Shown here piece by piece: positions 1 through 64,000 of a stretch of DNA of 64,000 nucleotides (positions are counted from its first letter, which is position 1; every line of letters begins with the position of its first letter). Position numbers and translations under genes: made by a program. The stretch comes from Tethya wilhelma. Taxonomy: Eukaryota > Porifera > Demospongiae > Tethyida > Tethyidae. A model generated the notes under the pieces. The model had not been told where the DNA came from. It ran no database searches and worked only from the letters and a program-made list of their open reading frames with translations. Where the stretch lies: contig CAXIPT010000001.1 in the NCBI GenBank assembly GCA_964030475.1, forward strand, positions 11,403,593 through 11,467,592, in the 5' to 3' direction.

Positions 1-2
1 AT

Positions 3-98
3 TTAGAGGGATTGACACAAGGAGCTGAGTTGGACGACGCACTGAAGAAGTATAAGACAGCTGTGAAATCTCACAGAAGAATAAGTCTTAATGAATAG
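3..98 (+). CDS. C-terminal tail of an unidentified protein (partial)
   Basis: An open frame enters from the left edge and ends at TAG 96-98, giving 31 residues. The tail is hydrophilic (acidic then Lys/Arg-rich, ending near RISLNE) and an AT-rich 3' flank follows. No domain can be recognised from so short a piece. It could be a last exon of an upstream gene or chance; I only see that the frame is open and compositionally protein-like. Confidence 0.3.
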   Translation, partial: LEGLTQGAELDDALKKYKTAVKSHRRISLNE

Positions 99-849
99 CA
101 TATTTACCACGCCCACTTTAACACATGTATTAAACCATCTGTGGACCTGATCACCTAATTTTGTTCTCTCAAATTTCTTCAACCATCTTTCAACTAGACT
201 TGTTCTGCATATTATTGATTTTTGCCACTGATGTTAATTACTGTTACGAATTTTGTAAAGGACAGCTACTGATTGATATCGGCTTTATAATTAACTAACC
301 ACAAATTTTTTTCTCTCAAAAAGTTTGCTTTTAATACATAGAATGTGCAACATAAGTTTAAAAAGCATAGTGCATTCTACTATGGAGTTCATGTCCAAAA
401 AAGGAAGTTCAATTAAATGAGTGTAGGTCAAACATTAATCATATTCATGAAAATGAACCCGCCCAAATTTTAGCTACACCCTTAAGGATCACATACACCA
501 ATATTTAGAACTGCTACTTTCACCCCTACCATGCTATGCAGTGTCAAATGGTGCATGCTTTTTTGGAAATTCTTGCCTTGTTGCGCTATAGATCCACCTG
601 CAGTGCTCGAATTTACAGTCGGTCACCAGACAATTTCCGGTCAAATTGCGAGTATGTGGACATAATGTCTGTTTACAATTTTTGCTGACACTGCAGAAAT
701 TTTTTGCATGTGCTGCAAAAATAATTGCAGGGCAAGCGCCTGCACTAGCAAAAAAATAAAGGGCAAGCATGTGTGCTAGCAAAAAAATTAATTTGTAAAT
801 GCGCGACCACGTGGGCCAAGTGTAAAATAGTCTATGATATTGGCAAAAC
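99..849. other. AT-rich spacer, no gene seen
   Basis: About 750 bases of AT-rich sequence. The long minus-strand open frame here overlaps the start of the hAT gene and has no recognisable motif. No RNA gene or clear promoter was seen. Confidence 0.5.
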
Positions 850-3123
850 ATGGCTAAGAGAGCAATAACAGATTCTGCTAGCAGTTCCAGTTCTAGCTCT
901 CTTTTAGAAACAGTTAGCAAGAAGAAAAAATTGACAATAGCTACAGTGGACAAATGGGTACTGGAGTATGATAAGACACTTAGTACCGCTGTGTGGCTAG
1001 ATTATGAGAAATCAGACCGCAGCCATGTGTCTAAACTTGTATGTAACATGTGCAAAAGGTTTCAAGACAAAATCAAGGGGACAAGAAACTTCAACCGTGC
1101 CTACATTGATGGATCAGTGAATCTAAGGACATCCAGCTTCAAAGATCACGCCTCCAGTGACATGCATGAAAGGGCTATGACTCTGCTTAAAAAGGAGCAA
1201 TCGTCTTCAGTATGTGAATACTCTCCACTGGCTAGATCTTTCGCTAAGATGAACCCAGAAACCAACAGAAGAATGAAATAGAAATTTGGCACAGCATATG
1301 TGATAGCAAAAGAAGGTATGGCTTTTGCTAGGATGAGTTCACTCTGTCAGCTTCAGGACAGGCATGGTAGTGACCTAGGCTTCTCATATAGGAATGATCA
1401 TGCCTATTCAGAGTTTGTTGGGTACATCTTAGAGAGCAGTTAGTCGATCGTTTAAAGAATGCAAAGTTTATGGCATTCAAATGGATGGTAGTACAGACAG
1501 TGCCAATATTGAGGAGGAAATGTTTACTATAGTGTACTTCGATCGAAACAGCAGTGATGGGTGTGTACATGTTCATAACTCCTTTATGTGTGTGAGAAAA
1601 CCTAAGAGTGTGGATGCAATTGGTTTGTTACGATTGTGTGAAGAGAGCACAGACTTACATTGGACTCGAAGAGGATAGCTGCAAAATAATTGGATTTGGT
1701 TGTGACAGTGCCTCTGTGAATGTTGGTGAACGCACAGGAGTTAAAACCCTTCTTCATTCAGACAGACGATGGGTGGTCACAGTTTGGTGTTTTGCTCATA
1801 GGTTGGAGCTGCCACTGAAAGATTCTCTGAACAAGACCTACTTCTCTGATGTGGATGAATTTCTCATACACATATACTATGTGTACTCAAAGTCACCCAA
1901 GAAATGTCAAGAGTTGGAAGACATAATAGCTGGGTTAAGAGAGTGTTTCGAGCCATCAGAATTCCCAAAGAAAGGAGGAGTGAGACCTCTTCGGGCTTGT
2001 GGCACGAGGTTTGTTGCACACTAAGTACATGCACTCGAACAGATAATCGACAAGTTTGGTGCATACTTGAACCACTTGATCTCTCTTACTGAAGACCCAA
2101 AAACAAAACAAGCTGACAAGAGCAAGCTTCTTGGGTATATACAAAGCTGGAGAAATGGTAAAGTACTAATTGGGTGTGCTTACTTTCATGACCTACTGAA
2201 GCCTGTGTCAGTTCTCTGTAAATCTCTCCAATCAAGAGCTAAGTACTATTGAGGCTATCTTGCGTACATCTACTGCACTCACCAAATTGAAGAAAACCAA
2301 CGTTCGACAGTTTTCATCCGTCCAAAAGATCCTTGACAGGCTGAAAGACTGTAAAACAGGAAGTAGCACGAAAACATATCAGGGTGTAGAAGTCATGCTA
2401 TGTGAAGAGGCCATTTCATTCTATGAGAGAAATTCTATTAATTATATTGAATCAGTTTTGAACTGCCTATGTGATCGCCTACAATCTCAAGAAAGCAATG
2501 TAGGTAGGGAGATCTTCAGCAGTACTTTGAGAATTTTGGTAACACATGGCTGGAACAAAACAGATGATGCCTCGTTTGGATATCAAGCTGTCCAGTGTTT
2601 AGCTGAACATTTTACAGTATCCCTACAGAAGGCTGAAGTCAACGCTGCTCTACTCAGGAAGAATGGGATGATGTAGTTTTCTATGCAAAATACATCAACC
2701 TCACTAAAGATCCTTACCTTGTGGTTTGGTGGAAACTTTATAACTCACCTGATAGTAGCAAGTGGAGTAACATCTTGTCACAGGTCGAGCTCATATTTGC
2801 CTTACCTCTGGTCAATGGTACCGTTGAACAGTGCTGAAAACCAATCGAAGAACAACATTGGGAGAAGATCGGCTAGATGACTTGCTCCGAATCATTCTAG
2901 AAGGCCCACTGCTCGAAGACTGGGACCCTGCTGCTGCAATTAAGCTGTGTTGGACTTATAAGAACAGAAGAACATCAGTTGATACTAGAAAAGAAAATCA
3001 AGGAGTGAAAGCACATCAAAGGCTCCACAAGTCACTCAGGATGAAGAAGACACTGAATATACTTTCTCAGACTGGGAACGCTGGCTTGACTCGGATTCTA
3101 GTTTAGATAGTGATAATGATTAA
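850..3123 (+). pseudogene. hAT-family (ZNF862/C17orf113-like) transposase, decayed
   Basis: Pieces in all three plus frames line up as one protein. The start at 850 gives a Ser-rich, Lys-rich N-terminus, then a TTF/BED-like zinc-binding region with CNMCKRF near residue 66 and a His pair in DHASSDMHERA. The middle holds an RNase-H-like core (FGCDSASVNVGERTGV near 1695-1745, then VWCFAHRLELPLKD). The C-terminal end resembles the hAT dimerisation region (VELIFALPLVNGT near 2788, RRTTLGEDRLDDL near 2845). A frame ending in an Asp/Ser-rich tail stops at TAA 3121-3123. At least five stops or frame changes, including stops after 1278 and 2021, interrupt it. Known hAT proteins are cut-and-paste transposases or domesticated nuclear factors. 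No 8-bp target duplication was identified. Confidence 0.7.
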
Positions 3124-3234
3124 TTATATTATTATACCTATACATTACATGTTCATAATTTTTTAATACAATATTTAGTGACAGGTCATGTTTTTTCTTT
3201 GTCAGACCAATATTAAACTTCTAGGACATTTTGT

Positions 3235-3985
3235 CCTGCTACCCAAAAAAATGATTTGAGCACTGCACCTGCCGCATATTCTTTCATGGCATTAAGGCAG
3301 GATCTCCAATAATTTTTAACATGTGGTTTAGGTTGGAGTTAGCAAACATGCGTGCATCCTGGACACTTCCAGGCCATTTCACAACTATATCTATGAAACA
3401 ATACCTATAATCACAGACAGTCTGTACATTTAAAGAAAATCGACTTTCCTGTTGATATAGTCTGATGAGTTACCTAATGGTTGTTTGATTTCTATATGTG
3501 TTACATCCACTACCCCTAAACATTGTGGAACCGAGAAAGCATTGAAAAATTTTGTTACTTTATCATTCACTGCTTCCTTTTTGAGTGGTAGTGAAATGTA
3601 CTTGGGTCCTTAGTTGAACAATTATTGCTTGAGCTACTCTTCTAACCACCATAGACACAAGGGGTCTTGATACTCCAAATGAATTAGCAGTTTTCCTTAG
3701 TCTACCTTCATCGGACAAGTAGTAGAGTGTCATTGCAACTTGTGTTTCCACAGTCACTGATGGTTGCATATGGGTTTCTTGTTATTCAATATATACTCTT
3801 GGCACAACTGATAGAAAGAGGACCGAGACATTCTAAAGTTCTCTCTCCAATCAATCTCAAGTACAGCACCGGACAAAAAATTGTCGCACAATGCTGAAGT
3901 TCTACCAGGCCTCACCCAATACCATCTCTTTTTTCCTTGAAGATTTCTTCCTTGGTCTTACTGGCCCAGAGAGAGATAGTCCAGT
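3235..3985 (-). pseudogene. PIF/Harbinger transposase (HARBI1-like), decayed
   Basis: Reading right to left, an N-terminal stretch (LCDNFLSGAVLEIDWREN, near 3890-3835) leads into a helix-turn-helix (RKTANSFGVSRPLVSMVV, near 3690). A DDE-nuclease portion follows: LGVVDVTHIEIKQP near 3505, then [17 protein letters not shown] near 3400 and [14 protein letters not shown]. This order is typical of HARBI1-type DDE transposases. The catalytic Asp positions in VVDVTH and [11 protein letters not shown] are visible. Frame changes near 3565 and 3445 and a missing C-terminal end mark it as dead. It lies between the hAT relic and a MULE relic on the same strand. Confidence 0.7.
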
Positions 3986-4209
3986 ACTGAGAATCTGTCT
4001 TCTTTGTTGGTAATAGCTGTTATACTAATTGGTAAGTATCCATTGTGCTTTTAAAGCCAATACCAGAAGAATGAGCAGAGTAACAAGCAGAGAGAATAGT
4101 TTGCTGTTCATCTTGCATGTAGTTAGCAATGCGGTTTCTGGGTTTACGTAGCAACGAACCGCATGTGTATTTAGAACTTTGAATTGTGTTTTCATTTTGT
4201 CACGGTTCA

Positions 4210-4302
4210 AGTTCCGTTTTCGCGTTTTTAGTGTAAACTGTAGCACATCCGCAATATAAATGTTGCGTTTTCAAACGGAAACACTACTGTGTAAACGAGG
4301 CC
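4210..4302 (-). repeat. Terminal inverted repeat region of the Harbinger-type element
   Basis: On the minus strand the sequence from 4302 leftward begins GGCCTCGTTTACACAG, and a TAA trinucleotide (4303-4305) flanks it. PIF/Harbinger elements use 3-bp TWA targets and such ends. The junction falls inside the MULE frame just after its TNMYLERYTC stretch. The partner end was not found to the left, so the element is incomplete or diverged. Confidence 0.5.
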
Positions 4303-4305
4303 TTA

Positions 4306-6420
4306 CTTCACATGTATACCTCTCAAGATACATGTTGGTGTCTGTATCGGCATGTTCAAAGTGTCTATAACATCGTGCCCATTTTTCTGATAGACATGCA
4401 AGTAGACAATACAATAATTGTATATAGTCACCTATACCTGCTCTGTTTTGATAATACTCTTTGAAGTATACTGTGAAGTTGGGTTCTTTTGCTTCCAATA
4501 TGCAACAAACTGAGTCATTTGTGAATGGAATTGCTTCACGTCCACTTCTGCTTCCAAGATACATGTTTGATACATTATCTGCTGATTTTCCTTAGGAGGT
4601 ATTTTTTTCCAAGCTCTGCATGTATTAATTAAAAAAGAATCATATGCATATGATGCTTTACACTTAATATGAATATATACATAAAATAGAAGTTCTCACT
4701 GGTCCACATGCCAACGACAAAGCAAGTGCTCGATGCCATCTCTATACACTTTCTTATGTACATATTATCTGTAGCAAATTACACATGACACATATCTAAA
4801 GTTTTCTCTCTCTCACACACACACACACAAACACACACGACCCTGTACATACACCAAAATTTTACCATCATCACACATAAAAGCAGTGATTAGAGTCAGG
4901 GGTGAAAATTCTTTGATTGAGTGAAAAAGCAAATGTAGAACATCTGTGATTTCTTAATAGGTAATACACCAAGCAGCCTGTACATATTCATACATATTGA
5001 TACATGTACACATACTTGATGCACAGTTTCTTGTATTTTTCTGCTTACCTTGCCCAAACTGGTCAGCAATCATGACTGAAATTAAGTTAAATCCATATGC
5101 ATTTGTCCCATGTGTTGCATCAACACAAAAGTAGCATGATTTTGATAGCATTCCTTCTGGAATTCAGTCTGCAATACCAACATAAATGATTTCTTTTGAA
5201 GAGTTGGGTAGCTGCATGGGATTTGTTTCATTTTGACGCTTGTACAACAATACAGGATTGTAGGGTTCATTCTGCAAATAGATTCACAGAAACTAGATCT
5301 TCACAATTTCTAACAAGAGTCTTATCTTTGAATTTAGCATGAACATTAGCAATATCTTGTCTGGTAACGAAGTGCTTTTGAGTGGGATTGCAAAACTCTC
5401 CTGTTGGATCTATGTTCTACATCTGACCTAACATCTTCATGTTTGAAAAAAATAATAATGCACATCCTTGTATACATGTATACATTGCTACACACCTTCT
5501 ATTATCCTGTCAGGTGGAATACCATTTGTCAGCTGTGTACTGCTCGGTAAGGGTAGATAAGCATCCTCTGATGGTCTTAGACCATGATTTGTATGTGCTG
5601 TAACATCTCAATATGCTGATCATGGTATACATTTGCGTACATTTGTGAGATACATATGTCATTTATCTTTCTGGACATTCTTTGCTTAGGCCTGCGTTTA
5701 GTTGTTAATCGAGGTTTTTCACACTTTCTGTGCATACAGAACAAATTCACACCTCACCATCAATATTGAAGCAACTAGTGTGCATCCACTGTCTACAATC
5801 TGTGTTAGGACACTTTATCTAGTCATTCAACAGTTGTCCATCAACAAGATCGTCTTAATTCAGACTTAGCACTGCCTAGTTATCTTTACTTCCGTTCTTT
5901 GTAGGACAGTGAAAAGGTTTTGCACTGTCCTTTAGCCACTTTTTCTACTGTTGAAAAGAAATACCTCCTTTCTCCATTAAACTGTGCCATTTGTCCAACT
6001 GTTCAACGCACTGAGAACGTAAGCCAACTCCCTTAGTAGGAGAGACAATTGTACTGGCAACTGAAGACTTTGGCTTGCTACTTCAGAGAAATGGTTTATC
6101 TGGAGGATTTGAATAAGAGGCATGTTTTTTGAGATGTATCATATGGGCCCAAGCACAGATTTGCTATATTGTCGTGCATTTTTTTTCTGATGACCATCAT
6201 ATCGAGATCGACTGACTTTAGTAGATGGTGCATCAACAGGAGTCTTGCGTTTCTTCAAATTCTTAACCTAAAAAATTATTTGCCTTCGTGTTTTGTACTT
6301 TCATACATTTGTTTTCAGATATGCTGGCCAGTTTACATTTTTTGCCATCACCAGGAATGATATAACCAAACTGTATGTCATTATCACTGGAAACATGTTT
6401 GATTTAGAAAAGATTCAGTT
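4306..6420 (-). pseudogene. Mutator-like (MULE) transposase gene with PHD-like finger, decayed
   Basis: Scattered pieces on minus run in gene order. A basic N-terminal region (near 6400-6180) is followed by a Cys/His cluster resembling a PHD finger (CPNTDCRQWMHTSCF near 5815-5770, then CSVCTES). Next come TRQDIANVHAKFKDKTLVRN near 5370-5310 and the RNase-H-like core CYFCVDATHGTNAYGF near 5140, ISVMIADQFGQG. The last pieces are IPPKENQ, then WARCYRHFEHADTDTNMYLE near 4380-4320. MULE and ZSWIM-type proteins share the Asp-Ala-Thr-His and Asn-Met motifs. Multiple frameshifts and probable introns are present. The C-terminal SWIM part is missing where the Harbinger end begins at 4302. The PHD-like call is the least certain part. 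Confidence 0.6.
4807..4838. repeat. (CA)n microsatellite
   Basis: Short CT/CA dinucleotide run within the MULE relic, in a likely intron. Confidence 0.9.
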
Positions 6421-6563
6421 CATTCTCAGATAGTACATGTGACAAAAAAAGAAGATTCTAGAAAAAACTAAACTTAGAGTTCAATGACATAATCCGATAA
6501 GTTCTAAATATAGAATCAGTGAATAAGCTATGTACAACTAAGTAATTGTTTTTACAACACTCC

Positions 6564-6657
6564 TCAATTTTTAGTTGTATTCTCAATCAGTCCGAGTGAT
6601 TGCCTTAATTTCTCAAATTGTCCTCTTGGCAGAGACTTGGTAAAAATATCAGCAACC
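6564..6657 (-). pseudogene. Copia A pol, C-terminal 30 residues
   Basis: On minus this reads VADIFTKSLPRGQFEKLRQS and ends with TGA at 6564-6566. That stretch is the usual copia RNase H C-terminus and directly continues the frame that stops at 9187. The split is caused by the 2,521-bp insertion between 6662 and 9182. Confidence 0.85.
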
Positions 6658-6790
6658 ATTTGTGATCAAATTTGCGAAAACCGACCAGGTAGTACTTTCC
6701 GCGAATTTTGAGTTAGCAATTGCAGAGTAATCTACGTCATTGCAGCTAGCTATATTCCAAATTTGAAGCGGCTAGGCGCTATAGTTTTGG

Positions 6791-7030
6791 AGATATGTAC
6801 GGAAGCCGAGAGGGGCAATCCCGCCACGCGGCCGTCCTTTATTTCCGCCATGGCGATCGCCTTTCCGCCAAGGCGCCGCCCTGTTTCCGCCATGGCGATC
6901 GCCTTTCCGCCAAAGCGATCGCGAAGGCGATCGCCACCGCGGAAAGTGCGCGATCGCCCACGCGGAAACCAAAACCCGCCAGCGCGGTCGCTAAAATAAA
7001 AATCTTTTTGCGAGCTATTTAATAACGCGC
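6791..7030 (+). repeat. GC-rich inverted arm, left, rich in GCGATCGC
   Basis: A sharp GC-rich block in AT-rich surroundings. It contains five copies of the octamer GCGATCGC, most as GGCGATCGCC, interspersed with CCATGG and TTTCCGCC words. Its outer end (GATATGTACGGAAGCCGAG) and inner end (GAGCTATTTAATAACGCGC) reappear in inverted orientation in the right arm. Confidence 0.85.
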
Positions 7031-7971
7031 GTGAAGAGTGACGATACATGATATTAATCTTAGAAGACCGTTTACCAAATGGCAGTAAGCTTACTAGATG
7101 TTTTTGAAAGCTGCTGTGTCGTTTTGGACTCTCCAATCTCATGTTGATGAAACCTATGTCATTTCTTTATGTTGTGATTAACTCTTCTTTTCTTTCTCTT
7201 AATTTGCTTCACTTTATGTAAATTGTGTGACTTTTGTTTGCATGTTGTTGACGACAATAATATAATAATAATATCACTCCAAGAGAAACCGCAGTGACAG
7301 CACTAAGTATTAAGAGTAAGATAAGTGTTTGTACAGTAATTATTATTGTATAATAGCATTATAAAAAAATTAATTAACTCTCACTTAATGCCTTCATCAA
7401 AGTGCGAGTTATAAGTAGAGACAAAGTTAGCTGATCACAGGATGAGTAGCTTTTAACATGGAAGGAAAATTTAGACAAGCAAACACAACAATTAATATAC
7501 AATGTTGTGCTATTCAGATTAGTAATTGAATTGTCTATACAGGTAATGGTTAATAAATAATTAATAATACAGGTAATGGTTAATATAACAATGCATGGTT
7601 AAGCTTACTGGCTGTATTAAAACAGAGCTTAACTTTATTAAGCTTCCGCATATTATGGAGTTAGGTTAAGGATCGCAAAGACTTCTGATAACTTTAGTAG
7701 GTTAGTTTAGGAGCTGCAAATAAACAGTCAGCATTGCCATGAAAGAAGTATCAGTGATAAAAATTATTAGATATCGTCTCAGTAGTTGTGACCATTCACA
7801 GCACTAAATTTTAATATTAACAAACCAACTATTCAATCTTTTTCCTCAGGTGTTGAAAGGTATACACTCTTTCTAGGATGCTAAAACTGAGACACAGTCG
7901 TTGAATCCACTGATTGAACTTACCTGGTAAAGGGTGAATTAGATTTATGTTACGTACGTTCTACCAGCCAG

Positions 7972-8250
7972 GCGTGTTATTAAATAGCTCGCAAAAAATA
8001 TATTTTTTTGGCGACCGCGCTGGCGATTTTTTGTTTCCGCGTTGGCGATCGCGCCCTTTCCGCGGTAGCGATCGCCTTCGCGGAGGCGCGGTCGCTTTGG
8101 CGGCGCCTTGGCGGAAGAGCGATCGCTTTGGCGGAGAAGCGATCGCCATGGCGGAAATGGGGCGGCGCGTTGGCGGAAAGGCGACCGCCATGGCGGAAAT
8201 GAGGCGAAGCCGCGTGGCGGGATTGCCCCTCTCGGCTTCCATAGATATGA
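7972..8250 (-). repeat. GC-rich inverted arm, right, rich in GCGATCGC
   Basis: Inverted, diverged partner of the left arm with four GCGATCGC octamers. It is bounded by GCGTGTTATTAAATAGCTCG on the inner side and GCTTCCATAGATATGAG on the outer side. The arms are about 940 bases apart and could form a long stem. Order and number of the short words differ between arms, so they have rearranged or turned over internally. Confidence 0.8.
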
Positions 8251-9186
8251 GCTCAAATATACCGACCGTTCATTCCAATTTTACTCGCTAAAAACGTGTT
8301 CGAATACGTTGCTAAGTGCGAGTACACGAACTCCGTATACTATCCGTGTTACAAACAATTTATGTTTGTGGTATAATTTTCATGTAGTATCAGAATATGC
8401 ATGAAGTAAGTTGACGCGCTAGTTAAAACTTACTTTTTGAGCTTTTTCAAAGACACAGAAGACCAGAGAGCCTTCTCACCAACGAGGTAAGTAAGTCTAC
8501 TAAGTAGAATAATGTAGCGGGTGGGCTGTAACTAGAGTAACTAGGCTATAAATGGCGCAGAAATAAGCGCCCAATAGTAAGTGCATGTATCTGTACCTAT
8601 TCTAACTGTAGAAAATAGTCTAGCTAATACTTACTACCCATTGAATCATAAGCGCTTAGCTTGTATCTCCCACAAATTTCATTGTAAACTTATAATACAC
8701 GATGTACACAACATTCATTCATTATTATGCAGATAAACAGCTCCTGGCATAGCCCAGCAATTCTGCAACGCTGTAGGGTGTCTTCTGATGATCTTCAAGA
8801 GATTTCTTTCTGCTAGAAGTGTTTAGATCATGAAGAATTCAGTGTTTTTTTGTTTAAAATTAAATATGCATTATTATAATGAGATGCACAAGCAGCAGCT
8901 GCATCGTGTACTTATCAGAATTATTAATCAATGAACATAGCAACATATCCCGTGTACTAACGGGAGAGAAGCTAGCCATGGCTGACATAGCTGCATTCAA
9001 GCGCTCATATCTCAGCAATTGAAGCAGCCCCACCCGTAAAATCTCGTCTGCAGCTCGCCAAGGTATGCCCCTCCCCTCTTGTGCAAAAAAATCAATTTCG
9101 CGCGCGCGTCGCGAATTACACTAAAACCGCCGATTACTACAAAGTTTGGTACTACCTGGTCGGTTTTCCAAAATTCGGTCACATTT

Positions 9187-11033
9187 CCTTGGTAGGGCAA
9201 TACGACAGACAAACAGTTCCATGTTGTACACACTCTCTAATGAAGTGGTGCCGAATGTCTATGTGCTTTGTTCTTTTGTGTCCTACTGGATTCTTTGCCA
9301 TTGCAATTGATCCTTGGTTGTCCTCAAGTATCTCAGTTGGTTCTTGCATGTTGACACCTAGATCAGACAATAGTTGTCTGAGCCAAATTGCTTCCTGGGT
9401 GGCGGATCCCAGAGCAACATATTCCGCCTCTGCAGTTGATAAGGCAACTGTAGCTTGCTTTTGACTTAGCCAACTGACAGCTCCTCCTGACATCAAAAAA
9501 ACATTGCCACTTGTTGAGTGACGGTTATCCAGGTCGTTTGCCCAGTCGGCATCAGAATAGCCAAAGAGATGTTTTCCTGGTACTGTAGCACTAGATCAAG
9601 TGTACCCTTTAGGTACTTGAAGATTCTCTTGACAGCCGTAAGGTGAGCCTCTGTTGGTTCAGAGTTGAACTTTGATACGACTCCTACAGCATAAGATATA
9701 TCTGGTCTGGTAGCTCTAGCTGCATGCAGTAAACTTCCCACCATAGATTGATAGTGAACTGGGTCCACTTTCTTACTATGTCCATCAGCCTTGACCAGCT
9801 TCACATAGGTGTTGCAACAGGATTAGCTTCAAGAAGTTTGTACTTCTCCAATAGTTTTAGTAGATACTGCATAGAGATGCCATCCTCAGTCTGCTGAAAG
9901 TTGACTCCAAGACAATACTCAAGTTGTCCCATGTCCTTCATTTTGAAGGTGTCTGAGAGACTTGACTTCATCTTCTGTATCCAAGCTGATTTTTGAGCGA
10001 TGAGAATCAGATCATCCACATAGACGGCAATGATTTCAAGTCTTCCTTCACTGTCACGGATGAATACACACGGGTCAGCACCGCTTTGAACGTACACATC
10101 ACGCCTTAGATATTGACAGAACTTTTCGTTCCAGCATCGTGGTGACTGCTTTAATCCGTAGAGAGATTTTTTTAGCTTGCATACTTGTTGTTCTTTTCCA
10201 GGTATTATATACCCAGGTGGCTGACACATGTAGATCTCCTCCTTGAGGTCACCGTTTAAAAACGCTGTCACGACATCCATTTTATGAACTTGCATCTTGC
10301 GTTCAACTGCAAAGGCAAGTAGTGATCGAATAGAGGACAGTCTAGCAACAGGGGAGAATACTTCATCGTACTCAATACCGTATTTCTGCAAAAATCCCTG
10401 CGCGACGAGTCGGCCCTTAAACTTCATCACTTCTCCTTGACTATCATACTTGACACGAAAAACCCATTTACAGCCAATCGCTTTTCAGCCTTCTGGTAAA
10501 TCCACAAGCTCCCAGGTATTGTTTTCAATAAGAGATTGATACTCAGAGTCAGCAGCAGCTCTCCAATGTTCTGAGTTGCTGCCAGTGATAGCCTCTTCAA
10601 TTGTAGAAGGCTCCTCAATCTCGGTTGCTCGAAGTGCAACATGGCAGGTATATTCGTCAAAGCCATAGTGGATACAAGGTCTCCTAGTTCGATCTGATTG
10701 TCTGAGTGGGTTCACATCAGTAGATTGATCTCCAACAGTTTCCTCCTCATGTGGGCAGTCCAGAGTGATCTCCACTTCCTGTGTGCCTTTTTCTGTTTCA
10801 AGCTCATGATTTCTCCAGAAATCATTCTCATTGAAGACAACGTCATGACGGATGTAGCATTTCTGCTTGAGCTCATCCCAGACTCTGTAGTTTCCAGAGG
10901 TTTCAGTGTACCCAATGAACCTGAACTTCTGGGCTTTCATGTCCAGCTTCTTACGTTCACCATCAGGTACGTGTACATACACAGTACAGCCAAACACTCG
11001 GATGTGTTCGAGATTGGGATTGGCTTTGTTCAC
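9187..11033 (-). pseudogene. Copia A pol: integrase tail, reverse transcriptase, RNase H
   Basis: The integrase C-terminal region starts near 11033 (NPNLEHIRVFGCTVYVHVP) and continues to RQSDRTRRP near 10700 and NSEHWRAAADSEY near 10560. Frames then shift near 10485-10430 into the reverse transcriptase, with VHKMDVVTAFLNGDLKEEIY near 10280 and the catalytic YVDDLILIA near 10020. Another shift near 9800 leads into the connection domain (MVGSLLHAARATRPDI). RNase H follows with ALSTAEAEYVALGSATQEA near 9430. The frame ends at the insertion site at 9187 after SYCPTKEM. Two frame changes make it a pseudogene, but all motifs are recognisable and the order is the standard copia order. Confidence 0.85.
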
Positions 11034-11524
11034 TCGATCTCAAGTACGTAAGTTGTTTTCGCGCAGTGTGCACGTGACATTATTTACAAGAGCTATGTAC
11101 GTAGCTATACACTGACCCGAGTCCCATGAGAAATAATAATTGACCTGCAAAATAAAGAACAGGTATTAAATTTACAGTAGATATTGAACAGATAGTCTAG
11201 ATGAAGTCTAAGTTGTTAAAAAATTATTAGCATATTTGAATGATTGTACTCTCTCCAGTGTGAGTAAGAGGAGGTGAAAGTGTTTGTCTTCCACTAATAA
11301 TAGGTTTTATACAATCATAGTGGCACCCATCTTGATGACATATTTCTATCCAAGTTCTTCTCTGTGAATTGAATTGATCAAGCCATTCTTGGATTTCTTG
11401 AGAAATTGTACATTCTCTGCGGAGTGGGGAGATTTTTGTCCATACATAGTCACTGTTGGACAGTAAGGAATTAGTTGCAGTATAGATAGTAACATTGAAA
11501 AGAGTAGAGGTTGCTTTTAGTTCC

Positions 11525-11984
11525 AACTGGGTTCCAAACGTGCATGGTTTGCGGACAGAAGTTAAATGTTCCTCGAAAGTAAGTCCTTCAGTGACACGTA
11601 CCCTTCAAAAATCTGACAATTGTCAGAAATGAAATCACATAGCTTGTCTCTTAGTTGGCCATGATTGTCGGAGTTTCCTGATAACTGCTTTGCAAGGCAG
11701 CGAAACATGCAATTTCCATCTCCTAAGACTGAGTCTAGTTTTCGTCCATAATAAATAACTGGGTTCCAAACGTGCATGGTTTGCGGACAGAAGTTAAATG
11801 TTCCTCGAAAGTAAGTCCTTCAGTGACGTACCCTTCAAAAATCTGACAATTGTCAGAAATGAAATCACATAGCTTGTCTCTTAGTTGGCCATGATTGTCG
11901 GAGTTTCCTGATAACTGCTTTGCAAGGCAGCGAAACATGCAATTTCCATTTCCTAAGACTGAGTCTAGTTTTCGTCCATAATAA
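11525..11984 (-). repeat. Tandem duplication of the OTU catalytic core (period 232)
   Basis: The segment starting AACTGGGTTCCAAACGTGC occurs at 11525 and again at 11757. Each unit encodes the OTU core with the catalytic DGNCMFRC. The units differ by a few bases, including GATGG versus AATGG before the Cys motif and a 2-base indel. The right arm has only one unit, so this duplication arose in the left arm or its source. Confidence 0.85.
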
Positions 11985-12031
11985 GTCAAAAATGTAGAAA
12001 CTTGTTTGGTTTTGGTTTCCTTGTTCTTGGC

Positions 12032-12098
12032 CTGCATGCGCATATACATGTGCCGCGACATGGTGTAGCGATCTGGCTTAAACACGCATGTAGTTTAC
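12032..12098 (-). other. 67-bp intron-like segment present only in the left arm
   Basis: On minus it begins GTAAAC and ends ATGCAG, and sits exactly between GGAGATCAG and GCCAAGAAC, which are contiguous in the right arm at about 15552-15553. Both splice dinucleotides and an AG|G proto-splice context are present. The ends also carry a short imperfect inverted repeat (CTACATGCGT and CTGCATGCGC). It is either a gained or lost intron or a tiny insertion with a CAG target repeat. Confidence 0.75.
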
Positions 12099-13969
12099 CT
12101 GATCTCCATTTGAGTTATCACTCCTAGTGGTAGATGCACTCACTACTTGGAATGTGAATGTATACAGTATGGTGTTAGTTGTGCAGTCAGTACAAAGCTA
12201 TATTAATATATAACATGACTTTACCTGATGGTTGTAAAGTATCACATTTTCTGTAACGGCAACACTTCTTTTTACGTCCACTTCCACCAAATTTCAACAT
12301 ATCTTTGCACGCATCACATGAACCACAGTCTTCCCTGGTACATCCAGAACATTCATTACACCTTTTCCTTCTCTTCGATACCTACCGGTATATATGACCG
12401 TAAACGTGGAAATATTGGCAGTAATTTAATTTGGCAATTTTGGTCAGGCTGCCTCCAACAAAAATATTGCCTGTTTTAAATTTGGCAGTCATTGACTGAA
12501 CAATCGCAGAATTTAATGTAGGACGAAATCATTGGCAGTACATTAAATATTCTGTGATACCCAAAACTTTCCTATGCATACTATAAAAATTGATACCTGT
12601 CTGAGTGTCTTTATAACATCTTCCACTGGACCATCTGGTATAGTCTCTTGGTTGGCTACCGTAGTTGGCTTTGTGAGGTCCTGATCTGTAACTTGACTCT
12701 CTGTTATTTTCTCTGCTCTCTACATGATTGTATACATTAAACAACAGGTTGAGTTAATGAATGAATACACAATGTATATATGTATACCTTTCTAAAAGTT
12801 TCTGCCTTTAGACCTACTCTGTTCCTGTACCTCCAATCAGACTTGGGACGTCCACGTTTAATTCTCATTTGTAGGTTCAAGTACTTGTGTTTGACTTTTT
12901 GTGCCTTCTTTCTTGCAGCTAATCGTACATGTGGCCTGAGAATCAGCCCTTCTTTAGTTGGTAAAAGTGTACGAAATTCTGTGATGAGTGAATTCAGTTT
13001 AGTTGTAAGTAGCTCCAGATGATCAGGATTTGTACATGAGTAGGTTAGAGTCTGTAGCACCTTCAAATTTGTTCTTGCAATTTCTCCATTTTACTTTAAC
13101 GATCTCATAAATCTCTGTAGGATGGAACATACATGTTAATATATGTACATTTTACAGTTTATACCAGTACACGTACCTTGCATTTGGGAAGTTCACTCTC
13201 TGTGAGCTGTGCGTCACCTTCATTGGGTGTCTCGTATGTTTCCATTGGACTGTTGTCTAGGTGACCATCAATAGCCGCACTTGTTTCAGTAATATTGGTG
13301 GTGTCAAAATAGTTGTCCAATGCAGAAGAATCTGTAGTAAGATAGGGACTCTGAAGGTATTCTAGACGAAATGAATTCCATGTCCAACCCTGTTTCAGGT
13401 TGAAAATTGAAAACATGTGCTTGCATGGGATATGCCATTGCTGCCAGTCACCACATGAACAAGAAGGCATTCCATCATCACTTTTCAGTCCAAAATTTAC
13501 TGTGTGTATCTTCTCTTTTGATCCTCTTACTGTAAATACACCATTCTCATCAGCATCCATTTCAATATCTTCATTGTGATATTTAAGAGCTTTAGATTTT
13601 CTGTCGAGGCAGTGGATTATTATACTTTTTGGTCTGTTGTGAAGGTACTCAGGAACATGAGAATTGTAAGATCTGTACTGGTCTGATTGCATGTGATTTA
13701 AGCATAGATACTTTTGATGAGCATCTGGGAGGAACGACTCAACAAGTATGGTACACATAGTAGATAAAGTCAGGTTTTTCCGTCTTGGTAAATAACTGTA
13801 CTTCAATACTTTATTTAGAGCCTCGGCACCATTATTTGTGTTGATGGCTGCATGGTAGTCATTGTCTCGAAAAGCCCTTGCCCATCTCTATGATATAATT
13901 ATACATGACATTGTAATAATTAGTTCAATGAGATTATATAATCAACATGAAAGTGCATGTGTTCAATAT

Positions 13970-13972
<3 letters not shown>

Positions 13973-14007
<35 letters not shown>

Positions 14008-14051
14008 NNNNNNNNNNNNNNNNNNNNNNNNNNNNNNNNNNNNNNNNNNNN
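13973..14051. repeat. (CA)n run followed by 44-base assembly gap
   Basis: A CA dinucleotide run (about 13973-14007) is followed by Ns at 14008-14051. The gap sits at the centre of the inverted duplication and hides the 5' part of the right-arm gene. Confidence 0.95.
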
Positions 14052-14477
14052 AGAAAATCTAAAGCTCTTAAATATCACGATGAAGATATTGAAATGGATG
14101 CGGATGAGAATGGTGTATTTACAGTAAGAGGATCAAAAGAGAAGATACACACAGTAAATTTTGGACTGAAAAGTGATGATGGAATGCCTTCCTGTTCATG
14201 TGGTGACTGGCAGCAATGGCATATCCCATGCAAGCACATGTTTTCAATTTTCAACCTGAAACAGGGTTGGACATGGAATTCATTTCGTCTAGAATACCTT
14301 CAGAGTCCCTATCTTACTACAGATTCTTCTGCATTGGACAACTATTTTGACACCACCAATAAAACTGAAACAAGTGCGGCTATTGATGGTCACCTAGACA
14401 ACAGTCCAATGGAAACATACGAGACACCCAATGAAGGTGACGCACAGCTCACAGAGAGTGAACTTCCCAAATGCAAG
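14052..14477 (+). CDS. Exon with SWIM zinc finger
   Basis: The motif reads CSCGDWQQWHIPCKH (about 14190-14235), matching the SWIM pattern C-x-C-x(n)-C-x-H seen in MULE transposases, FAR1 and ZSWIM proteins. An acidic Thr/Ser-rich tail follows. The exon ends AAG before GTACGT. The first bases abut the N gap, so the true exon start is unseen; the left copy suggests it extends about 285 bases upstream. Confidence 0.85.
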
Positions 14478-16129
14478 GTACGTGTACTGGTATAAACTGT
14501 AAAATGTACATATTAACATGTATGTTCCATCCTACAGAGATTTATGAGATCGTTAAAGCAAAATGGAGAAATTGCAAGAACAAATTTGAAGGTGCTACAG
14601 ACTCTAACCTACTCATGTACAAATCCTGATCATCTGGAGCTACTTACAACTAAACTGAATTCACTCATCACAGAATTTCGTACACTTTTACCAACTAAAG
14701 AAGGGCTGATTCTCAGGCCACATGTACGATTAGCTGCAAGAAAGAAGGCACAAAAAGTCAAACACAACTACTTGAACCTACAAATGAGAATTAAACATGG
14801 ACGTCCCAAGTCTGATTGGAGGTACAGGAACAGAGTAGGTCTAAAGGCAGAAACTTTTAGAAAGGTATACATATATACATTGTGTATTCATTCATTAATT
14901 CAACCTGTTGTTTAATGTATACAATCATGTAGAGAGCAGAGAAAATAACAGAGAGTCAAGTTACAGATCAGGACCTCACAAAGCCAACTACGGTAGCCAA
15001 CCAAGAGACTATACCAGATGGTCCAGTGGGAGATGTTATAAAGACACTCAGACAGGTATCAATTTTTATAGTATGCATAGGAAAGTTTTGGGTATCACAG
15101 AATATTTAATGTACTGCCAATGATTTCGTCCTACATTAAATTCTGCGAGTGTTCAGTCAATGACTGCCAAATTTAAAACAGGCAATATTTTTGTTGGAGG
15201 CAGCCTGACCAAAATTGCCAAATTAAATTACTGCCAATATTTCCACGTTTACGGTCATATATACCGGTAGGTATCGAAGAGAAGGAAAAGGTGTAATGAA
15301 TGTTCTGGATGTACCAGGGAAGACTGTGGTTCATGTGATGCATGCAAAGATATGTTGAAATTTGGTGGAAGTGGACGTAAAAAGAAGTGTTGCCGTTACA
15401 GAAAATGTGATACTTTACAACCATCAGGTAAAGTCATGTTATATATTAATATAGCTTTGTACTGACTGCACAGCTAACACCATACTGTATACATTCACAT
15501 TCCAAGTAGTGAGTGCATCTACCACTAGGAGTGATAACTCAAATGGAGATCAGGCCAAGAACAAGGAAACCAAAACCAAACAAGTTTCTACATTTTTGAC
15601 TTATTATGGACGAAAACTAGACTCAGTCTTAGGAGATGGAAATTGCATGTTTCGCTGCCTTGCAAAGCAGTTATCAGGAAACTCCGACAATCATGGCCAA
15701 CTAAGAGACAAGCTATGTGATTTCATTTCTGACAATTGTCAGATTTTTGAAGGGTACGTCACTGAAGGACTTACTTTCGAGGAACATTTAACTTCTGTCC
15801 GCAAACCATGCACGTTTGGAACCCAGTTGGAACTAAAAGCAACCTCTACTCTTTTCAATGTTAATATCTATACTGCAACTAATTCCTTACTGTCCAACAG
15901 TGACTATGTATGGACAAAAATCTCCCCACTCCGCAGAGAATGTACAATTTCTGAAGAAATCCAAGAATGGCTTGATCAATTCAATTCACAGAGAAGAACT
16001 TGGATAGAAATATGTCATCAAGATGGGTGCCACTATGATTGTATAAAACCTATTATTAGTGGAAGACAAACACTTTCACCTCCTCCTCTTACTCACACTG
16101 GAGAGAGTACAATCATTCAAATATGCTAA
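14052..16129 (+). CDS. MULE-derived SWIM-CXXC-OTU protein (5' end lost in gap)
   Basis: Five exons join in frame: 14052-14477, 14538-14864, 14933-15055, 15271-15427, 15507-16129 (stop TAA). All introns are GT-AG and short (60-215 bases). Exon 1 carries a SWIM zinc finger. Exon 2 is a basic helical region rich in Lys/Arg (LAARKKAQKVKHN, KHGRPKSDWRYRNR). Exon 3 is acidic/Thr-rich. Exon 4 is a CXXC finger and exon 5 an OTU protease domain. The left arm shows that a MULE transposase segment precedes exon 1. In known MULEs the SWIM finger lies at the C-terminus of the transposase; OTU domains are deubiquitinase-type cysteine proteases; CXXC fingers bind unmethylated CpG. I see no stop or frameshift in these exons. 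Whether all modules form one polypeptide is inferred from splice phases. Confidence 0.75.
15271..15427 (+). CDS. Exon encoding a CXXC-type zinc finger
   Basis: The peptide CNECSGCTREDCGSCDAC is followed by KFGGSGRKKK and a distal C-C-x4-C. This is the eight-cysteine arrangement with the KFGG signature of DNMT1/MLL/CFP1-type CXXC domains. That family binds non-methylated CpG DNA. It is flanked by TAG|GTATCG and CAG|GTAAAG splice sites. The left arm carries a nearly identical exon at 12225-12381 with apparently only silent differences. Confidence 0.8.
15507..16129 (+). CDS. Exon encoding an OTU-family cysteine protease domain
   Basis: The frame has the OTU start LDSVLGDGNCMFRCLAKQLS (nucleophile Cys in DGNC, near 15640) and the C-terminal His box GCHYDCIKP (near 16030). 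Spacing between the two is about 125 residues, normal for OTU. The protein ends shortly after at TAA 16127-16129. OTU enzymes cleave ubiquitin chains. In a transposon context such a protease could stabilise the transposase, but that is inference. Confidence 0.8.
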
Positions 16130-16349
16130 TAATTTTTTAACAACTTAGACTTCATCTAGACTATCTGTTCAATATCTACTGTAAATTTAATACCTGTTCT
16201 TTATTTTGCACTATTTTCAGGCCAATTATTATTTCTCATGGGACTCGGGTCAGTGTATAGCTACGTACATAGCTCTTGTAAATAATGTCACGTGCACACT
16301 GCGCGAAAACAACTTACGTACTTGAGATCGAGTGAACAAAGCCAATCCC

Positions 16350-16866
16350 TTTTGGGGAAGATTGGCTTCTCTATCACGCTTCTTTGTCGGATTCATAGGC
16401 CACTGGTAAGCCTTGTCAGCGATATCAAAAACAGTCAGCCATACTTGTAATGCCTGTGATTCTATCCTAGGCCAGCACTACAAAAGCTAGCTCTCTAAGC
16501 ACACTTTTCGTAGCCTGCATTTTCCACACTCCAGAGAAAAAGTAGCGTTTTAGCTCGAGGTCGCATCACTTCCGGTGAACTCCCGTGACACACACACACA
16601 CACACACACACGGACAGACACACAAAACTTTGCTTATAATATGATATATATATAGCAACTGAACGAGAGGCACACAAAACCGATGCCAAAAGCGACTGAT
16701 GAAAAGAAGTAACAGGAGAAAATGGAGGCTTGACATACTTTTTGTTTGCTACTTTAGCAATAGTCTTAAGCTCTCTAATAGTGGGATAGCAGCTGTCAAC
16801 GTTTCATTTCAAGACTCATGGTTTCAGTGTCCTTTTGGAGTCTGATGTTCTCTCATATCTACTCCA
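16350..16866. other. No gene seen; (CA)n at 16587-16611
   Basis: Non-coding sequence holding a CA microsatellite and, from about 16655 to 16740, a fragment of the dispersed repeat also found at 59.2-59.6 kb and 60.2-60.5 kb (shared words AAAACCGATG and CCAAAAGCGA). It ends at the single N at 16867. Confidence 0.6.
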
Positions 16867-16867
16867 N

Positions 16868-17390
16868 AGAAAGCAATCCGTCAACGTGAGGCTGTCCACA
16901 AGCAGCAAATGGCTCTAAAAAGGAGCTGAGCCAAACAGGCTGGAAGTGCTACAGAATGGCCCATACACAAAGACACACGGTAGCAGCCATCCCAAACAGC
17001 GTGGGACACAGAGAACATCGTGATGGAACAAAGGCACATGCACACGATGTGGGAGAGATGCACACCCTCGAGACAAATGCCCTGCAAGAGATACAGAATG
17101 CCATTGTTGAAAGAAAAAGGGACAGCACAAAAATCATTGCCGAAACCACCACAGACTCCGTAACTACTTGTTACCAAGAAGAAGCTCAACAAAAAATCAA
17201 GAAAGAGGAAGAAAAACAAAGAGGCTTCTTGTGTTCAGCAATGCTCAGCACCAGCTACTCATCCTCCATCTACTACAGCTAGGCAAGAACAAAACAAAGC
17301 TGTGGACACCCCAATTAATACCCATTAACCCAGTTCTGTACCTGACTCTGGATCCTCAGAAGATGATTCCGAAGCTATTCAACTAATAAA
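16868..17390 (+). pseudogene. Gypsy-type gag fragment, tail part
   Basis: The frame starting KAIRQREAVHKQQMALK continues what at 43921-44156 is a gag C-terminal region. Stops and shifts follow quickly. Near 17340 a readable SVPDSGSSEDDSEAI stretch appears. After the Helitron the same frame resumes at 18436 (VQYKEGKQEGWIEVKRRK) and ends at a TGA near 18572. I do not recognise that last part; it may belong to gag or to another gene. Confidence 0.4.
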
Positions 17391-18435
17391 CTAGCATGAT
17401 GTAGTACATCGAGGAGGCGAGCCTGAGCGCGTTATTTGTGGGAAGAGAACGCGCTGTATATTTTCTTGCGCTTGCGCAAAATGTCTAGGAAACACGTGCT
17501 GTTGAAGAACAAGCAAGAGCAGTTACTCCAATGGTGGCAATGAGACAACTAAACCAGTACTCCATGGTACCTCGTACACTTGCTGTATAGGGGACTTTCA
17601 CGGCTTGCAAACTCTTCTCACTCTTGACCAACCAGTTGCTAGGTCGTCGACTGTCAAGTACACTGTATAGGCATCTCCAGGGTGCATGTGCTGGCAGTTG
17701 TAGATATGAAGCACTCTCAATTGCATATTTGTGTTGAGTAGCTTCCCTCCGGTGCTGCTGTACTACACCTTGAAGAGCTCATGAGGCAGTATTTCTTGAT
17801 TGAGAAGAAGACGATATCTGTTTCAGAATGTCAGTGTCACTGTGAAATTGTCAATTAGCTGATTAGCTAGGAAGTTTTCTTAGTGTTGAAGAGCAATTTG
17901 GCCATCACTATGGGCGGAGCAAGTGTGAGAGGCTTGGCGTTGCTAGACTAGCATGGTGTCATAGTTGCTCAATATTAAATTTGCTCCTGCATGAGGTGTA
18001 GTCTCTCTAGGTCTGCTTCAAGAGATGGTATCTCTCAGGAGTAGTGTCCCCATGGCACTGAGTGTCTGCTCAGATGCTTCAGCTCTAGACGAGGCCGTCT
18101 CAGCCTCAGGAGTGGTCTATGAAGTTGGTTTCAATTTGAGCTCTGACAGTCCGGCTCCTCATGAGTGGTCTGCGCAGCGTTGTCTCTGCGTCGAGTCTCC
18201 TTTCTCTTTCGCTTTCTCATAGATCTATGGCAAGCTACAGTCAAGTCTCTGCCGGACGTGTATATATTGCGCAATTCCAAATTTCAATATTTTTGTGACG
18301 TAATCTAGACTGCATATTACCGTTCGAATAATTTGAATATACGGAAAGTATCCACGGTGTACAAACCAACAAACCAACAAACAGAAATTTTACCATTTGC
18401 AACGACTATGTGGGGCTCGCTCAGGCTCGCCCCAA
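17391..18435 (-). mobile_element. Non-autonomous Helitron (1,045 bp), copy 1
   Basis: On minus the 5' end starts TTGGGGCGAGCCTGAGCGAG, like the large Helitron at 26335. The 3' end has a small hairpin (GATGTA/TACATC at 17398-17410) followed by CTAG. Host bases are A at the 5' side and T at the 3' side (minus), the classic Helitron A|T target. Subterminal GGCTCGCC near the 3' end mirrors the 5' GGCGAGCC. The first few hundred bases also resemble the 5' region of the large Helitron. The only open frame (18025-18222, plus) has no recognisable content. Confidence 0.7.
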
Positions 18436-18849
18436 TTACAATGAAGTGTCTTTAAGTGTAAGGATCAAGCCCCTGCATGGAGTACAGTACAAAGAAGGCA
18501 AGCAGGAAGGGTGGATAGAAGTGAAACGAAGAAAAAGAGTAAAGAGACAGACACTTAGTGGTATTAAACATAGTGGATGTTGAGGGTGCTCGTGAAGTCA
18601 GGTATGGAGTGCGTAGTGATGTCCCAGGCTTGTTTATTAGAAAAGGATGTACAACAAGTAGTGTTAACTGGACACCGATAAAACCTCATTCACCTATATC
18701 TTCAAGATTACATTCCCATACTAAATAAATCAATGAATTCGACTACATCAATGCAAGCATTTAACTCTAATTCATGTTATTGTTTGTTATTTGTTTTAGT
18801 TTTGTTTTGTTTCTCAGCAGTTATGATGTCTGTCTGTCAGCCAAGCCAT

Positions 18850-19350
18850 TGAGTCTTGGCTGTAAATTCCATGATAATTCCCAGTACGGTAGTACTGGGT
18901 ACACAGGAATGGCACGGATGGCCCATTAGCGCAATACAAATATTCATGCGAAAGCACTAAAAGGCTTCTAAAGCTACTATTTAGCTCTTTCTCTTTCTAA
19001 TGAGCCTAAAAACATGGCCTAAAAACATCGCTAAACAAACACAAACATGTCAAACCTCCAATGTTCTCCATCTTCTTCTTATTTTTCTTATTTTTCTATC
19101 TTGGTTCAAATTTTCTCAGAGACTATTCACTTTTAGAAGCTGATTCTTGAAGGAACGAACTTAGTTTCTTCCGGTACAGTCGCTTTGGCCATCGGTTTTT
19201 AGTACAAGGCGAAAAGTGCCTCCTCCATATGGCCGCCATTAATTTCTATACTCATCCATAATTCATTAGCTTCTGAAAATTCGAATTGACGACCCTTTCC
19301 ACACACAAAAGTGTGCATTATTTGGAATTAAATGTACTGAAGTTGCCTGG
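18850..19350 (-). repeat. Dispersed repeat family copy
   Basis: The reverse complement resembles 59215-59700 and 60095-60640. Shared blocks include GGCCGCCATTAATTTC, AAAACATGGCCTAAAAAC and the hairpin AGTACGGTAGTACT near 18885. A truncated copy is at 46140-46422. No coding potential was recognised. Confidence 0.6.
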
Positions 19351-19610
19351 AACTATTTTGTAATACCTGGTTGCTCTTCTTAAGAGATGAATCAGGACTT
19401 TGATTATATCATAACATATATAGAAAGACAAATTAATAAATCTCATGATACAGCTCCTGCCTCCAAATGACTGAGATGTTCGTTCTACACAAGTCAGTTG
19501 TGACTTCCAAGTACCAGCTCAGCAGCCCACTGCTGGCTCAGTTACCAGACTACTAGCTCAGTAGCTAGCTACACACACCAACTCAAATGTAATTTGTAGA
19601 AATATGGAAA

Positions 19611-19883
19611 AATGAGAATAAACAAGTAAAAAAAAAACATTGGAAATGTAACAGGAATGGCTAAATCGTAAAAAGAATGCAAACAAGATGGAATGGCTGT
19701 TAGAGTGTGTAAGGAATTCTTCCTGTGGGCAAAATGAGAGACTCAATAAGGAGACTGTTAAATGCAGCCCATACAAGAATTCTGCGCACACTCTAACAGC
19801 CATTGTTTGCGTTCTTTTTACGATTTAGCCATTCCTGTGTCTCATTACATTTCCAATGTTTTTTTTACTTGTTTATTCTCATT
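19611..19883. mobile_element. Foldback MITE
   Basis: The two halves are near-perfect inverted copies. The left half begins AATGAGAATAAACAAGT, includes ACATTGGAAATGTAA and runs to GCTGTTAGAGTGTG; the right half mirrors it to TATTCTCATT. The loop is about 50 bases. Related foldbacks lie at 58830-58935 and 59700-59945. Confidence 0.75.
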
Positions 19884-19918
19884 TTTAATAATATTAAGAG
19901 ACAGCTTTCCTGGATAGC

Positions 19919-20490
19919 TTGGAGCATCAACAACAGCAAACAGTGTGGGTAACAAATATATTGCTCAATGGTAAACAGACCTCTTTCAAGCTGGACACAG
20001 GTGCTGAGGTCACAGCAATCAATGCCATAACTCACCAATGCCTGGGAAAACCTCACCTTGACACCCCAGATAAGATCTTGCTAGACAACCTCTGCAGGTG
20101 GCCGGCAAGTTCAAACCACTGCTTAACCACAAGGACAAGAATGTACAACAGCAACAGGTGTATGTAGTCAAAAACCTTAAAACAAACCTACTAGGACTAC
20201 CTGCTATCACTTCTTTACAACTCCCTGCTCAGATTGATGTCACATCAGAACACAATGTATCAAGCAATTTCCCAAGGTCTTCCATGGACTGGGCAACCGT
20301 GGAGATTAGTTCACTATCAAGCTCAAACCAGAGGCCACCCCTCATGCACTGTTCACCGTCCCTATGCCACTTCGACCTCAAGTTGAGGAGGAGAATGGAG
20401 ACAATGGGAGTAATCTCAAAAGTAGATGAACCAACTCCATAGTGTGCTGGGATAGTACCCAAGCGTAATAGAAAGGTCGCATCTGTGTAG
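19919..20490 (+). pseudogene. Gypsy-type retroelement protease to RT linker, fragment
   Basis: The aspartic-protease motif FKLDTGAEVTAI lies near 19990 (Asp-Thr-Gly-Ala). Downstream pieces in shifted frames read NLLGLPAITSLQL near 20187, FPKVFHGLG, then RPQVEEEMETMGVISKVDEP near 20380-20436 and GIVPKRN. This is the order of protease to RT N-terminus in Gypsy elements. Several frame changes are visible and it ends before the RT core. Confidence 0.7.
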
Positions 20491-20499
20491 ATCATCTTT

Positions 20500-21190
20500 C
20501 GTCAGGTACCCCACGACTAAGTGTGTGTGAGTGTGAGAGAAAGATTTACTGGGTTAAAATGAAAAGTAAGAAATAAAGGAAAGATAAACCTCTGCTAGGG
20601 CATAAAACATTTCCATATGCCACCACATTTATTGGATTGCCAGTAGAATAACCAAACATACCAAAATAGAAAATTATTATTATTAAAAGTTTTCAAAGTT
20701 TTAGTAGTAAATAGTTCCACAGGGTTCTCCCTAAAGCGTGTTAGCGTGGTACTGCGCCACGCTGGTAGCAATACAAGTCAGCAGGTTAAAGTTCATTGAT
20801 TAATGGTACTGCTCTAATTAAACNTTCCAGTCATCAGGGAAGTACCCAAAGCAATCATTGCACTACCACCAGTTTCAGTCCATTTGAACTTCCGACTAGT
20901 GGTAACCTATGGACATGGGCAGGACCACTCCCCTAGGTAGGAGTCCGGGTAGTCCAGAGATGAAGCAACATTCTCCTGTATCTCCAAGTATGAGAAACCC
21001 GCCATGTGACTTAATTTATCTACTTTGTATGGTACTTGTTACATTGTTGTAGGTATCCCAGACAGTTTCTCCAAAAAAATATATATATCTTGCCCACTGT
21101 TACTTTCAGAAGGTAGCTAGTAGATTCTGCTTCAGAACAAAAATAGTTGGCACAACTTAGACTCATGCTTATATTCCAGTATAGGAATAA
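20500..21190. other. No gene seen; single N at 20824
   Basis: AT-rich sequence with a GTGTGTGAGTGTGAGAG run at 20521 that matches the edge of the compound repeat at 21.2 kb. I see no coding signature. Confidence 0.5.
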
Positions 21191-21197
21191 GACTTGT

Positions 21198-21487
21198 TCA
21201 GAGAGAGAGAGAGAGAGAGAGAGAAAGAGTGAAGCTTTGAGTCAAGCAGATCTTGTGCTGTCTGGATGTTGCATCCATCGTCAGCAGCCTGTCAAGATGT
21301 TGCATCTTTCGTCAGGTACCCCAAGACTGTGTGTGTGTGTGTGTGTGAGAGAGAGGGAGAGATTGAGTGAAGCTTTGAATTGAGTGGGTCATGTGCTCTC
21401 TGGATGTTGCGTCCATCGTCAGCAGCCAGTCAAGATGTTGCGTCTTTGGTCAGGTACCCCAAGACTATATGTGTGTGTGTGTGTGTG

Positions 21488-21555
<68 letters not shown>

Positions 21556-21715
21556 AGTGAAGCTTTGAGTTGAGTGGGTCTTGTGCTGTCTGGATGTTGC
21601 ATCCATCGTCAACAGCCTGTCAAGATGTTACGTCTTTCATCAGGTACCTGGAGACTGTGTCTGTGTGTGTGTGTGAGAAAGAGAGGGAGAGAGAGATTGA
21701 GTGAAGCTTTTGTGG
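21198..21715 (+). repeat. Compound minisatellite: (GT)n(GA)n plus about 110-bp conserved spacer, three to four units
   Basis: Each unit has a GT run, a GA run, then a spacer containing GTGAAGCTTTGA, TGGATGTTGC, CATCGTCAGCAGCC and GTCAGGTACCCCAAGACT. Units begin near 21198, 21331, 21473 and 21655. Runs vary in length while the spacer stays conserved. A partial spacer-end is at 20480-20545. Confidence 0.85.
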
Positions 21716-21823
21716 GTTTTGTGCTGTCTGGATTTTCCATCAATCATCAGCAGCCTGTCTATTTCAAGTGGTTTAGAGTTTGATCTTATAAAAGTAGTAA
21801 AAATTTCAAAAAATAAGCAGTGT

Positions 21824-22129
21824 AGTGCTGTAAAAAGTATTGGAACAAGGATGGTCTCAATTTCGGCACATGACTACTTCATTTTCATTTTTGATCCCTC
21901 ATTGCTAATTGTCATAAATGGTTCACAGAATGATCTGTATACTTAAATAGCTAATCTGTATTGATCACATACTAATGGTTCAAATTTCTACCAATCTTAT
22001 CACTTGGCTAAAAAGGGGAACAAACCATGGCAGGCAGGATTAAATTACTGGCCAAGACTTGTGCACAAAAATGAAGTAGTCATGTGCCGAAATTGAGACC
22101 ATCCTTGTTCCAAACCTTTTTACAGCACT
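21824..22129. mobile_element. Foldback MITE with about 60-bp terminal inverted repeats
   Basis: The left end AGTGCTGTAAAAAG leads to GGAACAAGGATGGTCTCAAT and TTCGGCACATGACTACTTCA. The right end is the near-perfect reverse complement. The interior is about 180 bases of AT-rich sequence. A fragment of the same repeat (AATTCGGCACATGACTACTT) abuts Copia B at 51413. Confidence 0.8.
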
Positions 22130-22148
22130 GCCCATTCCTATACAGCTA

Positions 22149-22284
22149 TGTAGGAAACTGAACTGACTAACTATATATAGTACCTGTATATTTAGTATAT
22201 GATTATCTATTCATAGTAATGATGTCATGATGATGTAATACCATGTGCTGTATCGGTTGAATGAGATTACTACGATATCTTACA
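22149..22284 (+). repeat. Putative 5' LTR (or its end) of a Gypsy element
   Basis: The sequence runs TG...CA and ends TTACA directly before TGGCGCTGCGAACAG at 22285, a typical Gypsy primer-binding-site position after an LTR. The left limit is a guess because no partner LTR is in the window. Confidence 0.4.
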
Positions 22285-22340
22285 TGGCGCTGCGAACAGT
22301 TCAAGAACCGGACAACTAACACTCACAGCAGTAAGGTTTT

Positions 22341-23241
22341 ATGAGCAAGAGAGCCTACAAACGAAGAAGACTCCGCACCAATACCGAACACTCTCGAGAA
22401 GACCCAGCGTCAACGGAACAGTCCGAAGGCTCAGCGTCCATGACATACACGTTTCGACCAGGAGACTTGCCTAAACTCGACCTACAAGTCGACCGGGGCA
22501 CAGACTTCCAAGCATGGAAAGTTCAATGGGAGGCATATTTCGCCCTCTCGGGACTCAGCTCACAGAGTGCAAGTAAGCAAGTACAAGCCCTGACCCTTTG
22601 CTTCTCTAGAGAGACAGTCACTATCGTCAACAACCTTGGGCTAACGGCGGAACAGCGCCAGAAAGTTGCTGACATCATCACAGCCATCGAGGGATATGTT
22701 ACAGGACAGGTCAATGAAACAGTAGAAAGGAGAAACTTCCGACGTCGTGTACAGCAACACGGGGAAACCTTTGATGACTTCCTGGTGTCTCTCAGGGAGC
22801 TCGCCAAGACTTGCAAGTTCTGCTCAGATGAATGCACGTGTAAAGGCATACGAGACCAAATAATAGAAGGAGTCCACGATGGGGACCTTGTAGAAGAGCT
22901 CCTCAAGCACAAAGATCTCACCTTGGAACAGGCCATAACTATGTGTCGAGCACACGAGGCCGCTAAACGACAACGTGCTGAAATTAGCAACTCACCAATA
23001 GAGCCGGCAGTGCTAGGGGTCCAGGGAAATATACCACCTGGCACCAAACAATTCCAAGTATGTCCCGGATGCGGGTCGGGATTCCACGCAGGAGGAAGGA
23101 AGAATTGTCCTGCCTTCCAAGTCGCCTGTCGCAAGTGTAACAAAGTTGGGCATTTCGCCAAAGTTTGTAAATCACGCTCCCGACAAACATCAGTAACACT
23201 CGGAGCCGAACAGAAATCAGGAGTCAACGCCATAACAATTG
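22341..23241 (+). CDS. Gypsy-type gag (truncated at a single N)
   Basis: One open frame of about 300 residues starts at ATG 22341, 57 bases after the putative LTR end. A basic N-terminus is followed by the gag core (FQAWKVQWEAYFALSG, QHGETFDDFLVSLRELA, IRDQIIEGVHDGDLVEELL). A C-terminal CCHC zinc knuckle CRKCNKVGHFAKVC lies near 23130, preceded by a CPGCGSGFH Cys/His cluster. This matches K02A2.6-like Gypsy gag. The frame is intact until the N at 23242, where sequence switches to Helitron-like material, so the downstream pol is missing here. Confidence 0.85.
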
Positions 23242-23242
23242 N

Positions 23243-23430
23243 ATATAGACACATGACTCAGGAACAGCAGCCTTAACAGAGTCAGCCACAGAGATCTCAA
23301 GATGAGTGGATGCTTGTATGCCAACGCAACAGTGACCTCCAGCCTAATCCTCCTTCAAATGATGAATTTGACTGGACGTCAGCTGCACAGCTGTATCCAA
23401 ACATCGAGGAAGCTCCTATGGAGTGGACTT
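23243..23430 (+). pseudogene. Helitron helicase-linker fragment
   Basis: Closely similar to 29138-29310 within the large Helitron: both read through DEWMLICQRNSDLQPN-like and DEFDWTSAAQLYPNIEEAP peptides. It begins immediately after the single N at 23242 and runs out near 23420. Confidence 0.75.
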
Positions 23431-23700
23431 CTTGCCTACCAAACCTGTCTGACTCTTTGCAGTCTCTTTGCCTCAGGCTCGAAGGGTTGGTTTGTGTCCT
23501 CTTGTCTCGACAACCATGGATTGGGTACTGTCTTCAGGGGAAGACTCCATACCTAGAACAAAAGCACACATACATTTTAGTGGTCCAATGACCTCTGTAG
23601 AACTTACCACAAACAGATTTCTTGTCCACCAAACCTGTCTGACTCTTTGCCACCTCTTTGCCTGAGGCTCGAAGGGTTGGCTTGTATCCTCTTGTTAATA
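23430..23700 (+). repeat. Two copies of a 70-bp motif, about 195 bp apart
   Basis: ACCAAACCTGTCTGACTCTT occurs near 23438 and again near 23629. Each is followed by CTCTTTGCCT, AGGCTCGAAGGGTTGG and TCCTCTTGT with few changes. No function seen. Confidence 0.75.
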
Positions 23701-23779
23701 CTCTTTGTGGAATGAACTGAATTTACTGGGTAGTTTGTAAATTTAGTCATTTGTAGTTACTTCATACTTGTACCACTAT

Positions 23780-24154
23780 TGTTAGGCTGAGTGTGTTGAA
23801 TTCTCAGGTTGGACTGTAACAAAACTGACAACAAGCATATACGACGGCTAGACAGGCTAGGCAAACGAGAGAGTTGCTCTCATATACTATTGTATAATTG
23901 AGTCTGCTGTCCTGCGAACAAGTGCAGGAACTGCCAGCTAGCTACTGACAACTGTTGACATTCATGATACAGAGAATCATGGATAGCGAGCAGACTGACT
24001 GAGCAGCCCTTACAAACACATTAAATACTGAGCTACTTCCTCTAGAGCTATACAACAAATTCAGGGTTGCATGTGTACAAGGCTATACATCAATAAGTAA
24101 TAATTATTGCTACAATAGTTCAACATACTACTAGATATACATTATGCATGAACA
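23780..24154 (-). repeat. BEL/Pao 3' LTR
   Basis: On minus it starts TGTTCATGCA just after a purine/G-rich tract (GGCCGGCGGC) and ends CTCAGCCTAACA (TG...CA). Its last 29 bases match the 5' LTR remnant at 43892-43920 with one difference. Confidence 0.65.
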
Positions 24155-24188
24155 TGCCGCCGGCCAAAGACCTGCGGTCTTTAAAGGT

Positions 24189-26334
24189 TCAAAGTTCACT
24201 TTCGAGGGGTAGCAGCATGGCAATCTTGACAACTGGCCGCTTATATATTCCGGAGTTTGTCTTGATCGTTACAGCTCGTATGTAGCCATCAGCACCTGGG
24301 TGCACTTGTACAACTCTTGCGAGTGGCCATTTAGTAGGCACCATATTGTCTTCTTGCAGAACAAGAATGTCTCCAATCTGCACATTACGAGATGGAAACT
24401 TCCACTTGTTTTGGCGTCTCAATGAAGTGAGGTACTCGTCTGCCTATCGATTCCAGAAGTGGCGAACAACAGATCGGCAAAGGTGCCAACGCTTCAAGAG
24501 TGGGAAGTTGCGGTAGGAGAGAGAGGGGTCGGGAATGAACTCGAGGGACTGGCCAACAAGGAAGTGACCCGGAGTCAATGCTTGCAAGTTATCTTCTTCA
24601 TGAGGCATGGGTGACAAAGAACAGCTATTCAGGCAAGACTCAATCTGTGTGACGATAGTCGTGAGCTCCTCAAAGGTCAACTTGGCATTCCCAACAACAC
24701 GCCTGAAGTGGTACTTCATTGATGCCTCCCATAGGCCTCCAAAATGAGGAGACCGTTCAGGAATGAACTTCCAGTCAATTGAATAGTACACCGATATTTC
24801 ACCCATATACCCTTGGAGTTTGAAGAAATCGTGTATCTCTCTTAGCTCTCCAGCAGCACCAACGATATTAGTGCCATGATCGCTCAGGATCAGACTGGGC
24901 TTTCCGCGTCTGGCAGTGAAGCGACGAAGAGCTGCTATGAAGGCTTCAGTGGTAAGATCAGACACAGGCTCGAGGTGGACAGCTTTGACTGCAAGTGACA
25001 CGAAAAAGCATACATATGCCTTGACTACGACAGGTTTCCTGATATAGGCGTACTTCACTTGGATAGGACCAGCAAAGTCAGTGCCGACTTTATCAAAGAC
25101 AGGTCCTGGAGTAAGCTGTTCAATTGGTAACTGACCCATCAATGGGGGAGTTGGCTTTACAGTGAGTCTTCGGCAACCATGGACTATTGATCGAACAATC
25201 TTTCGAGAACTGATGATATGGTACCGGTTGCTTAAAGAAGCCAAGACTTGTGTTGGTCCAGCGTGCAATAGGCGCAAGTGCTCTGCACGGATAACAAGGT
25301 GAGTGAAGTGGTGCTTGGGATGCAAAATGAGGGGGTGCCTCTTTGAGTAAGCAATTGGTGCTTTCTCTTGCCTTCCGCCAACACGCAACAAACCAGCCGA
25401 ATCAATGAAAGGACGTAGGGAAAGGAGTAGGCTATTCCTCTCAAGGGGCTTGTTCGCCTTGAGACGTTCAATCTCAATCTCAAAAAACTCCTTCTGGACG
25501 ATGGAGCACCAATACAACTCTGCTTGATACAAATCTTGAGTAGTGAGATAAGGTGGTGAATGAGTTACTTCAAACTTGTGACTGCGACAGTTTTGGACAA
25601 ATCTGAAAATCCAGGACGTTATTCGCTTCAATCTTGAGAGAGAAGAATAGTCACCAATTCTCAGCAAGTATGGAGGCACACATGGCTCACTGATCATAGC
25701 ATGAAGACTGAGTTGTTTCTCTTCTTCCGTTCTTTCCTGTGATCGGATGTCTGATTGCTGAGGCCACTGAACAGAATCACAAGTCAGCCAGTCTGGCCCA
25801 TGCCACCATAATGTGTAATTCAATAATTCAGCTGGGAACATTCCCCTTGATGCGCAATCAGCTGGATTCTGTAGGCCAGCAACATGATACCATCTTTCAG
25901 GTGAGATGAGCTCCACAATGCATGAAACTCTGTTGCCAACAAAGGTTTTGAATCTCCTTGGGCTTCCGACAAGCCAACTAAGCACAATCGTGCTATCTGT
26001 CCAGGCAAATACAGAGTCAAAAGGGATGACAAAGACAGCTTTCACATGGTAGAGCAGTTGTGCAAGAAGGTATGCTCCACACAGCTCCAGTCTGGGGACA
26101 GTAAGCTTCTTAATCGGAGCCACCTTGGTTTTGGAGATTACAAGCGATGTCTGCACCTCTCGAAAGGAATCAGTCATCCTCAAATAGACAACAGCCGCGT
26201 AGGCACTCTCAGAAGCGTCACAAAATCCGTGTAGCTGCATGCTAACAACATGAGATCCTTTGTTGAAATAGCAGCAGGGGATGTGCTTCTCAGAGAGGAG
26301 ATGCAACTCTGACCGCCATTGTAGCCAATCATCA
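24189..26334 (-). pseudogene. BEL/Pao pol: RNase H, integrase and C-terminal domain
   Basis: From the Helitron boundary leftward: WLQWRSELHLLSEKHIP, then an RNase H segment (LHGFCDASESAYAAVVYLR, PRLELCGAYLLAQLL, VFAWTDSTIVLSWL). An integrase zinc region follows (HLRLLHAGPTQVLASL, YHIISSRKIVRSIVHGC). The catalytic core reads KVGTDFAGPIQVKY, LILSDHGTNIVGA and WKFIPERSPHFGGLWEA. The last domain (VQIGDILVLQEDNMVPTKWP) is the usual BEL DUF5641. One stop or shift near 24425-24440 separates this tail. Catalytic Asp, Asp and Glu of integrase look present. Confidence 0.85.
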
Positions 26335-26702
26335 TTGGGGCGAGCCCCACATAGTCTTGTAAACGATGAAATTTCTGTTTGTCTGTACACGGTGGACACT
26401 TTCCGTATATTCGAATTAATCGAATTCGAAGGCGTGGTATTGTAATATTTACATCGATTGCGCAATATATCGCTAGATAGCACGTGTACGTCTATGGTCT
26501 GTATGATACAGAAAACTTTTCAGATCTGTGATCATGGATAATGAAGATAAAGCACAAAAACGCCTTGCACGACGAAGAGAGCTGTACAGAGAACGTATAG
26601 CTAGAGAAACACCTGATGAAAAAGAAAGATGACTTGCAAGGCGTAGACAAAGAGATTCAGCTCGTAAACAACAGCGATGCCTGAGGGAAACATTTCCTGA
26701 GA

Positions 26703-26975
26703 GAGGCGCTCGTCTTGCCCAAGAAAGAGTCAGAATCGAAGAAAGGAGGCAACGGGAGACCACTCCTGAGAGAGACGCTCGTCTTACCCAAGAAAGAGTC
26801 AGAATCGAAGAAAGGAGGCAACGGGAGACCACTCCTGAGAGAGACGCTCGTCTTACCCAAGATAGAGTCAGAGTTGAAGAAAGGAGGCAACGGGAGACCA
26901 CTCCTGAGAGAGACGCTCGTCTTGCCCAAGAAAGAGCCAGAGTTGAAGAAAGAAGACGAAGGGAGACAACTCCTG
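26703..26975 (+). repeat. 66-bp coding tandem repeat, four units
   Basis: Units begin near 26703, 26769, 26835 and 26901 and encode a 22-residue Arg/Glu-rich helical repeat (ERDARLTQERVRIEERRQ). They differ by a few bases. Likely a long charged helix or coiled coil in the Helitron protein N-terminus. Confidence 0.85.
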
Positions 26976-29900
26976 AGACAGAAATGCCTCAAGAACAAGA
27001 TCGTATGCGATATCAAACCTCAAATCAAATTGATTATTCATCTCCCCTATTTGACCAGCCTGCAGTTCAGAAAAAGATGAGAAACTTTCACTCAACAATG
27101 GCAACTACCCAGTTTAACCGCTGCAATACTTGTTTGGAGCAATTTCCAAACGTGTCCATAGTTGGCCATCAGCAAGAATGTAGAAGGTGCTTCCCGGACA
27201 AAAAAGTTCCCAAGCTTTTCTCCTCTGCAAATAACATGGACCCAGGCCCAGTACCACCACAATTGCAGGTAAATATAATTATTATTCTATGCATTATACT
27301 TTGTTATTGATCCTTTTCGGTATAATTATAGGGACTGACACAGGTTGAAGAGATGCTCATATCAGGTGTGATGCCAATCATATCCATCTACAGGCTACCT
27401 CATGGCTAGTATGGATACAGTGGACATGTTGTCTACCTTCCACAGGATGTGATATCATTTGCCACCAGCCTTCCAAGGTTACCATCAGACATTAATGTAC
27501 TGGTTGTGAGAAAGGAGAAGGAACAAACACATCAAGATTTCCGTGTCCGAAGACATGTTGTTGAACAAGCATTGAATTGGTTGTTTGAAAACAACCAGTA
27601 CTACTGAGCTAATCAAGTTCGTATGAATGAAGATGCTCTTCGTCAGCTGCAAGAAGATGGAACCCTCTCCTCCCTGACATCCATTCAACCTGATGACCCC
27701 TCATCTACTCCTCAGTCATCTCAAGTGCCGGAGGAGGAAGATCCATACACAGCACACCTGTCAAGCTCATTTGTTCCAAATGCAGCACACCAGACCACAG
27801 AACAGGAAACCATTCAGCAAGCTGTGCAAGATCGACAATCTGGTTCCAATTCTGCCTCTCATGTGGCCCACTATTGGAGGAGCTCCCATCAATGAGTTCA
27901 ATACTGAGGGATACTCCTCACGTCCATGGTCTGGCCTGGCTAGCCAATGCTCCTGATGTGGAGAAGCTCAAAACATCTACATCACCAGATGCACTGGAAG
28001 TTACTAAGCAGGAGATCATCCAGTATGCTGACAAAATCGTTTCTACCATCAATCCGGCTGTGTTGCCAGATGGAAGCAACATTGAAAATGCTCCTTCACC
28101 CAAGGTGGACCCACACATCTGCAACAAGCCTTACTTGACTTTGATGAAGACCTCTCTGATCTCATTGCTACCTGCCAACGTCACACACGTTGTTCAGAGG
28201 CCTATTGTCTCCGCACTCGTAACGGTCGACAACAGTGCCGCTTTGGATACCTCAAAGACTTGCATCCACACACTACCATCACAATTGATGACGATGGAGA
28301 GCCAACACTTGAATCAACTCGGAATGATCCAGTGATCAACAGTCACAACACAGTTCAACTGTCAGCTTGGCGTGGCAATTGTGACATGCAGTACATTGTC
28401 TCTCGGCACAAAGTTATTCAATACTGCACCATGTATGTCACTAAGAGTGAGCCTCATTCACAGACACTGAAGGAAACATTCACCAATGTGGTTCAAAGCC
28501 TCAGTGATGGAAATCGATTACTCAAAGCTGTGCAGAAGTTGCTAACCAACTGTGTCGGAGAGAGAGACTACTCTGCTCAGGAGACATGTCACCTTCTATT
28601 GCAGCTGCCAATGTTCAAGTCACTTCATTATGCTCCCTCTGGATGGCTCACGGCAAGTCGAAGAGAATTTATCTGAGCAAGAAAGAGCAACAGCTCCATC
28701 CATCCTGGATCACGTCCAGAAACATCCCAGTTCAACTCCATCACTCTCTTAGAGTTTGCTAGGCAGTACACCATGCCCAAGGAAGTAAACACAGAGCCAA
28801 AGAGAAGACAAAAGAAGGTGGTTGTGATTGCCCAACCTTACTGCTCCCCTGATCCTGATGGACCCAACTATGAGCAGTACTGTCGACAGTCACTGATGCA
28901 ACACAAGAGCTTCCATCAAGTGATTGAGCTGAAAGAAGATTACAACACTTTTGCTGAAGCATATGCCACTTTTTTACAATCTGACAACGTTCCAAGATCT
29001 CTTGAAGAGGATATATTTCGACTACAAAGGCAGCAACAAGAGTCGACTGAAGATCCACCTGAAGACAATGAGGTGTGTATTAAATAGAAATCCATATCTA
29101 TGTCATAATTACAATTCTTTTCCTCTTTATTATATAGACACATGACTCAGAACAGCAGCCTCAACGTAGTCAACAGAGATTTCAAGATGAGTGGATGCTC
29201 ATATGCCAACGCAACAGTGACCTCCAGCCTAATCTTCCTTCTAATGATGAATTTGACTGGACATCAGCTGCACAGCTGTACCCAAACATCGAGGAAGCTC
29301 CTACCTTTATTACATGACAACGACAAACAGCTGAAGAGCGTCCTTATACTACATCTGCAACTCCTGACAACCTACACGGTCGACAACTTGATGTCTACAC
29401 TACGGTGAAGGATCACTACGAGAGCAGCAATCCTGAACCACTGCACATTATTGTCAATGGTACAGCAGGCACTGGCAAGTCGTATCTGATTCACTGTCTG
29501 CGATTGCTGCTTGGGAACAACCTCAAAGTCTCTGCTCCCACTGGTGTGGCATCATTCATCATCGAAGGTAAACCCTCCACAGCCTACTACACCTTCCAAC
29601 AAAAGAACTGGAAGGCAACCGTCTTAGTCAACTTCAACAAGAGCTCTCAAACATCAAGTACATCATAATCAATGAGATCTCTATGGTTGGGAGAAAGATG
29701 TTTGGTCCGATTGACAGACATCTCCGACAAGCTTTTCCCCATAATGCCCAACAAGTGTTTGGCGGCTGCTCCATGTTGCTGTTTGGAGACTTTGGCCAGC
29801 TGCCTCCAGTGATGGATCTGCCTCTCTACACCACAGTCAGCCGGTCAGATATTTCTGACCAGGGACAGAGAGCATACCAACAGTTTGACAAGGCCTTCAC

Positions 29901-30719
29901 ACTCACTCGTGTGATGCGCCAAGCCGGTGAAGACCCTGAGCACACTCGTTTCAGAGATGTCCTCCTTCGTCTAAGAAATGCTCAAGTCACTGTTGAAGAT
30001 TGGAACTACCTGATGAACCAGACCCCAACTAAAGTGCAACAACAATCGCTCTTTGTCAATGCACTCCACCTCTACCCAACTGTGGAAGCCGTTGTGGAAT
30101 TTAATGTTGCCAAGCTGCATGAATGTGGCCATCCAATTGCCACTATCAAGGCTGTCGCCAATGCTGCTAAAGCGTGATAATGCAAGCGGTCTTGAACCAG
30201 TTGTGCTGCTAGCAAAGTCAGCCCGTGTGATGTTAACCAGTAACCTGTGGGTTGAAGTTGGCCTGGTAAATGGTGCGATGGGCACAATTGAAGCAATCTG
30301 CTATCGCAGTGGAGGCCCACCTGATTTACCTGTTGCTGTAATGGTACGATTTGACCGTTACTCTGGTCCAACACTACACGATAGAATTGTTCCCATCACT
30401 CCTCTCCGTCGTACGTGGTTTACCTCTGGAGTTCAATGCTCTCGTCTACAACTCCCTCTGAAGTTGGCATGGGCTGTAACCGTTCACAAGTCCCAGGGGC
30501 TAACTTTGGATAAGGTTGTCATTGATATTGGCAAGAGAGAGTTTACCTGTGGATTGACATTTGTTGCTTGCTCCCGAGTACGACATCTCACAGATTTACT
30601 CTTCAGCCCACCATTTCCATTTCAACGTTTGGCAAGCATTGCAAACAACAAACGTCTTCATGAAAGACAACACGAAGATCAAAGATTGTTATTAATGCAG
30701 CAACAATTTTTCAAATCAA

Positions 30720-31152
30720 CACGAGGCCACTCCCTCTCCACCGTCCACTCCTTTCATGGACAAGTACACTCCCTCTCCACCGTCCACTCCTTTCAAGGAC
30801 GACTACACTCCCTCTCCACCGTCCACTCCTTTCATGGACGAGGCCACTCCTTTCATGGACGACTACGTACACTCCCTCTCCACTGTCCACTCCTTTCATG
30901 GACGAGTACACTCCTTTCATGGACGACTACACTCCCTCTCCACCGTCCACTCCTTTCATGGACGAGGCCACTCCTTTCATGGACGACTACACTCCTTCTC
31001 CACTGTCCACTCCTTTCATGGACGAGTACACTCCTTTCATGGACAAGGCCACTCCCTCTCCACCGTCCACTCCTTTCATGGACGAGTACACTCCCTCTCC
31101 ACAGTCCACTCCTTTCATGGACAGGGCCACTCCCTCTGCACCATCCACTCCT
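30720..31152 (+). repeat. Minisatellite at the C-terminus of the helicase frame
   Basis: About a dozen imperfect copies of a short unit built from CTCCCTCTCCACCGTCCACT and CCTTTCATGGACGAG. In one frame it encodes PSPPSTPFMDEYTPFMDDYT, in another HSLSTVHSFHGRG. The Pro/Ser/Thr frame ends at TAG 31168-31170 and looks like a natural low-complexity tail, as it lacks stops for about 130 residues. Confidence 0.85.
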
Positions 31153-31201
31153 GATGTGCCATTCATGTAGTATCACATGCATACCTTACAATGTATCTGA
31201 T

Positions 31202-31390
31202 CTGCAGTCTCTGTGACGAAGAGCCTATAATGGCACGCAGACCTTACCTGCAGTCTCTGTGACGAAGAGCCTATAATGGCACGCAGACCTTATCTGCAGT
31301 CTCTGTGATGAAGAGCCTATAATGGCTAGCAGACCTTATCTGCATTCTCTGTGACGAAGAGCCTATAATGGCACGCAGAATTATCTGCAG
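31202..31390 (+). repeat. 46-bp non-coding tandem repeat, four units
   Basis: Unit starts CTGCAGTCTCTGTGACGAAG and continues AGCCTATAATGGCACGCAGACCTTAT-like sequence. There are four head-to-tail copies with a few substitutions, just downstream of the helicase stop. Confidence 0.85.
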
Positions 31391-31757
31391 TATAAACATG
31401 CATGATTTAAAACAAGAGATTTGTATTTGAGAGCATCTGTTATATGCATTCTTTTTCATTACAGATGAAAAGAACCAGACCCTGCAACAACCTACAGACA
31501 ATCAATGGCTCCATGAAAAATGGGTGGTAGGGTGGGGGGCCAGTTATGCAGTGACACCTATTCGCGATGGTGCTGGCTATCACTCTTACATTAGAGTGCA
31601 AGAACACTGCAAATTAACTCTGTTTACAATGTTTTCTTTTTTCAATTTCATAATCATTATATACACTTTATATTTAATATTTATTATCATATTCGTAACA
31701 TATAATGTATAATGTACTCCCAAATAATCAGTGATCACTTCATTTCCTTTCTTTTTT

Positions 31758-32222
31758 TTAAGCCAGAAATTCTGCAAAATCTTTATCCAATGATTGCTTG
31801 TCTTCCAATTCCTTTCGGATTTCAACCCTTTCTTCTTCTTCAAATCGAACCCTCTCCTTGATTTCTCTTTGGCTGTGTTCTAGAGCTAATTCCCATCTCT
31901 TTCTCTGATCTTCTTCCCAAGCTTTCCTTTCCCACCAATGTACTTGTTCTTCCAACTTTTTGATTGAACCCCTCAATTCTTCATTCGTTCTACTAACATG
32001 AACCATCTTTTCGTTCATTTTCCTCATTTTTGATCTATATTCTTCATTATCCTCCTCGAGAACTCTTTTACGTCTATTAACCAATTCAATTGTTCGTTCC
32101 TTGTCTCTAATTTTATCCTTCAAAGACTTGATTTGCAAGTTCCTTTTTGAAATTATCTCCTTGCATTCATTCAACTTTTTGTCCCAATCAATACAGTCTT
32201 GAAAATCCTCATCTTCACTCAT
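31758..32222 (-). CDS. Coiled-coil protein, Helitron cargo
   Basis: A 154-residue open frame starting at ATG 32220-32222. Acidic start (MSEDEDFQDCIDWDKKLNEC) followed by about 120 residues of Lys/Glu/Arg-rich heptad-like helix. No enzyme motif. A TATA-like CTATAAAGA lies on minus near 32265-32273, about 45 bases upstream of the ATG. The N-terminal 38 codons are conserved in the second copy at 54714-54826, where an N junction truncates it. Function unknown; its position between helicase and RPA-like gene on the opposite strand suggests element cargo. Confidence 0.6.
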   Translation of the reverse strand: MSEDEDFQDCIDWDKKLNECKEIISKRNLQIKSLKDKIRDKERTIELVNRRKRVLEEDNEEYRSKMRKMNEKMVHVSRTNEELRGSIKKLEEQVHWWERKAWEEDQRKRWELALEHSQREIKERVRFEEEERVEIRKELEDKQSLDKDFAEFLA

Positions 32223-32525
32223 TTTCTATCCCTCACACTAATAAAACTTGAGACTATAGATGGAGTCTTTATAGTACTTGAAAGGTACGCAAAAATGCAG
32301 CTAGTTGCTTCCAATTCGTGAAACGTTCCCGGATCCCATGGCCCAAACTCCATTCTACACGCACATACATTCAGACAGGAAGTAATATGAATCATTATCA
32401 CAATACTCACACATGTATATACACAATCAACTTCTTTCTAACTGTCAAAGACAAACTAATCACACCAATTTACAGTCGTGACAATAAGTTAAGTTCACAT
32501 AGTCCAGTTACTCTCAGCTGCAGCC

Positions 32526-33590
32526 TCACAGTTTCTGCACAGAGAAGACAACATCCCGGTTGTTTACATGAAAAATGCAACGGGGAGCCATTAGCAACTG
32601 TAAACCCAAACTGTTAGCGGTGATGCCTTCCACAATCCTTAAAAGATTTGGTTCAAATAGAGATACGTTGTACTCATGAGTACCACTTGACACAACTACT
32701 TTGGCCGACTTTGTTACCTCACATAATTTCATCTTCATTATAGCACGACACTTTGTACATGTTGCCACAATTCCATCGTCACTGGTTACTTTACTCTTAC
32801 AAAACTTGCAGGAATAGTATTCTGTTGCAGATATTACTGCAGAGATTTCACCTTCAATGCACCTCTCAGGATTCACATCTCCACACTCAGACAAATCAAT
32901 CTCACAAACATTTCCCAAATCATTAATTGAACTCTTTCCACTCTGCTTCGAAAAAGAAAGATATTTACGCGTGTCAAAGTTGCGTACACATACAGCACTC
33001 AACTTATAGCTCCTTCCTTCCTCTTAACCATCAACATCACTTTCCCATAACACCAGCCGACAACAAGCTGTATCATCACCCACAATTACTTCCTGCTTGG
33101 ATAATTCCGATCCATCAGACTTCTTCACTTTCTTCGTCTCTTCAACACCAACCACTTTAATCATAACATCAACATATTGGTTTACAGAAACATCAACAAG
33201 AGATTCCAACTTAATTTCTTTACATCCAGATATTGCTGCAAAATTTACACATTCATACTTTAGAGGTGAATTTTCAACTTTCAATTGACTATTCAAATGT
33301 ATCTCCAAGTCACCACTAAGCTTACTTGTTTTGACTTCACTCTTGTTAAGTACAACAGTGCTCTCACCGTCCTTCGCTTTCTCGAAAGCTGAAAGTAAAC
33401 GGGGTTCGAAAGATACAAATCTAGTACTATTTTTTCCATCTGAAATTTTCCCGTCGAAATAGATCATGTTTGGGTTCTTTCTACTTTTTTTTATCGGAGA
33501 TAAACTCACAGGAACGCCATGAACAGTTACACCTTTTCCTTCCTCGATTTCAGAAACATCGTATTCACGTTTTTCTCCAACCTTTGCCAT
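32526..33590 (-). pseudogene. RPA-like (RPA70-type OB-fold) ssDNA-binding gene, copy 1
   Basis: I start it at ATG 33588-33590 (AAGATGG context; MAKVGEKREYDVSEIEEGKG), although the frame is open 60 bases further upstream. An OB-fold segment (QYVDVMIKVVGVEETKKVK, DDTACCRLVLWESDVDG) is followed by a second OB-like part. A four-cysteine zinc ribbon (CKFCKSK ... CTKC near 32800-32740) resembles DBD-C of RPA1. TTA is TAA at 33022-33024 here, while copy 2 reads on as Leu-Glu-Glu. Stop TGA at 32526-32528. Animal and plant Helitrons are known to carry RPA-like genes, and here it lies antisense to the helicase. Confidence 0.75.
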
Positions 33591-33682
33591 CTTCAAACGT
33601 TCAGACCACGAGGCAAAAAAAGTCCTCGTGCTCACTTCAAGCATGCGCAATGGAAAATTTAATCACATGACAAACCTCATCC

Positions 33683-33874
33683 GGTTCCACCATAGATAAT
33701 ATAGACTCAGAGACTATGGTTCCACCCAGATGCAGAGGAGGTGCGACAAGAGTGCGCCTTTGCTGAGCTGGCAAGTCCGTTAATTACATTCCAATCATGT
33801 GACCACAATACTTCACAATTAGAGTCGATCACGTGCACCTGTTTGCCAGCTCAGCAAAGGCGCTGGGTTCCACC
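33683..33874. mobile_element. Small insertion(s) flanked by 9-bp repeats GGTTCCACC
   Basis: GGTTCCACC occurs at 33683-33691, 33718-33726 and 33866-33874, but once in the second Helitron copy (near 57134-57142). The interval 33727-33865 holds a 21-base inverted repeat (33754-33775 and 33843-33863, GCGCCTTTGCTGAGCTGGCA). A 9-bp target duplication would fit a MULE-type or similar MITE. The 27-bp piece between the first two repeats may be a separate scar. Confidence 0.6.
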
Positions 33875-33932
33875 ATCATGCAGCGCAGAGACTTCACTCA
33901 GGCTCGCCCCATAGATGCTTGCATCTGTCTAG

Positions 33933-34812
33933 TAGATGGGGTCAGGAACTGGATCGTCCCAACTGACTTTCTGCTCCCAAAGCCTCTGCAACAGAATCTT
34001 TACTTTGATTGTTGCAGGCGATACCCATCCTAAGACATCATATGCCTTGGCTATGTCAGAGACTAAGAGCCTTTTAGTAACATTGTTGAGTGGGGGTAAA
34101 TGAGCGATGGTCAAATGAAAGTGGTCTAGTGTAGAATTCCACTGGATTCCAAGTCCTTGTATACTCTTCAGGAGAGGGCAATATGTGCAACTGTGTTGCA
34201 TGAGCATCTCTAAGTTCCGGAGGTATGTGCTTCAAAACCTCTCTCTCATTGGAATTCCACTTCCTCAGAAGGAAATAACCTTCAGATGAAGCTGTGTCTG
34301 CAATTCAATGGCTTGAGGAATGGAGTCAGCTCCTGTCAAGCAATCATCAACATAAAATGATTCGTTGACCACAGAGGCTGCTTGGGGATACTTGGCAGCG
34401 AAGTCGATGGCATTCTGTTTGACTGCCATGTTGGCAGCAAAGGAAGATGCACATACACCAAATGTGAGTCTGATCATACAGTAGTCCAAGAGAGAATCAA
34501 CAAGGTTGGATCTCCAGACAAATCTATGCAGATCTCTGTCACCAGGTGTCAGCTCAATTGCTCTGTACATCTTGCTTATATCAGCGATAAGAGCGACTCG
34601 GTGAAGCCTGAACTTGAGTAACGCATCAATAAGGGGGGATGGACTGTTGGACCGACGAGCAGAGTGTCATTCAAAGATACCCCGGAGGCAGACTTAGCTG
34701 AAGCGTCAAACACAGCTCTGACCTTGGTGGTAGTGCTGCACTCCTTGTAGACTACGTGCATCGGTAGATAGAAGACCTTGTCATGTGACTTGCCTAAGTC
34801 AGCTTGAGGCAC
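33933..34812 (-). pseudogene. BEL/Pao reverse transcriptase, decayed
   Basis: Reading left from 34812: VFYLPMHVVYKECSTTTKVR, VRAVFDASAKSASGVSLND, LLVGPTVHPPLL, then in shifted frames MYRAIELTPGDRDLHRFVWR and SFYVDDCLTGADS. The YVDD is the RT catalytic motif. After another shift SDIAKAYDVLGWVSPATIKV runs up to the Helitron junction at 33933. The motif order is that of BEL/Pao RT. At least two frame changes. Confidence 0.8.
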
Positions 34813-35079
34813 TAGCTCAGCATGCTTCAGCTCAAAATACTCTGAAATGACAGGGGCGAACTCTTGGAATTGCCCCTTGGCATAGAAAGACCGTTTAAGT
34901 GAGTGAAATCTTCTGACTGCTTGTGATCTAGACTCGCCGATAGGCTTGCAATGAGCATTCTTAGGAAGAGGAACTATGAATCTGCCTCACTCAGCTCGTG
35001 AGTGATTCTCTTTGAAATGCTGAACCACTGTGCGTTCTTGGAGAGTGAGATTGACATTACTATGAGGATGCTCCTCGAG

Positions 35080-35808
35080 CTACCAAAACTTTCGTAAGAT
35101 TTCGTCATCTGAGTGGACTACAATGTGATGAGAGACGACAGATTGTGTGGGTGAAAGTGAGTGAGAGTGAGAGCAGGTCTTGCCAACAAGAACCCATCCA
35201 AAACTCGTCTCGAATGCTGTTGGGGTGCCACTGGGTCCACACCGCCGGCCATGCAGCATTACTTCATCATAGATGTCTGCTCCTAATAGTAGATCAATCT
35301 TGCCAGGAGTTGCAAAGTTGGGGTCTGCAAGAAAAAAGCCTGAGAGATAGTTCCACTTGGTACTGCCATGAACCTGATGAAGTGTAAGGTCACATGTGAC
35401 TTGTGGCTTGATAACTGCTGTGATGGTGAACCTTGCTTCTGGCATGTATAATGAAGCGATCTCAAATGTTGAGACAGAACCATGAGATGATCCACTTGTC
35501 ATGCCTCCAATCCCAGAGACTGTTAGCCGTTGTGACTGACAACTCAGGCCCAGTGATTGTGCAATACGTTCAGAAATGAATGACATTGTGGAAGCAGAAT
35601 CAAGTAAAGCACGAGCCTTTACAAATGCGCCATTTGGTAAAACAACTTGGACTTGACAGGTCATAAGCAGTGTGTTTGGAACATTTGCCTTTCGAGAGAC
35701 AGAGGCATTAGAAGTAACATGTGAGTCAGAGCTGGGCACAGAAGTCAACGGAGTGAGAGGAACTGATAGCTGAAACGTTGCAGCAGAAACAGAAAGTGTT
35801 GTTGTATC
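35080..35808 (-). pseudogene. BEL/Pao aspartic protease (Peptidase_A17-like)
   Basis: The frame runs leftward from the Gypsy insertion. It includes VLPNGAFVKARALLDSASTM with the catalytic Asp in LLDSAS, FISERIAQSLGL, then LLLGADIYDEVM and FGWVLVGKT. This is the BEL A17-type protease preceding RT. Between 35079 and 34813 the frame is disrupted by stops, though SRRFHSLKRSFYAKGQ-like RT-linker pieces are visible. Confidence 0.8.
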
Positions 35809-36027
35809 TGTGACATAACAGGAAGTGATGTAATTATTATTGTGGTAAAGTATTGGTGATTTGTGCAATTTAAAAAGTCTCTCTTGTCTGTCAGTTTTTT
35901 TTTGGTTGTGAATGTATGCTTCTTTTTGTTTTCTTGTGAGGCCATGCCTTCTGCTGAGATCTAATAATAAGTTGTTAATACTAAAAGACGCAGTCAGAGC
36001 TAGCCAGCGGGAAGGGGTGGCGTTACA
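35809..36027 (+). repeat. Gypsy 5' LTR
   Basis: Runs TGTGACATAACAGG to GGCGTTACA, 219 bases. By eye it differs from the 3' LTR at two positions (C/A near position 11 and C/T near position 189). A primer-binding-site-like TGGCGACCCTGCCAGGA follows at 36029. Confidence 0.9.
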
Positions 36028-36083
36028 TTGGCGACCCTGCCAGGATCAGGATAGTCTAGATGTCGCAATGAGAGCTGAACAGT

Positions 36084-37936
36084 TTGCTCTCTGAACCGAG
36101 CGCAAATCTGTGTAGGCTGCGGAGTGGACGTGACCACGAAGTGGCAATGGAAGCAGAAGGAAGCACTGACGGAGTGAACCAGATGGAGGAGCAAGGGAAT
36201 AGTTGTGGTGACCAGAACTCCTCCCGTGAACTAGAGCTGCAAGAGCTCCAGGAGAAGTTGTTGATGGCCGAGGTGGAAGTGGAGAAAGTTCGAACAGATT
36301 GCAACCGCCGTGTACAGCAAGCTGTGAGTGAAGCTGGTAGCGCGCAGGTGGACTTTTCTCGCCAACTCTTGGAAATGCAGCAAACGGCCGATGAAGCCAA
36401 GGACGATGCCGAGGAGCAGCGTATGCAGGTTGGAGAGTTAGAAGCGGTGTGTCGGCAACAGGAGGACACCCTATCAAGCCTACAGGCCCAACTAGATGAG
36501 GCAGTTTCAAGGGCACAAGAGTCGGAGACTCTTAGAGAGCTGGCTGAGTTGAGAAGGATCGAGGAGATGCGGAAGCAGTAAAGAGAGTGGTACCGCTGGG
36601 AACACCAACACAACAAGGCTCTAATCGCCGAGCTACGTGGCAAGCTGAGGGACTGGGAGTGCCCTGAGCGAGGTACACCAAGTGGCAAGGTGAGTGCTCA
36701 GAGGGGTGAGAGTAGTAGTGGTGTGTTGTGTGAGCGTACTGAGGGTAGTACGTGTACTGGTCTGAGAGAGATGGCCATTAATGGTGATCGAGAGGCCAAT
36801 GAGAGGGTTGTTAGCTTTGAAGTGGAAACTTCTGGTGACCACAGGAATTCGCCTCTTCCCAGCATGTCCAGAAAACCACTGTCTGTTCAGCATTGCCCTA
36901 ATTCACTTGTGGGTGCTGATAGTACTATAGAGCCTTCCCTGGGCCTCAATAGTGACTCAGCCGGGACAGTTGTGGGTATAGAGTTACCAGCTGTGGTCAG
37001 TTCTGGAGTACATCGCAATAGTGGTGGTGCCACAACAGAGATACATGAACCAGATAAGGGATCTAGTAGTGTGCTGATGCAGCAATTAACCCAACTTGTG
37101 CAAACCCAAACAGCCATGGTGGAAGCACAAACTAAGGCGGTGTCTGCCCAAAGTCTACCTCCTATTCCACGCTATAGTGGTGAGGGTGGGCAGGCGCTGG
37201 AGGAAGGGTTTGAGCGGTGGATAGAACAATTTGAAGAGCGTGCTAAGCTATCGGGCTGGTCGGACGACATGCGCCGCTATAATTTGAAGATGTCACTTAG
37301 CAGAAATGCCTATCAGACTTATCGACTGCTGTCTGACGAGGTCAAAGCCAGTTATGATGCCACTGTTGATGCATTAAAGGCTAAGTTTAGGCCCGTAGAC
37401 ATCGAAGAGCTTAGAGGAATGGAATTCCACCAATTGACACAGAAAGAGCAATCTATTGAGCAGTTAGGCCTGCAGCTGCAGAAATTGGCTAAGCCCACAT
37501 TGACTTGCAAGGATCTAGATCGGCTTTTAAAGGGAAGGTTTTTCCAAGCTCTTTTGCCACGTTGGCAGCGAAAGCTAGGTGCTCCGAGAGTTGAGGAGAG
37601 CTTTGATGAGTTGTTCAGTCGTGCACGTACTGCAGAACGACGCGAACAACAATATAACGATATGGCAGATTGCAGGGATAAGGAGAAGGCTAAGAAAGAT
37701 GACAAGAGTGCAAAAAGCACCAAGGGGCTTCGGGCAAATCGGTAGGCCACAAACCATCAACTGAAAGGAAAGATGGTCAGGGTATTAAATGTCATAATTG
37801 TGGTGGCATTGGCCACATAGCTCGTTATTGCAGGACCGGGAAGAAGTCAGGCCCTGAAGCCTCTGGGAAACAGAATCATGCAACTACTGAGAGTCACAGT
37901 CGTCAAGTTCAGAGCGTGCAGGAGCTTAGTGACTAG
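36084..37936 (+). pseudogene. Gypsy gag with long coiled coil, broken
   Basis: The N-terminal part (36084-36581) is a coiled coil rich in Glu/Gln/Leu (SRELELQELQEKLLMAEVEV). A TAA at 36579-36581 interrupts it; the second copy at 46-48 kb reads through. The 36690-37745 part holds a Ser-rich linker and the gag core (ALEEGFERWIEQFEERAKLS, NLKMSLSRNAYQTYRLLSDE). After a frame change near 37740 a zinc knuckle CHNCGGIGHIARYC appears near 37792. A TAG follows at 37934-37936. Compared with the second copy it lacks two codons near 37492. Confidence 0.8.
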
Positions 37937-38019
37937 GAGATTGAAAGTGAGCTGTTAAGGCGGAGACTTGGTCAGGAGCAGAGGTTGGTTGATAGTCAGC
38001 TCGAGAGTAGTGTTAATGT

Positions 38020-38493
38020 GGTTACGGGAGCAGTGGGACCATCCTATTGGATGTGGAAGGAGTTAGAATAGTAGCTCTTATTGATACTGGGTCCCAGTCT
38101 ACCATTGTTTCTCGTTCTTTTTTGCATCAAGTGTTTGTACATATGAAGGAGAGTGGTAAAACCCCTCCAAGGTTGGAGGAACCCTGTACGAAGTTTAAGG
38201 GTAAGGGTGGACACCCAATCACGGTCACAGCTCAGGTGAATATGACCATCGCAGTAGATGGTAAATCTGCATCAGTGCCTGTCTTCATTCAACCTGATAG
38301 TGAGCAAGAGTGCTTGTTAGGTTTGAATGTCCTCCCCCTTTTGGGACTTTCTCTTGTAAGGTCTAGTGGTGAACCATTGTTACCATCTGAATGTGGCGAA
38401 GTTAAGAGTAGTGCTGTATGTGTGAAGCTGGTTAGGGCCACTACCATTCCGGGTCAGAATGGCCAAGGCTGTTGTGAGTCCCGTGCCAGTTGA
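38020..38493 (+). pseudogene. Gypsy aspartic protease
   Basis: Contains VRIVALIDTGSQSTIVSRSF (catalytic Asp-Thr-Gly near 38080) and the distal LLGLNVLPLLGLSL flap/ILG-like strand. It connects gag and RT. The frame ends at TGA 38491-38493 and must shift to reach RT. Confidence 0.8.
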
Positions 38494-38714
38494 CTGTGAT
38501 AGCTCATGTATTTGTTTGAGCCTGATTACCAGGTGTTGGAAGAGCTTGGTATTGCTGCGAGTGAGGCCTTGATCTCTGTTGATAGTGATGGAAACTCTAT
38601 CATACCACTGTGTAATTACCACGGTGGCTGTGTGAAACTTGAAGAGGTGTTTCGTTAGGAAGGGCTAGGTGTTGTAAATCTCCATCCCCTATACAATTAC
38701 ATGCTGAGGAGTCT

Positions 38715-39671
38715 ATGGTAGATCACTCCGTTGTCCACTCATGTGCTCGAGTGAAAGAGATAACTTGTAGTGAGGAGCGCTGTGAGGAGGCTTTGGGGTT
38801 GTCGGTGAGTCAACTAAGTGCTGATCAGGTAATGGACCTGAAGAGCCTGCTGCATGAGTATTCGAATGTGTTTGCCCTTGATGAGACAGAGTTAGGTTGC
38901 ACCAGCATAGTTCGCCACTCGATTGATACTGGGAGCCATCGTCCTATCAAGCAGCAGCCTTATTGTACCCCCATCGTTCGTCGGGACACCATTAAGCAGA
39001 TGGTAGAGCAAATGCAAGCTCAGGGAGTGGTGCAGCCTTCTAAGAGCCCTTGGGCCTCACCAGTCGTGTTGGTTCCAAAAAAAGATGGTAGTTTGAGGTT
39101 TTGTATAGATTATCGGAAGTTGAACTCGATCACTAGCAGAGATGTGTTTCCGCTGCCTAGAGTGGATGATATCCTCGGCACCTTGAGTGGCACAGAGTTC
39201 TTCACATCACTTGATCTTGCTTCTGGGTACTGGCAAATAGAACTCGATGACGAGGCACGGTTGAAGTCAGCCTTTGCCACACACAATGGTTTGTTTGAGT
39301 TCACACGAATGCCATTCAGGCTATGCAATGCCCCTGCAACGTTCCAACGTGTGATGCAAGTTGTGCTGGCCGGTCTGGACGACAAGGGTGTGTTTGTGTA
39401 CTTGGATGATATTTTGATAGCCTCAAAGACCTTTGCTGAGCATCTTGCAACTCTACAAGAAGTCCTCCAACGACTACGTGAAGCCGGTCTACGATTGAAA
39501 CCACGTAAGTGTCTGTTCCTTCGTGAAGAAGTGCCGTATCAAGCTTACATTATTTCTGCACGAGGTATTAAGCCAGACCCCTTGAAGACGCAGAAGGTGG
39601 AACAGTTCCCTGTGCCTGTTGATGTCACTGGCGTCAGGCAATTTATTGGCCTGGCATCATACTACCGTTGA
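38715..39671 (+). pseudogene. Gypsy reverse transcriptase
   Basis: Standard Gypsy RT blocks in order: RHSIDTGSHRPIKQQPYC, VVQPSKSPWASPVVLVPKKD, RFCIDYRKLNSIT, FFTSLDLASGYWQIELDDEA, RMPFRLCNAPATFQRVM and catalytic VYLDDILIASKT near 39400. A stop codon TGA at 39669-39671 replaces the codon after ASYYR, where other elements read on. Otherwise the domain looks intact. Confidence 0.9.
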
Positions 39672-40180
39672 TTCGTCCCTAACTTTGCCAGCATTGCAGC
39701 TCCCCTACGTGCACTGACCCGAAAGAACGCGGTGTTTTTGTGGACTAGTGAGTGTCAAGCTGCATTTGATCAGTTGAAGAATCTTTTGGTGACTGCTCCG
39801 GTTCTATCTTACCCACGATTTGGTCCAGACGCAGAGTTTGTCTTGGAGACAGATGCTAGTGGAGTTGGCCTTGGAGCTGTTTTATCCCAACAACAGGAGG
39901 ATGGCCAGTTGCACCCCATTGCGTACGCGTCACGTTCCCTGGATACTAGTGAGCGCAGGTATGGTATCACCGAACTGGAGACATTGGGCGGCTCGCTACT
40001 TCAGACCCTATCTACTAGGCCACCATACTACTGTTCTTACAGACCACTCAGCCTGTGTCTCTGTATTGGGTTCTGCCAGACCCTCTGGGAAGCTAGCAAG
40101 GTGGGCTCTGACCATACAGGAACTAAGTTTGACTCTCAAACACCGTGCTGGTAAACTGAACGTTGGTGCTGATGCGTTGT
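39672..40180 (+). pseudogene. Gypsy RNase H
   Basis: Reads FLWTSECQAAFDQLKNLLV, VLETDASGVGLGAVLSQQQE and HPIAYASRSLDTSERRYGIT. A frame change near 39985-40000 leads to TVLTDHSACVSVLG and HRAGKLNVGADALSRNP near 40142-40190. The tethered RNase H of Gypsy elements has the same blocks. Confidence 0.85.
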
Positions 40181-40343
40181 CGCGCAATCCGGTGATTGGC
40201 CCCCGCTTGGAAGGCCTTCGCGCTGACGCTGCTGCTTCCGCTCAAGGCTCTGGAGGTGTGTGTGTTAACCTAATGTTTTACCAGTTTATTGTCAAGATGA
40301 TTTATGTGATCCAGTTATTTCCTCAAGTGATGGTGGTGATGTT

Positions 40344-42187
40344 TTGTCTAATGATATCTGTGTTCATGGCAAGGTTTCAAAACCATGTGAGTCTGTATGT
40401 GTACCAGAGCCTTCTGCTGAGGTGAGCGCAGAGCGTGTTGTGGTGTCTCAAGGTTCCGGCCCTGTTTATCAACCGTTACTATTGTCTGTTCTTTCCTCTC
40501 ATGAGATTAATTTTTGTGATCATGTTGGTATCATCCCCCGTGAACGTACTACTGATTTTTGTAATGCATCTCATGTGTGTTCACCGGAACCTTCTGCCAC
40601 CATGGATAGTGTGTGTTCTACATGTATGTGTGTTGATCATTTTGAGAACCCTCATTCGTGTGATTGTTGTGTGTCTGAAACCAGTTCTAAATGTCTTTCT
40701 GTATGTGATCATAGTACTGTTGGTGCTGATAACAATGATGAGCTGTGTACATCTACTATGCCTGTACTCGCTGACGAGTCGGATGACAAGCTTCCACTGA
40801 GAGAATCTCTGACAGAGATACGTCAGTTGCAGTTAAATGATGAGGACTTAGCACATTTCATTTACTTCTTGGAGTCCAAAGTGTTGCCTGATGATCCACA
40901 ACTCGCTAAAAGAGTTGCACTAGAGAGTAAAAATTACGAAGTTATCGATGGTGTTCTACATCATGAGGATCCTCTCACTCCTGCCCGATGGTGCCTGGTT
41001 GTTCCGAGGGAACTTCGATCTGACGTACTTACGGAATTGCATGCTGGACTCTTTGGAGGACATTTCAGTGAGAAGAAAGTATACAACAAGATTCGTAGGT
41101 ACTACTGGTGGTACGGTCTCAGACATGATGTACGGAAGTTCTGTCGGGGTTGCCTCAATTGTGTGTCTCGAAGAGGCCCTGGACATAAACAGCGGCCACC
41201 TCTACAACCCATACCTGTGACTGGGCCATTCCACCGTGTTGCCGTGGATGTGTTACAGCTACCCTTGACCTCCAGTGGAAATAAGTATGTGGTTGTTTTT
41301 ATGGATTATTTGACTAAATGGGTTGAGGCATTCCCTACTTCAGATCAGCAAGCCTCCACCATGGCCAATCTTCTCATCGAACATATTGTTTGTCGTCACT
41401 GTGTGCCAGTTGAGCTACTCTCGGATCGTGGCTCTAATTTCCTTTCTGATATCATCCTTGAATTGTGTGCACTCCTTGGGTTGAAGAAGATCAATACCAG
41501 TGGGTATCACCCACAGTCCGACGGATTAGTCGAGAGGTTCAACTCAACACTGCAAGCCATGCTCGCTAAATCTACTGAAGGTAACCCAACTGAATGGGAT
41601 AAGAAGCTGCCTCTAATGCTGTTTGCCTATAGATCTGTGGTCCAGGAATCTACCCAAGAGAGTCCTTTCTTCCTCTTATATGGTCGTGACCCCAGATTAC
41701 CTACTGGTACCATCCTAAGTTGTTCCCATTCACCATACCTGGTTGACTGTCAAGAACCCTCAAGCATGCCCGTGACTTGGCTCTGGAGAGCATTAAGAAA
41801 GCTCAAAATAAACAGGTGTTCTATGACCGACAAGCGACAGCGTCTACCTACAAGATCGGTGACCGAGTCATGGTCTTTATGCCTGCTGAAACTAGTGGAA
41901 AGAATCGCAAGTTGGCCAGACCTTATCATGGTCCTTACCGCATTGTTAATCTGACTCCCACTAATGCTGAAGTAGCACCAATTGAACACCCGAATGAACC
42001 AACAACCTTTGTCGCTTTGGAAAGGGTTCGTAAATGTTATCCAGAACAAACTAATGACTCTTGGTTGGGGCACAAGCGAGTAGCTCGAAAGAAGAGACAG
42101 ATGAAACAGAGTGTTCCAGACAAGGCTGTTTCTCAGCCAAGAAGTGGTCCAACTACTCGATCTATGTCACGAGCATGTGTCGATTGA
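40344..42187 (+). pseudogene. Gypsy integrase with long Cys/Ser-rich linker
   Basis: A roughly 150-residue Cys-rich linker precedes the integrase. The zinc region (HAGLFGGHFSEKKVYNKIRR, CRGCLNCVSRRG) is followed by the catalytic core: VAVDVLQLPLTSSGNKYVVV, LLSDRGSNFLSDIILELCAL and YHPQSDGLVERFNSTLQAML (Asp, Asp, Glu present). A frame change near 41765-41780 separates the C-terminal domain (IGDRVMVFMPAETSGKNRKL, YHGPYRIVNLTP), which ends at TGA near 42185. Confidence 0.85.
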
Positions 42188-42376
42188 TAAGGTGCTTTTG
42201 AATTGAATTGTAAGAGTAGATTGTTAGTATGTTTAACATTGTAATGATAATCATGTAATAATTGTACTCAAGAGTGTATGGCCTCCTTAGTGATGTATTG
42301 CCTTTTCCTGTAATGGTGCATAGTTTGTCATTTTTGTAACCCCCTCGAGGACGAGGTGTGTCTTAGGGGCGGGAAT

Positions 42377-42595
42377 TGTGACATAAAAGGAAGTGATGTA
42401 ATTATTATTGTGGTAAAGTATTGGTGATTTGTGCAATTTAAAAAGTCTCTCTTGTCTGTCAGTTTTTTTTTGGTTGTGAATGTATGCTTCTTTTTGTTTT
42501 CTTGTGAGGCCATGCCTTCTGCTGAGATCTAATAATAAGTTGTTAATACTAAAAGACGCAGTTAGAGCTAGCCAGCGGGAAGGGGTGGCGTTACA
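42377..42595 (+). repeat. Gypsy 3' LTR
   Basis: 219 bases, TGTGACATAAAAGG to GGCGTTACA. Preceded by the G-rich tract TTAGGGGCGGGAAT (42363-42376), the expected second-strand primer. Confidence 0.9.
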
Positions 42596-43690
42596 TATCC
42601 GACTGAGGTTCCTTTGATTCCTTTGAATCGTCATGAATCATTGTGTGGTGAGATTTGCCACATTTTCTACATGTGTTTGGACTGGGACACTGCTTGGCAA
42701 AGTGACCCGGTTTGAGACAGTTGATGCACAGATTGTTGTTGCGAATGACAGACAACATCTTGCTTCGACTCATAGACTTAAACTGAGGACAAACAAAGAG
42801 AGCATGCTTGTCTCCTTTGCAGACAACGCAGTTGCTAGTTCCCACACTTGTTGTGGAAGAGACAGAGCGGCTCGTCTGAGTTTGAGATCCCTTTCTGAAA
42901 TTGTCGCCTCGTGAAGATTTTGAACTTCTATCAGGCATTAAGCATTCAGATGCTTGAGCTTTTAAGTTGATGAACTCCAAGAATTTCTCATAGCCAGCCA
43001 CCTTTCTGGAATCCTGGTCATGCCTCTGCCATTCAAATAGTGTGGTTTGATTTAGTTTAAGTTGGAGAAATGATGTGAGGAAGGGTCCATCAGGCTCATT
43101 TCCAAGACCCTTTAATGCTCTAATGTGTTGCTGTGCCGTGTCATGGAGACGACGCAACTCTTTTCCACTGCCATCTTTGAGATTTGGAATGTCGACAATT
43201 CTCTTAACATGGGCTTAATAAATAAGCTTGGGTCTATCATACCATGACTGCAGACAGGCAACTGCCTCTGCATATTGGTCTCCAGTGTGAGAGAGCTAGC
43301 CCTTCAACTGTGAGTGTTTTTAGAGCATTTTGCACACTGTTTGCGAGAAAGTGCTTTGCGAGCTCCAGAATCGGAAGCTGATGAACACTTTTGTATGAGC
43401 TGCTGAACACCGAGCAAAACTGCGGAATAGTCTTCATCGTGACGATCTAACTCCTCTTGCTCTTTTGCAAGGGACTCCTCATCCTTTTCGTCAATGAGGT
43501 CAATAATTGAAAAATGTTGCTCTTTGAACCTCGCATCCAATCCATGGAGGGTCAGAGTTAGCTGCTGTGCGAGCTCAAGGGTCGCAGGTTCATGAACCTC
43601 GGACTCAAGCCGTTTGAGTCGTGTCACAAGTTTAGTGATTGAGGCCTTTGCGGCGCCTCTTCGTTTTCTCAAATTTGTTATTTCAGACAT
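42596..43690 (-). pseudogene. BEL/Pao gag
   Basis: ATG 43688-43690 starts a helical N-terminus (MSEITNLRKRRGAAKASITK, LARRLK-like heptads). After a stop at 43304 and a gap the frame resumes at 43157 with RRLHDTAQQHIRALKGLGN and LFEWQRHDQDSRKV. Cys-rich knuckles follow: CVVCKGDKHALFVC, then CINCLKPGHFAKQC and CRKCGKSHHTMIH. This is typical BEL gag. It ends at the Gypsy target site. Confidence 0.8.
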
Positions 43691-43891
43691 TGTTATGTAA
43701 GCTTACATATAAACTTGACGGTATACAGTCGACTGATGACAAATCGTAACGAACAGTGATCACTATAATGAATTTGGAAAACGAAAATTCACTTTCAAGT
43801 GCTTGCCACGATACCCTTGTATAGTGCACTCAACATCCAAATATCAAACTGTGATTCAAATATATATCTATCCGGCTCAAAGGAACAGAAA

Positions 43892-43920
43892 TGTTAAGCT
43901 GAGTGTGTTGAATTCTCAGG
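43892..43920 (-). repeat. Remnant of BEL/Pao 5' LTR (29 bases)
   Basis: Matches the terminal 29 bases of the 3' LTR with one difference (TTAAGC versus TTAGGC). At 43921 the sequence changes abruptly to a Gypsy gag fragment. Confidence 0.65.
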
Positions 43921-44690
43921 GTACGACACTGTCCTGGGGAAATTCGACCGATATTTCAAAAATGTGATCTTCGAATGGGCAAGATTCAACCGCAGGAACC
44001 AGCTGGAAGGGGAAAATGCCAAGAACTACATCACAGCTCTGCGACTATGCAGGCTTGAAAGATGAAATGATTCGAGACCGACTAGTAGTTGGAATTTGAG
44101 ACAGCTCGCTATCAGAGCGTCTTCAAATGGATGCTGAACTGACCCTAAAAAAGCATAGAAAGCAATCCGTCAACGTGAGGCTGTCCACAAGCAGCAAATG
44201 GCTCTAAAAAGGAGCTGAGCCAAACAGGCTGGAAGTGCTACAGAATGGCCCATACACAAAGACACACGGTAGCAGCCATCCCAAACAGCGTGGGACACAG
44301 AGAACATCGTGATGGAACAAAGGCACATGCACACGATGTGGGAGAGATGCACACCCTCGAGACAAATGCCCTGCAAGAGATACAGAATGCCATTGTTGAA
44401 AGAAAAAGGGACAGCACAAAAATCATTGCCGAAACCACCACAGACTCCGTAACTACTTGTTACCAAGAAGAAGCTCAACAAAAAATCAAGAAAGAGGAAG
44501 AAAAACAAAGAGGCTTCTTGTGTTCAGCAATGCTCAGCACCAGCTACTCATCCTCCATCTACTACAGCTAGGCAAGAACAAAACAAAGCTGTGGACACCC
44601 CAATTAATACCCATTAACCCAGTTCTGTACCTGACTCTGGATCCTCAGAAGATGATTCCGAAGCTATTCAACTAATAAACTAGCATGATG
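43921..44690 (+). pseudogene. Gypsy-type gag fragment
   Basis: Reads VLGKFDRYFKNVIFEWARFN and QLEGENAKNYITALR, then after a shift DEMIRDRLVVGI, a stop, and SLSERLQMDAELTLKKA. The blocks match the gag core also seen at 22341-23241, but from a different copy. From 44157 it enters the 2,266-bp duplicated segment. Confidence 0.7.
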
Positions 44691-46422
44691 TAGTACATCG
44701 AGGAGGCGAGCCTGAGCGCGTTATTTGTGGGAAGAGAACGCGCTGTATATTTTCTTGCGCTTGCGCAAAATGTCTAGGAAACACGTGCTGTTGAAGAACA
44801 AGCAAGAGCAGTTACTCCAATGGTGGCAATGAGACAACTAAACCAGTACTCCATGGTACCTCGTACACTTGCTGTATAGGGGACTTTCACGGCTTGCAAA
44901 CTCTTCTCACTCTTGACCAACCAGTTGCTAGGTCGTCGACTGTCAAGTACACTGTATAGGCATCTCCAGGGTGCATGTGCTGGCAGTTGTAGATATGAAG
45001 CACTCTCAATTGCATATTTGTGTTGAGTAGCTTCCCTCCGGTGCTGCTGTACTACACCTTGAAGAGCTCATGAGGCAGTATTTCTTGATTGAGAAGAAGA
45101 CGATATCTGTTTCAGAATGTCAGTGTCACTGTGAAATTGTCAATTAGCTGATTAGCTAGGAAGTTTTCTTAGTGTTGAAGAGCAATTTGGCCATCACTAT
45201 GGGCGGAGCAAGTGTGAGAGGCTTGGCGTTGCTAGACTAGCATGGTGTCATAGTTGCTCAATATTAAATTTGCTCCTGCATGAGGTGTAGTCTCTCTAGG
45301 TCTGCTTCAAGAGATGGTATCTCTCAGGAGTAGTGTCCCCATGGCACTGAGTGTCTGCTCAGATGCTTCAGCTCTAGACGAGGCCGTCTCAGCCTCAGGA
45401 GTGGTCTATGAAGTTGGTTTCAATTTGAGCTCTGACAGTCCGGCTCCTCATGAGTGGTCTGCGCAGCGTTGTCTCTGCGTCGAGTCTCCTTTCTCTTTCG
45501 CTTTCTCATAGATCTATGGCAAGCTACAGTCAAGTCTCTGCCGGACGTGTATATATTGCGCAATTCCAAATTTCAATATTTTTGTGACGTAATCTAGACT
45601 GCATATTACCGTTCGAATAATTTGAATATACGGAAAGTATCCACGGTGTACAAACCAACAAACCAACAAACAGAAATTTTACCATTTGCAACGACTATGT
45701 GGGGCTCGCTCAGGCTCGCCCCAATTACAATGAAGTGTCTTTAAGTGTAAGGATCAAGCCCCTGCATGGAGTACAGTACAAAGAAGGCAAGCAGGAAGGG
45801 TGGATAGAAGTGAAACGAAGAAAAAGAGTAAAGAGACAGACACTTAGTGGTATTAAACATAGTGGATGTTGAGGGTGCTCGTGAAGTCAGGTATGGAGTG
45901 CGTAGTGATGTCCCAGGCTTGTTTATTAGAAAAGGATGTACAACAAGTAGTGTTAACTGGACACCGATAAAACCTCATTCACCTATATCTTCAAGATTAC
46001 ATTCCCATACTAAATAAATCAATGAATTCGACTACATCAATGCAAGCATTTAACTCTAATTCATGTTATTGTTTGTTATTTGTTTTAGTTTTGTTTTGTT
46101 TCTCAGCAGTTATGATGTCTGTCTGTCAGCCAAGCCATTGAGTCTTGGCTGTAAATTCCATGATAATTCCCAGTACGGTAGTACTGGGTACACAGGAATG
46201 GCACGGATGGCCCATTAGCGCAATACAAATATTCATGCGAAAGCACTAAAAGGCTTCTAAAGCTACTATTTAGCTCTTTCTCTTTCTAATGAGCCTAAAA
46301 ACATGGCCTAAAAACATCGCTAAACAAACACAAACATGTCAAACCTCCAATGTTCTCCATCTTCTTCTTATTTTTCTTATTTTTCTATCTTGGTTCAAAT
46401 TTTCTCAGAGACTATTCACTTT
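44157..46422 (+). repeat. 2,266-bp duplicated segment, copy 2
   Basis: Same sequence as 16868-19133. Here the left side is natural (gag continues into it) and the right side ends at the single N at 46423, the mirror of copy 1. Confidence 0.9.
44680..45724 (-). mobile_element. Non-autonomous Helitron (1,045 bp), copy 2
   Basis: Same element and same insertion site as 17391-18435, carried by the duplication, so it is not an independent insertion. Confidence 0.7.
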
Positions 46423-46423
46423 N

Positions 46424-48001
46424 ACGACTGAACAACTCATCAAAACTCTCCTCAGCTCTTGGAGCACCTAGCTTTCGCTGCCAACGTGGCAAAAGAGCTT
46501 GGAAAAACCTTCCCTTTAAAAGCCGATCTAGATCCTTGCCAGTCAATGTGGGAAAAGCTCGCTTAGCCAATTTCTGCAGCTGCAGGCCTAACTGCTCAAT
46601 AGATTGCTCTTTCTGTGTCAATTGGTGGAATTCCATTCCTCTAAGCTCTTCGATGTCTACGGGCCTAAACTTAGCCTTTAATGCATCAACAGTGGCATCA
46701 TAACTGGCTTTGACCTCATCAGACAGCAGTCGATAAGTCTGATAGGCATTTCTGCTAAGTGACATCTTCAAATTATAGCGACGCATGTCGTCCGACCAGC
46801 CCGATAGCTTAGCACGCTCTTCAAATTGTTCTATCCACCGCTCAAACCCTTCCTCCAGCGCCTGCTCACCCTCACCACTATAGCGTGGAATAGGAGGTAG
46901 ACTTTGGGCAGACACCGCCTTAGTTTGTGCTTCCACCATAGCTGTTTGGGTTTGCACAAGTTGGGTTAATTGCTGCATCAGCACACTACTAGATCCCTTA
47001 TCTATCTCTGTTGTGGCACCACCACTATTGGGATGTACTCCAGAACTGACCACAGCTGGTAACTCTACACCCACAACTGTCCCAGCTGAGTCACTATTGA
47101 GGCCCAGGGGAGGCTCTATAGTACTATCAGCACCCACAAGTGAATTAGGGCAATGCTGAACAGACAGTGGTTCTCTGGACATGCTGGGAAGAGGCGAATT
47201 CCTGTGGTCACCAGAAGTTTCCACTTCAAAGCTAACAACCCTCTCATTGGTCTCTCGATCACCATTAATGGCCATCTCTCTCAGACCAGTACACGTACTA
47301 CCCTCAGTACGCTCACACAACACACCACTACTACTCTCATCCCTCTGAGCACTCACCTTGCCACTTGGTGTACCTCGCTCAGGGCACTCCCAGTCCCTCA
47401 GCTTGCCACGTAGCTCGGCGATTAGAGCCTTGTTGTGTTGGTGTTCCCAGCGGTACCACTCTCTTTCCCGATCGAACTGCCTCCGCATCTCCTCGATCCT
47501 TCTCAACTCAGCCAGCTCTCTAAGAGTCTCCGACTCTTGTGCCCTTGAATCTGCCTCATCTAGTTGGGCCCGTAGGCTTGTTAGGGTGTCCTCCTGTTGC
47601 CGACACACAGCTTCTAACTCTCCAACCCGCATACGCTGCTCCTCAGCGTCGTCCTTGGCTTCATCGGCCGTTTGCTGCATTTCCAAGAGTTGGCGAGAAA
47701 AGTCCACCTGCGCGCTACCAGCTTCACTCACAGCTTGCTGTACACGGCGGTTGCAATCTGTTCGAACTTTCTCCACTTCCACCTCGGCCATCAACAACTT
47801 CTCCTGGAGCTCTTGCAGCTCTAGTTCACGGGAGGAGTTCTGGTCACCACAACTATTCCCTTGCTCCTCCATCTGGTTCGCTCCGTCAGTGCTTCTCTCT
47901 GTTTCCGTTGCCACTTCGTGGTCACGTCCACTCCGCAGCCTACTCAGATTTTCGGTCGGTTCAGAGATCGAGAGCAAACTGTTCAGCTCTCGTTGCGACA
48001 T
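46424..48001 (-). CDS. Gypsy gag, second copy, open for 526 codons, 3' end cut at an N
   Basis: Starts at ATG 47999-48001 (MSQRELNSLLSISEPTENLS). It shares the coiled coil and gag core of 36084-37745 but without the internal stop. A two-residue AF insertion gives KRAFPTLTGKDL where the other copy is shorter. The frame is uninterrupted until the N at 46423, before the zinc knuckle. It is the best-preserved gag here. An N-terminal coiled coil before the gag core suggests oligomerisation. Confidence 0.85.
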
Positions 48002-48035
48002 CTAGACTATCCTGATCCTGGCAGGGTCCGCCAAT

Positions 48036-48251
48036 TGTAACGCCACCCCTTCCCGCTGGCTAGCTCTGACTGCGTCTTTTAGTATTAACAACTTATTATT
48101 AGATCTCAGCAGAAGGCATGGCCTCACAAGAAAACAACAAGAAGCACACATTCACAACCAACAACAACTGAAGACAAGAGAGACTTTTAAATTGCACAAA
48201 TCACCAATACTTTACCACAATAATAATTACATCACTTCCTGTTATGTCACA
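48036..48251 (-). repeat. Gypsy 5' LTR of the second copy
   Basis: About 216 bases, reverse complement of the 219-bp LTRs at 35809 and 42377, with small differences in the A/T-rich part (AACAACAAGAAG, ACCAACAACAAC). The primer-site-like CCTGGCAGGGTCCGCCAA lies at 48018-48035. It is inserted in Copia B. Confidence 0.85.
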
Positions 48252-49502
48252 GTTATGTGCAGTGCTTGTGTAGCCAATGAATCTCAGCTTCTCTGCTTTG
48301 CTGTCTAACTTCTTTCTACTTCCTTCTGGGACATGAGTGTAGACTATACACCCAAAGACTCGAATGTGTTTCAAGTCTGGTTTCTCACCATACCACCGTT
48401 CATAGGGTGTTTCACCCAACGGTAGTGCAGTTGTCACCATTCGATTGCGTAGGTACACTGCAGTTTCCACTGCTTCTGCCCAGTATGCATTACTGAGACC
48501 AGCGTGTCTTATCATTGTGCGGGCAGCTTCTGTCAGTGTCCGATTGAGACGCTCAGAGACTCCATTCTGCTGTGGTGAGTAGGCAGCAGTGAATTCAGCA
48601 TGTATTCCACGCTCCTTCAGATATCTCTTGAACTCCTCTGACAGGTATTCTCCACCTCTGTCAGCTCACAAGGCTTTTATACTCTGACCGGACTCCTTTT
48701 CAACTGCAGCTTTGAATTCCTTGAACTTCTCCAGTGCTTCTGACTTTTCCTTCAAGAAATAGGCTTTGCAGCAACGAGAGTAGTCGTCTGTAAATGTAAT
48801 GAAATACCGACTTCCTCCAAATGACTTGGTTTGCATAGGACCACAGATGTCGGTGTGCACTAGTTGTAACCTCTCCGTTGACTTGATTTCTTTCAAGGGT
48901 CTGTGAGGCGCTCGGTGCATCTTCCCTTGTATGCAAGCCTCACACAGCCTCCTTTCGTGTCCACCACGAAGACTCAATCCTGAAGCACTCTTTTCCAGCT
49001 GACATAACTGGTTTGAGTTAACATGTGCTAGCCTCTGATGCCAGAGCTCAATGTCACTGACTTGTGACTCTTGAGAAACTTGAGCACTCTCCACTGACGG
49101 CTTATGCACTTCACAGTCAAGCTTGTACAGCTTCCCGACTGTCGACCCAACGGCAACTAGCTGATGTTTTTCGTCACGTATCCAACAATACTTTTGACCA
49201 AAGGATACCACCTTCTGATTCAGTGCTGCTGCATGAACACTGAAAAGGTTGCTCGCGAGCTTTGGAACGTATAGGACATCAGTCAACCAACCTGGGATTC
49301 TCTTTCCCCGACGAAGTTCTGTCACTATCTTGACGCGACCCACTCCCAGAGCTTTTACAGTGTGCCCATCACCAAGTCCAACCAATTCAGGTGTGTCAAA
49401 CTCTCTGAAGTTGCGAAGTACTTTTTTCTGAAATGTCATATGTTGACTTGTGCCTGAGTAGATGATCCAATCTTCATAACACTCTTCACCTCTTGTCACC
49501 AT
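48252..49502 (-). pseudogene. Copia B protease and integrase
   Basis: Protease region: DWIIYSGTSQHMTF near 49470-49430, where copia normally has Asp-Ser-Gly; the catalytic Asp is Tyr here. The integrase zinc region is LWHQRLAHVNSNQLCQLE with CEACIQGKMHR. The core reads LVHTDICGPMQTKSFGG, then after a TGA at about 48664-48666 the DRGGEYLSEEFKRYL block and AYSPQQNGVSERLNRTL (Glu present). YERWYGEKPDLKHIRVFGC follows. The TGA sits where an Arg codon CGA would give the usual motif. Confidence 0.85.
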
Positions 49503-50160
49503 AAAAATGTCTGAGCTACATCCGAGTCAGATTCCTCCTGGGTCTCTTCAGCTTTCTTGACACGATGTTGAGTTGGTTTTGACTTCTTTGACTTGTCCTC
49601 CTTCTCAGGACATTCTCGAGCATAATGACCGCTCTTCCCACAAGCATAGCAGTTACCTGGTTTCCTGCTATTGCCAAACTTTCGTCCTGCCTTCAATGCA
49701 GAGTCACTCTTCGACTCCGTGCCTCCTGAGGATCTATTAGGCTTCTTTTGCCTCTGCTCCTCATCAAGCAGTGCCTGCCTCACAAACACCATGGACAGCT
49801 CATCATCACCTCGAGGTAGAAGTGCTGTTACAAGTGTAGGATAAGCATCCTATACACTTCGGAGTAACACTGCAACTTTGTGGATTTCCTCAATCCCCTC
49901 TCCAATGGCAGACAGCTGATCTGCCAACTCATCTAGCCTCCGCAGGTGATCTGAAATTTGTGCTCCCTGCTTCATACGGAGCCCGTAGAATTGCATCAGA
50001 GTGAAGACTTTGTTACTGACAGTCTTCCTCTCAAAGGATTGAGACAGGGTATTCCACATCCCTTTAGGAGTATGACAACTCATGACCATTGGCACATACC
50101 TTTGTCCAATGCACTGTAGAATACAGTAGAACGCCTTCTGATGGTTGCTCTCCACAACCG
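49496..50160 (-). pseudogene. Copia B gag, main part with zinc knuckle
   Basis: Reads AFYCILQCIGQRYVPMV, GMWNTLSQSFERKTVSNKVF and DHLRRLDELADQLSAIGEGI, then an in-frame TAG near 49847-49849. It continues ELSMVFVRQALLDEEQRQKK and the knuckle CYACGKSGHYARECPEK near 49640-49600. It overlaps the protease frame start. The right edge is the TIR element at 50161. Confidence 0.8.
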
Positions 50161-50826
50161 CTCAGGTACATTAAGGACTGGGACTAAACGCGCTAACGCG
50201 CATTGCGCTTAATGATGAATGAATATGCAAATTTTTACGTGGTGATCACGTGCGCCAGTAGTACTTTGTACAACGCCCACTAATAATGGCCGTATGTCAG
50301 CTAAAAACCAAGACGAGTTTTAGGCGGTAGGTAAAAAGTGCTTGACAAGGCTTGGTACTACGCTAGTTGAACTCTATTGGGTATAAAGAGCTACCAAACT
50401 TATATTCATGGCGATGGATCAACCCTAAAGTGAGTTATGACAATAAATATAGGCTCTTGTGTATGGTAAATTAAGGTTTTTATATGATAACTCACCGTTG
50501 GTGAATTCAGCTGCCTTAAATATAAGTTTGGTGTTTGTTCAGATCCTATAGACTATACTGAGCAAGTTGAAATAAGCTTAGCGGGAAGTTTTATCTACCG
50601 CCTATTTCAATTTTGCCGTTCGAGGTACCTGAAGAGATGAAGCCATATCTCTACATGTGAATATGGTGGGCGGGGCTAGTATGACGTCATGTTCTTAGTA
50701 GGGGGTACCCTCCATTATAGAAAAGGTTTGGTGTAAATGGGTACTGTAGCTTTAGAGATATGAGCCTTTAGTTTAGCATAAAATATCACTCAAAAATTGC
50801 TGGTCCCGGTCCTTAATGCACCTGAG
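50161..50826. mobile_element. 666-bp TIR element inside Copia B gag
   Basis: Ends are CTCAGGTACATTAAGGAC and its near complement GTCCTTAATGCACCTGAG. CG flanks both sides (50159-50160 and 50827-50828) as a 2-bp target duplication, and removal leaves gag in frame. No open frame of note inside. It shares its ends with the element at 55038-55885. Confidence 0.75.
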
Positions 50827-50828
50827 CG

Positions 50829-50970
50829 GCTCTATTGTTTCTGTCACATAGCCCCACAGATCAGCAGCCTTCAAAGCATGCATCACTTGGAACTTCCAGA
50901 CCAGCCAGTCCTTCTCACTCTTGAGTTGAGGGATATTCACAAACAGCTTCTCGACAGCTGCAGCAGCCAT
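50829..50970 (-). pseudogene. Copia B gag N-terminus
   Basis: ATG 50968-50970 starts AAAAVEKLFVNIPQLKSEKD, then WLVWKFQVMHALKAADLWGY up to the insertion. This is the usual copia gag N-terminal Trp-rich block. Confidence 0.8.
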
Positions 50971-51106
50971 TCTGCCAGTGATCTTCCCACGAACAGGACT
51001 CGACAGCTATAACACTACAGTAACACCTAGTTACACTTGCTGAGACTTGACTACGACTAAACTTCAACAGACTCGTGCAGCAGGTAGGGATACTGGGCCC
51101 ATAACC

Positions 51107-51412
51107 TGTTCTAAAATGACAGTGAACTAGATCAGCTTAAACAACTTTAATGACAGAAACTTAATAATAGCAATACAAAGACACTTTGACAACTTAACAG
51201 ACTCAACAACTCTACAGACTAACTTACACACAAACCAAGCTACTTAAATACTCTATTGTAGAGTCTCTAGAACCAGCTAGAAAGCTCCATGCACAAACTT
51301 ATACACCTAAGCAAGACTAGTATACTCTAGCTTAAACTATAATGTCCTAGAATGTTCTGTCCAAACAATGACATACATGTAATTATGAAATCGCTCTTAC
51401 AACAGCATGTCA
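51107..51412 (-). repeat. Putative Copia B 5' LTR
   Basis: On minus it runs TGACATGCTGTTG to TTTTAGAACA (TG...CA), followed by GGTTATGGGCCCAGTATCCC at 51106-51087, a plausible primer-binding region. The partner LTR is not in the window. Confidence 0.55.
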
Positions 51413-51584
51413 CAAATTCGGCACATGACTACTTGCGTTTTACGCAGTGGCTATTGATCCGGTAGCCGGACGACCTTTTCCAATACTATTGATCCAGCAG
51501 CCGATCACGTGACGCTACACGTGGACGTATACGAGATGGCAAATAATTACTTGTCAATTTTCCTTCAGTCTGATTTTGTGAACC

Positions 51585-53789
51585 ATGTTAGCTAGTACAG
51601 ACACGGACACAGGCGTAGATGGGATTGTTTCGTTCATCCCTGGAGAGATGTTTGAGTGTTATGATGATTTGAAGGAATAAGTCAGCGACTACGAGAGATC
51701 CCACAATATGCAACTGTGCCACAGTGACTCCAGAACGCTTGAAGCTGCAATGAAGAGGGCTCCCAGACGGGCTAAAGAAGCAAAGAGAGAGCTTGTTTAC
51801 TATAGCATAAACCTTTCTTGTGTGTTTGGAGGTAAGAAGTATCGCAGCAAATGTAGTGGGAAAAGGCCTCAACAAAGGTGATTTATGACTGTGAGTAATG
51901 TGTTACAGACAATCACTCGAGAATTTTTTGTGCACTATATTAGTACTATCAATCAAGATTGTAAAGCTGGGATCAAACTTGGATTGAGTGATGATGCTCA
52001 GCATTTAGTAGTGACAGAAGTAAATGAAGATCACAATCACCATATCAGTAAAGTGAGTTTGCATAAGTAACTTGGAAATTGCATCCTTGTTTCAATACCT
52101 AATTTCATATGTTTAGGCCATTTACGATCACCTACCTCGTCAACGTCATCTTGATTCTGACACAAATAAGGAAGCAGAAAAGCTAATCAAGATGAAAGTG
52201 AATAAGAAACTTCTACAACAGCATTTAACTGAAGTCACAGGCAAAGTAGTTACTCTGAAGGACATTTCTAATGTACAAACTTCTTTGAACAAACCTGAAG
52301 AGAGCATTGAAGCTGTTGTTGGTACTCTAAAGAAGATTGACGGTACTACAAAGTGTTCACTGATTTCTGTATACAGTATTATCTTTTACAAACTACTTTG
52401 TAAACCACAGGTTCCACAGTTGAGGTGTTCACTGATAAAGAAAATACTTTAACAGGTCTTCTCTTCCAAGATAATCTAATGAAGACAGCTTTCTCAGCAT
52501 ACCCAGAGGTACTATTGGTGGATGCCACTTACAAGCTTACGAATTTGAGAATGCCAGTGTACCTCATGATGTCAAGTGATGGGAATGGCCAAGGTGAAAT
52601 TGTCCTCGTCTGTTTAACAGCTCTTGAAACCGAAGAAGCCATTGGCGAAATGGTGCGCTCATTTAAGAAGTCGAATCCTAGATGGACGGAAACCAAAGTG
52701 GTGTTAACCGATAAAGACTTTAACGAGAGAACAGTGTTCAACAAGGAATTTCCCAATGCAGCGCTTCATATTTGCTTGTTCCACACCCTCAGGAGTTTCA
52801 GGCGAGAAGTGACAACGGAGAAGATGAGCATTCGTCCAGGACAGAGAGAACATGCACTTGAGATCATAACAAAGCTGGCATATTCAAAATCTGAAGATGA
52901 ATATGATCAATACTATCAAGATCTACTTCAGTCAGGGCTAACAAATGTGATATCTTACTACAATGCTAATTGGCATGAGATCCGGCACGAGTGGGTTGAT
53001 TGCTTCAAAGGAGTGAGCTTCACACTTGGAGAGAGGACTAACAACCGCCTTGAGAATATGAATGGAAAGATAAAAGTGTTTGCTCTCGGTAAGGAACTTT
53101 ATTGCACTTACAATTTTTTAGATTTTTATATGTACACTATAGGTACAGCACTCTTCCAAAGTTCTTTGAGCAATTTTTTGCTGTCCTGTCATCATTGAGA
53201 AACGAGCGTGACCATTGTATACTTATGGCACTCGCAAAAAAGAAGGTCAACATTGCTGATCCTATTGAAATTGAGTATGCAGCGATTTTAACTCCGTACG
53301 CATTGTCTTTTGTTTCGAAACAACTTTCTCTTCGCCGCAAAGTTGGAATCATTCAGGAATCTGATGCTGTGTGTGATGTATCATCATCAGAGGGAATTCT
53401 CAAAACTACAGCAGAAAGCTGTAGTTGCAAGTTTCGAACCAGCACATACTTACCTTGTCGTCATATGTTTGCTGTTAGAGAGAGAAAACAGCTTTCATTG
53501 TTTGATGGTGATGTGGTAGCATACCGGTGGACTTTACAGTATATGAAAGAAGTGTCCCTTACCAAAGGTAGTTCTGCTGGTGATGATACATTTCAGGTAA
53601 ATGTTTGTTTTATATATTTCAACCAATTAAGTTACATCAATTTTATGCATGTAGATTACCACTATTGGAAAAGACCATGCTAAAGCTGTGTTGAGTCAGC
53701 ATCAAAAGTTTCATAAAGCACAGCAAGTTACACAACAGCTTGCTACCATGTGTTCTGAAGGTGGTATGGATGAATTCAAGGAGTGCTAA
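51585..53789 (+). pseudogene. FAR1/MULE/SWIM (ZSWIM3-like) gene, six exons, lightly damaged
   Basis: Exons: 51585-51877, 51944-52052, 52117-52342, 52411-53088, 53143-53596 and 53655-53789. Exons 1-2 form a FAR1-type domain (SCVFGGKKYRSKCSGKRPQQ, HLVVTEVNEDHNH). Exon 4 is the MULE RNase-H-like core (VLLVDATYKLTNLRMPVYLM, VVLTDKDFNERTVF, CLFHTLRSFRREV). Exon 5 has the SWIM finger CSCKFRTSTYLPCRHMF. Exon 6 is helical (VLSQHQKFHKAQQV) and ends at TAA 53787-53789; a readable extension continues to 53860. Defects: TAA at 51678-51680 in exon 1, and a frame mismatch at the exon 4/5 join consistent with a one-base loss in the T run at 53078-53081. It could be a domesticated gene or MULE; sequencing error is possible. 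Confidence 0.7.
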
Positions 53790-53869
53790 GCATGCTAAGA
53801 GATAGCTGGGCAAATGGAGTGCAAGTGGTTCTCAGTTCTAATCCATCTACAAGCTCAGGTTAGCTTCAT

Positions 53870-54414
53870 ATATATTGTGTTCTTGATAATGCACATCATG
53901 GCAGTGTAGTAACATACAGACATTGCCAGAAATGGCCCATACAACGCTGGACATGACACGGACTTCCTGTTTAATGAAACTATGGACTAGATAAACGGAA
54001 AATTGTTCGGCCCCGCCTACTTTGAGGCGTGGTCGCTCGTAATATTTTTGGTGTTCATTCGCAAGTGCGCTTTTTTACACAAAATAAGGGCTTGTGGTGA
54101 AAGTTGGGCGCCAAGACTGATGAAGAACGTTTGCTGAAGAGATGTGGGCCAGAAAAACGCTTCTACCATCTTTTTGTACACCTGGGACTCGGTGAATAGT
54201 AGTGCGCTTGCCCTGCCGTCGTTCAGCTCCATGGACAAGTTTGTTTAGAAAGTGTAAGTTGGCTGTAGTGTACAAATCATTTATACATTTATGTCCTGAT
54301 GCTTTTTTGTCTATATTTGAACGGTTATGTGCTAAAATCTGGCATAGCAATGGATTTATCTCAAATAAATTTGTGTTTTGAAATTGGACAGGGTCTGCCT
54401 TGTAGGAAATAATT
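53870..54414. other. No gene seen
   Basis: AT-rich intergenic sequence between the ZSWIM-like gene and the minisatellite. The minus-strand open frames overlap each other in different phases and show no motif. Confidence 0.5.
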
Positions 54415-54419
54415 TTTAG

Positions 54420-54712
54420 TCACACACACTGATATTTGCTCTGACCGGCGACCTGTTTTCGGGTCTTGTAGGCAGAGTTTCACACACACACACACACTGT
54501 TGTTTGTATTTGCTCTGACCGGTGACCTGTTTTCGGGTCTTGTAGGCAGAGTTTCACACACACACACACACACTGTTGTTTTATTTGCTCTGCCGGCGAC
54601 CTGTTTTCAGGTCTTGTAGGCAGAGTTTCACACACACACACACACACACTGTTGTTTGTATTTGCTCTGCCGGCGACCTGTTTTCGGGTCTTGTAGGCAG
54701 AGTTTCACACAC
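54420..54712 (+). repeat. Minisatellite: (CA)n plus 55-bp spacer, four units
   Basis: Each unit has a CA run, then TGTTGTTTGTATTTGCTCTG-like sequence, CCGGCGACCTGTTTTCGGGT and CTTGTAGGCAGAGTTTCACA. CA length grows along the array. It ends at the single N at 54713, where Helitron sequence starts. Confidence 0.85.
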
Positions 54713-54713
54713 N

Positions 54714-54826
54714 ATTTTATCCTTCAAAGACTTGATTTGCAAGTTCCTTTTTGAAATTATCTCCTTGCATTCATTCAACTTTCTGTCCCAATCAATACAG
54801 TCTTGAAAATCCTCATCTTCGCTCAT
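54714..54826 (-). pseudogene. Coiled-coil cargo gene, N-terminal fragment
   Basis: ATG at 54824-54826 gives MSEDEDFQDCIDWDRKLNEC, differing from the first copy by Lys to Arg at residue 15. It is cut at the N at 54713. Confidence 0.75.
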
Positions 54827-55037
54827 TTTCTATCCCTCACACCAACAAAACTTGAGACTATAGATGGAGTCTTTATAGTACTTGAAAGGTACGCAAAAAT
54901 GCAGCTAGTTGCTTCCAATTTGTGAAACGTTCCCGGATCCCATGGCCCAAACTCCATTCTACACGCACATACATTCAGACAGGAAGTAATAGGAATCATT
55001 ATCACAATACTCACAAATGTATATACACAATCAACTT

Positions 55038-55885
55038 CTCAGGTGCATCAAGGACTGGGTCAGGCAATAACTATAGAAATATTGCACACATATACACACT
55101 AGTAAACTGACTTTGGGAGAACATAATCAACTAAAGTACCATATCATATGAAAGAGTAACTCAATATTAATAAGTGATGTTAATAATTAGCCCCACCCAC
55201 TAATTATAAAGCGGGTGTGGCTATGCAAGTTTAACCACTTTTGCAACATAAAAGCAAAAAAGCAGAAATAGTAGAGTACAGCTAGCTTCAAAATTTTGTG
55301 CTCATAGGCTTTTAATAACAATGAACAAACTCACCCTAGCGCTTTTCCAGACAACGTCCAATAACTGGAGAAATGGCTGATTGATTACTTTTTGGCAATA
55401 TTTTCATGGACAAATGGACCCATAGAATCATTTTCGTTCCTTTTCTTTGAAAAGTAGATGGATAGAATCCTTTAAACTATTCTATACAATGTCTAGATAG
55501 CAAAAATAGAATGTAAAACAAGGCCTAGTATTTCCGCCTAGACACAAACTTTCTAAAAGCTCTTTGATGCGGCCATTTTCAGCTTTTACGGTGGTTGTGG
55601 CAGATGTCACATGACAATCAGGCTATGAATAAATTAGCGCAACTGGTTCGAATTGTAACACTTGCAGTATGGAGTATTATTTTGGTCTCCAATCTCACTC
55701 TTTTTCTTAGTAGTTGACTACTAACTCATTTTCCAGCTCAGAAACAGCGTGTGAAGAGCGAACTCTCGAGATTTTTTCATGTGCGTAAAAGGGGCGTGGC
55801 CACGTTGCTATAGCTGCATATGGGGCATGTGCGTTAATTGCTGACTTAGCAATAATTCAAGGTCCCAGTCCTTAATGCACCTGAG
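55038..55885. mobile_element. 848-bp TIR element, empty site visible in the other Helitron copy
   Basis: Ends are CTCAGGTGCATCAAGGACTG and CAGTCCTTAATGCACCTGAG. TT flanks both sides (55036-55037 and 55886-55887). The uninterrupted site exists at 32428-32440. No coding capacity was recognised in the interior, which differs from that of the 666-bp relative. Confidence 0.8.
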
Positions 55886-55979
55886 TTCTTTCTAACTGTC
55901 AAAGACAAACTAATCACACCAATTTACAGTCGTGACAATAAGTTCAGTTCACATAGTCCAGTTACTCTCAGCTGCAGCC

Positions 55980-57040
55980 TCACAGTTTCTGCACAGAGAA
56001 GACAACATCCCGGTTGTTTACATGAAAAATGCAACGGGGAGCCATTAGCAACTGTAAACCCAAACTGTTAGCGGTGATGCCTTCCACAATCCTTGAAAGA
56101 TTTGGTTCAAATAGAGATACGTACTCATGAGTACCACTTGACACAACTACTTTGGTCAACTTTGTTACCTCACATAATTTCATCTTCATTATAGCATGAC
56201 ACTTTGTACATGTTGCCACAATTCCATCGTCACTGGTTACTTTACTCTTACAAAACTTGCAGGAAGAGTATTTTGTTGCAGATATTACTGCAGAGATTTC
56301 ACCTTCAATGCACCTCTCAGGATTCACATCTCCACACTCAGACAAATCAATTTCACAAACATTTCCCAAATCATCAATTGAACTCTTTCCACTCTGCTTC
56401 GAAAAAGAAAGATATTTACCCGTGTCAAACTTGCGTACACATACAGCACTCAACTTATAGCTCCTTCCTTCCTCTAAACCATCAACATCACTTTCGCATA
56501 ACACCAGCCGACAACAAGCTGTATCATCACCCACAATTACTTCCTGCTTGGATAATTCCGATCCATCAGACTTCTTCACTTTCTTCGCCTCTTCAACGCC
56601 AACCACTTTAATCATAACATCAACATATTGGTTTACAGCAACATCAACAAGAGATTCCAACTTAATTTCTTTACATTCAGATATTGCGGCAAAATTTACA
56701 CATTCATACTTTCGAGGTGAATTTTCAACTTTCGATTGACTATTCAAATGTATCTCAAAGTCACCACTAAGCTTACTTCTTTTGACTTCACTCTTGTTAA
56801 GTACAACAGTGCTCTCACCGTCCTTCGCTTTCTCGAAAGCTGAAAGTAAACGGAATTCGAAAGATACAAATCTAGCACTATTTTTTCCATCTGAAATTTT
56901 CCCGTCGAAATAGCTCCCGTTTGGGTTCTTTCTACTTTTTTTTATTGGAGATAAACTCACAGGAACACCATGAACAGTTACACCTTTCCTTCCTCGATTT
57001 CAGAAACATCATATTCACGTTTTTCTCCAACCTTTGCCAT
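55980..57040 (-). pseudogene. RPA-like gene, copy 2
   Basis: ATG at 57038-57040 as in copy 1. A one-base deletion near 56986-56987 (CACCTTTCC versus CACCTTTTCC) shifts the first 18 or so codons out of frame. The rest (56960-55980) is open for 326 codons and reads through the site that is TAA in copy 1. The OB-fold blocks and zinc ribbon (CKFCKSK ... CTKC) are present. Together the copies indicate the family protein was about 350 residues. Confidence 0.75.
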
Positions 57041-57199
57041 CTTCAAACGTTCAGACCACGAGGCAAAAAAAGTCCTCGTGCTCAGTTCAAGCATGCGCAA
57101 TGGAAAATTAAATCACATGACAAACCTCATCCGGTTCCACCCAGAGCTAGCACAGAGACTTCACTCAGGCTCGCCCCATAGATGCTTGCATCTGTCTAG

Positions 57200-58800
57200 T
57201 AGAGTTTGTTTTGATTATTAATTTAATATGCATGGAAATGGCTATAATTCTGGCTAAGGGTATTCTCTCTTTCTTGAAATAATCCGTCAAAACCCTGGTA
57301 TAATTTAGGGTTGTTGTTGGTATATACCTGACATCCTTATACCCAGGCTCTAACTTTTCACTCACGGAAAAGAAGGGAAGAGCCTGAACTAGTCTAGCTN
57401 GTGTAACTACTCAGAACACACATGCACATGGTGACATGTGCACATGACACGCCCATTTACACTCATCTGCACGTACACACACACACACACACACACACAT
57501 GATCATAAAGATGTAACAATATTGATCTGAATCAGTGAGTAGACCATTCTTATTGACCCACTGATAAAATAAAGGCACCGGTGGTGCACAAGCCTCGGCG
57601 GCACACTCTGTCACTTGAAACTTGTGATGAGGCAGCATAAATCACAGACAGAGATGAGCAATGCTATGATTATATCAGCTGTTGTCAGATGCTATTAAGT
57701 AAACCTATGGGCTATCTGAATCATGTAATATCAGTACAGTACTACTTGGTGACCAATGATGCAGCTTAGCTGAAGCATATGTGACACTGAGTGGAAGTTC
57801 ACTGGTAAACACACTGACACAACTAACTTGTAAGCTCAGAATTTTAGCTTGCAATCAATTGAGTTACTTACCTGTGCAAGCAGCTGAGCCAAGCACATCA
57901 CATCCAGAGGCTGAGAGCCAGAGTTCTGTCATCTGAAGCACATCCAGTCCAACTGTATTTCTAGATAACGCACACTATACGTAGGGCGTGATTTATGGGT
58001 GCGGTTTCGAAGGTAAGTGTTCAGAGAAGCACAAAAGCCTTGTATCTCAGAAACTATAGTGTCTTGCAAGATTCTACACAACCATTTTCAAGATAATTTC
58101 GATTCATGAACGTAAGTACCTTTGGTTTGAACCACAGAGCGGCCATTCTTCACATTATCTAGTAACAGACAGACGCACACACACACACACACACAAAACG
58201 ACTACCGTAATCCTCTGCACGTGATACTCAAGCGCCGAGGCTTAACAAATACACTGAACAATCAACTCACTGGAGAAGGTGGCAAAAGTTTGCCATCTGA
58301 GTGTGCACTAAAAACTGGTCTAATAAGACTTTACTGGCCATGAATGGTATCTCCACCCTTTCTAAAAGACGACTATATCTCAGACTCTCATTTTTAATTT
58401 CAACATCTTGAAGGGTAACTATAAGATGCCTGACCATGCACCAATTGAGTATAAACAGTAAAGTCATCAGTCACGCTGAGCAGCTCACACTCAGCCCAAT
58501 TAGTAGTTCCACTTGCAAGAACAAATGCATGCATTTAAATTTTCATTCTTCAGTGATTCAGCTCAACTATAGAATACACCGCCTCACGAATTATTGTCCT
58601 GTAACAAAGTTGAACTGCAACTAACAGTGTACTTTAGATCAATGACTTAATTAATTCTTCTATTTCAGTATTTCATGTATTGTAGATGTATTTTTATATT
58701 ATAGCTAATATAATAGCGTTCACAGTTGTATTAGCAATGAGTATGCTATTTTGTACTCCCTCGTTACTCGGCTAAATTATAAAAAAATTTTAACAATAGA
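57200..58800. other. No gene seen; CA microsatellites and one single N
   Basis: Intergenic sequence with CA runs at about 57474-57500 and 58175-58195 and an N at 57400. Open frames here are short, overlapping and motif-free. Confidence 0.5.
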
Positions 58801-58829
58801 ATATATACAAGTACAAAAAACATTAGAAA

Positions 58830-58935
58830 TGTAATGTAAACACAAGTACAAAAAACATTGGAAATGTAATGAGACACAGGAATGGCTAAATCCTGTGTCT
58901 CATTACATTTCCAATGTTTTTTGTACTTGTTTGTT
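58830..58935. mobile_element. Short foldback element
   Basis: Near-perfect hairpin: ACATTGGAAATGTAATGAGA, then CACAGGAATGGCTAAAT, followed by the inverted copy. It shares its words with the foldback at 19611-19883. A direct extra copy of the ACATTGG block precedes it at about 58808. Confidence 0.7.
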
Positions 58936-59214
58936 CTCATTTTTCCATAATTCTACAAATCACAATTGAGTTGGTGTGTGTAGCTAGCTACTAAGCTAGT
59001 AGTCTGGCAAGCCAGCTAGACTGTGGCCGGGCTGCTCAGTAAGTTGTGTACTGAGCCTGCTTGATACTGAAGTGTAACACACATCTCAATCATTTGCATG
59101 ATTTGGAGGCAGGAGCTGTATCATAAGATTTACTTGCCTTTATGATAATCAAAGTCCTGATTCATTTCTTAAGAAGAGCAAGAGCATCCAGGTATCACAA
59201 AATAGCTTGCATTT

Positions 59215-59700
59215 GAATTCGAAATAACGCACACTTTTGTGTGTGGAAAGGGTCGTCAATTCGAATTTTCTAGAAGCTAATGAATTATGCATGAGTGTAG
59301 AAATTAATGGCGGCCATATGGAGGAGGCACTTTTCACCTTGTATCTAGCTACTCAATGAGAGGTGCTAAAAACCGATGGCAAAAGTGACTGTCCCGGAAG
59401 AAACCAAGTTCATTCGTCCAAGAATCAGCTTCTAGTCTCTGAGAAAACTCGAGCCAAGATAAAAGAAGAAGAAGAAGAAGAAGAAGATGGAGAAAATTGG
59501 AGGTTTGGCATATTTGTGTTTGTTACTTTAGCGATGTTTTTAGGGCATGTTTTTGGGCTCATTAGAAAGAGAAAGAGGTAAATAGTAGCTTAAGAAGCCT
59601 TTTAGTGCTAAGCGCTCAGTTTTTGCAGAGTTATTCGCGTGAATATTTGTATTGCGCTAATGGGCCATCCGTGCCATTCCTGTGTACCCAGTACTACTGT
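59215..59700 (+). repeat. Dispersed repeat family copy
   Basis: Plus-orientation relative of 18850-19350 and 60095-60640. Contains GGCGGCCATATGGAGG, AAACCGATGG, a short GAA run and the AGTACTACTGTACTGGGAAT hairpin region near its end. Confidence 0.6.
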
Positions 59701-59704
59701 ACTG

Positions 59705-59945
59705 GGAATAGCAAATCGTAAAAAAGTGAGCAAACAAGATAGGAATGCTGGTCAGATTGAGCAAGGAGTTCATTTCACTGTGTCACCTATGTTCATATCT
59801 CTACCGAGCTCAATGACATTGTAGACACAGGAATGAACTCGCTCAATCTGACCAGCATTCCTATCTTGTTTGCTCACAACTTTTTTACGATTTGGCCATT
59901 CCTATGTTTACATTACATTTCCAATGTTTTTTGTATTTGTTTGTT
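59705..59945. mobile_element. Foldback MITE
   Basis: Left half AAATCGTAAAAAAGTGAGC, AACAAGATAGGAATGCTGGT, CAGATTGAGC; right half is the reverse complement, ending in ACATTTCCAATGTTTTTTGT, the same terminal word as at 19611. The loop is about 70 bases. Confidence 0.7.
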
Positions 59946-60094
59946 ATATTTTTTTGAAATAATTGTTTATAATATCAGTATAATACAGTTTTTAGCCTGA
60001 GCAGAGAACTTGATCCCGGCTACAGTACAGTCATGCCTTTTATACAGCTGATAAATTATTCATAAGCTAGCTAGCTTAACGACCCTTTCCATAT

Positions 60095-60640
60095 TCAAGT
60101 GTGCGTTATTTGGAATTTATTGCAAGATGCCCGTCACATGCAGTACTCCAAGCTCTGTCCTATTTTCTCGTTCTCTGTGTTCAGTTCTTCAGTAGGGAAG
60201 TTATCTATAGCTAACAAGACACATATGGTTTACAAAATAATGGCTGCCATACAGAGAAAGCGCTTTTCGTCTTGTATTGAGCCACTCAACGAGTGACACA
60301 GAAAACCGATGCCAAAAGCGAATGAAGACCAACATACCAAGTTTATTCGTTCAAGAATTAGCTTCTATAAGTTTACAGTCTTCGAGAAAAGCTGTGACAT
60401 AACAGAAGAAGAAGAAGAAGATGGAGAAAACTGGAGGTTTGGCATATTTTAGCGATGGTTTTAGGCCATGTTTTTGGGCTTGTTAGAAAGAGGATGAACT
60501 AAATAGTAGCTTTAGAAGCCTTTTAGTGCCAAGCACCCGGTTTTTGCAGAGTTATTCGCGTGAATATTTGTATTGCGCTAATGGGACATCCGTGCCATTC
60601 CTATGTACCCAGTACTACCGTACTGGGAATATCTAATAAT
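60095..60640 (+). repeat. Dispersed repeat family copy
   Basis: Second tandem-like neighbour of the 59215 copy, sharing AAAACCGATGCCAAAAGCGA, the GAA run, CCTTTTAGTGCCAAGC and AGTACTACCGTACTGGGAAT. Confidence 0.6.
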
Positions 60641-60772
60641 TGTACTATGCTTTTTCATGGTGTATGGGATTTGTAACCAGAGGGCTGTATAATGGTATTC
60701 ACGAGGGCGAAGCCCGAGGGAATTCCAATATACAGTACAAACCCATACACCCTGAAAAAGTATAGTACAGCT
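60641..60772. mobile_element. Foldback MITE
   Basis: Left TGTACTATGCTTTTTCATGG, TGTATGGGATTTGTA; right is the reverse complement (CATACACCCTGAAAAAGTAT, AGTACA). The central CGAGGGCGAAGCCCGAGG forms an inner hairpin. Confidence 0.7.
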
Positions 60773-60928
60773 GTCTTGTACCACGGTAGTAATTAGTGGT
60801 CTTATACAAACAAGACTAGACAGATTACTAGAGAGAATCTTCTAGAACATTCCTAAAACCGTATATTACATCATAGGTAGCCAATAGAAATACAGTTCTG
60901 GCCTTGGCCTTTTGAAAGTTAGACAGTC

Positions 60929-62244
60929 ATGAAGTGTGTTCGAAGAGATCTTGTAAATGAGCTGGCTATTTCGCCAAGTTTGTTAAGTTCTATCAAGTTT
61001 CCCCGTTCTCCTAAAACCAAGCGAAGAATTAAAGAAAATTTTAGTCTTGGAATGGAAGAATTTGGCTACCCGTGGTCTGACAGTGACCAAGAAGACTTCT
61101 TGCCTCCAAACAAGAAGAAAGCCGCCAGATCTAACAAAAAAGTCACGGGCCGTTTTGCAAAGCCAACTGCAAGTGATGATCTGGAAAAGCTGTCTAAAGG
61201 AGTTGTACCAAAAAATACCCAAAAGAATGACAAATGGGCGCTGAACGCTCTATCTGAATGGATTGACGCAAGAAATGTGGCATGTCCAGGGGAAGAGACC
61301 TTCTTTTAACTAACAATTCACAACTACTGGACAAGTGGCTTTCTTTGTTTGTTGTCGAGGTACGGAATAAAGATGGACATGAATATCCACCCTCCTCAAT
61401 CCATATGCTACTTTGTGGATTGCAAAGAGTGATGCGTCGTGAAAGCAAGACTCCCTTGATATATTTGCGAAAGGAGACGTTCGCTTTAGAAATTTTCGTG
61501 GAACTATGGAGACCATTTATCAAGGGCTACACAAGAAAGGTATTGGGTGCAAAAAGAAGCATGTTTCTTTGATATCAGAAGAAGAGGAGGATTATCTTTG
61601 GTCCACCGGAGTCCTTGGAGACCAGTCTCCCACTGCTCTTATCAGAGCAGTGAATGGAGTTATTTTTTTCTACGAGGAGGAAAAGAACATAGAGAATAAA
61701 ACGATCCCAGTTTACAAGAGAAAAAGATTGTTGGGTATACACAGAGAATGAGTCTAAATGCTTTTGAGGTGGTGTTGCAGATCTAACACGTGAAAACAAA
61801 GTTGTTCGTCAATATCCAATTTCCAATGCTCAACGGTGTCATATTCGATTGCTTGATCTATATACATTGAAATTACCTCAAGATAAAAAGAATAACCTTT
61901 ATGTCTCACCTTTGTAGCACATACCATTAGATGACACTAAGCCATGGTTTACATCAACTCCAGTTGGCTGGAATAAACTTGATTCAAAGTTGTCAACAAT
62001 CTTTAATGAAGCGGGAATCACAGGCAAGATGAACCATAGTTTAAGGGTTACTAGTGCTACAAGAATGTACAATGAAGGCATTCCAGAAAAAAACATTCAA
62101 AGCAGGACAGGTCATAAAAGCATTGAAGCATTACGAGTTTATGAAAGACCAAGCAAGGTACAACAACAGAAAGCTTGTGAGGCTCTTTCTTGCTATTCAA
62201 ATTCAGAAAGTAGCGGTGTGCTCACAAACGTTCTAATACCATAA
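60929..62244 (+). pseudogene. Crypton-type tyrosine recombinase, decayed
   Basis: The N-terminus from ATG 60929 is basic and Ser-rich; a core-binding-like helix follows (NDKWALNALSEWIDARN near 61235). Frames shift near 61300, 61500, 61570 and 61750. C-terminal pieces: WFTSTPVGWNKLDSKLSTIF near 61950, then MNHSLRVTSATRMYNEGIPE and RTGHKSIEALRVYE (62030-62145). They show the Arg, His-x-x and Tyr expected of the tyrosine recombinase active site as in Crypton/DUF3504 proteins. Stop TAA at 62242-62244. Crypton recombinases integrate circular DNA and leave no TIRs, so ends cannot be set by eye. Confidence 0.7.
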
Positions 62245-63510
62245 ATTCCGTTTCGATTCAGTCAACAATGCCTCTGTGGAATTTGTCGTCTCTACACTTC
62301 TCATTTCACAATTGCACAGTGAATATGTACAATGGTACAGTTGTGCAATCTGCTCCACCTTATGATTTATCAAGAAAAGAACTAGATGACTTTGAAAACT
62401 TCAATTAACTAAGCTTTGCTTGTTCTGACTATTTGCCTTTTGTTGAGTATTTATTCTAATTGTTTATTACAAAACTTTGTTGTCAATACATGATTTTCCT
62501 AGCTAGTGTGTATTGGCTCATACACCCTAGGGTGTGTATGACTTCAAAGGCTTGGATAGGGTATATGAGTATTGTACCAGCTGCTTTTCCTTTGATGTGT
62601 AGCTTAACCATGGTACAAGTTATTATGGACTAAAATAATTGTAGCCTTGTTCCCAGGTTCTCTCCTTGTGAATATTACATGCTGAGGGAGAATGCCTAGG
62701 AACAAGGCTATTTTCAACGTCATATTCACAGGGAGAGAACCTAGAACAAGGGTATATAGGACAGGACAGATTATGCACGTGTTCACTGTATAATATAGGC
62801 TTGACTGCCATGATTGCTAACCAATATGGTAAGGCAAACAAAATCTGTTTTTTGAGCATCCACTTGTATGACTAGGTATACGACATTTACTGAACACCCT
62901 CAATGCACGAATGATTCAGGACAATCATCTCGTTGATGCACGATACAATCATGCTCGTTGATCGTTGCTAGCCACTTTTAAAGTCATGATAAAAATGCTG
63001 GAGGGCTACTCACTGTCAGATACCAGAACTCACCAGGAAGACCATTTGCAACTTGAAATGGTTGCAAAATACGCTAAGTTTTCAAGGGTCAAAGATCACG
63101 GGTTTCGGGTATATAACTGCATTCACTAAAAATAAATTATGGCGACCTTAGACGCAAAATGCATGAGCAGTCTAATTGCCTAGTCCCAAACTCAATTATC
63201 TGTGTTCTAGCATTCTACCTGTATACGTCAGGTGGGATCCCACTTGCCGTTAGTGTAAGGTCAAAGGAGAGAGCCTGGGTACGAGGCTGATAGTTTTGTG
63301 TGCTCACATTAATTTTGTTAACCTGACATGTTATCTATTATAAATGGCTTTACATTTAACTATACTTGACTAGGTACATCTTACAATAGGAGCATAGGAG
63401 ATCAATGTGATTGCCTTGCTCGTGTGTACAAATTTACAATAGCCTCGGACCCAGGAATGCAATCTCAAAATTTTAATCTACTAGCATAACTAATACTTGA
63501 ACAATCTTTA
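62245..63510. other. No gene seen; foldback at 62642-62755
   Basis: AT-rich sequence with a MITE-like hairpin: CCTTGTTCCCAGGTTCTCTC at 62645 pairs with GAGAGAACCTAGAACAAGG near 62735. A short TACACCCTAGGGTGTGTA palindrome lies near 62521. Confidence 0.55.
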
Positions 63511-64000
63511 TTGGGCGAGCCGAAGCGAGCCCACCCCAGTGTGTTGAACGGCAATTTTGTTTGTTTGTTTGTCGTCGTTCGTTCTTCTAATTATTCGCAT
63601 GCGCATTACCTATATATACGGTATATGCCATGTGCCACGCCATGAATTAATTTTATGCCACATTCATTGAATGTATGATATGTACGTTTATGTTCGAAGT
63701 GTTTTATAAAATGGATAGTCCTCATGAAAGAAGGCTCCAACGTCGAAGAGAACTCTACAGGGAGTATATGGAGCGAGAAACGCTTGAGGAAAGAGAAGCC
63801 AGGCGAGCGAGATGATGAGAGAGATATCAGTGGTCAGTTTTGCTTGATATTTGAATAATTTCATGACTTGAGTAGATAGTCAAGTTGTACGTAAATTCTC
63901 CTAATTGGATATAACATTACTACACAGGGAGGGAAAGAAGATCAGGAGAGACAGCCTCTCAGAGAGAACATTGGCTTGAGCGAGATAGGTCTCAGGCTGA
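63511..64000 (+). mobile_element. 5' end of another Helitron, running off the window
   Basis: Begins TTGGGCGAGCCGAAGCGAGC after host A at 63510, like the 5' ends at 26335 and (minus) 18435. An ATG at 63711 opens an Arg/Glu-rich frame (RRLQRRRELYREYMERETLE) matching the N-terminus of the Helitron protein at 26534. It stops at TGA near 63813. After a probable intron (about 63835-63928, ending CAG) a similar charged sequence resumes. Confidence 0.7.

Follow-up and report, generated by a model that had tools for sequence, protein, structure and literature searches.

Mutator-like elements (MULEs) with captured proteases were already known, as the earlier note on this DNA says. MuDR-6_HM, a Hydra MULE of group 14 of Dupeyron et al. 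2019 (PMC6446971), joins a MULE transposase to an OTU domain ('Ovarian Tumour Gene') as the sponge element does, but the table of that paper, the description by which we compare the two, gives neither a zinc finger nor a terminal inverted repeat (TIR) for it. Animal MULEs with Ulp1 and PHD are described from Hydra and lancelet (PMC2836005). They share with the sponge element the ALS2CR8 plus MULE/ZSWIM lineage and a C-terminal reader combined with a ubiquitin-like deconjugase, but there Ulp1 (C48) is followed by PHD, whereas in the sponge element CXXC is followed by OTU. Ginger1 also has OTU or Ulp1 at its C-terminus, in one case together with PHD, but its core is of the Gypsy-integrase type with YPYY and GPY/F motifs (PMC2836005), whereas the sponge core is MULE/ZSWIM. 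Ginger1 was rejected as an identity for the sponge element, since Pfam finds MULE and ZSWIM RNaseH-like domains, and no integrase (rve) family, in the copies on contigs C14 and C69. The term 'CXXC' does not occur in the main text of PMC6446971 or of PMC2836005, and plant MULEs with Ulp1 are cited in the latter. These plant elements likewise carry a captured deconjugase, but belong to a plant lineage and have Ulp1 in place of OTU. ULP1-bearing plant MULEs go by the type name Kaonashi, and we know of no CXXC on them. KMT2A/B, DNMT1 and KDM2 have the same KFGG-type finger, but on host chromatin enzymes and not on transposases; OTUD3, OTUD5 and OTUD1, whose OTU domains are the nearest, are host enzymes as well. 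In the open-licence PMC literature, no CXXC-bearing transposase was found in the titles and abstract starts among the matches listed.

We analysed a stretch of 64,000 nucleotides from the sponge Tethya wilhelma (the window). It very probably contains two insertions of a Mutator-like DNA transposon, each represented by its 3' half, in which SWIM, CXXC and OTU are joined. Judged from the exons of the window and of C69 summed, one of them frameshifted, the element would carry one spliced gene of very roughly 1,180 codons, with the predicted order ALS2CR8-like N-terminus, MULE RNaseH-fold transposase, SWIM, basic region, KFGG-type CXXC finger and OTU protease domain. This architecture is very probable, and what appears new in it is the C-terminal combination of CXXC and OTU on a MULE, a MULE with OTU being already published.

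Two gene copies at an assembly gap

The window holds a palindrome composed of a left arm (11016-14007, minus strand) and a right arm (14052-16349, plus strand) with 44 N between them. The aligned pieces of the two arms are 97.7-99.6% identical. The features are the following:

11006..11015, no strand: 10-bp target-site duplication (TSD) GTTCGAGATT beside the left copy, in a Copia integrase frame
11016..14007, minus strand: 3' half of the left-arm MULE copy, ending at the N gap, dead
11016..11055, minus strand: 3' TIR of the left copy, GGGATTGGCTTTGTTCACTCG..., also at the right arm and at the C3, C11, C120 and C16 copies
11227..12031, minus strand: OTU exon, left copy, in which about 228 bp are duplicated in tandem, so that the exon is broken
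11525-11754/11757-11984, minus strand: the tandem duplication within the left OTU
12032..12098, minus strand: 67-bp GT-AG intron of the left copy and the C3 copy, absent from the right arm
12225..12381, minus strand: CXXC exon, left copy
12597..12719, minus strand: linker exon, left copy
12788..13114, minus strand: basic-region exon, left copy, with an in-frame TAA
13177..13887, minus strand: exon with the MULE transposase end (NTNNGAEALNK) and SWIM (Pfam SWIM 3.2e-6)
14008..14051, no strand: assembly gap of 44 N adjoining a (CA)n run, a probable misjoin
14052..14477, plus strand: SWIM exon, right arm, its start cut by the N gap (splicing, Pfam)
14538..14864, plus strand: basic-region exon, right arm (splicing)
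14933..15055, plus strand: linker exon, right arm (splicing)
15271..15427, plus strand: CXXC exon of KFGG type, right arm (splicing, Pfam)
15507..16129, plus strand: OTU exon with DGNC and His boxes, up to the stop, right arm
16310..16349, plus strand: 3' TIR of the right-arm copy, its outer flank unlike that of the left copy

Joining the right-arm exons (14052-16129, plus strand) across four GT-AG junctions, where the earlier note had counted five, gave 551 codons without a stop. As that note had proposed, the SWIM finger, the basic region, the CXXC finger with KFGG and the OTU domain with its DGNC box and its His box (CHYDC) all lie in this one spliced frame. Three domains of the product score above the curated Pfam cut-offs, SWIM (7.9e-6, amino acids 33-63), zf-CXXC (3.3e-11, amino acids 294-338) and OTU (1.7e-11, amino acids 387-467). 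The fourth domain that the note had named for the Pfam search was absent, since MULE (PF10551) gave no match above cut-off in either arm of the palindrome. Because the right-arm gene begins at the N gap (14008-14051), its 5' half is hidden; no stop interrupts the visible part.

The left arm reaches further upstream than the right one, into the transposase end with NTNNGAEALNK. The MULE segment that had been assigned to this arm holds as a transposase end and not as a catalytic domain, the only Pfam match there being SWIM, and the MULE domain lies on contig C69. SWIM after the transposase core, which is common but not universal in MULEs, was found in the window and in the relative P0011. The left-arm copy is dead because of the in-frame stop in its basic exon and the tandem duplication inside its OTU. 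The intron at 12032-12098 is precisely lost from the right arm near 15552, in copies about 99% alike, and its 3' end was also found in the C11 copy. The left insertion lies in Copia retrotransposon frames (window 8860-11015, minus strand), which, judged by eye, run from integrase to RNase H.

Elsewhere in the window, a different MULE was observed at 52404-53683, with a domain match at C1:11456101-11456382 (1.4e-14) and a SWIM-like CSCKFRTSTYLPCRH recognised by eye. The window also holds near-identical large repeats, 16865-19133 with 44154-46422 and 35808-37622 with 46424-48252; they end at single Ns (16867, 46423), which is a sign of assembly joins.

Copies in the genome and relatives in other animals

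The 551-amino-acid protein has 90 matches genome-wide. These and 28 matches to the transposase end were grouped into clusters, with module limits and a joining distance of 4 kb that we chose, which gave 46 genomic clusters with the window's two arms counted. Other copies of the architecture, on which the reading in the earlier note depended, were thus found: at least two modules occur in 30 of the 46 clusters, at least three in 16 and all five in 6, and CXXC is accompanied by OTU in 19. The order MULE end, SWIM, basic region, CXXC, OTU was kept in all 30 multi-module clusters. Whole-genome Pfam scans gave 34 zf-CXXC, 80 OTU, 105 MULE and 16 C48 matches, and a proximity count took all the CXXC, OTU and C48 matches and 55 of the 105 MULE matches. 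An OTU match lies downstream of zf-CXXC, on the same strand and within 4 kb, in 15 of 34 cases (0.044 expected) and upstream in 0 of 34. At the locus L018 (contig C60), CXXC (5.7e-13) and OTU (6.6e-11) are both above cut-off in one unspliced frame of 273 amino acids. The C14 copy has 856 open codons in six exons with five GT-AG junctions and runs from ALS2CR8 and MULE (PF10551, 2.7e-10) via CXXC into the start of OTU, SWIM and the cut-short OTU scoring below cut-off.

Two further arrangements were observed in the genome. At C9:4327604-4330633, MULE, the transposase end with SWIM, CXXC and then C48 (Ulp1) follow one another on one strand within 3.1 kb, possibly the same chassis with Ulp1 in the place of OTU. 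At C13:655580-657695 (L020, L034), a second inverted CXXC-OTU pair, 96% alike, flanks an N. Among 43 pattern matches in viral contigs there was no relative.

The nearest proteins outside this genome, among the matches listed, come from two other sponges. P0001 from Halichondria panicea has CXXC and OTU above cut-off, and is the only row with both PF02338 and PF02008 precomputed among the matches listed (2; 120 of 144; 27). P0011 from Dysidea avara has SWIM and CXXC above cut-off and MULE below it (1.1e-4), and is 41% identical to the C14 query over 68% of the query. Animals commonly carry the broader transposase lineage (144 matches). After SWIM, Ulp1 and PHD were found in P0044 and P0103, in P0065 with Ulp1 below cut-off, and in P0055 by precomputed domains; SWIM itself was recognised by Pfam in P0065 and P0103 and not in P0044. 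Ulp1 alone stands at the tail place in P0052, P0088 and P0109, and UCH in P0049, while many relatives are without any such tail domain in the precomputed annotation (best 120 of 144). A tree built by a quick method from 72 rows (69 from the best 120 of 144 and 3 from this genome) places the four CXXC rows within a set of 15 rows (SH-aLRT 99) that has no C48- or PHD-labelled rows. The other 11 rows of this set carry no module label, 54 of the 72 rows are unlabelled for modules, and the C48/PHD rows are scattered over several places. P0059 from Myripristis murdjan, a fish gene model named SUMO-activating enzyme subunit 1 isoform X1, has the same MULE core, a C-terminal ThiF match below cut-off and a long branch inside the CXXC-bearing set; it could be a gene-model fusion. 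Where OTU sits in the sponge element, the same transposase lineage bears in other animals Ulp1, alone or together with PHD, or else UCH, and by its domain content this appears to be an exchangeable reader-plus-deconjugase tail.

Element ends and the probable 5' half on another contig

Both arms, the C3 copy and three more places end at the same base, GGGATTGGCTTTGTTCACTCG, with differing sequence outside. An end pattern built from this end and both ends of a diverged copy on C6 has 19 genome matches at no more than one mismatch (7 of the 19 carry one), against 1 for the reversed control. The opposite end, GGGAATGGCTTTGTTCACTC, is found among these matches at five places, at one mismatch. TIRs are present at both ends of the C11 copy, at both ends of the C6 copy, and at the left copy of the window when it is paired with C69. 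The C11 copy, 2,352 bp long and internally deleted, is flanked by a perfect 10-bp duplication, AAATAACTAC. The 10 bp outside the 3' end of the left copy, GTTCGAGATT, recur just outside a 5' inverted repeat on C69, which matches the left-copy 3' repeat at 32 of the first 40 bp. The C6 copy (5.4 kb) has inverted ends, and its flanks, TTACTTAGT versus TTACAGGGG, have no matching TSD. TSDs of MULEs measure 8-11 bp (PMC6446971). The target duplications that the earlier note had expected are present, at 10 bp and not 9 bp, exact in two (C11, window-left/C69) of the three insertions with both ends read. With the MULE domain in C69 and C14, the inverted-repeat ends and the TSDs, its assignment of the gene to a Mutator-like transposon is borne out.

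Terminal repeats were less evident at other copies. None was convincing within the 8 kb examined at L040, L041 (C14) and L042 (C101). The C16 copy consists of a 92-bp end followed by a Tc1/mariner-like frame (recognised by eye), with no N-terminal exon match below E 1 beyond that end. TSD-like pairs (8/10) seen by eye, C34/C16 and C55/window-right, may be duplications, as possible cases only.

The C69 half contains the ALS2CR8 and MULE domains (PF10551, 4.1e-13). It has a frameshift, which is absent from the C55 and C11 copies, and it stops at an N directly after an exon donor. From the comparison with C14, the intron broken there is the one whose acceptor precedes window 13887. When the flanks of the left arm and of C69 are joined without the element, they form a continuous Copia integrase frame, and an empty-site match (C5:216019-216270) spans the insertion point at 95% (query 1-257 of 300). 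The best reading is that the left arm and C69 hold the two halves of a single insertion, and the catalytic MULE domain that fits the left-arm copy would sit on C69, outside the palindrome. Two other 5' halves resemble that of C69 closely, C55 at 98.3% identity and C34 at 95.5%. An intact full-length copy was never read in one piece, near-identical 5' and 3' halves being split at N gaps. Near-identical copies at differing sites suggest movement, and only suggest it. Between close copies, pN/pS was 0.58, 0.23 and 1.63 in the 3' half (few changes, mixed) and 0.18, 0.28 and 0.87 in the second and third exon stretch of the 5' half (few changes), with nonsynonymous changes only (3, 3, 4) in its exon 1; resting on too few changes, these ratios are unusable.

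Since the arms differ in the intron, the duplication and the outer flanks, we take them for two insertions that are both truncated at the N gap, instead of one gene with an added left-arm segment as the earlier note had it. The C69 end with the TSD of the left arm, together with the restored Copia frame, indicates that the palindrome is probably a misjoin of these two insertions. A true inverted structure, made by a foldback MULE or by aberrant transposition, would agree with the near identity of the arms and with the second inverted pair about an N on C13, but is unlikely, given that the other end matching the left arm's TSD was found on C69, that the 44-N gap ends both arms, and that the arms are unlike in the features just named.

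It is extremely improbable that the exons for CXXC and OTU belong to separate host genes or to nested elements and adjoin a SWIM/MULE remnant by chance. The window copy requires splicing and starts at a gap, and 19 of the 34 CXXC Pfam matches are without an OTU Pfam match downstream, but such a chance adjacency was rejected on the single unspliced frame of L018, the co-linear modules in every multi-module cluster and the proximity count; the same CXXC and OTU pair in Halichondria also speaks against it. A domesticated host gene, derived from a MULE and no longer a transposon, is very improbable too. Near-identical copies are few, and MULE-derived FHY3-like factors are described in animals, three of them in the sponge Amphimedon (PMC10027918), but we rejected this explanation because many copies have the same inverted-repeat ends in differing flanks and because of the TSDs; the insertion into a Copia frame and the decayed copies argue in the same direction. 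The Mutator-like transposon remains our preferred reading.

The CXXC finger, the OTU domain and a possible mechanism

The finger of the window has the KFGG motif and the Cys pattern and belongs to zf-CXXC by sequence. The solved chains nearest to the right-arm CXXC are KMT2B (1.7e-11), then MLL1 (HRX), DNMT1 and KDM2B. In an alignment of five relatives, the finger being the sole part covered by all five, 16 of its positions are identical in 5/5, including 7 Cys, 4 Gly and 3 Lys. Trp replaces one Cys in the P0001 finger, and the C14 finger is without part of the first Cys motif. The finger would be of the kind that binds unmethylated CpG, and CpG could guide its binding.

Pfam OTU with the catalytic Asp, Cys and His was found in the window copy. 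The Cys is kept in 13 of 15 and the His in 14 of 14 sequences covering the site, the window's included; these counts omit L010, L014, L022 and L024 (matches on the minus strand) and the rows judged non-OTU (P0132, P0133, P0136-P0139, P0141-P0144, P0146). The two OTUs that have lost the catalytic Cys are L020 (Phe; in the plus-strand copy of the C13 pair) and P0147 (Ser). In P0145 (146 amino acids, another source), CXXC runs into the DGNC box in one frame. The predicted structure has the OTU fold, with the region around the His modelled at low confidence; a prediction of the OTU exon made without an alignment had a mean pLDDT of 33.7 and was discarded. The nearest OTUs by sequence and by predicted fold are OTUD3, OTUD5 and OTUD1, and the fold alignment with OTUD3 covers 116 aligned residues at 28% identity. 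By these likenesses the domain would be of the deubiquitinase kind, and it may remove ubiquitin.

The CpG content of the ends was determined on 17 of the 19 pattern matches, L075 and L077 (one mismatch each) having been judged by eye as chance and dropped. At positions 21-100 of these 17 ends CpG o/e was 1.27, whereas the element body had 0.43 and the sequence outside 0.65; Wilcoxon comparisons of CpG densities gave 1.5e-4 and 1.7e-4, and 0.004 with one end per type (8 ends). The low CpG of the body fits a methylated, decaying element. Among other inverted repeats in the window, both arms had an o/e of at least 0.98 in 6 of 11 partly overlapping pairs, which shows that CpG-dense ends are not specific and support end-reading weakly.

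We propose the following mechanism tentatively, its steps taken together having a little less than an even chance. The MULE core would pair the ends and then cut, while SWIM and the N-terminal domain would hold the DNA. The CXXC finger would sit on unmethylated CpG, either within the CpG-dense ends of the element itself, which would restrict engagement to ends free of methylation, or in open, unmethylated target DNA. The OTU domain might act on the transposase itself, or on chromatin or repair proteins at the ends, stripping them of ubiquitin, and such removal could lead to a longer-lived complex or to steered repair. It is also possible, with a substantial minority chance, that the CXXC no longer reads CpG methylation and is a structural reader or a reader of TIR sequence, the OTU being kept only to stabilise the transposase. 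The CpG-dense ends of other inverted repeats and the degraded fingers of P0001 and C14 point that way, but the KFGG motif, Cys pattern and basic residues of the window finger match those of the MLL/DNMT1/KDM2 fingers, and the 16 positions identical across five relatives also count against it.

The wider form of the proposed mechanism is more doubtful. It holds that one animal MULE lineage has a swappable C-terminal reader and deconjugase, in which the CXXC would read the element's own CpG-dense ends, unmethylated DNA would license transposition, and the OTU would shield the end complex. In sponges the tail would be CXXC with OTU; a cnidarian, sea urchins and lancelets would have Ulp1 with PHD, a scallop would have UCH, and one locus of this genome (C9:4327604-4330633) would combine CXXC with Ulp1.

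Transposons are silenced by host DNA methylation, and transposases can be degraded. A transposase with a KFGG-type CXXC and a deubiquitinase-like domain would be a direct counterpart to both, and this selfish element seems to carry tools against the DNA-methylation and the protein-removal systems of its host. That a reader is paired with a deconjugase in at least two branches of a single lineage would suggest that selection keeps the pair and not the protease alone. The sponge genome is CpG-depleted and therefore presumably methylated, which would make it a natural place to test such counterplay with methylation.
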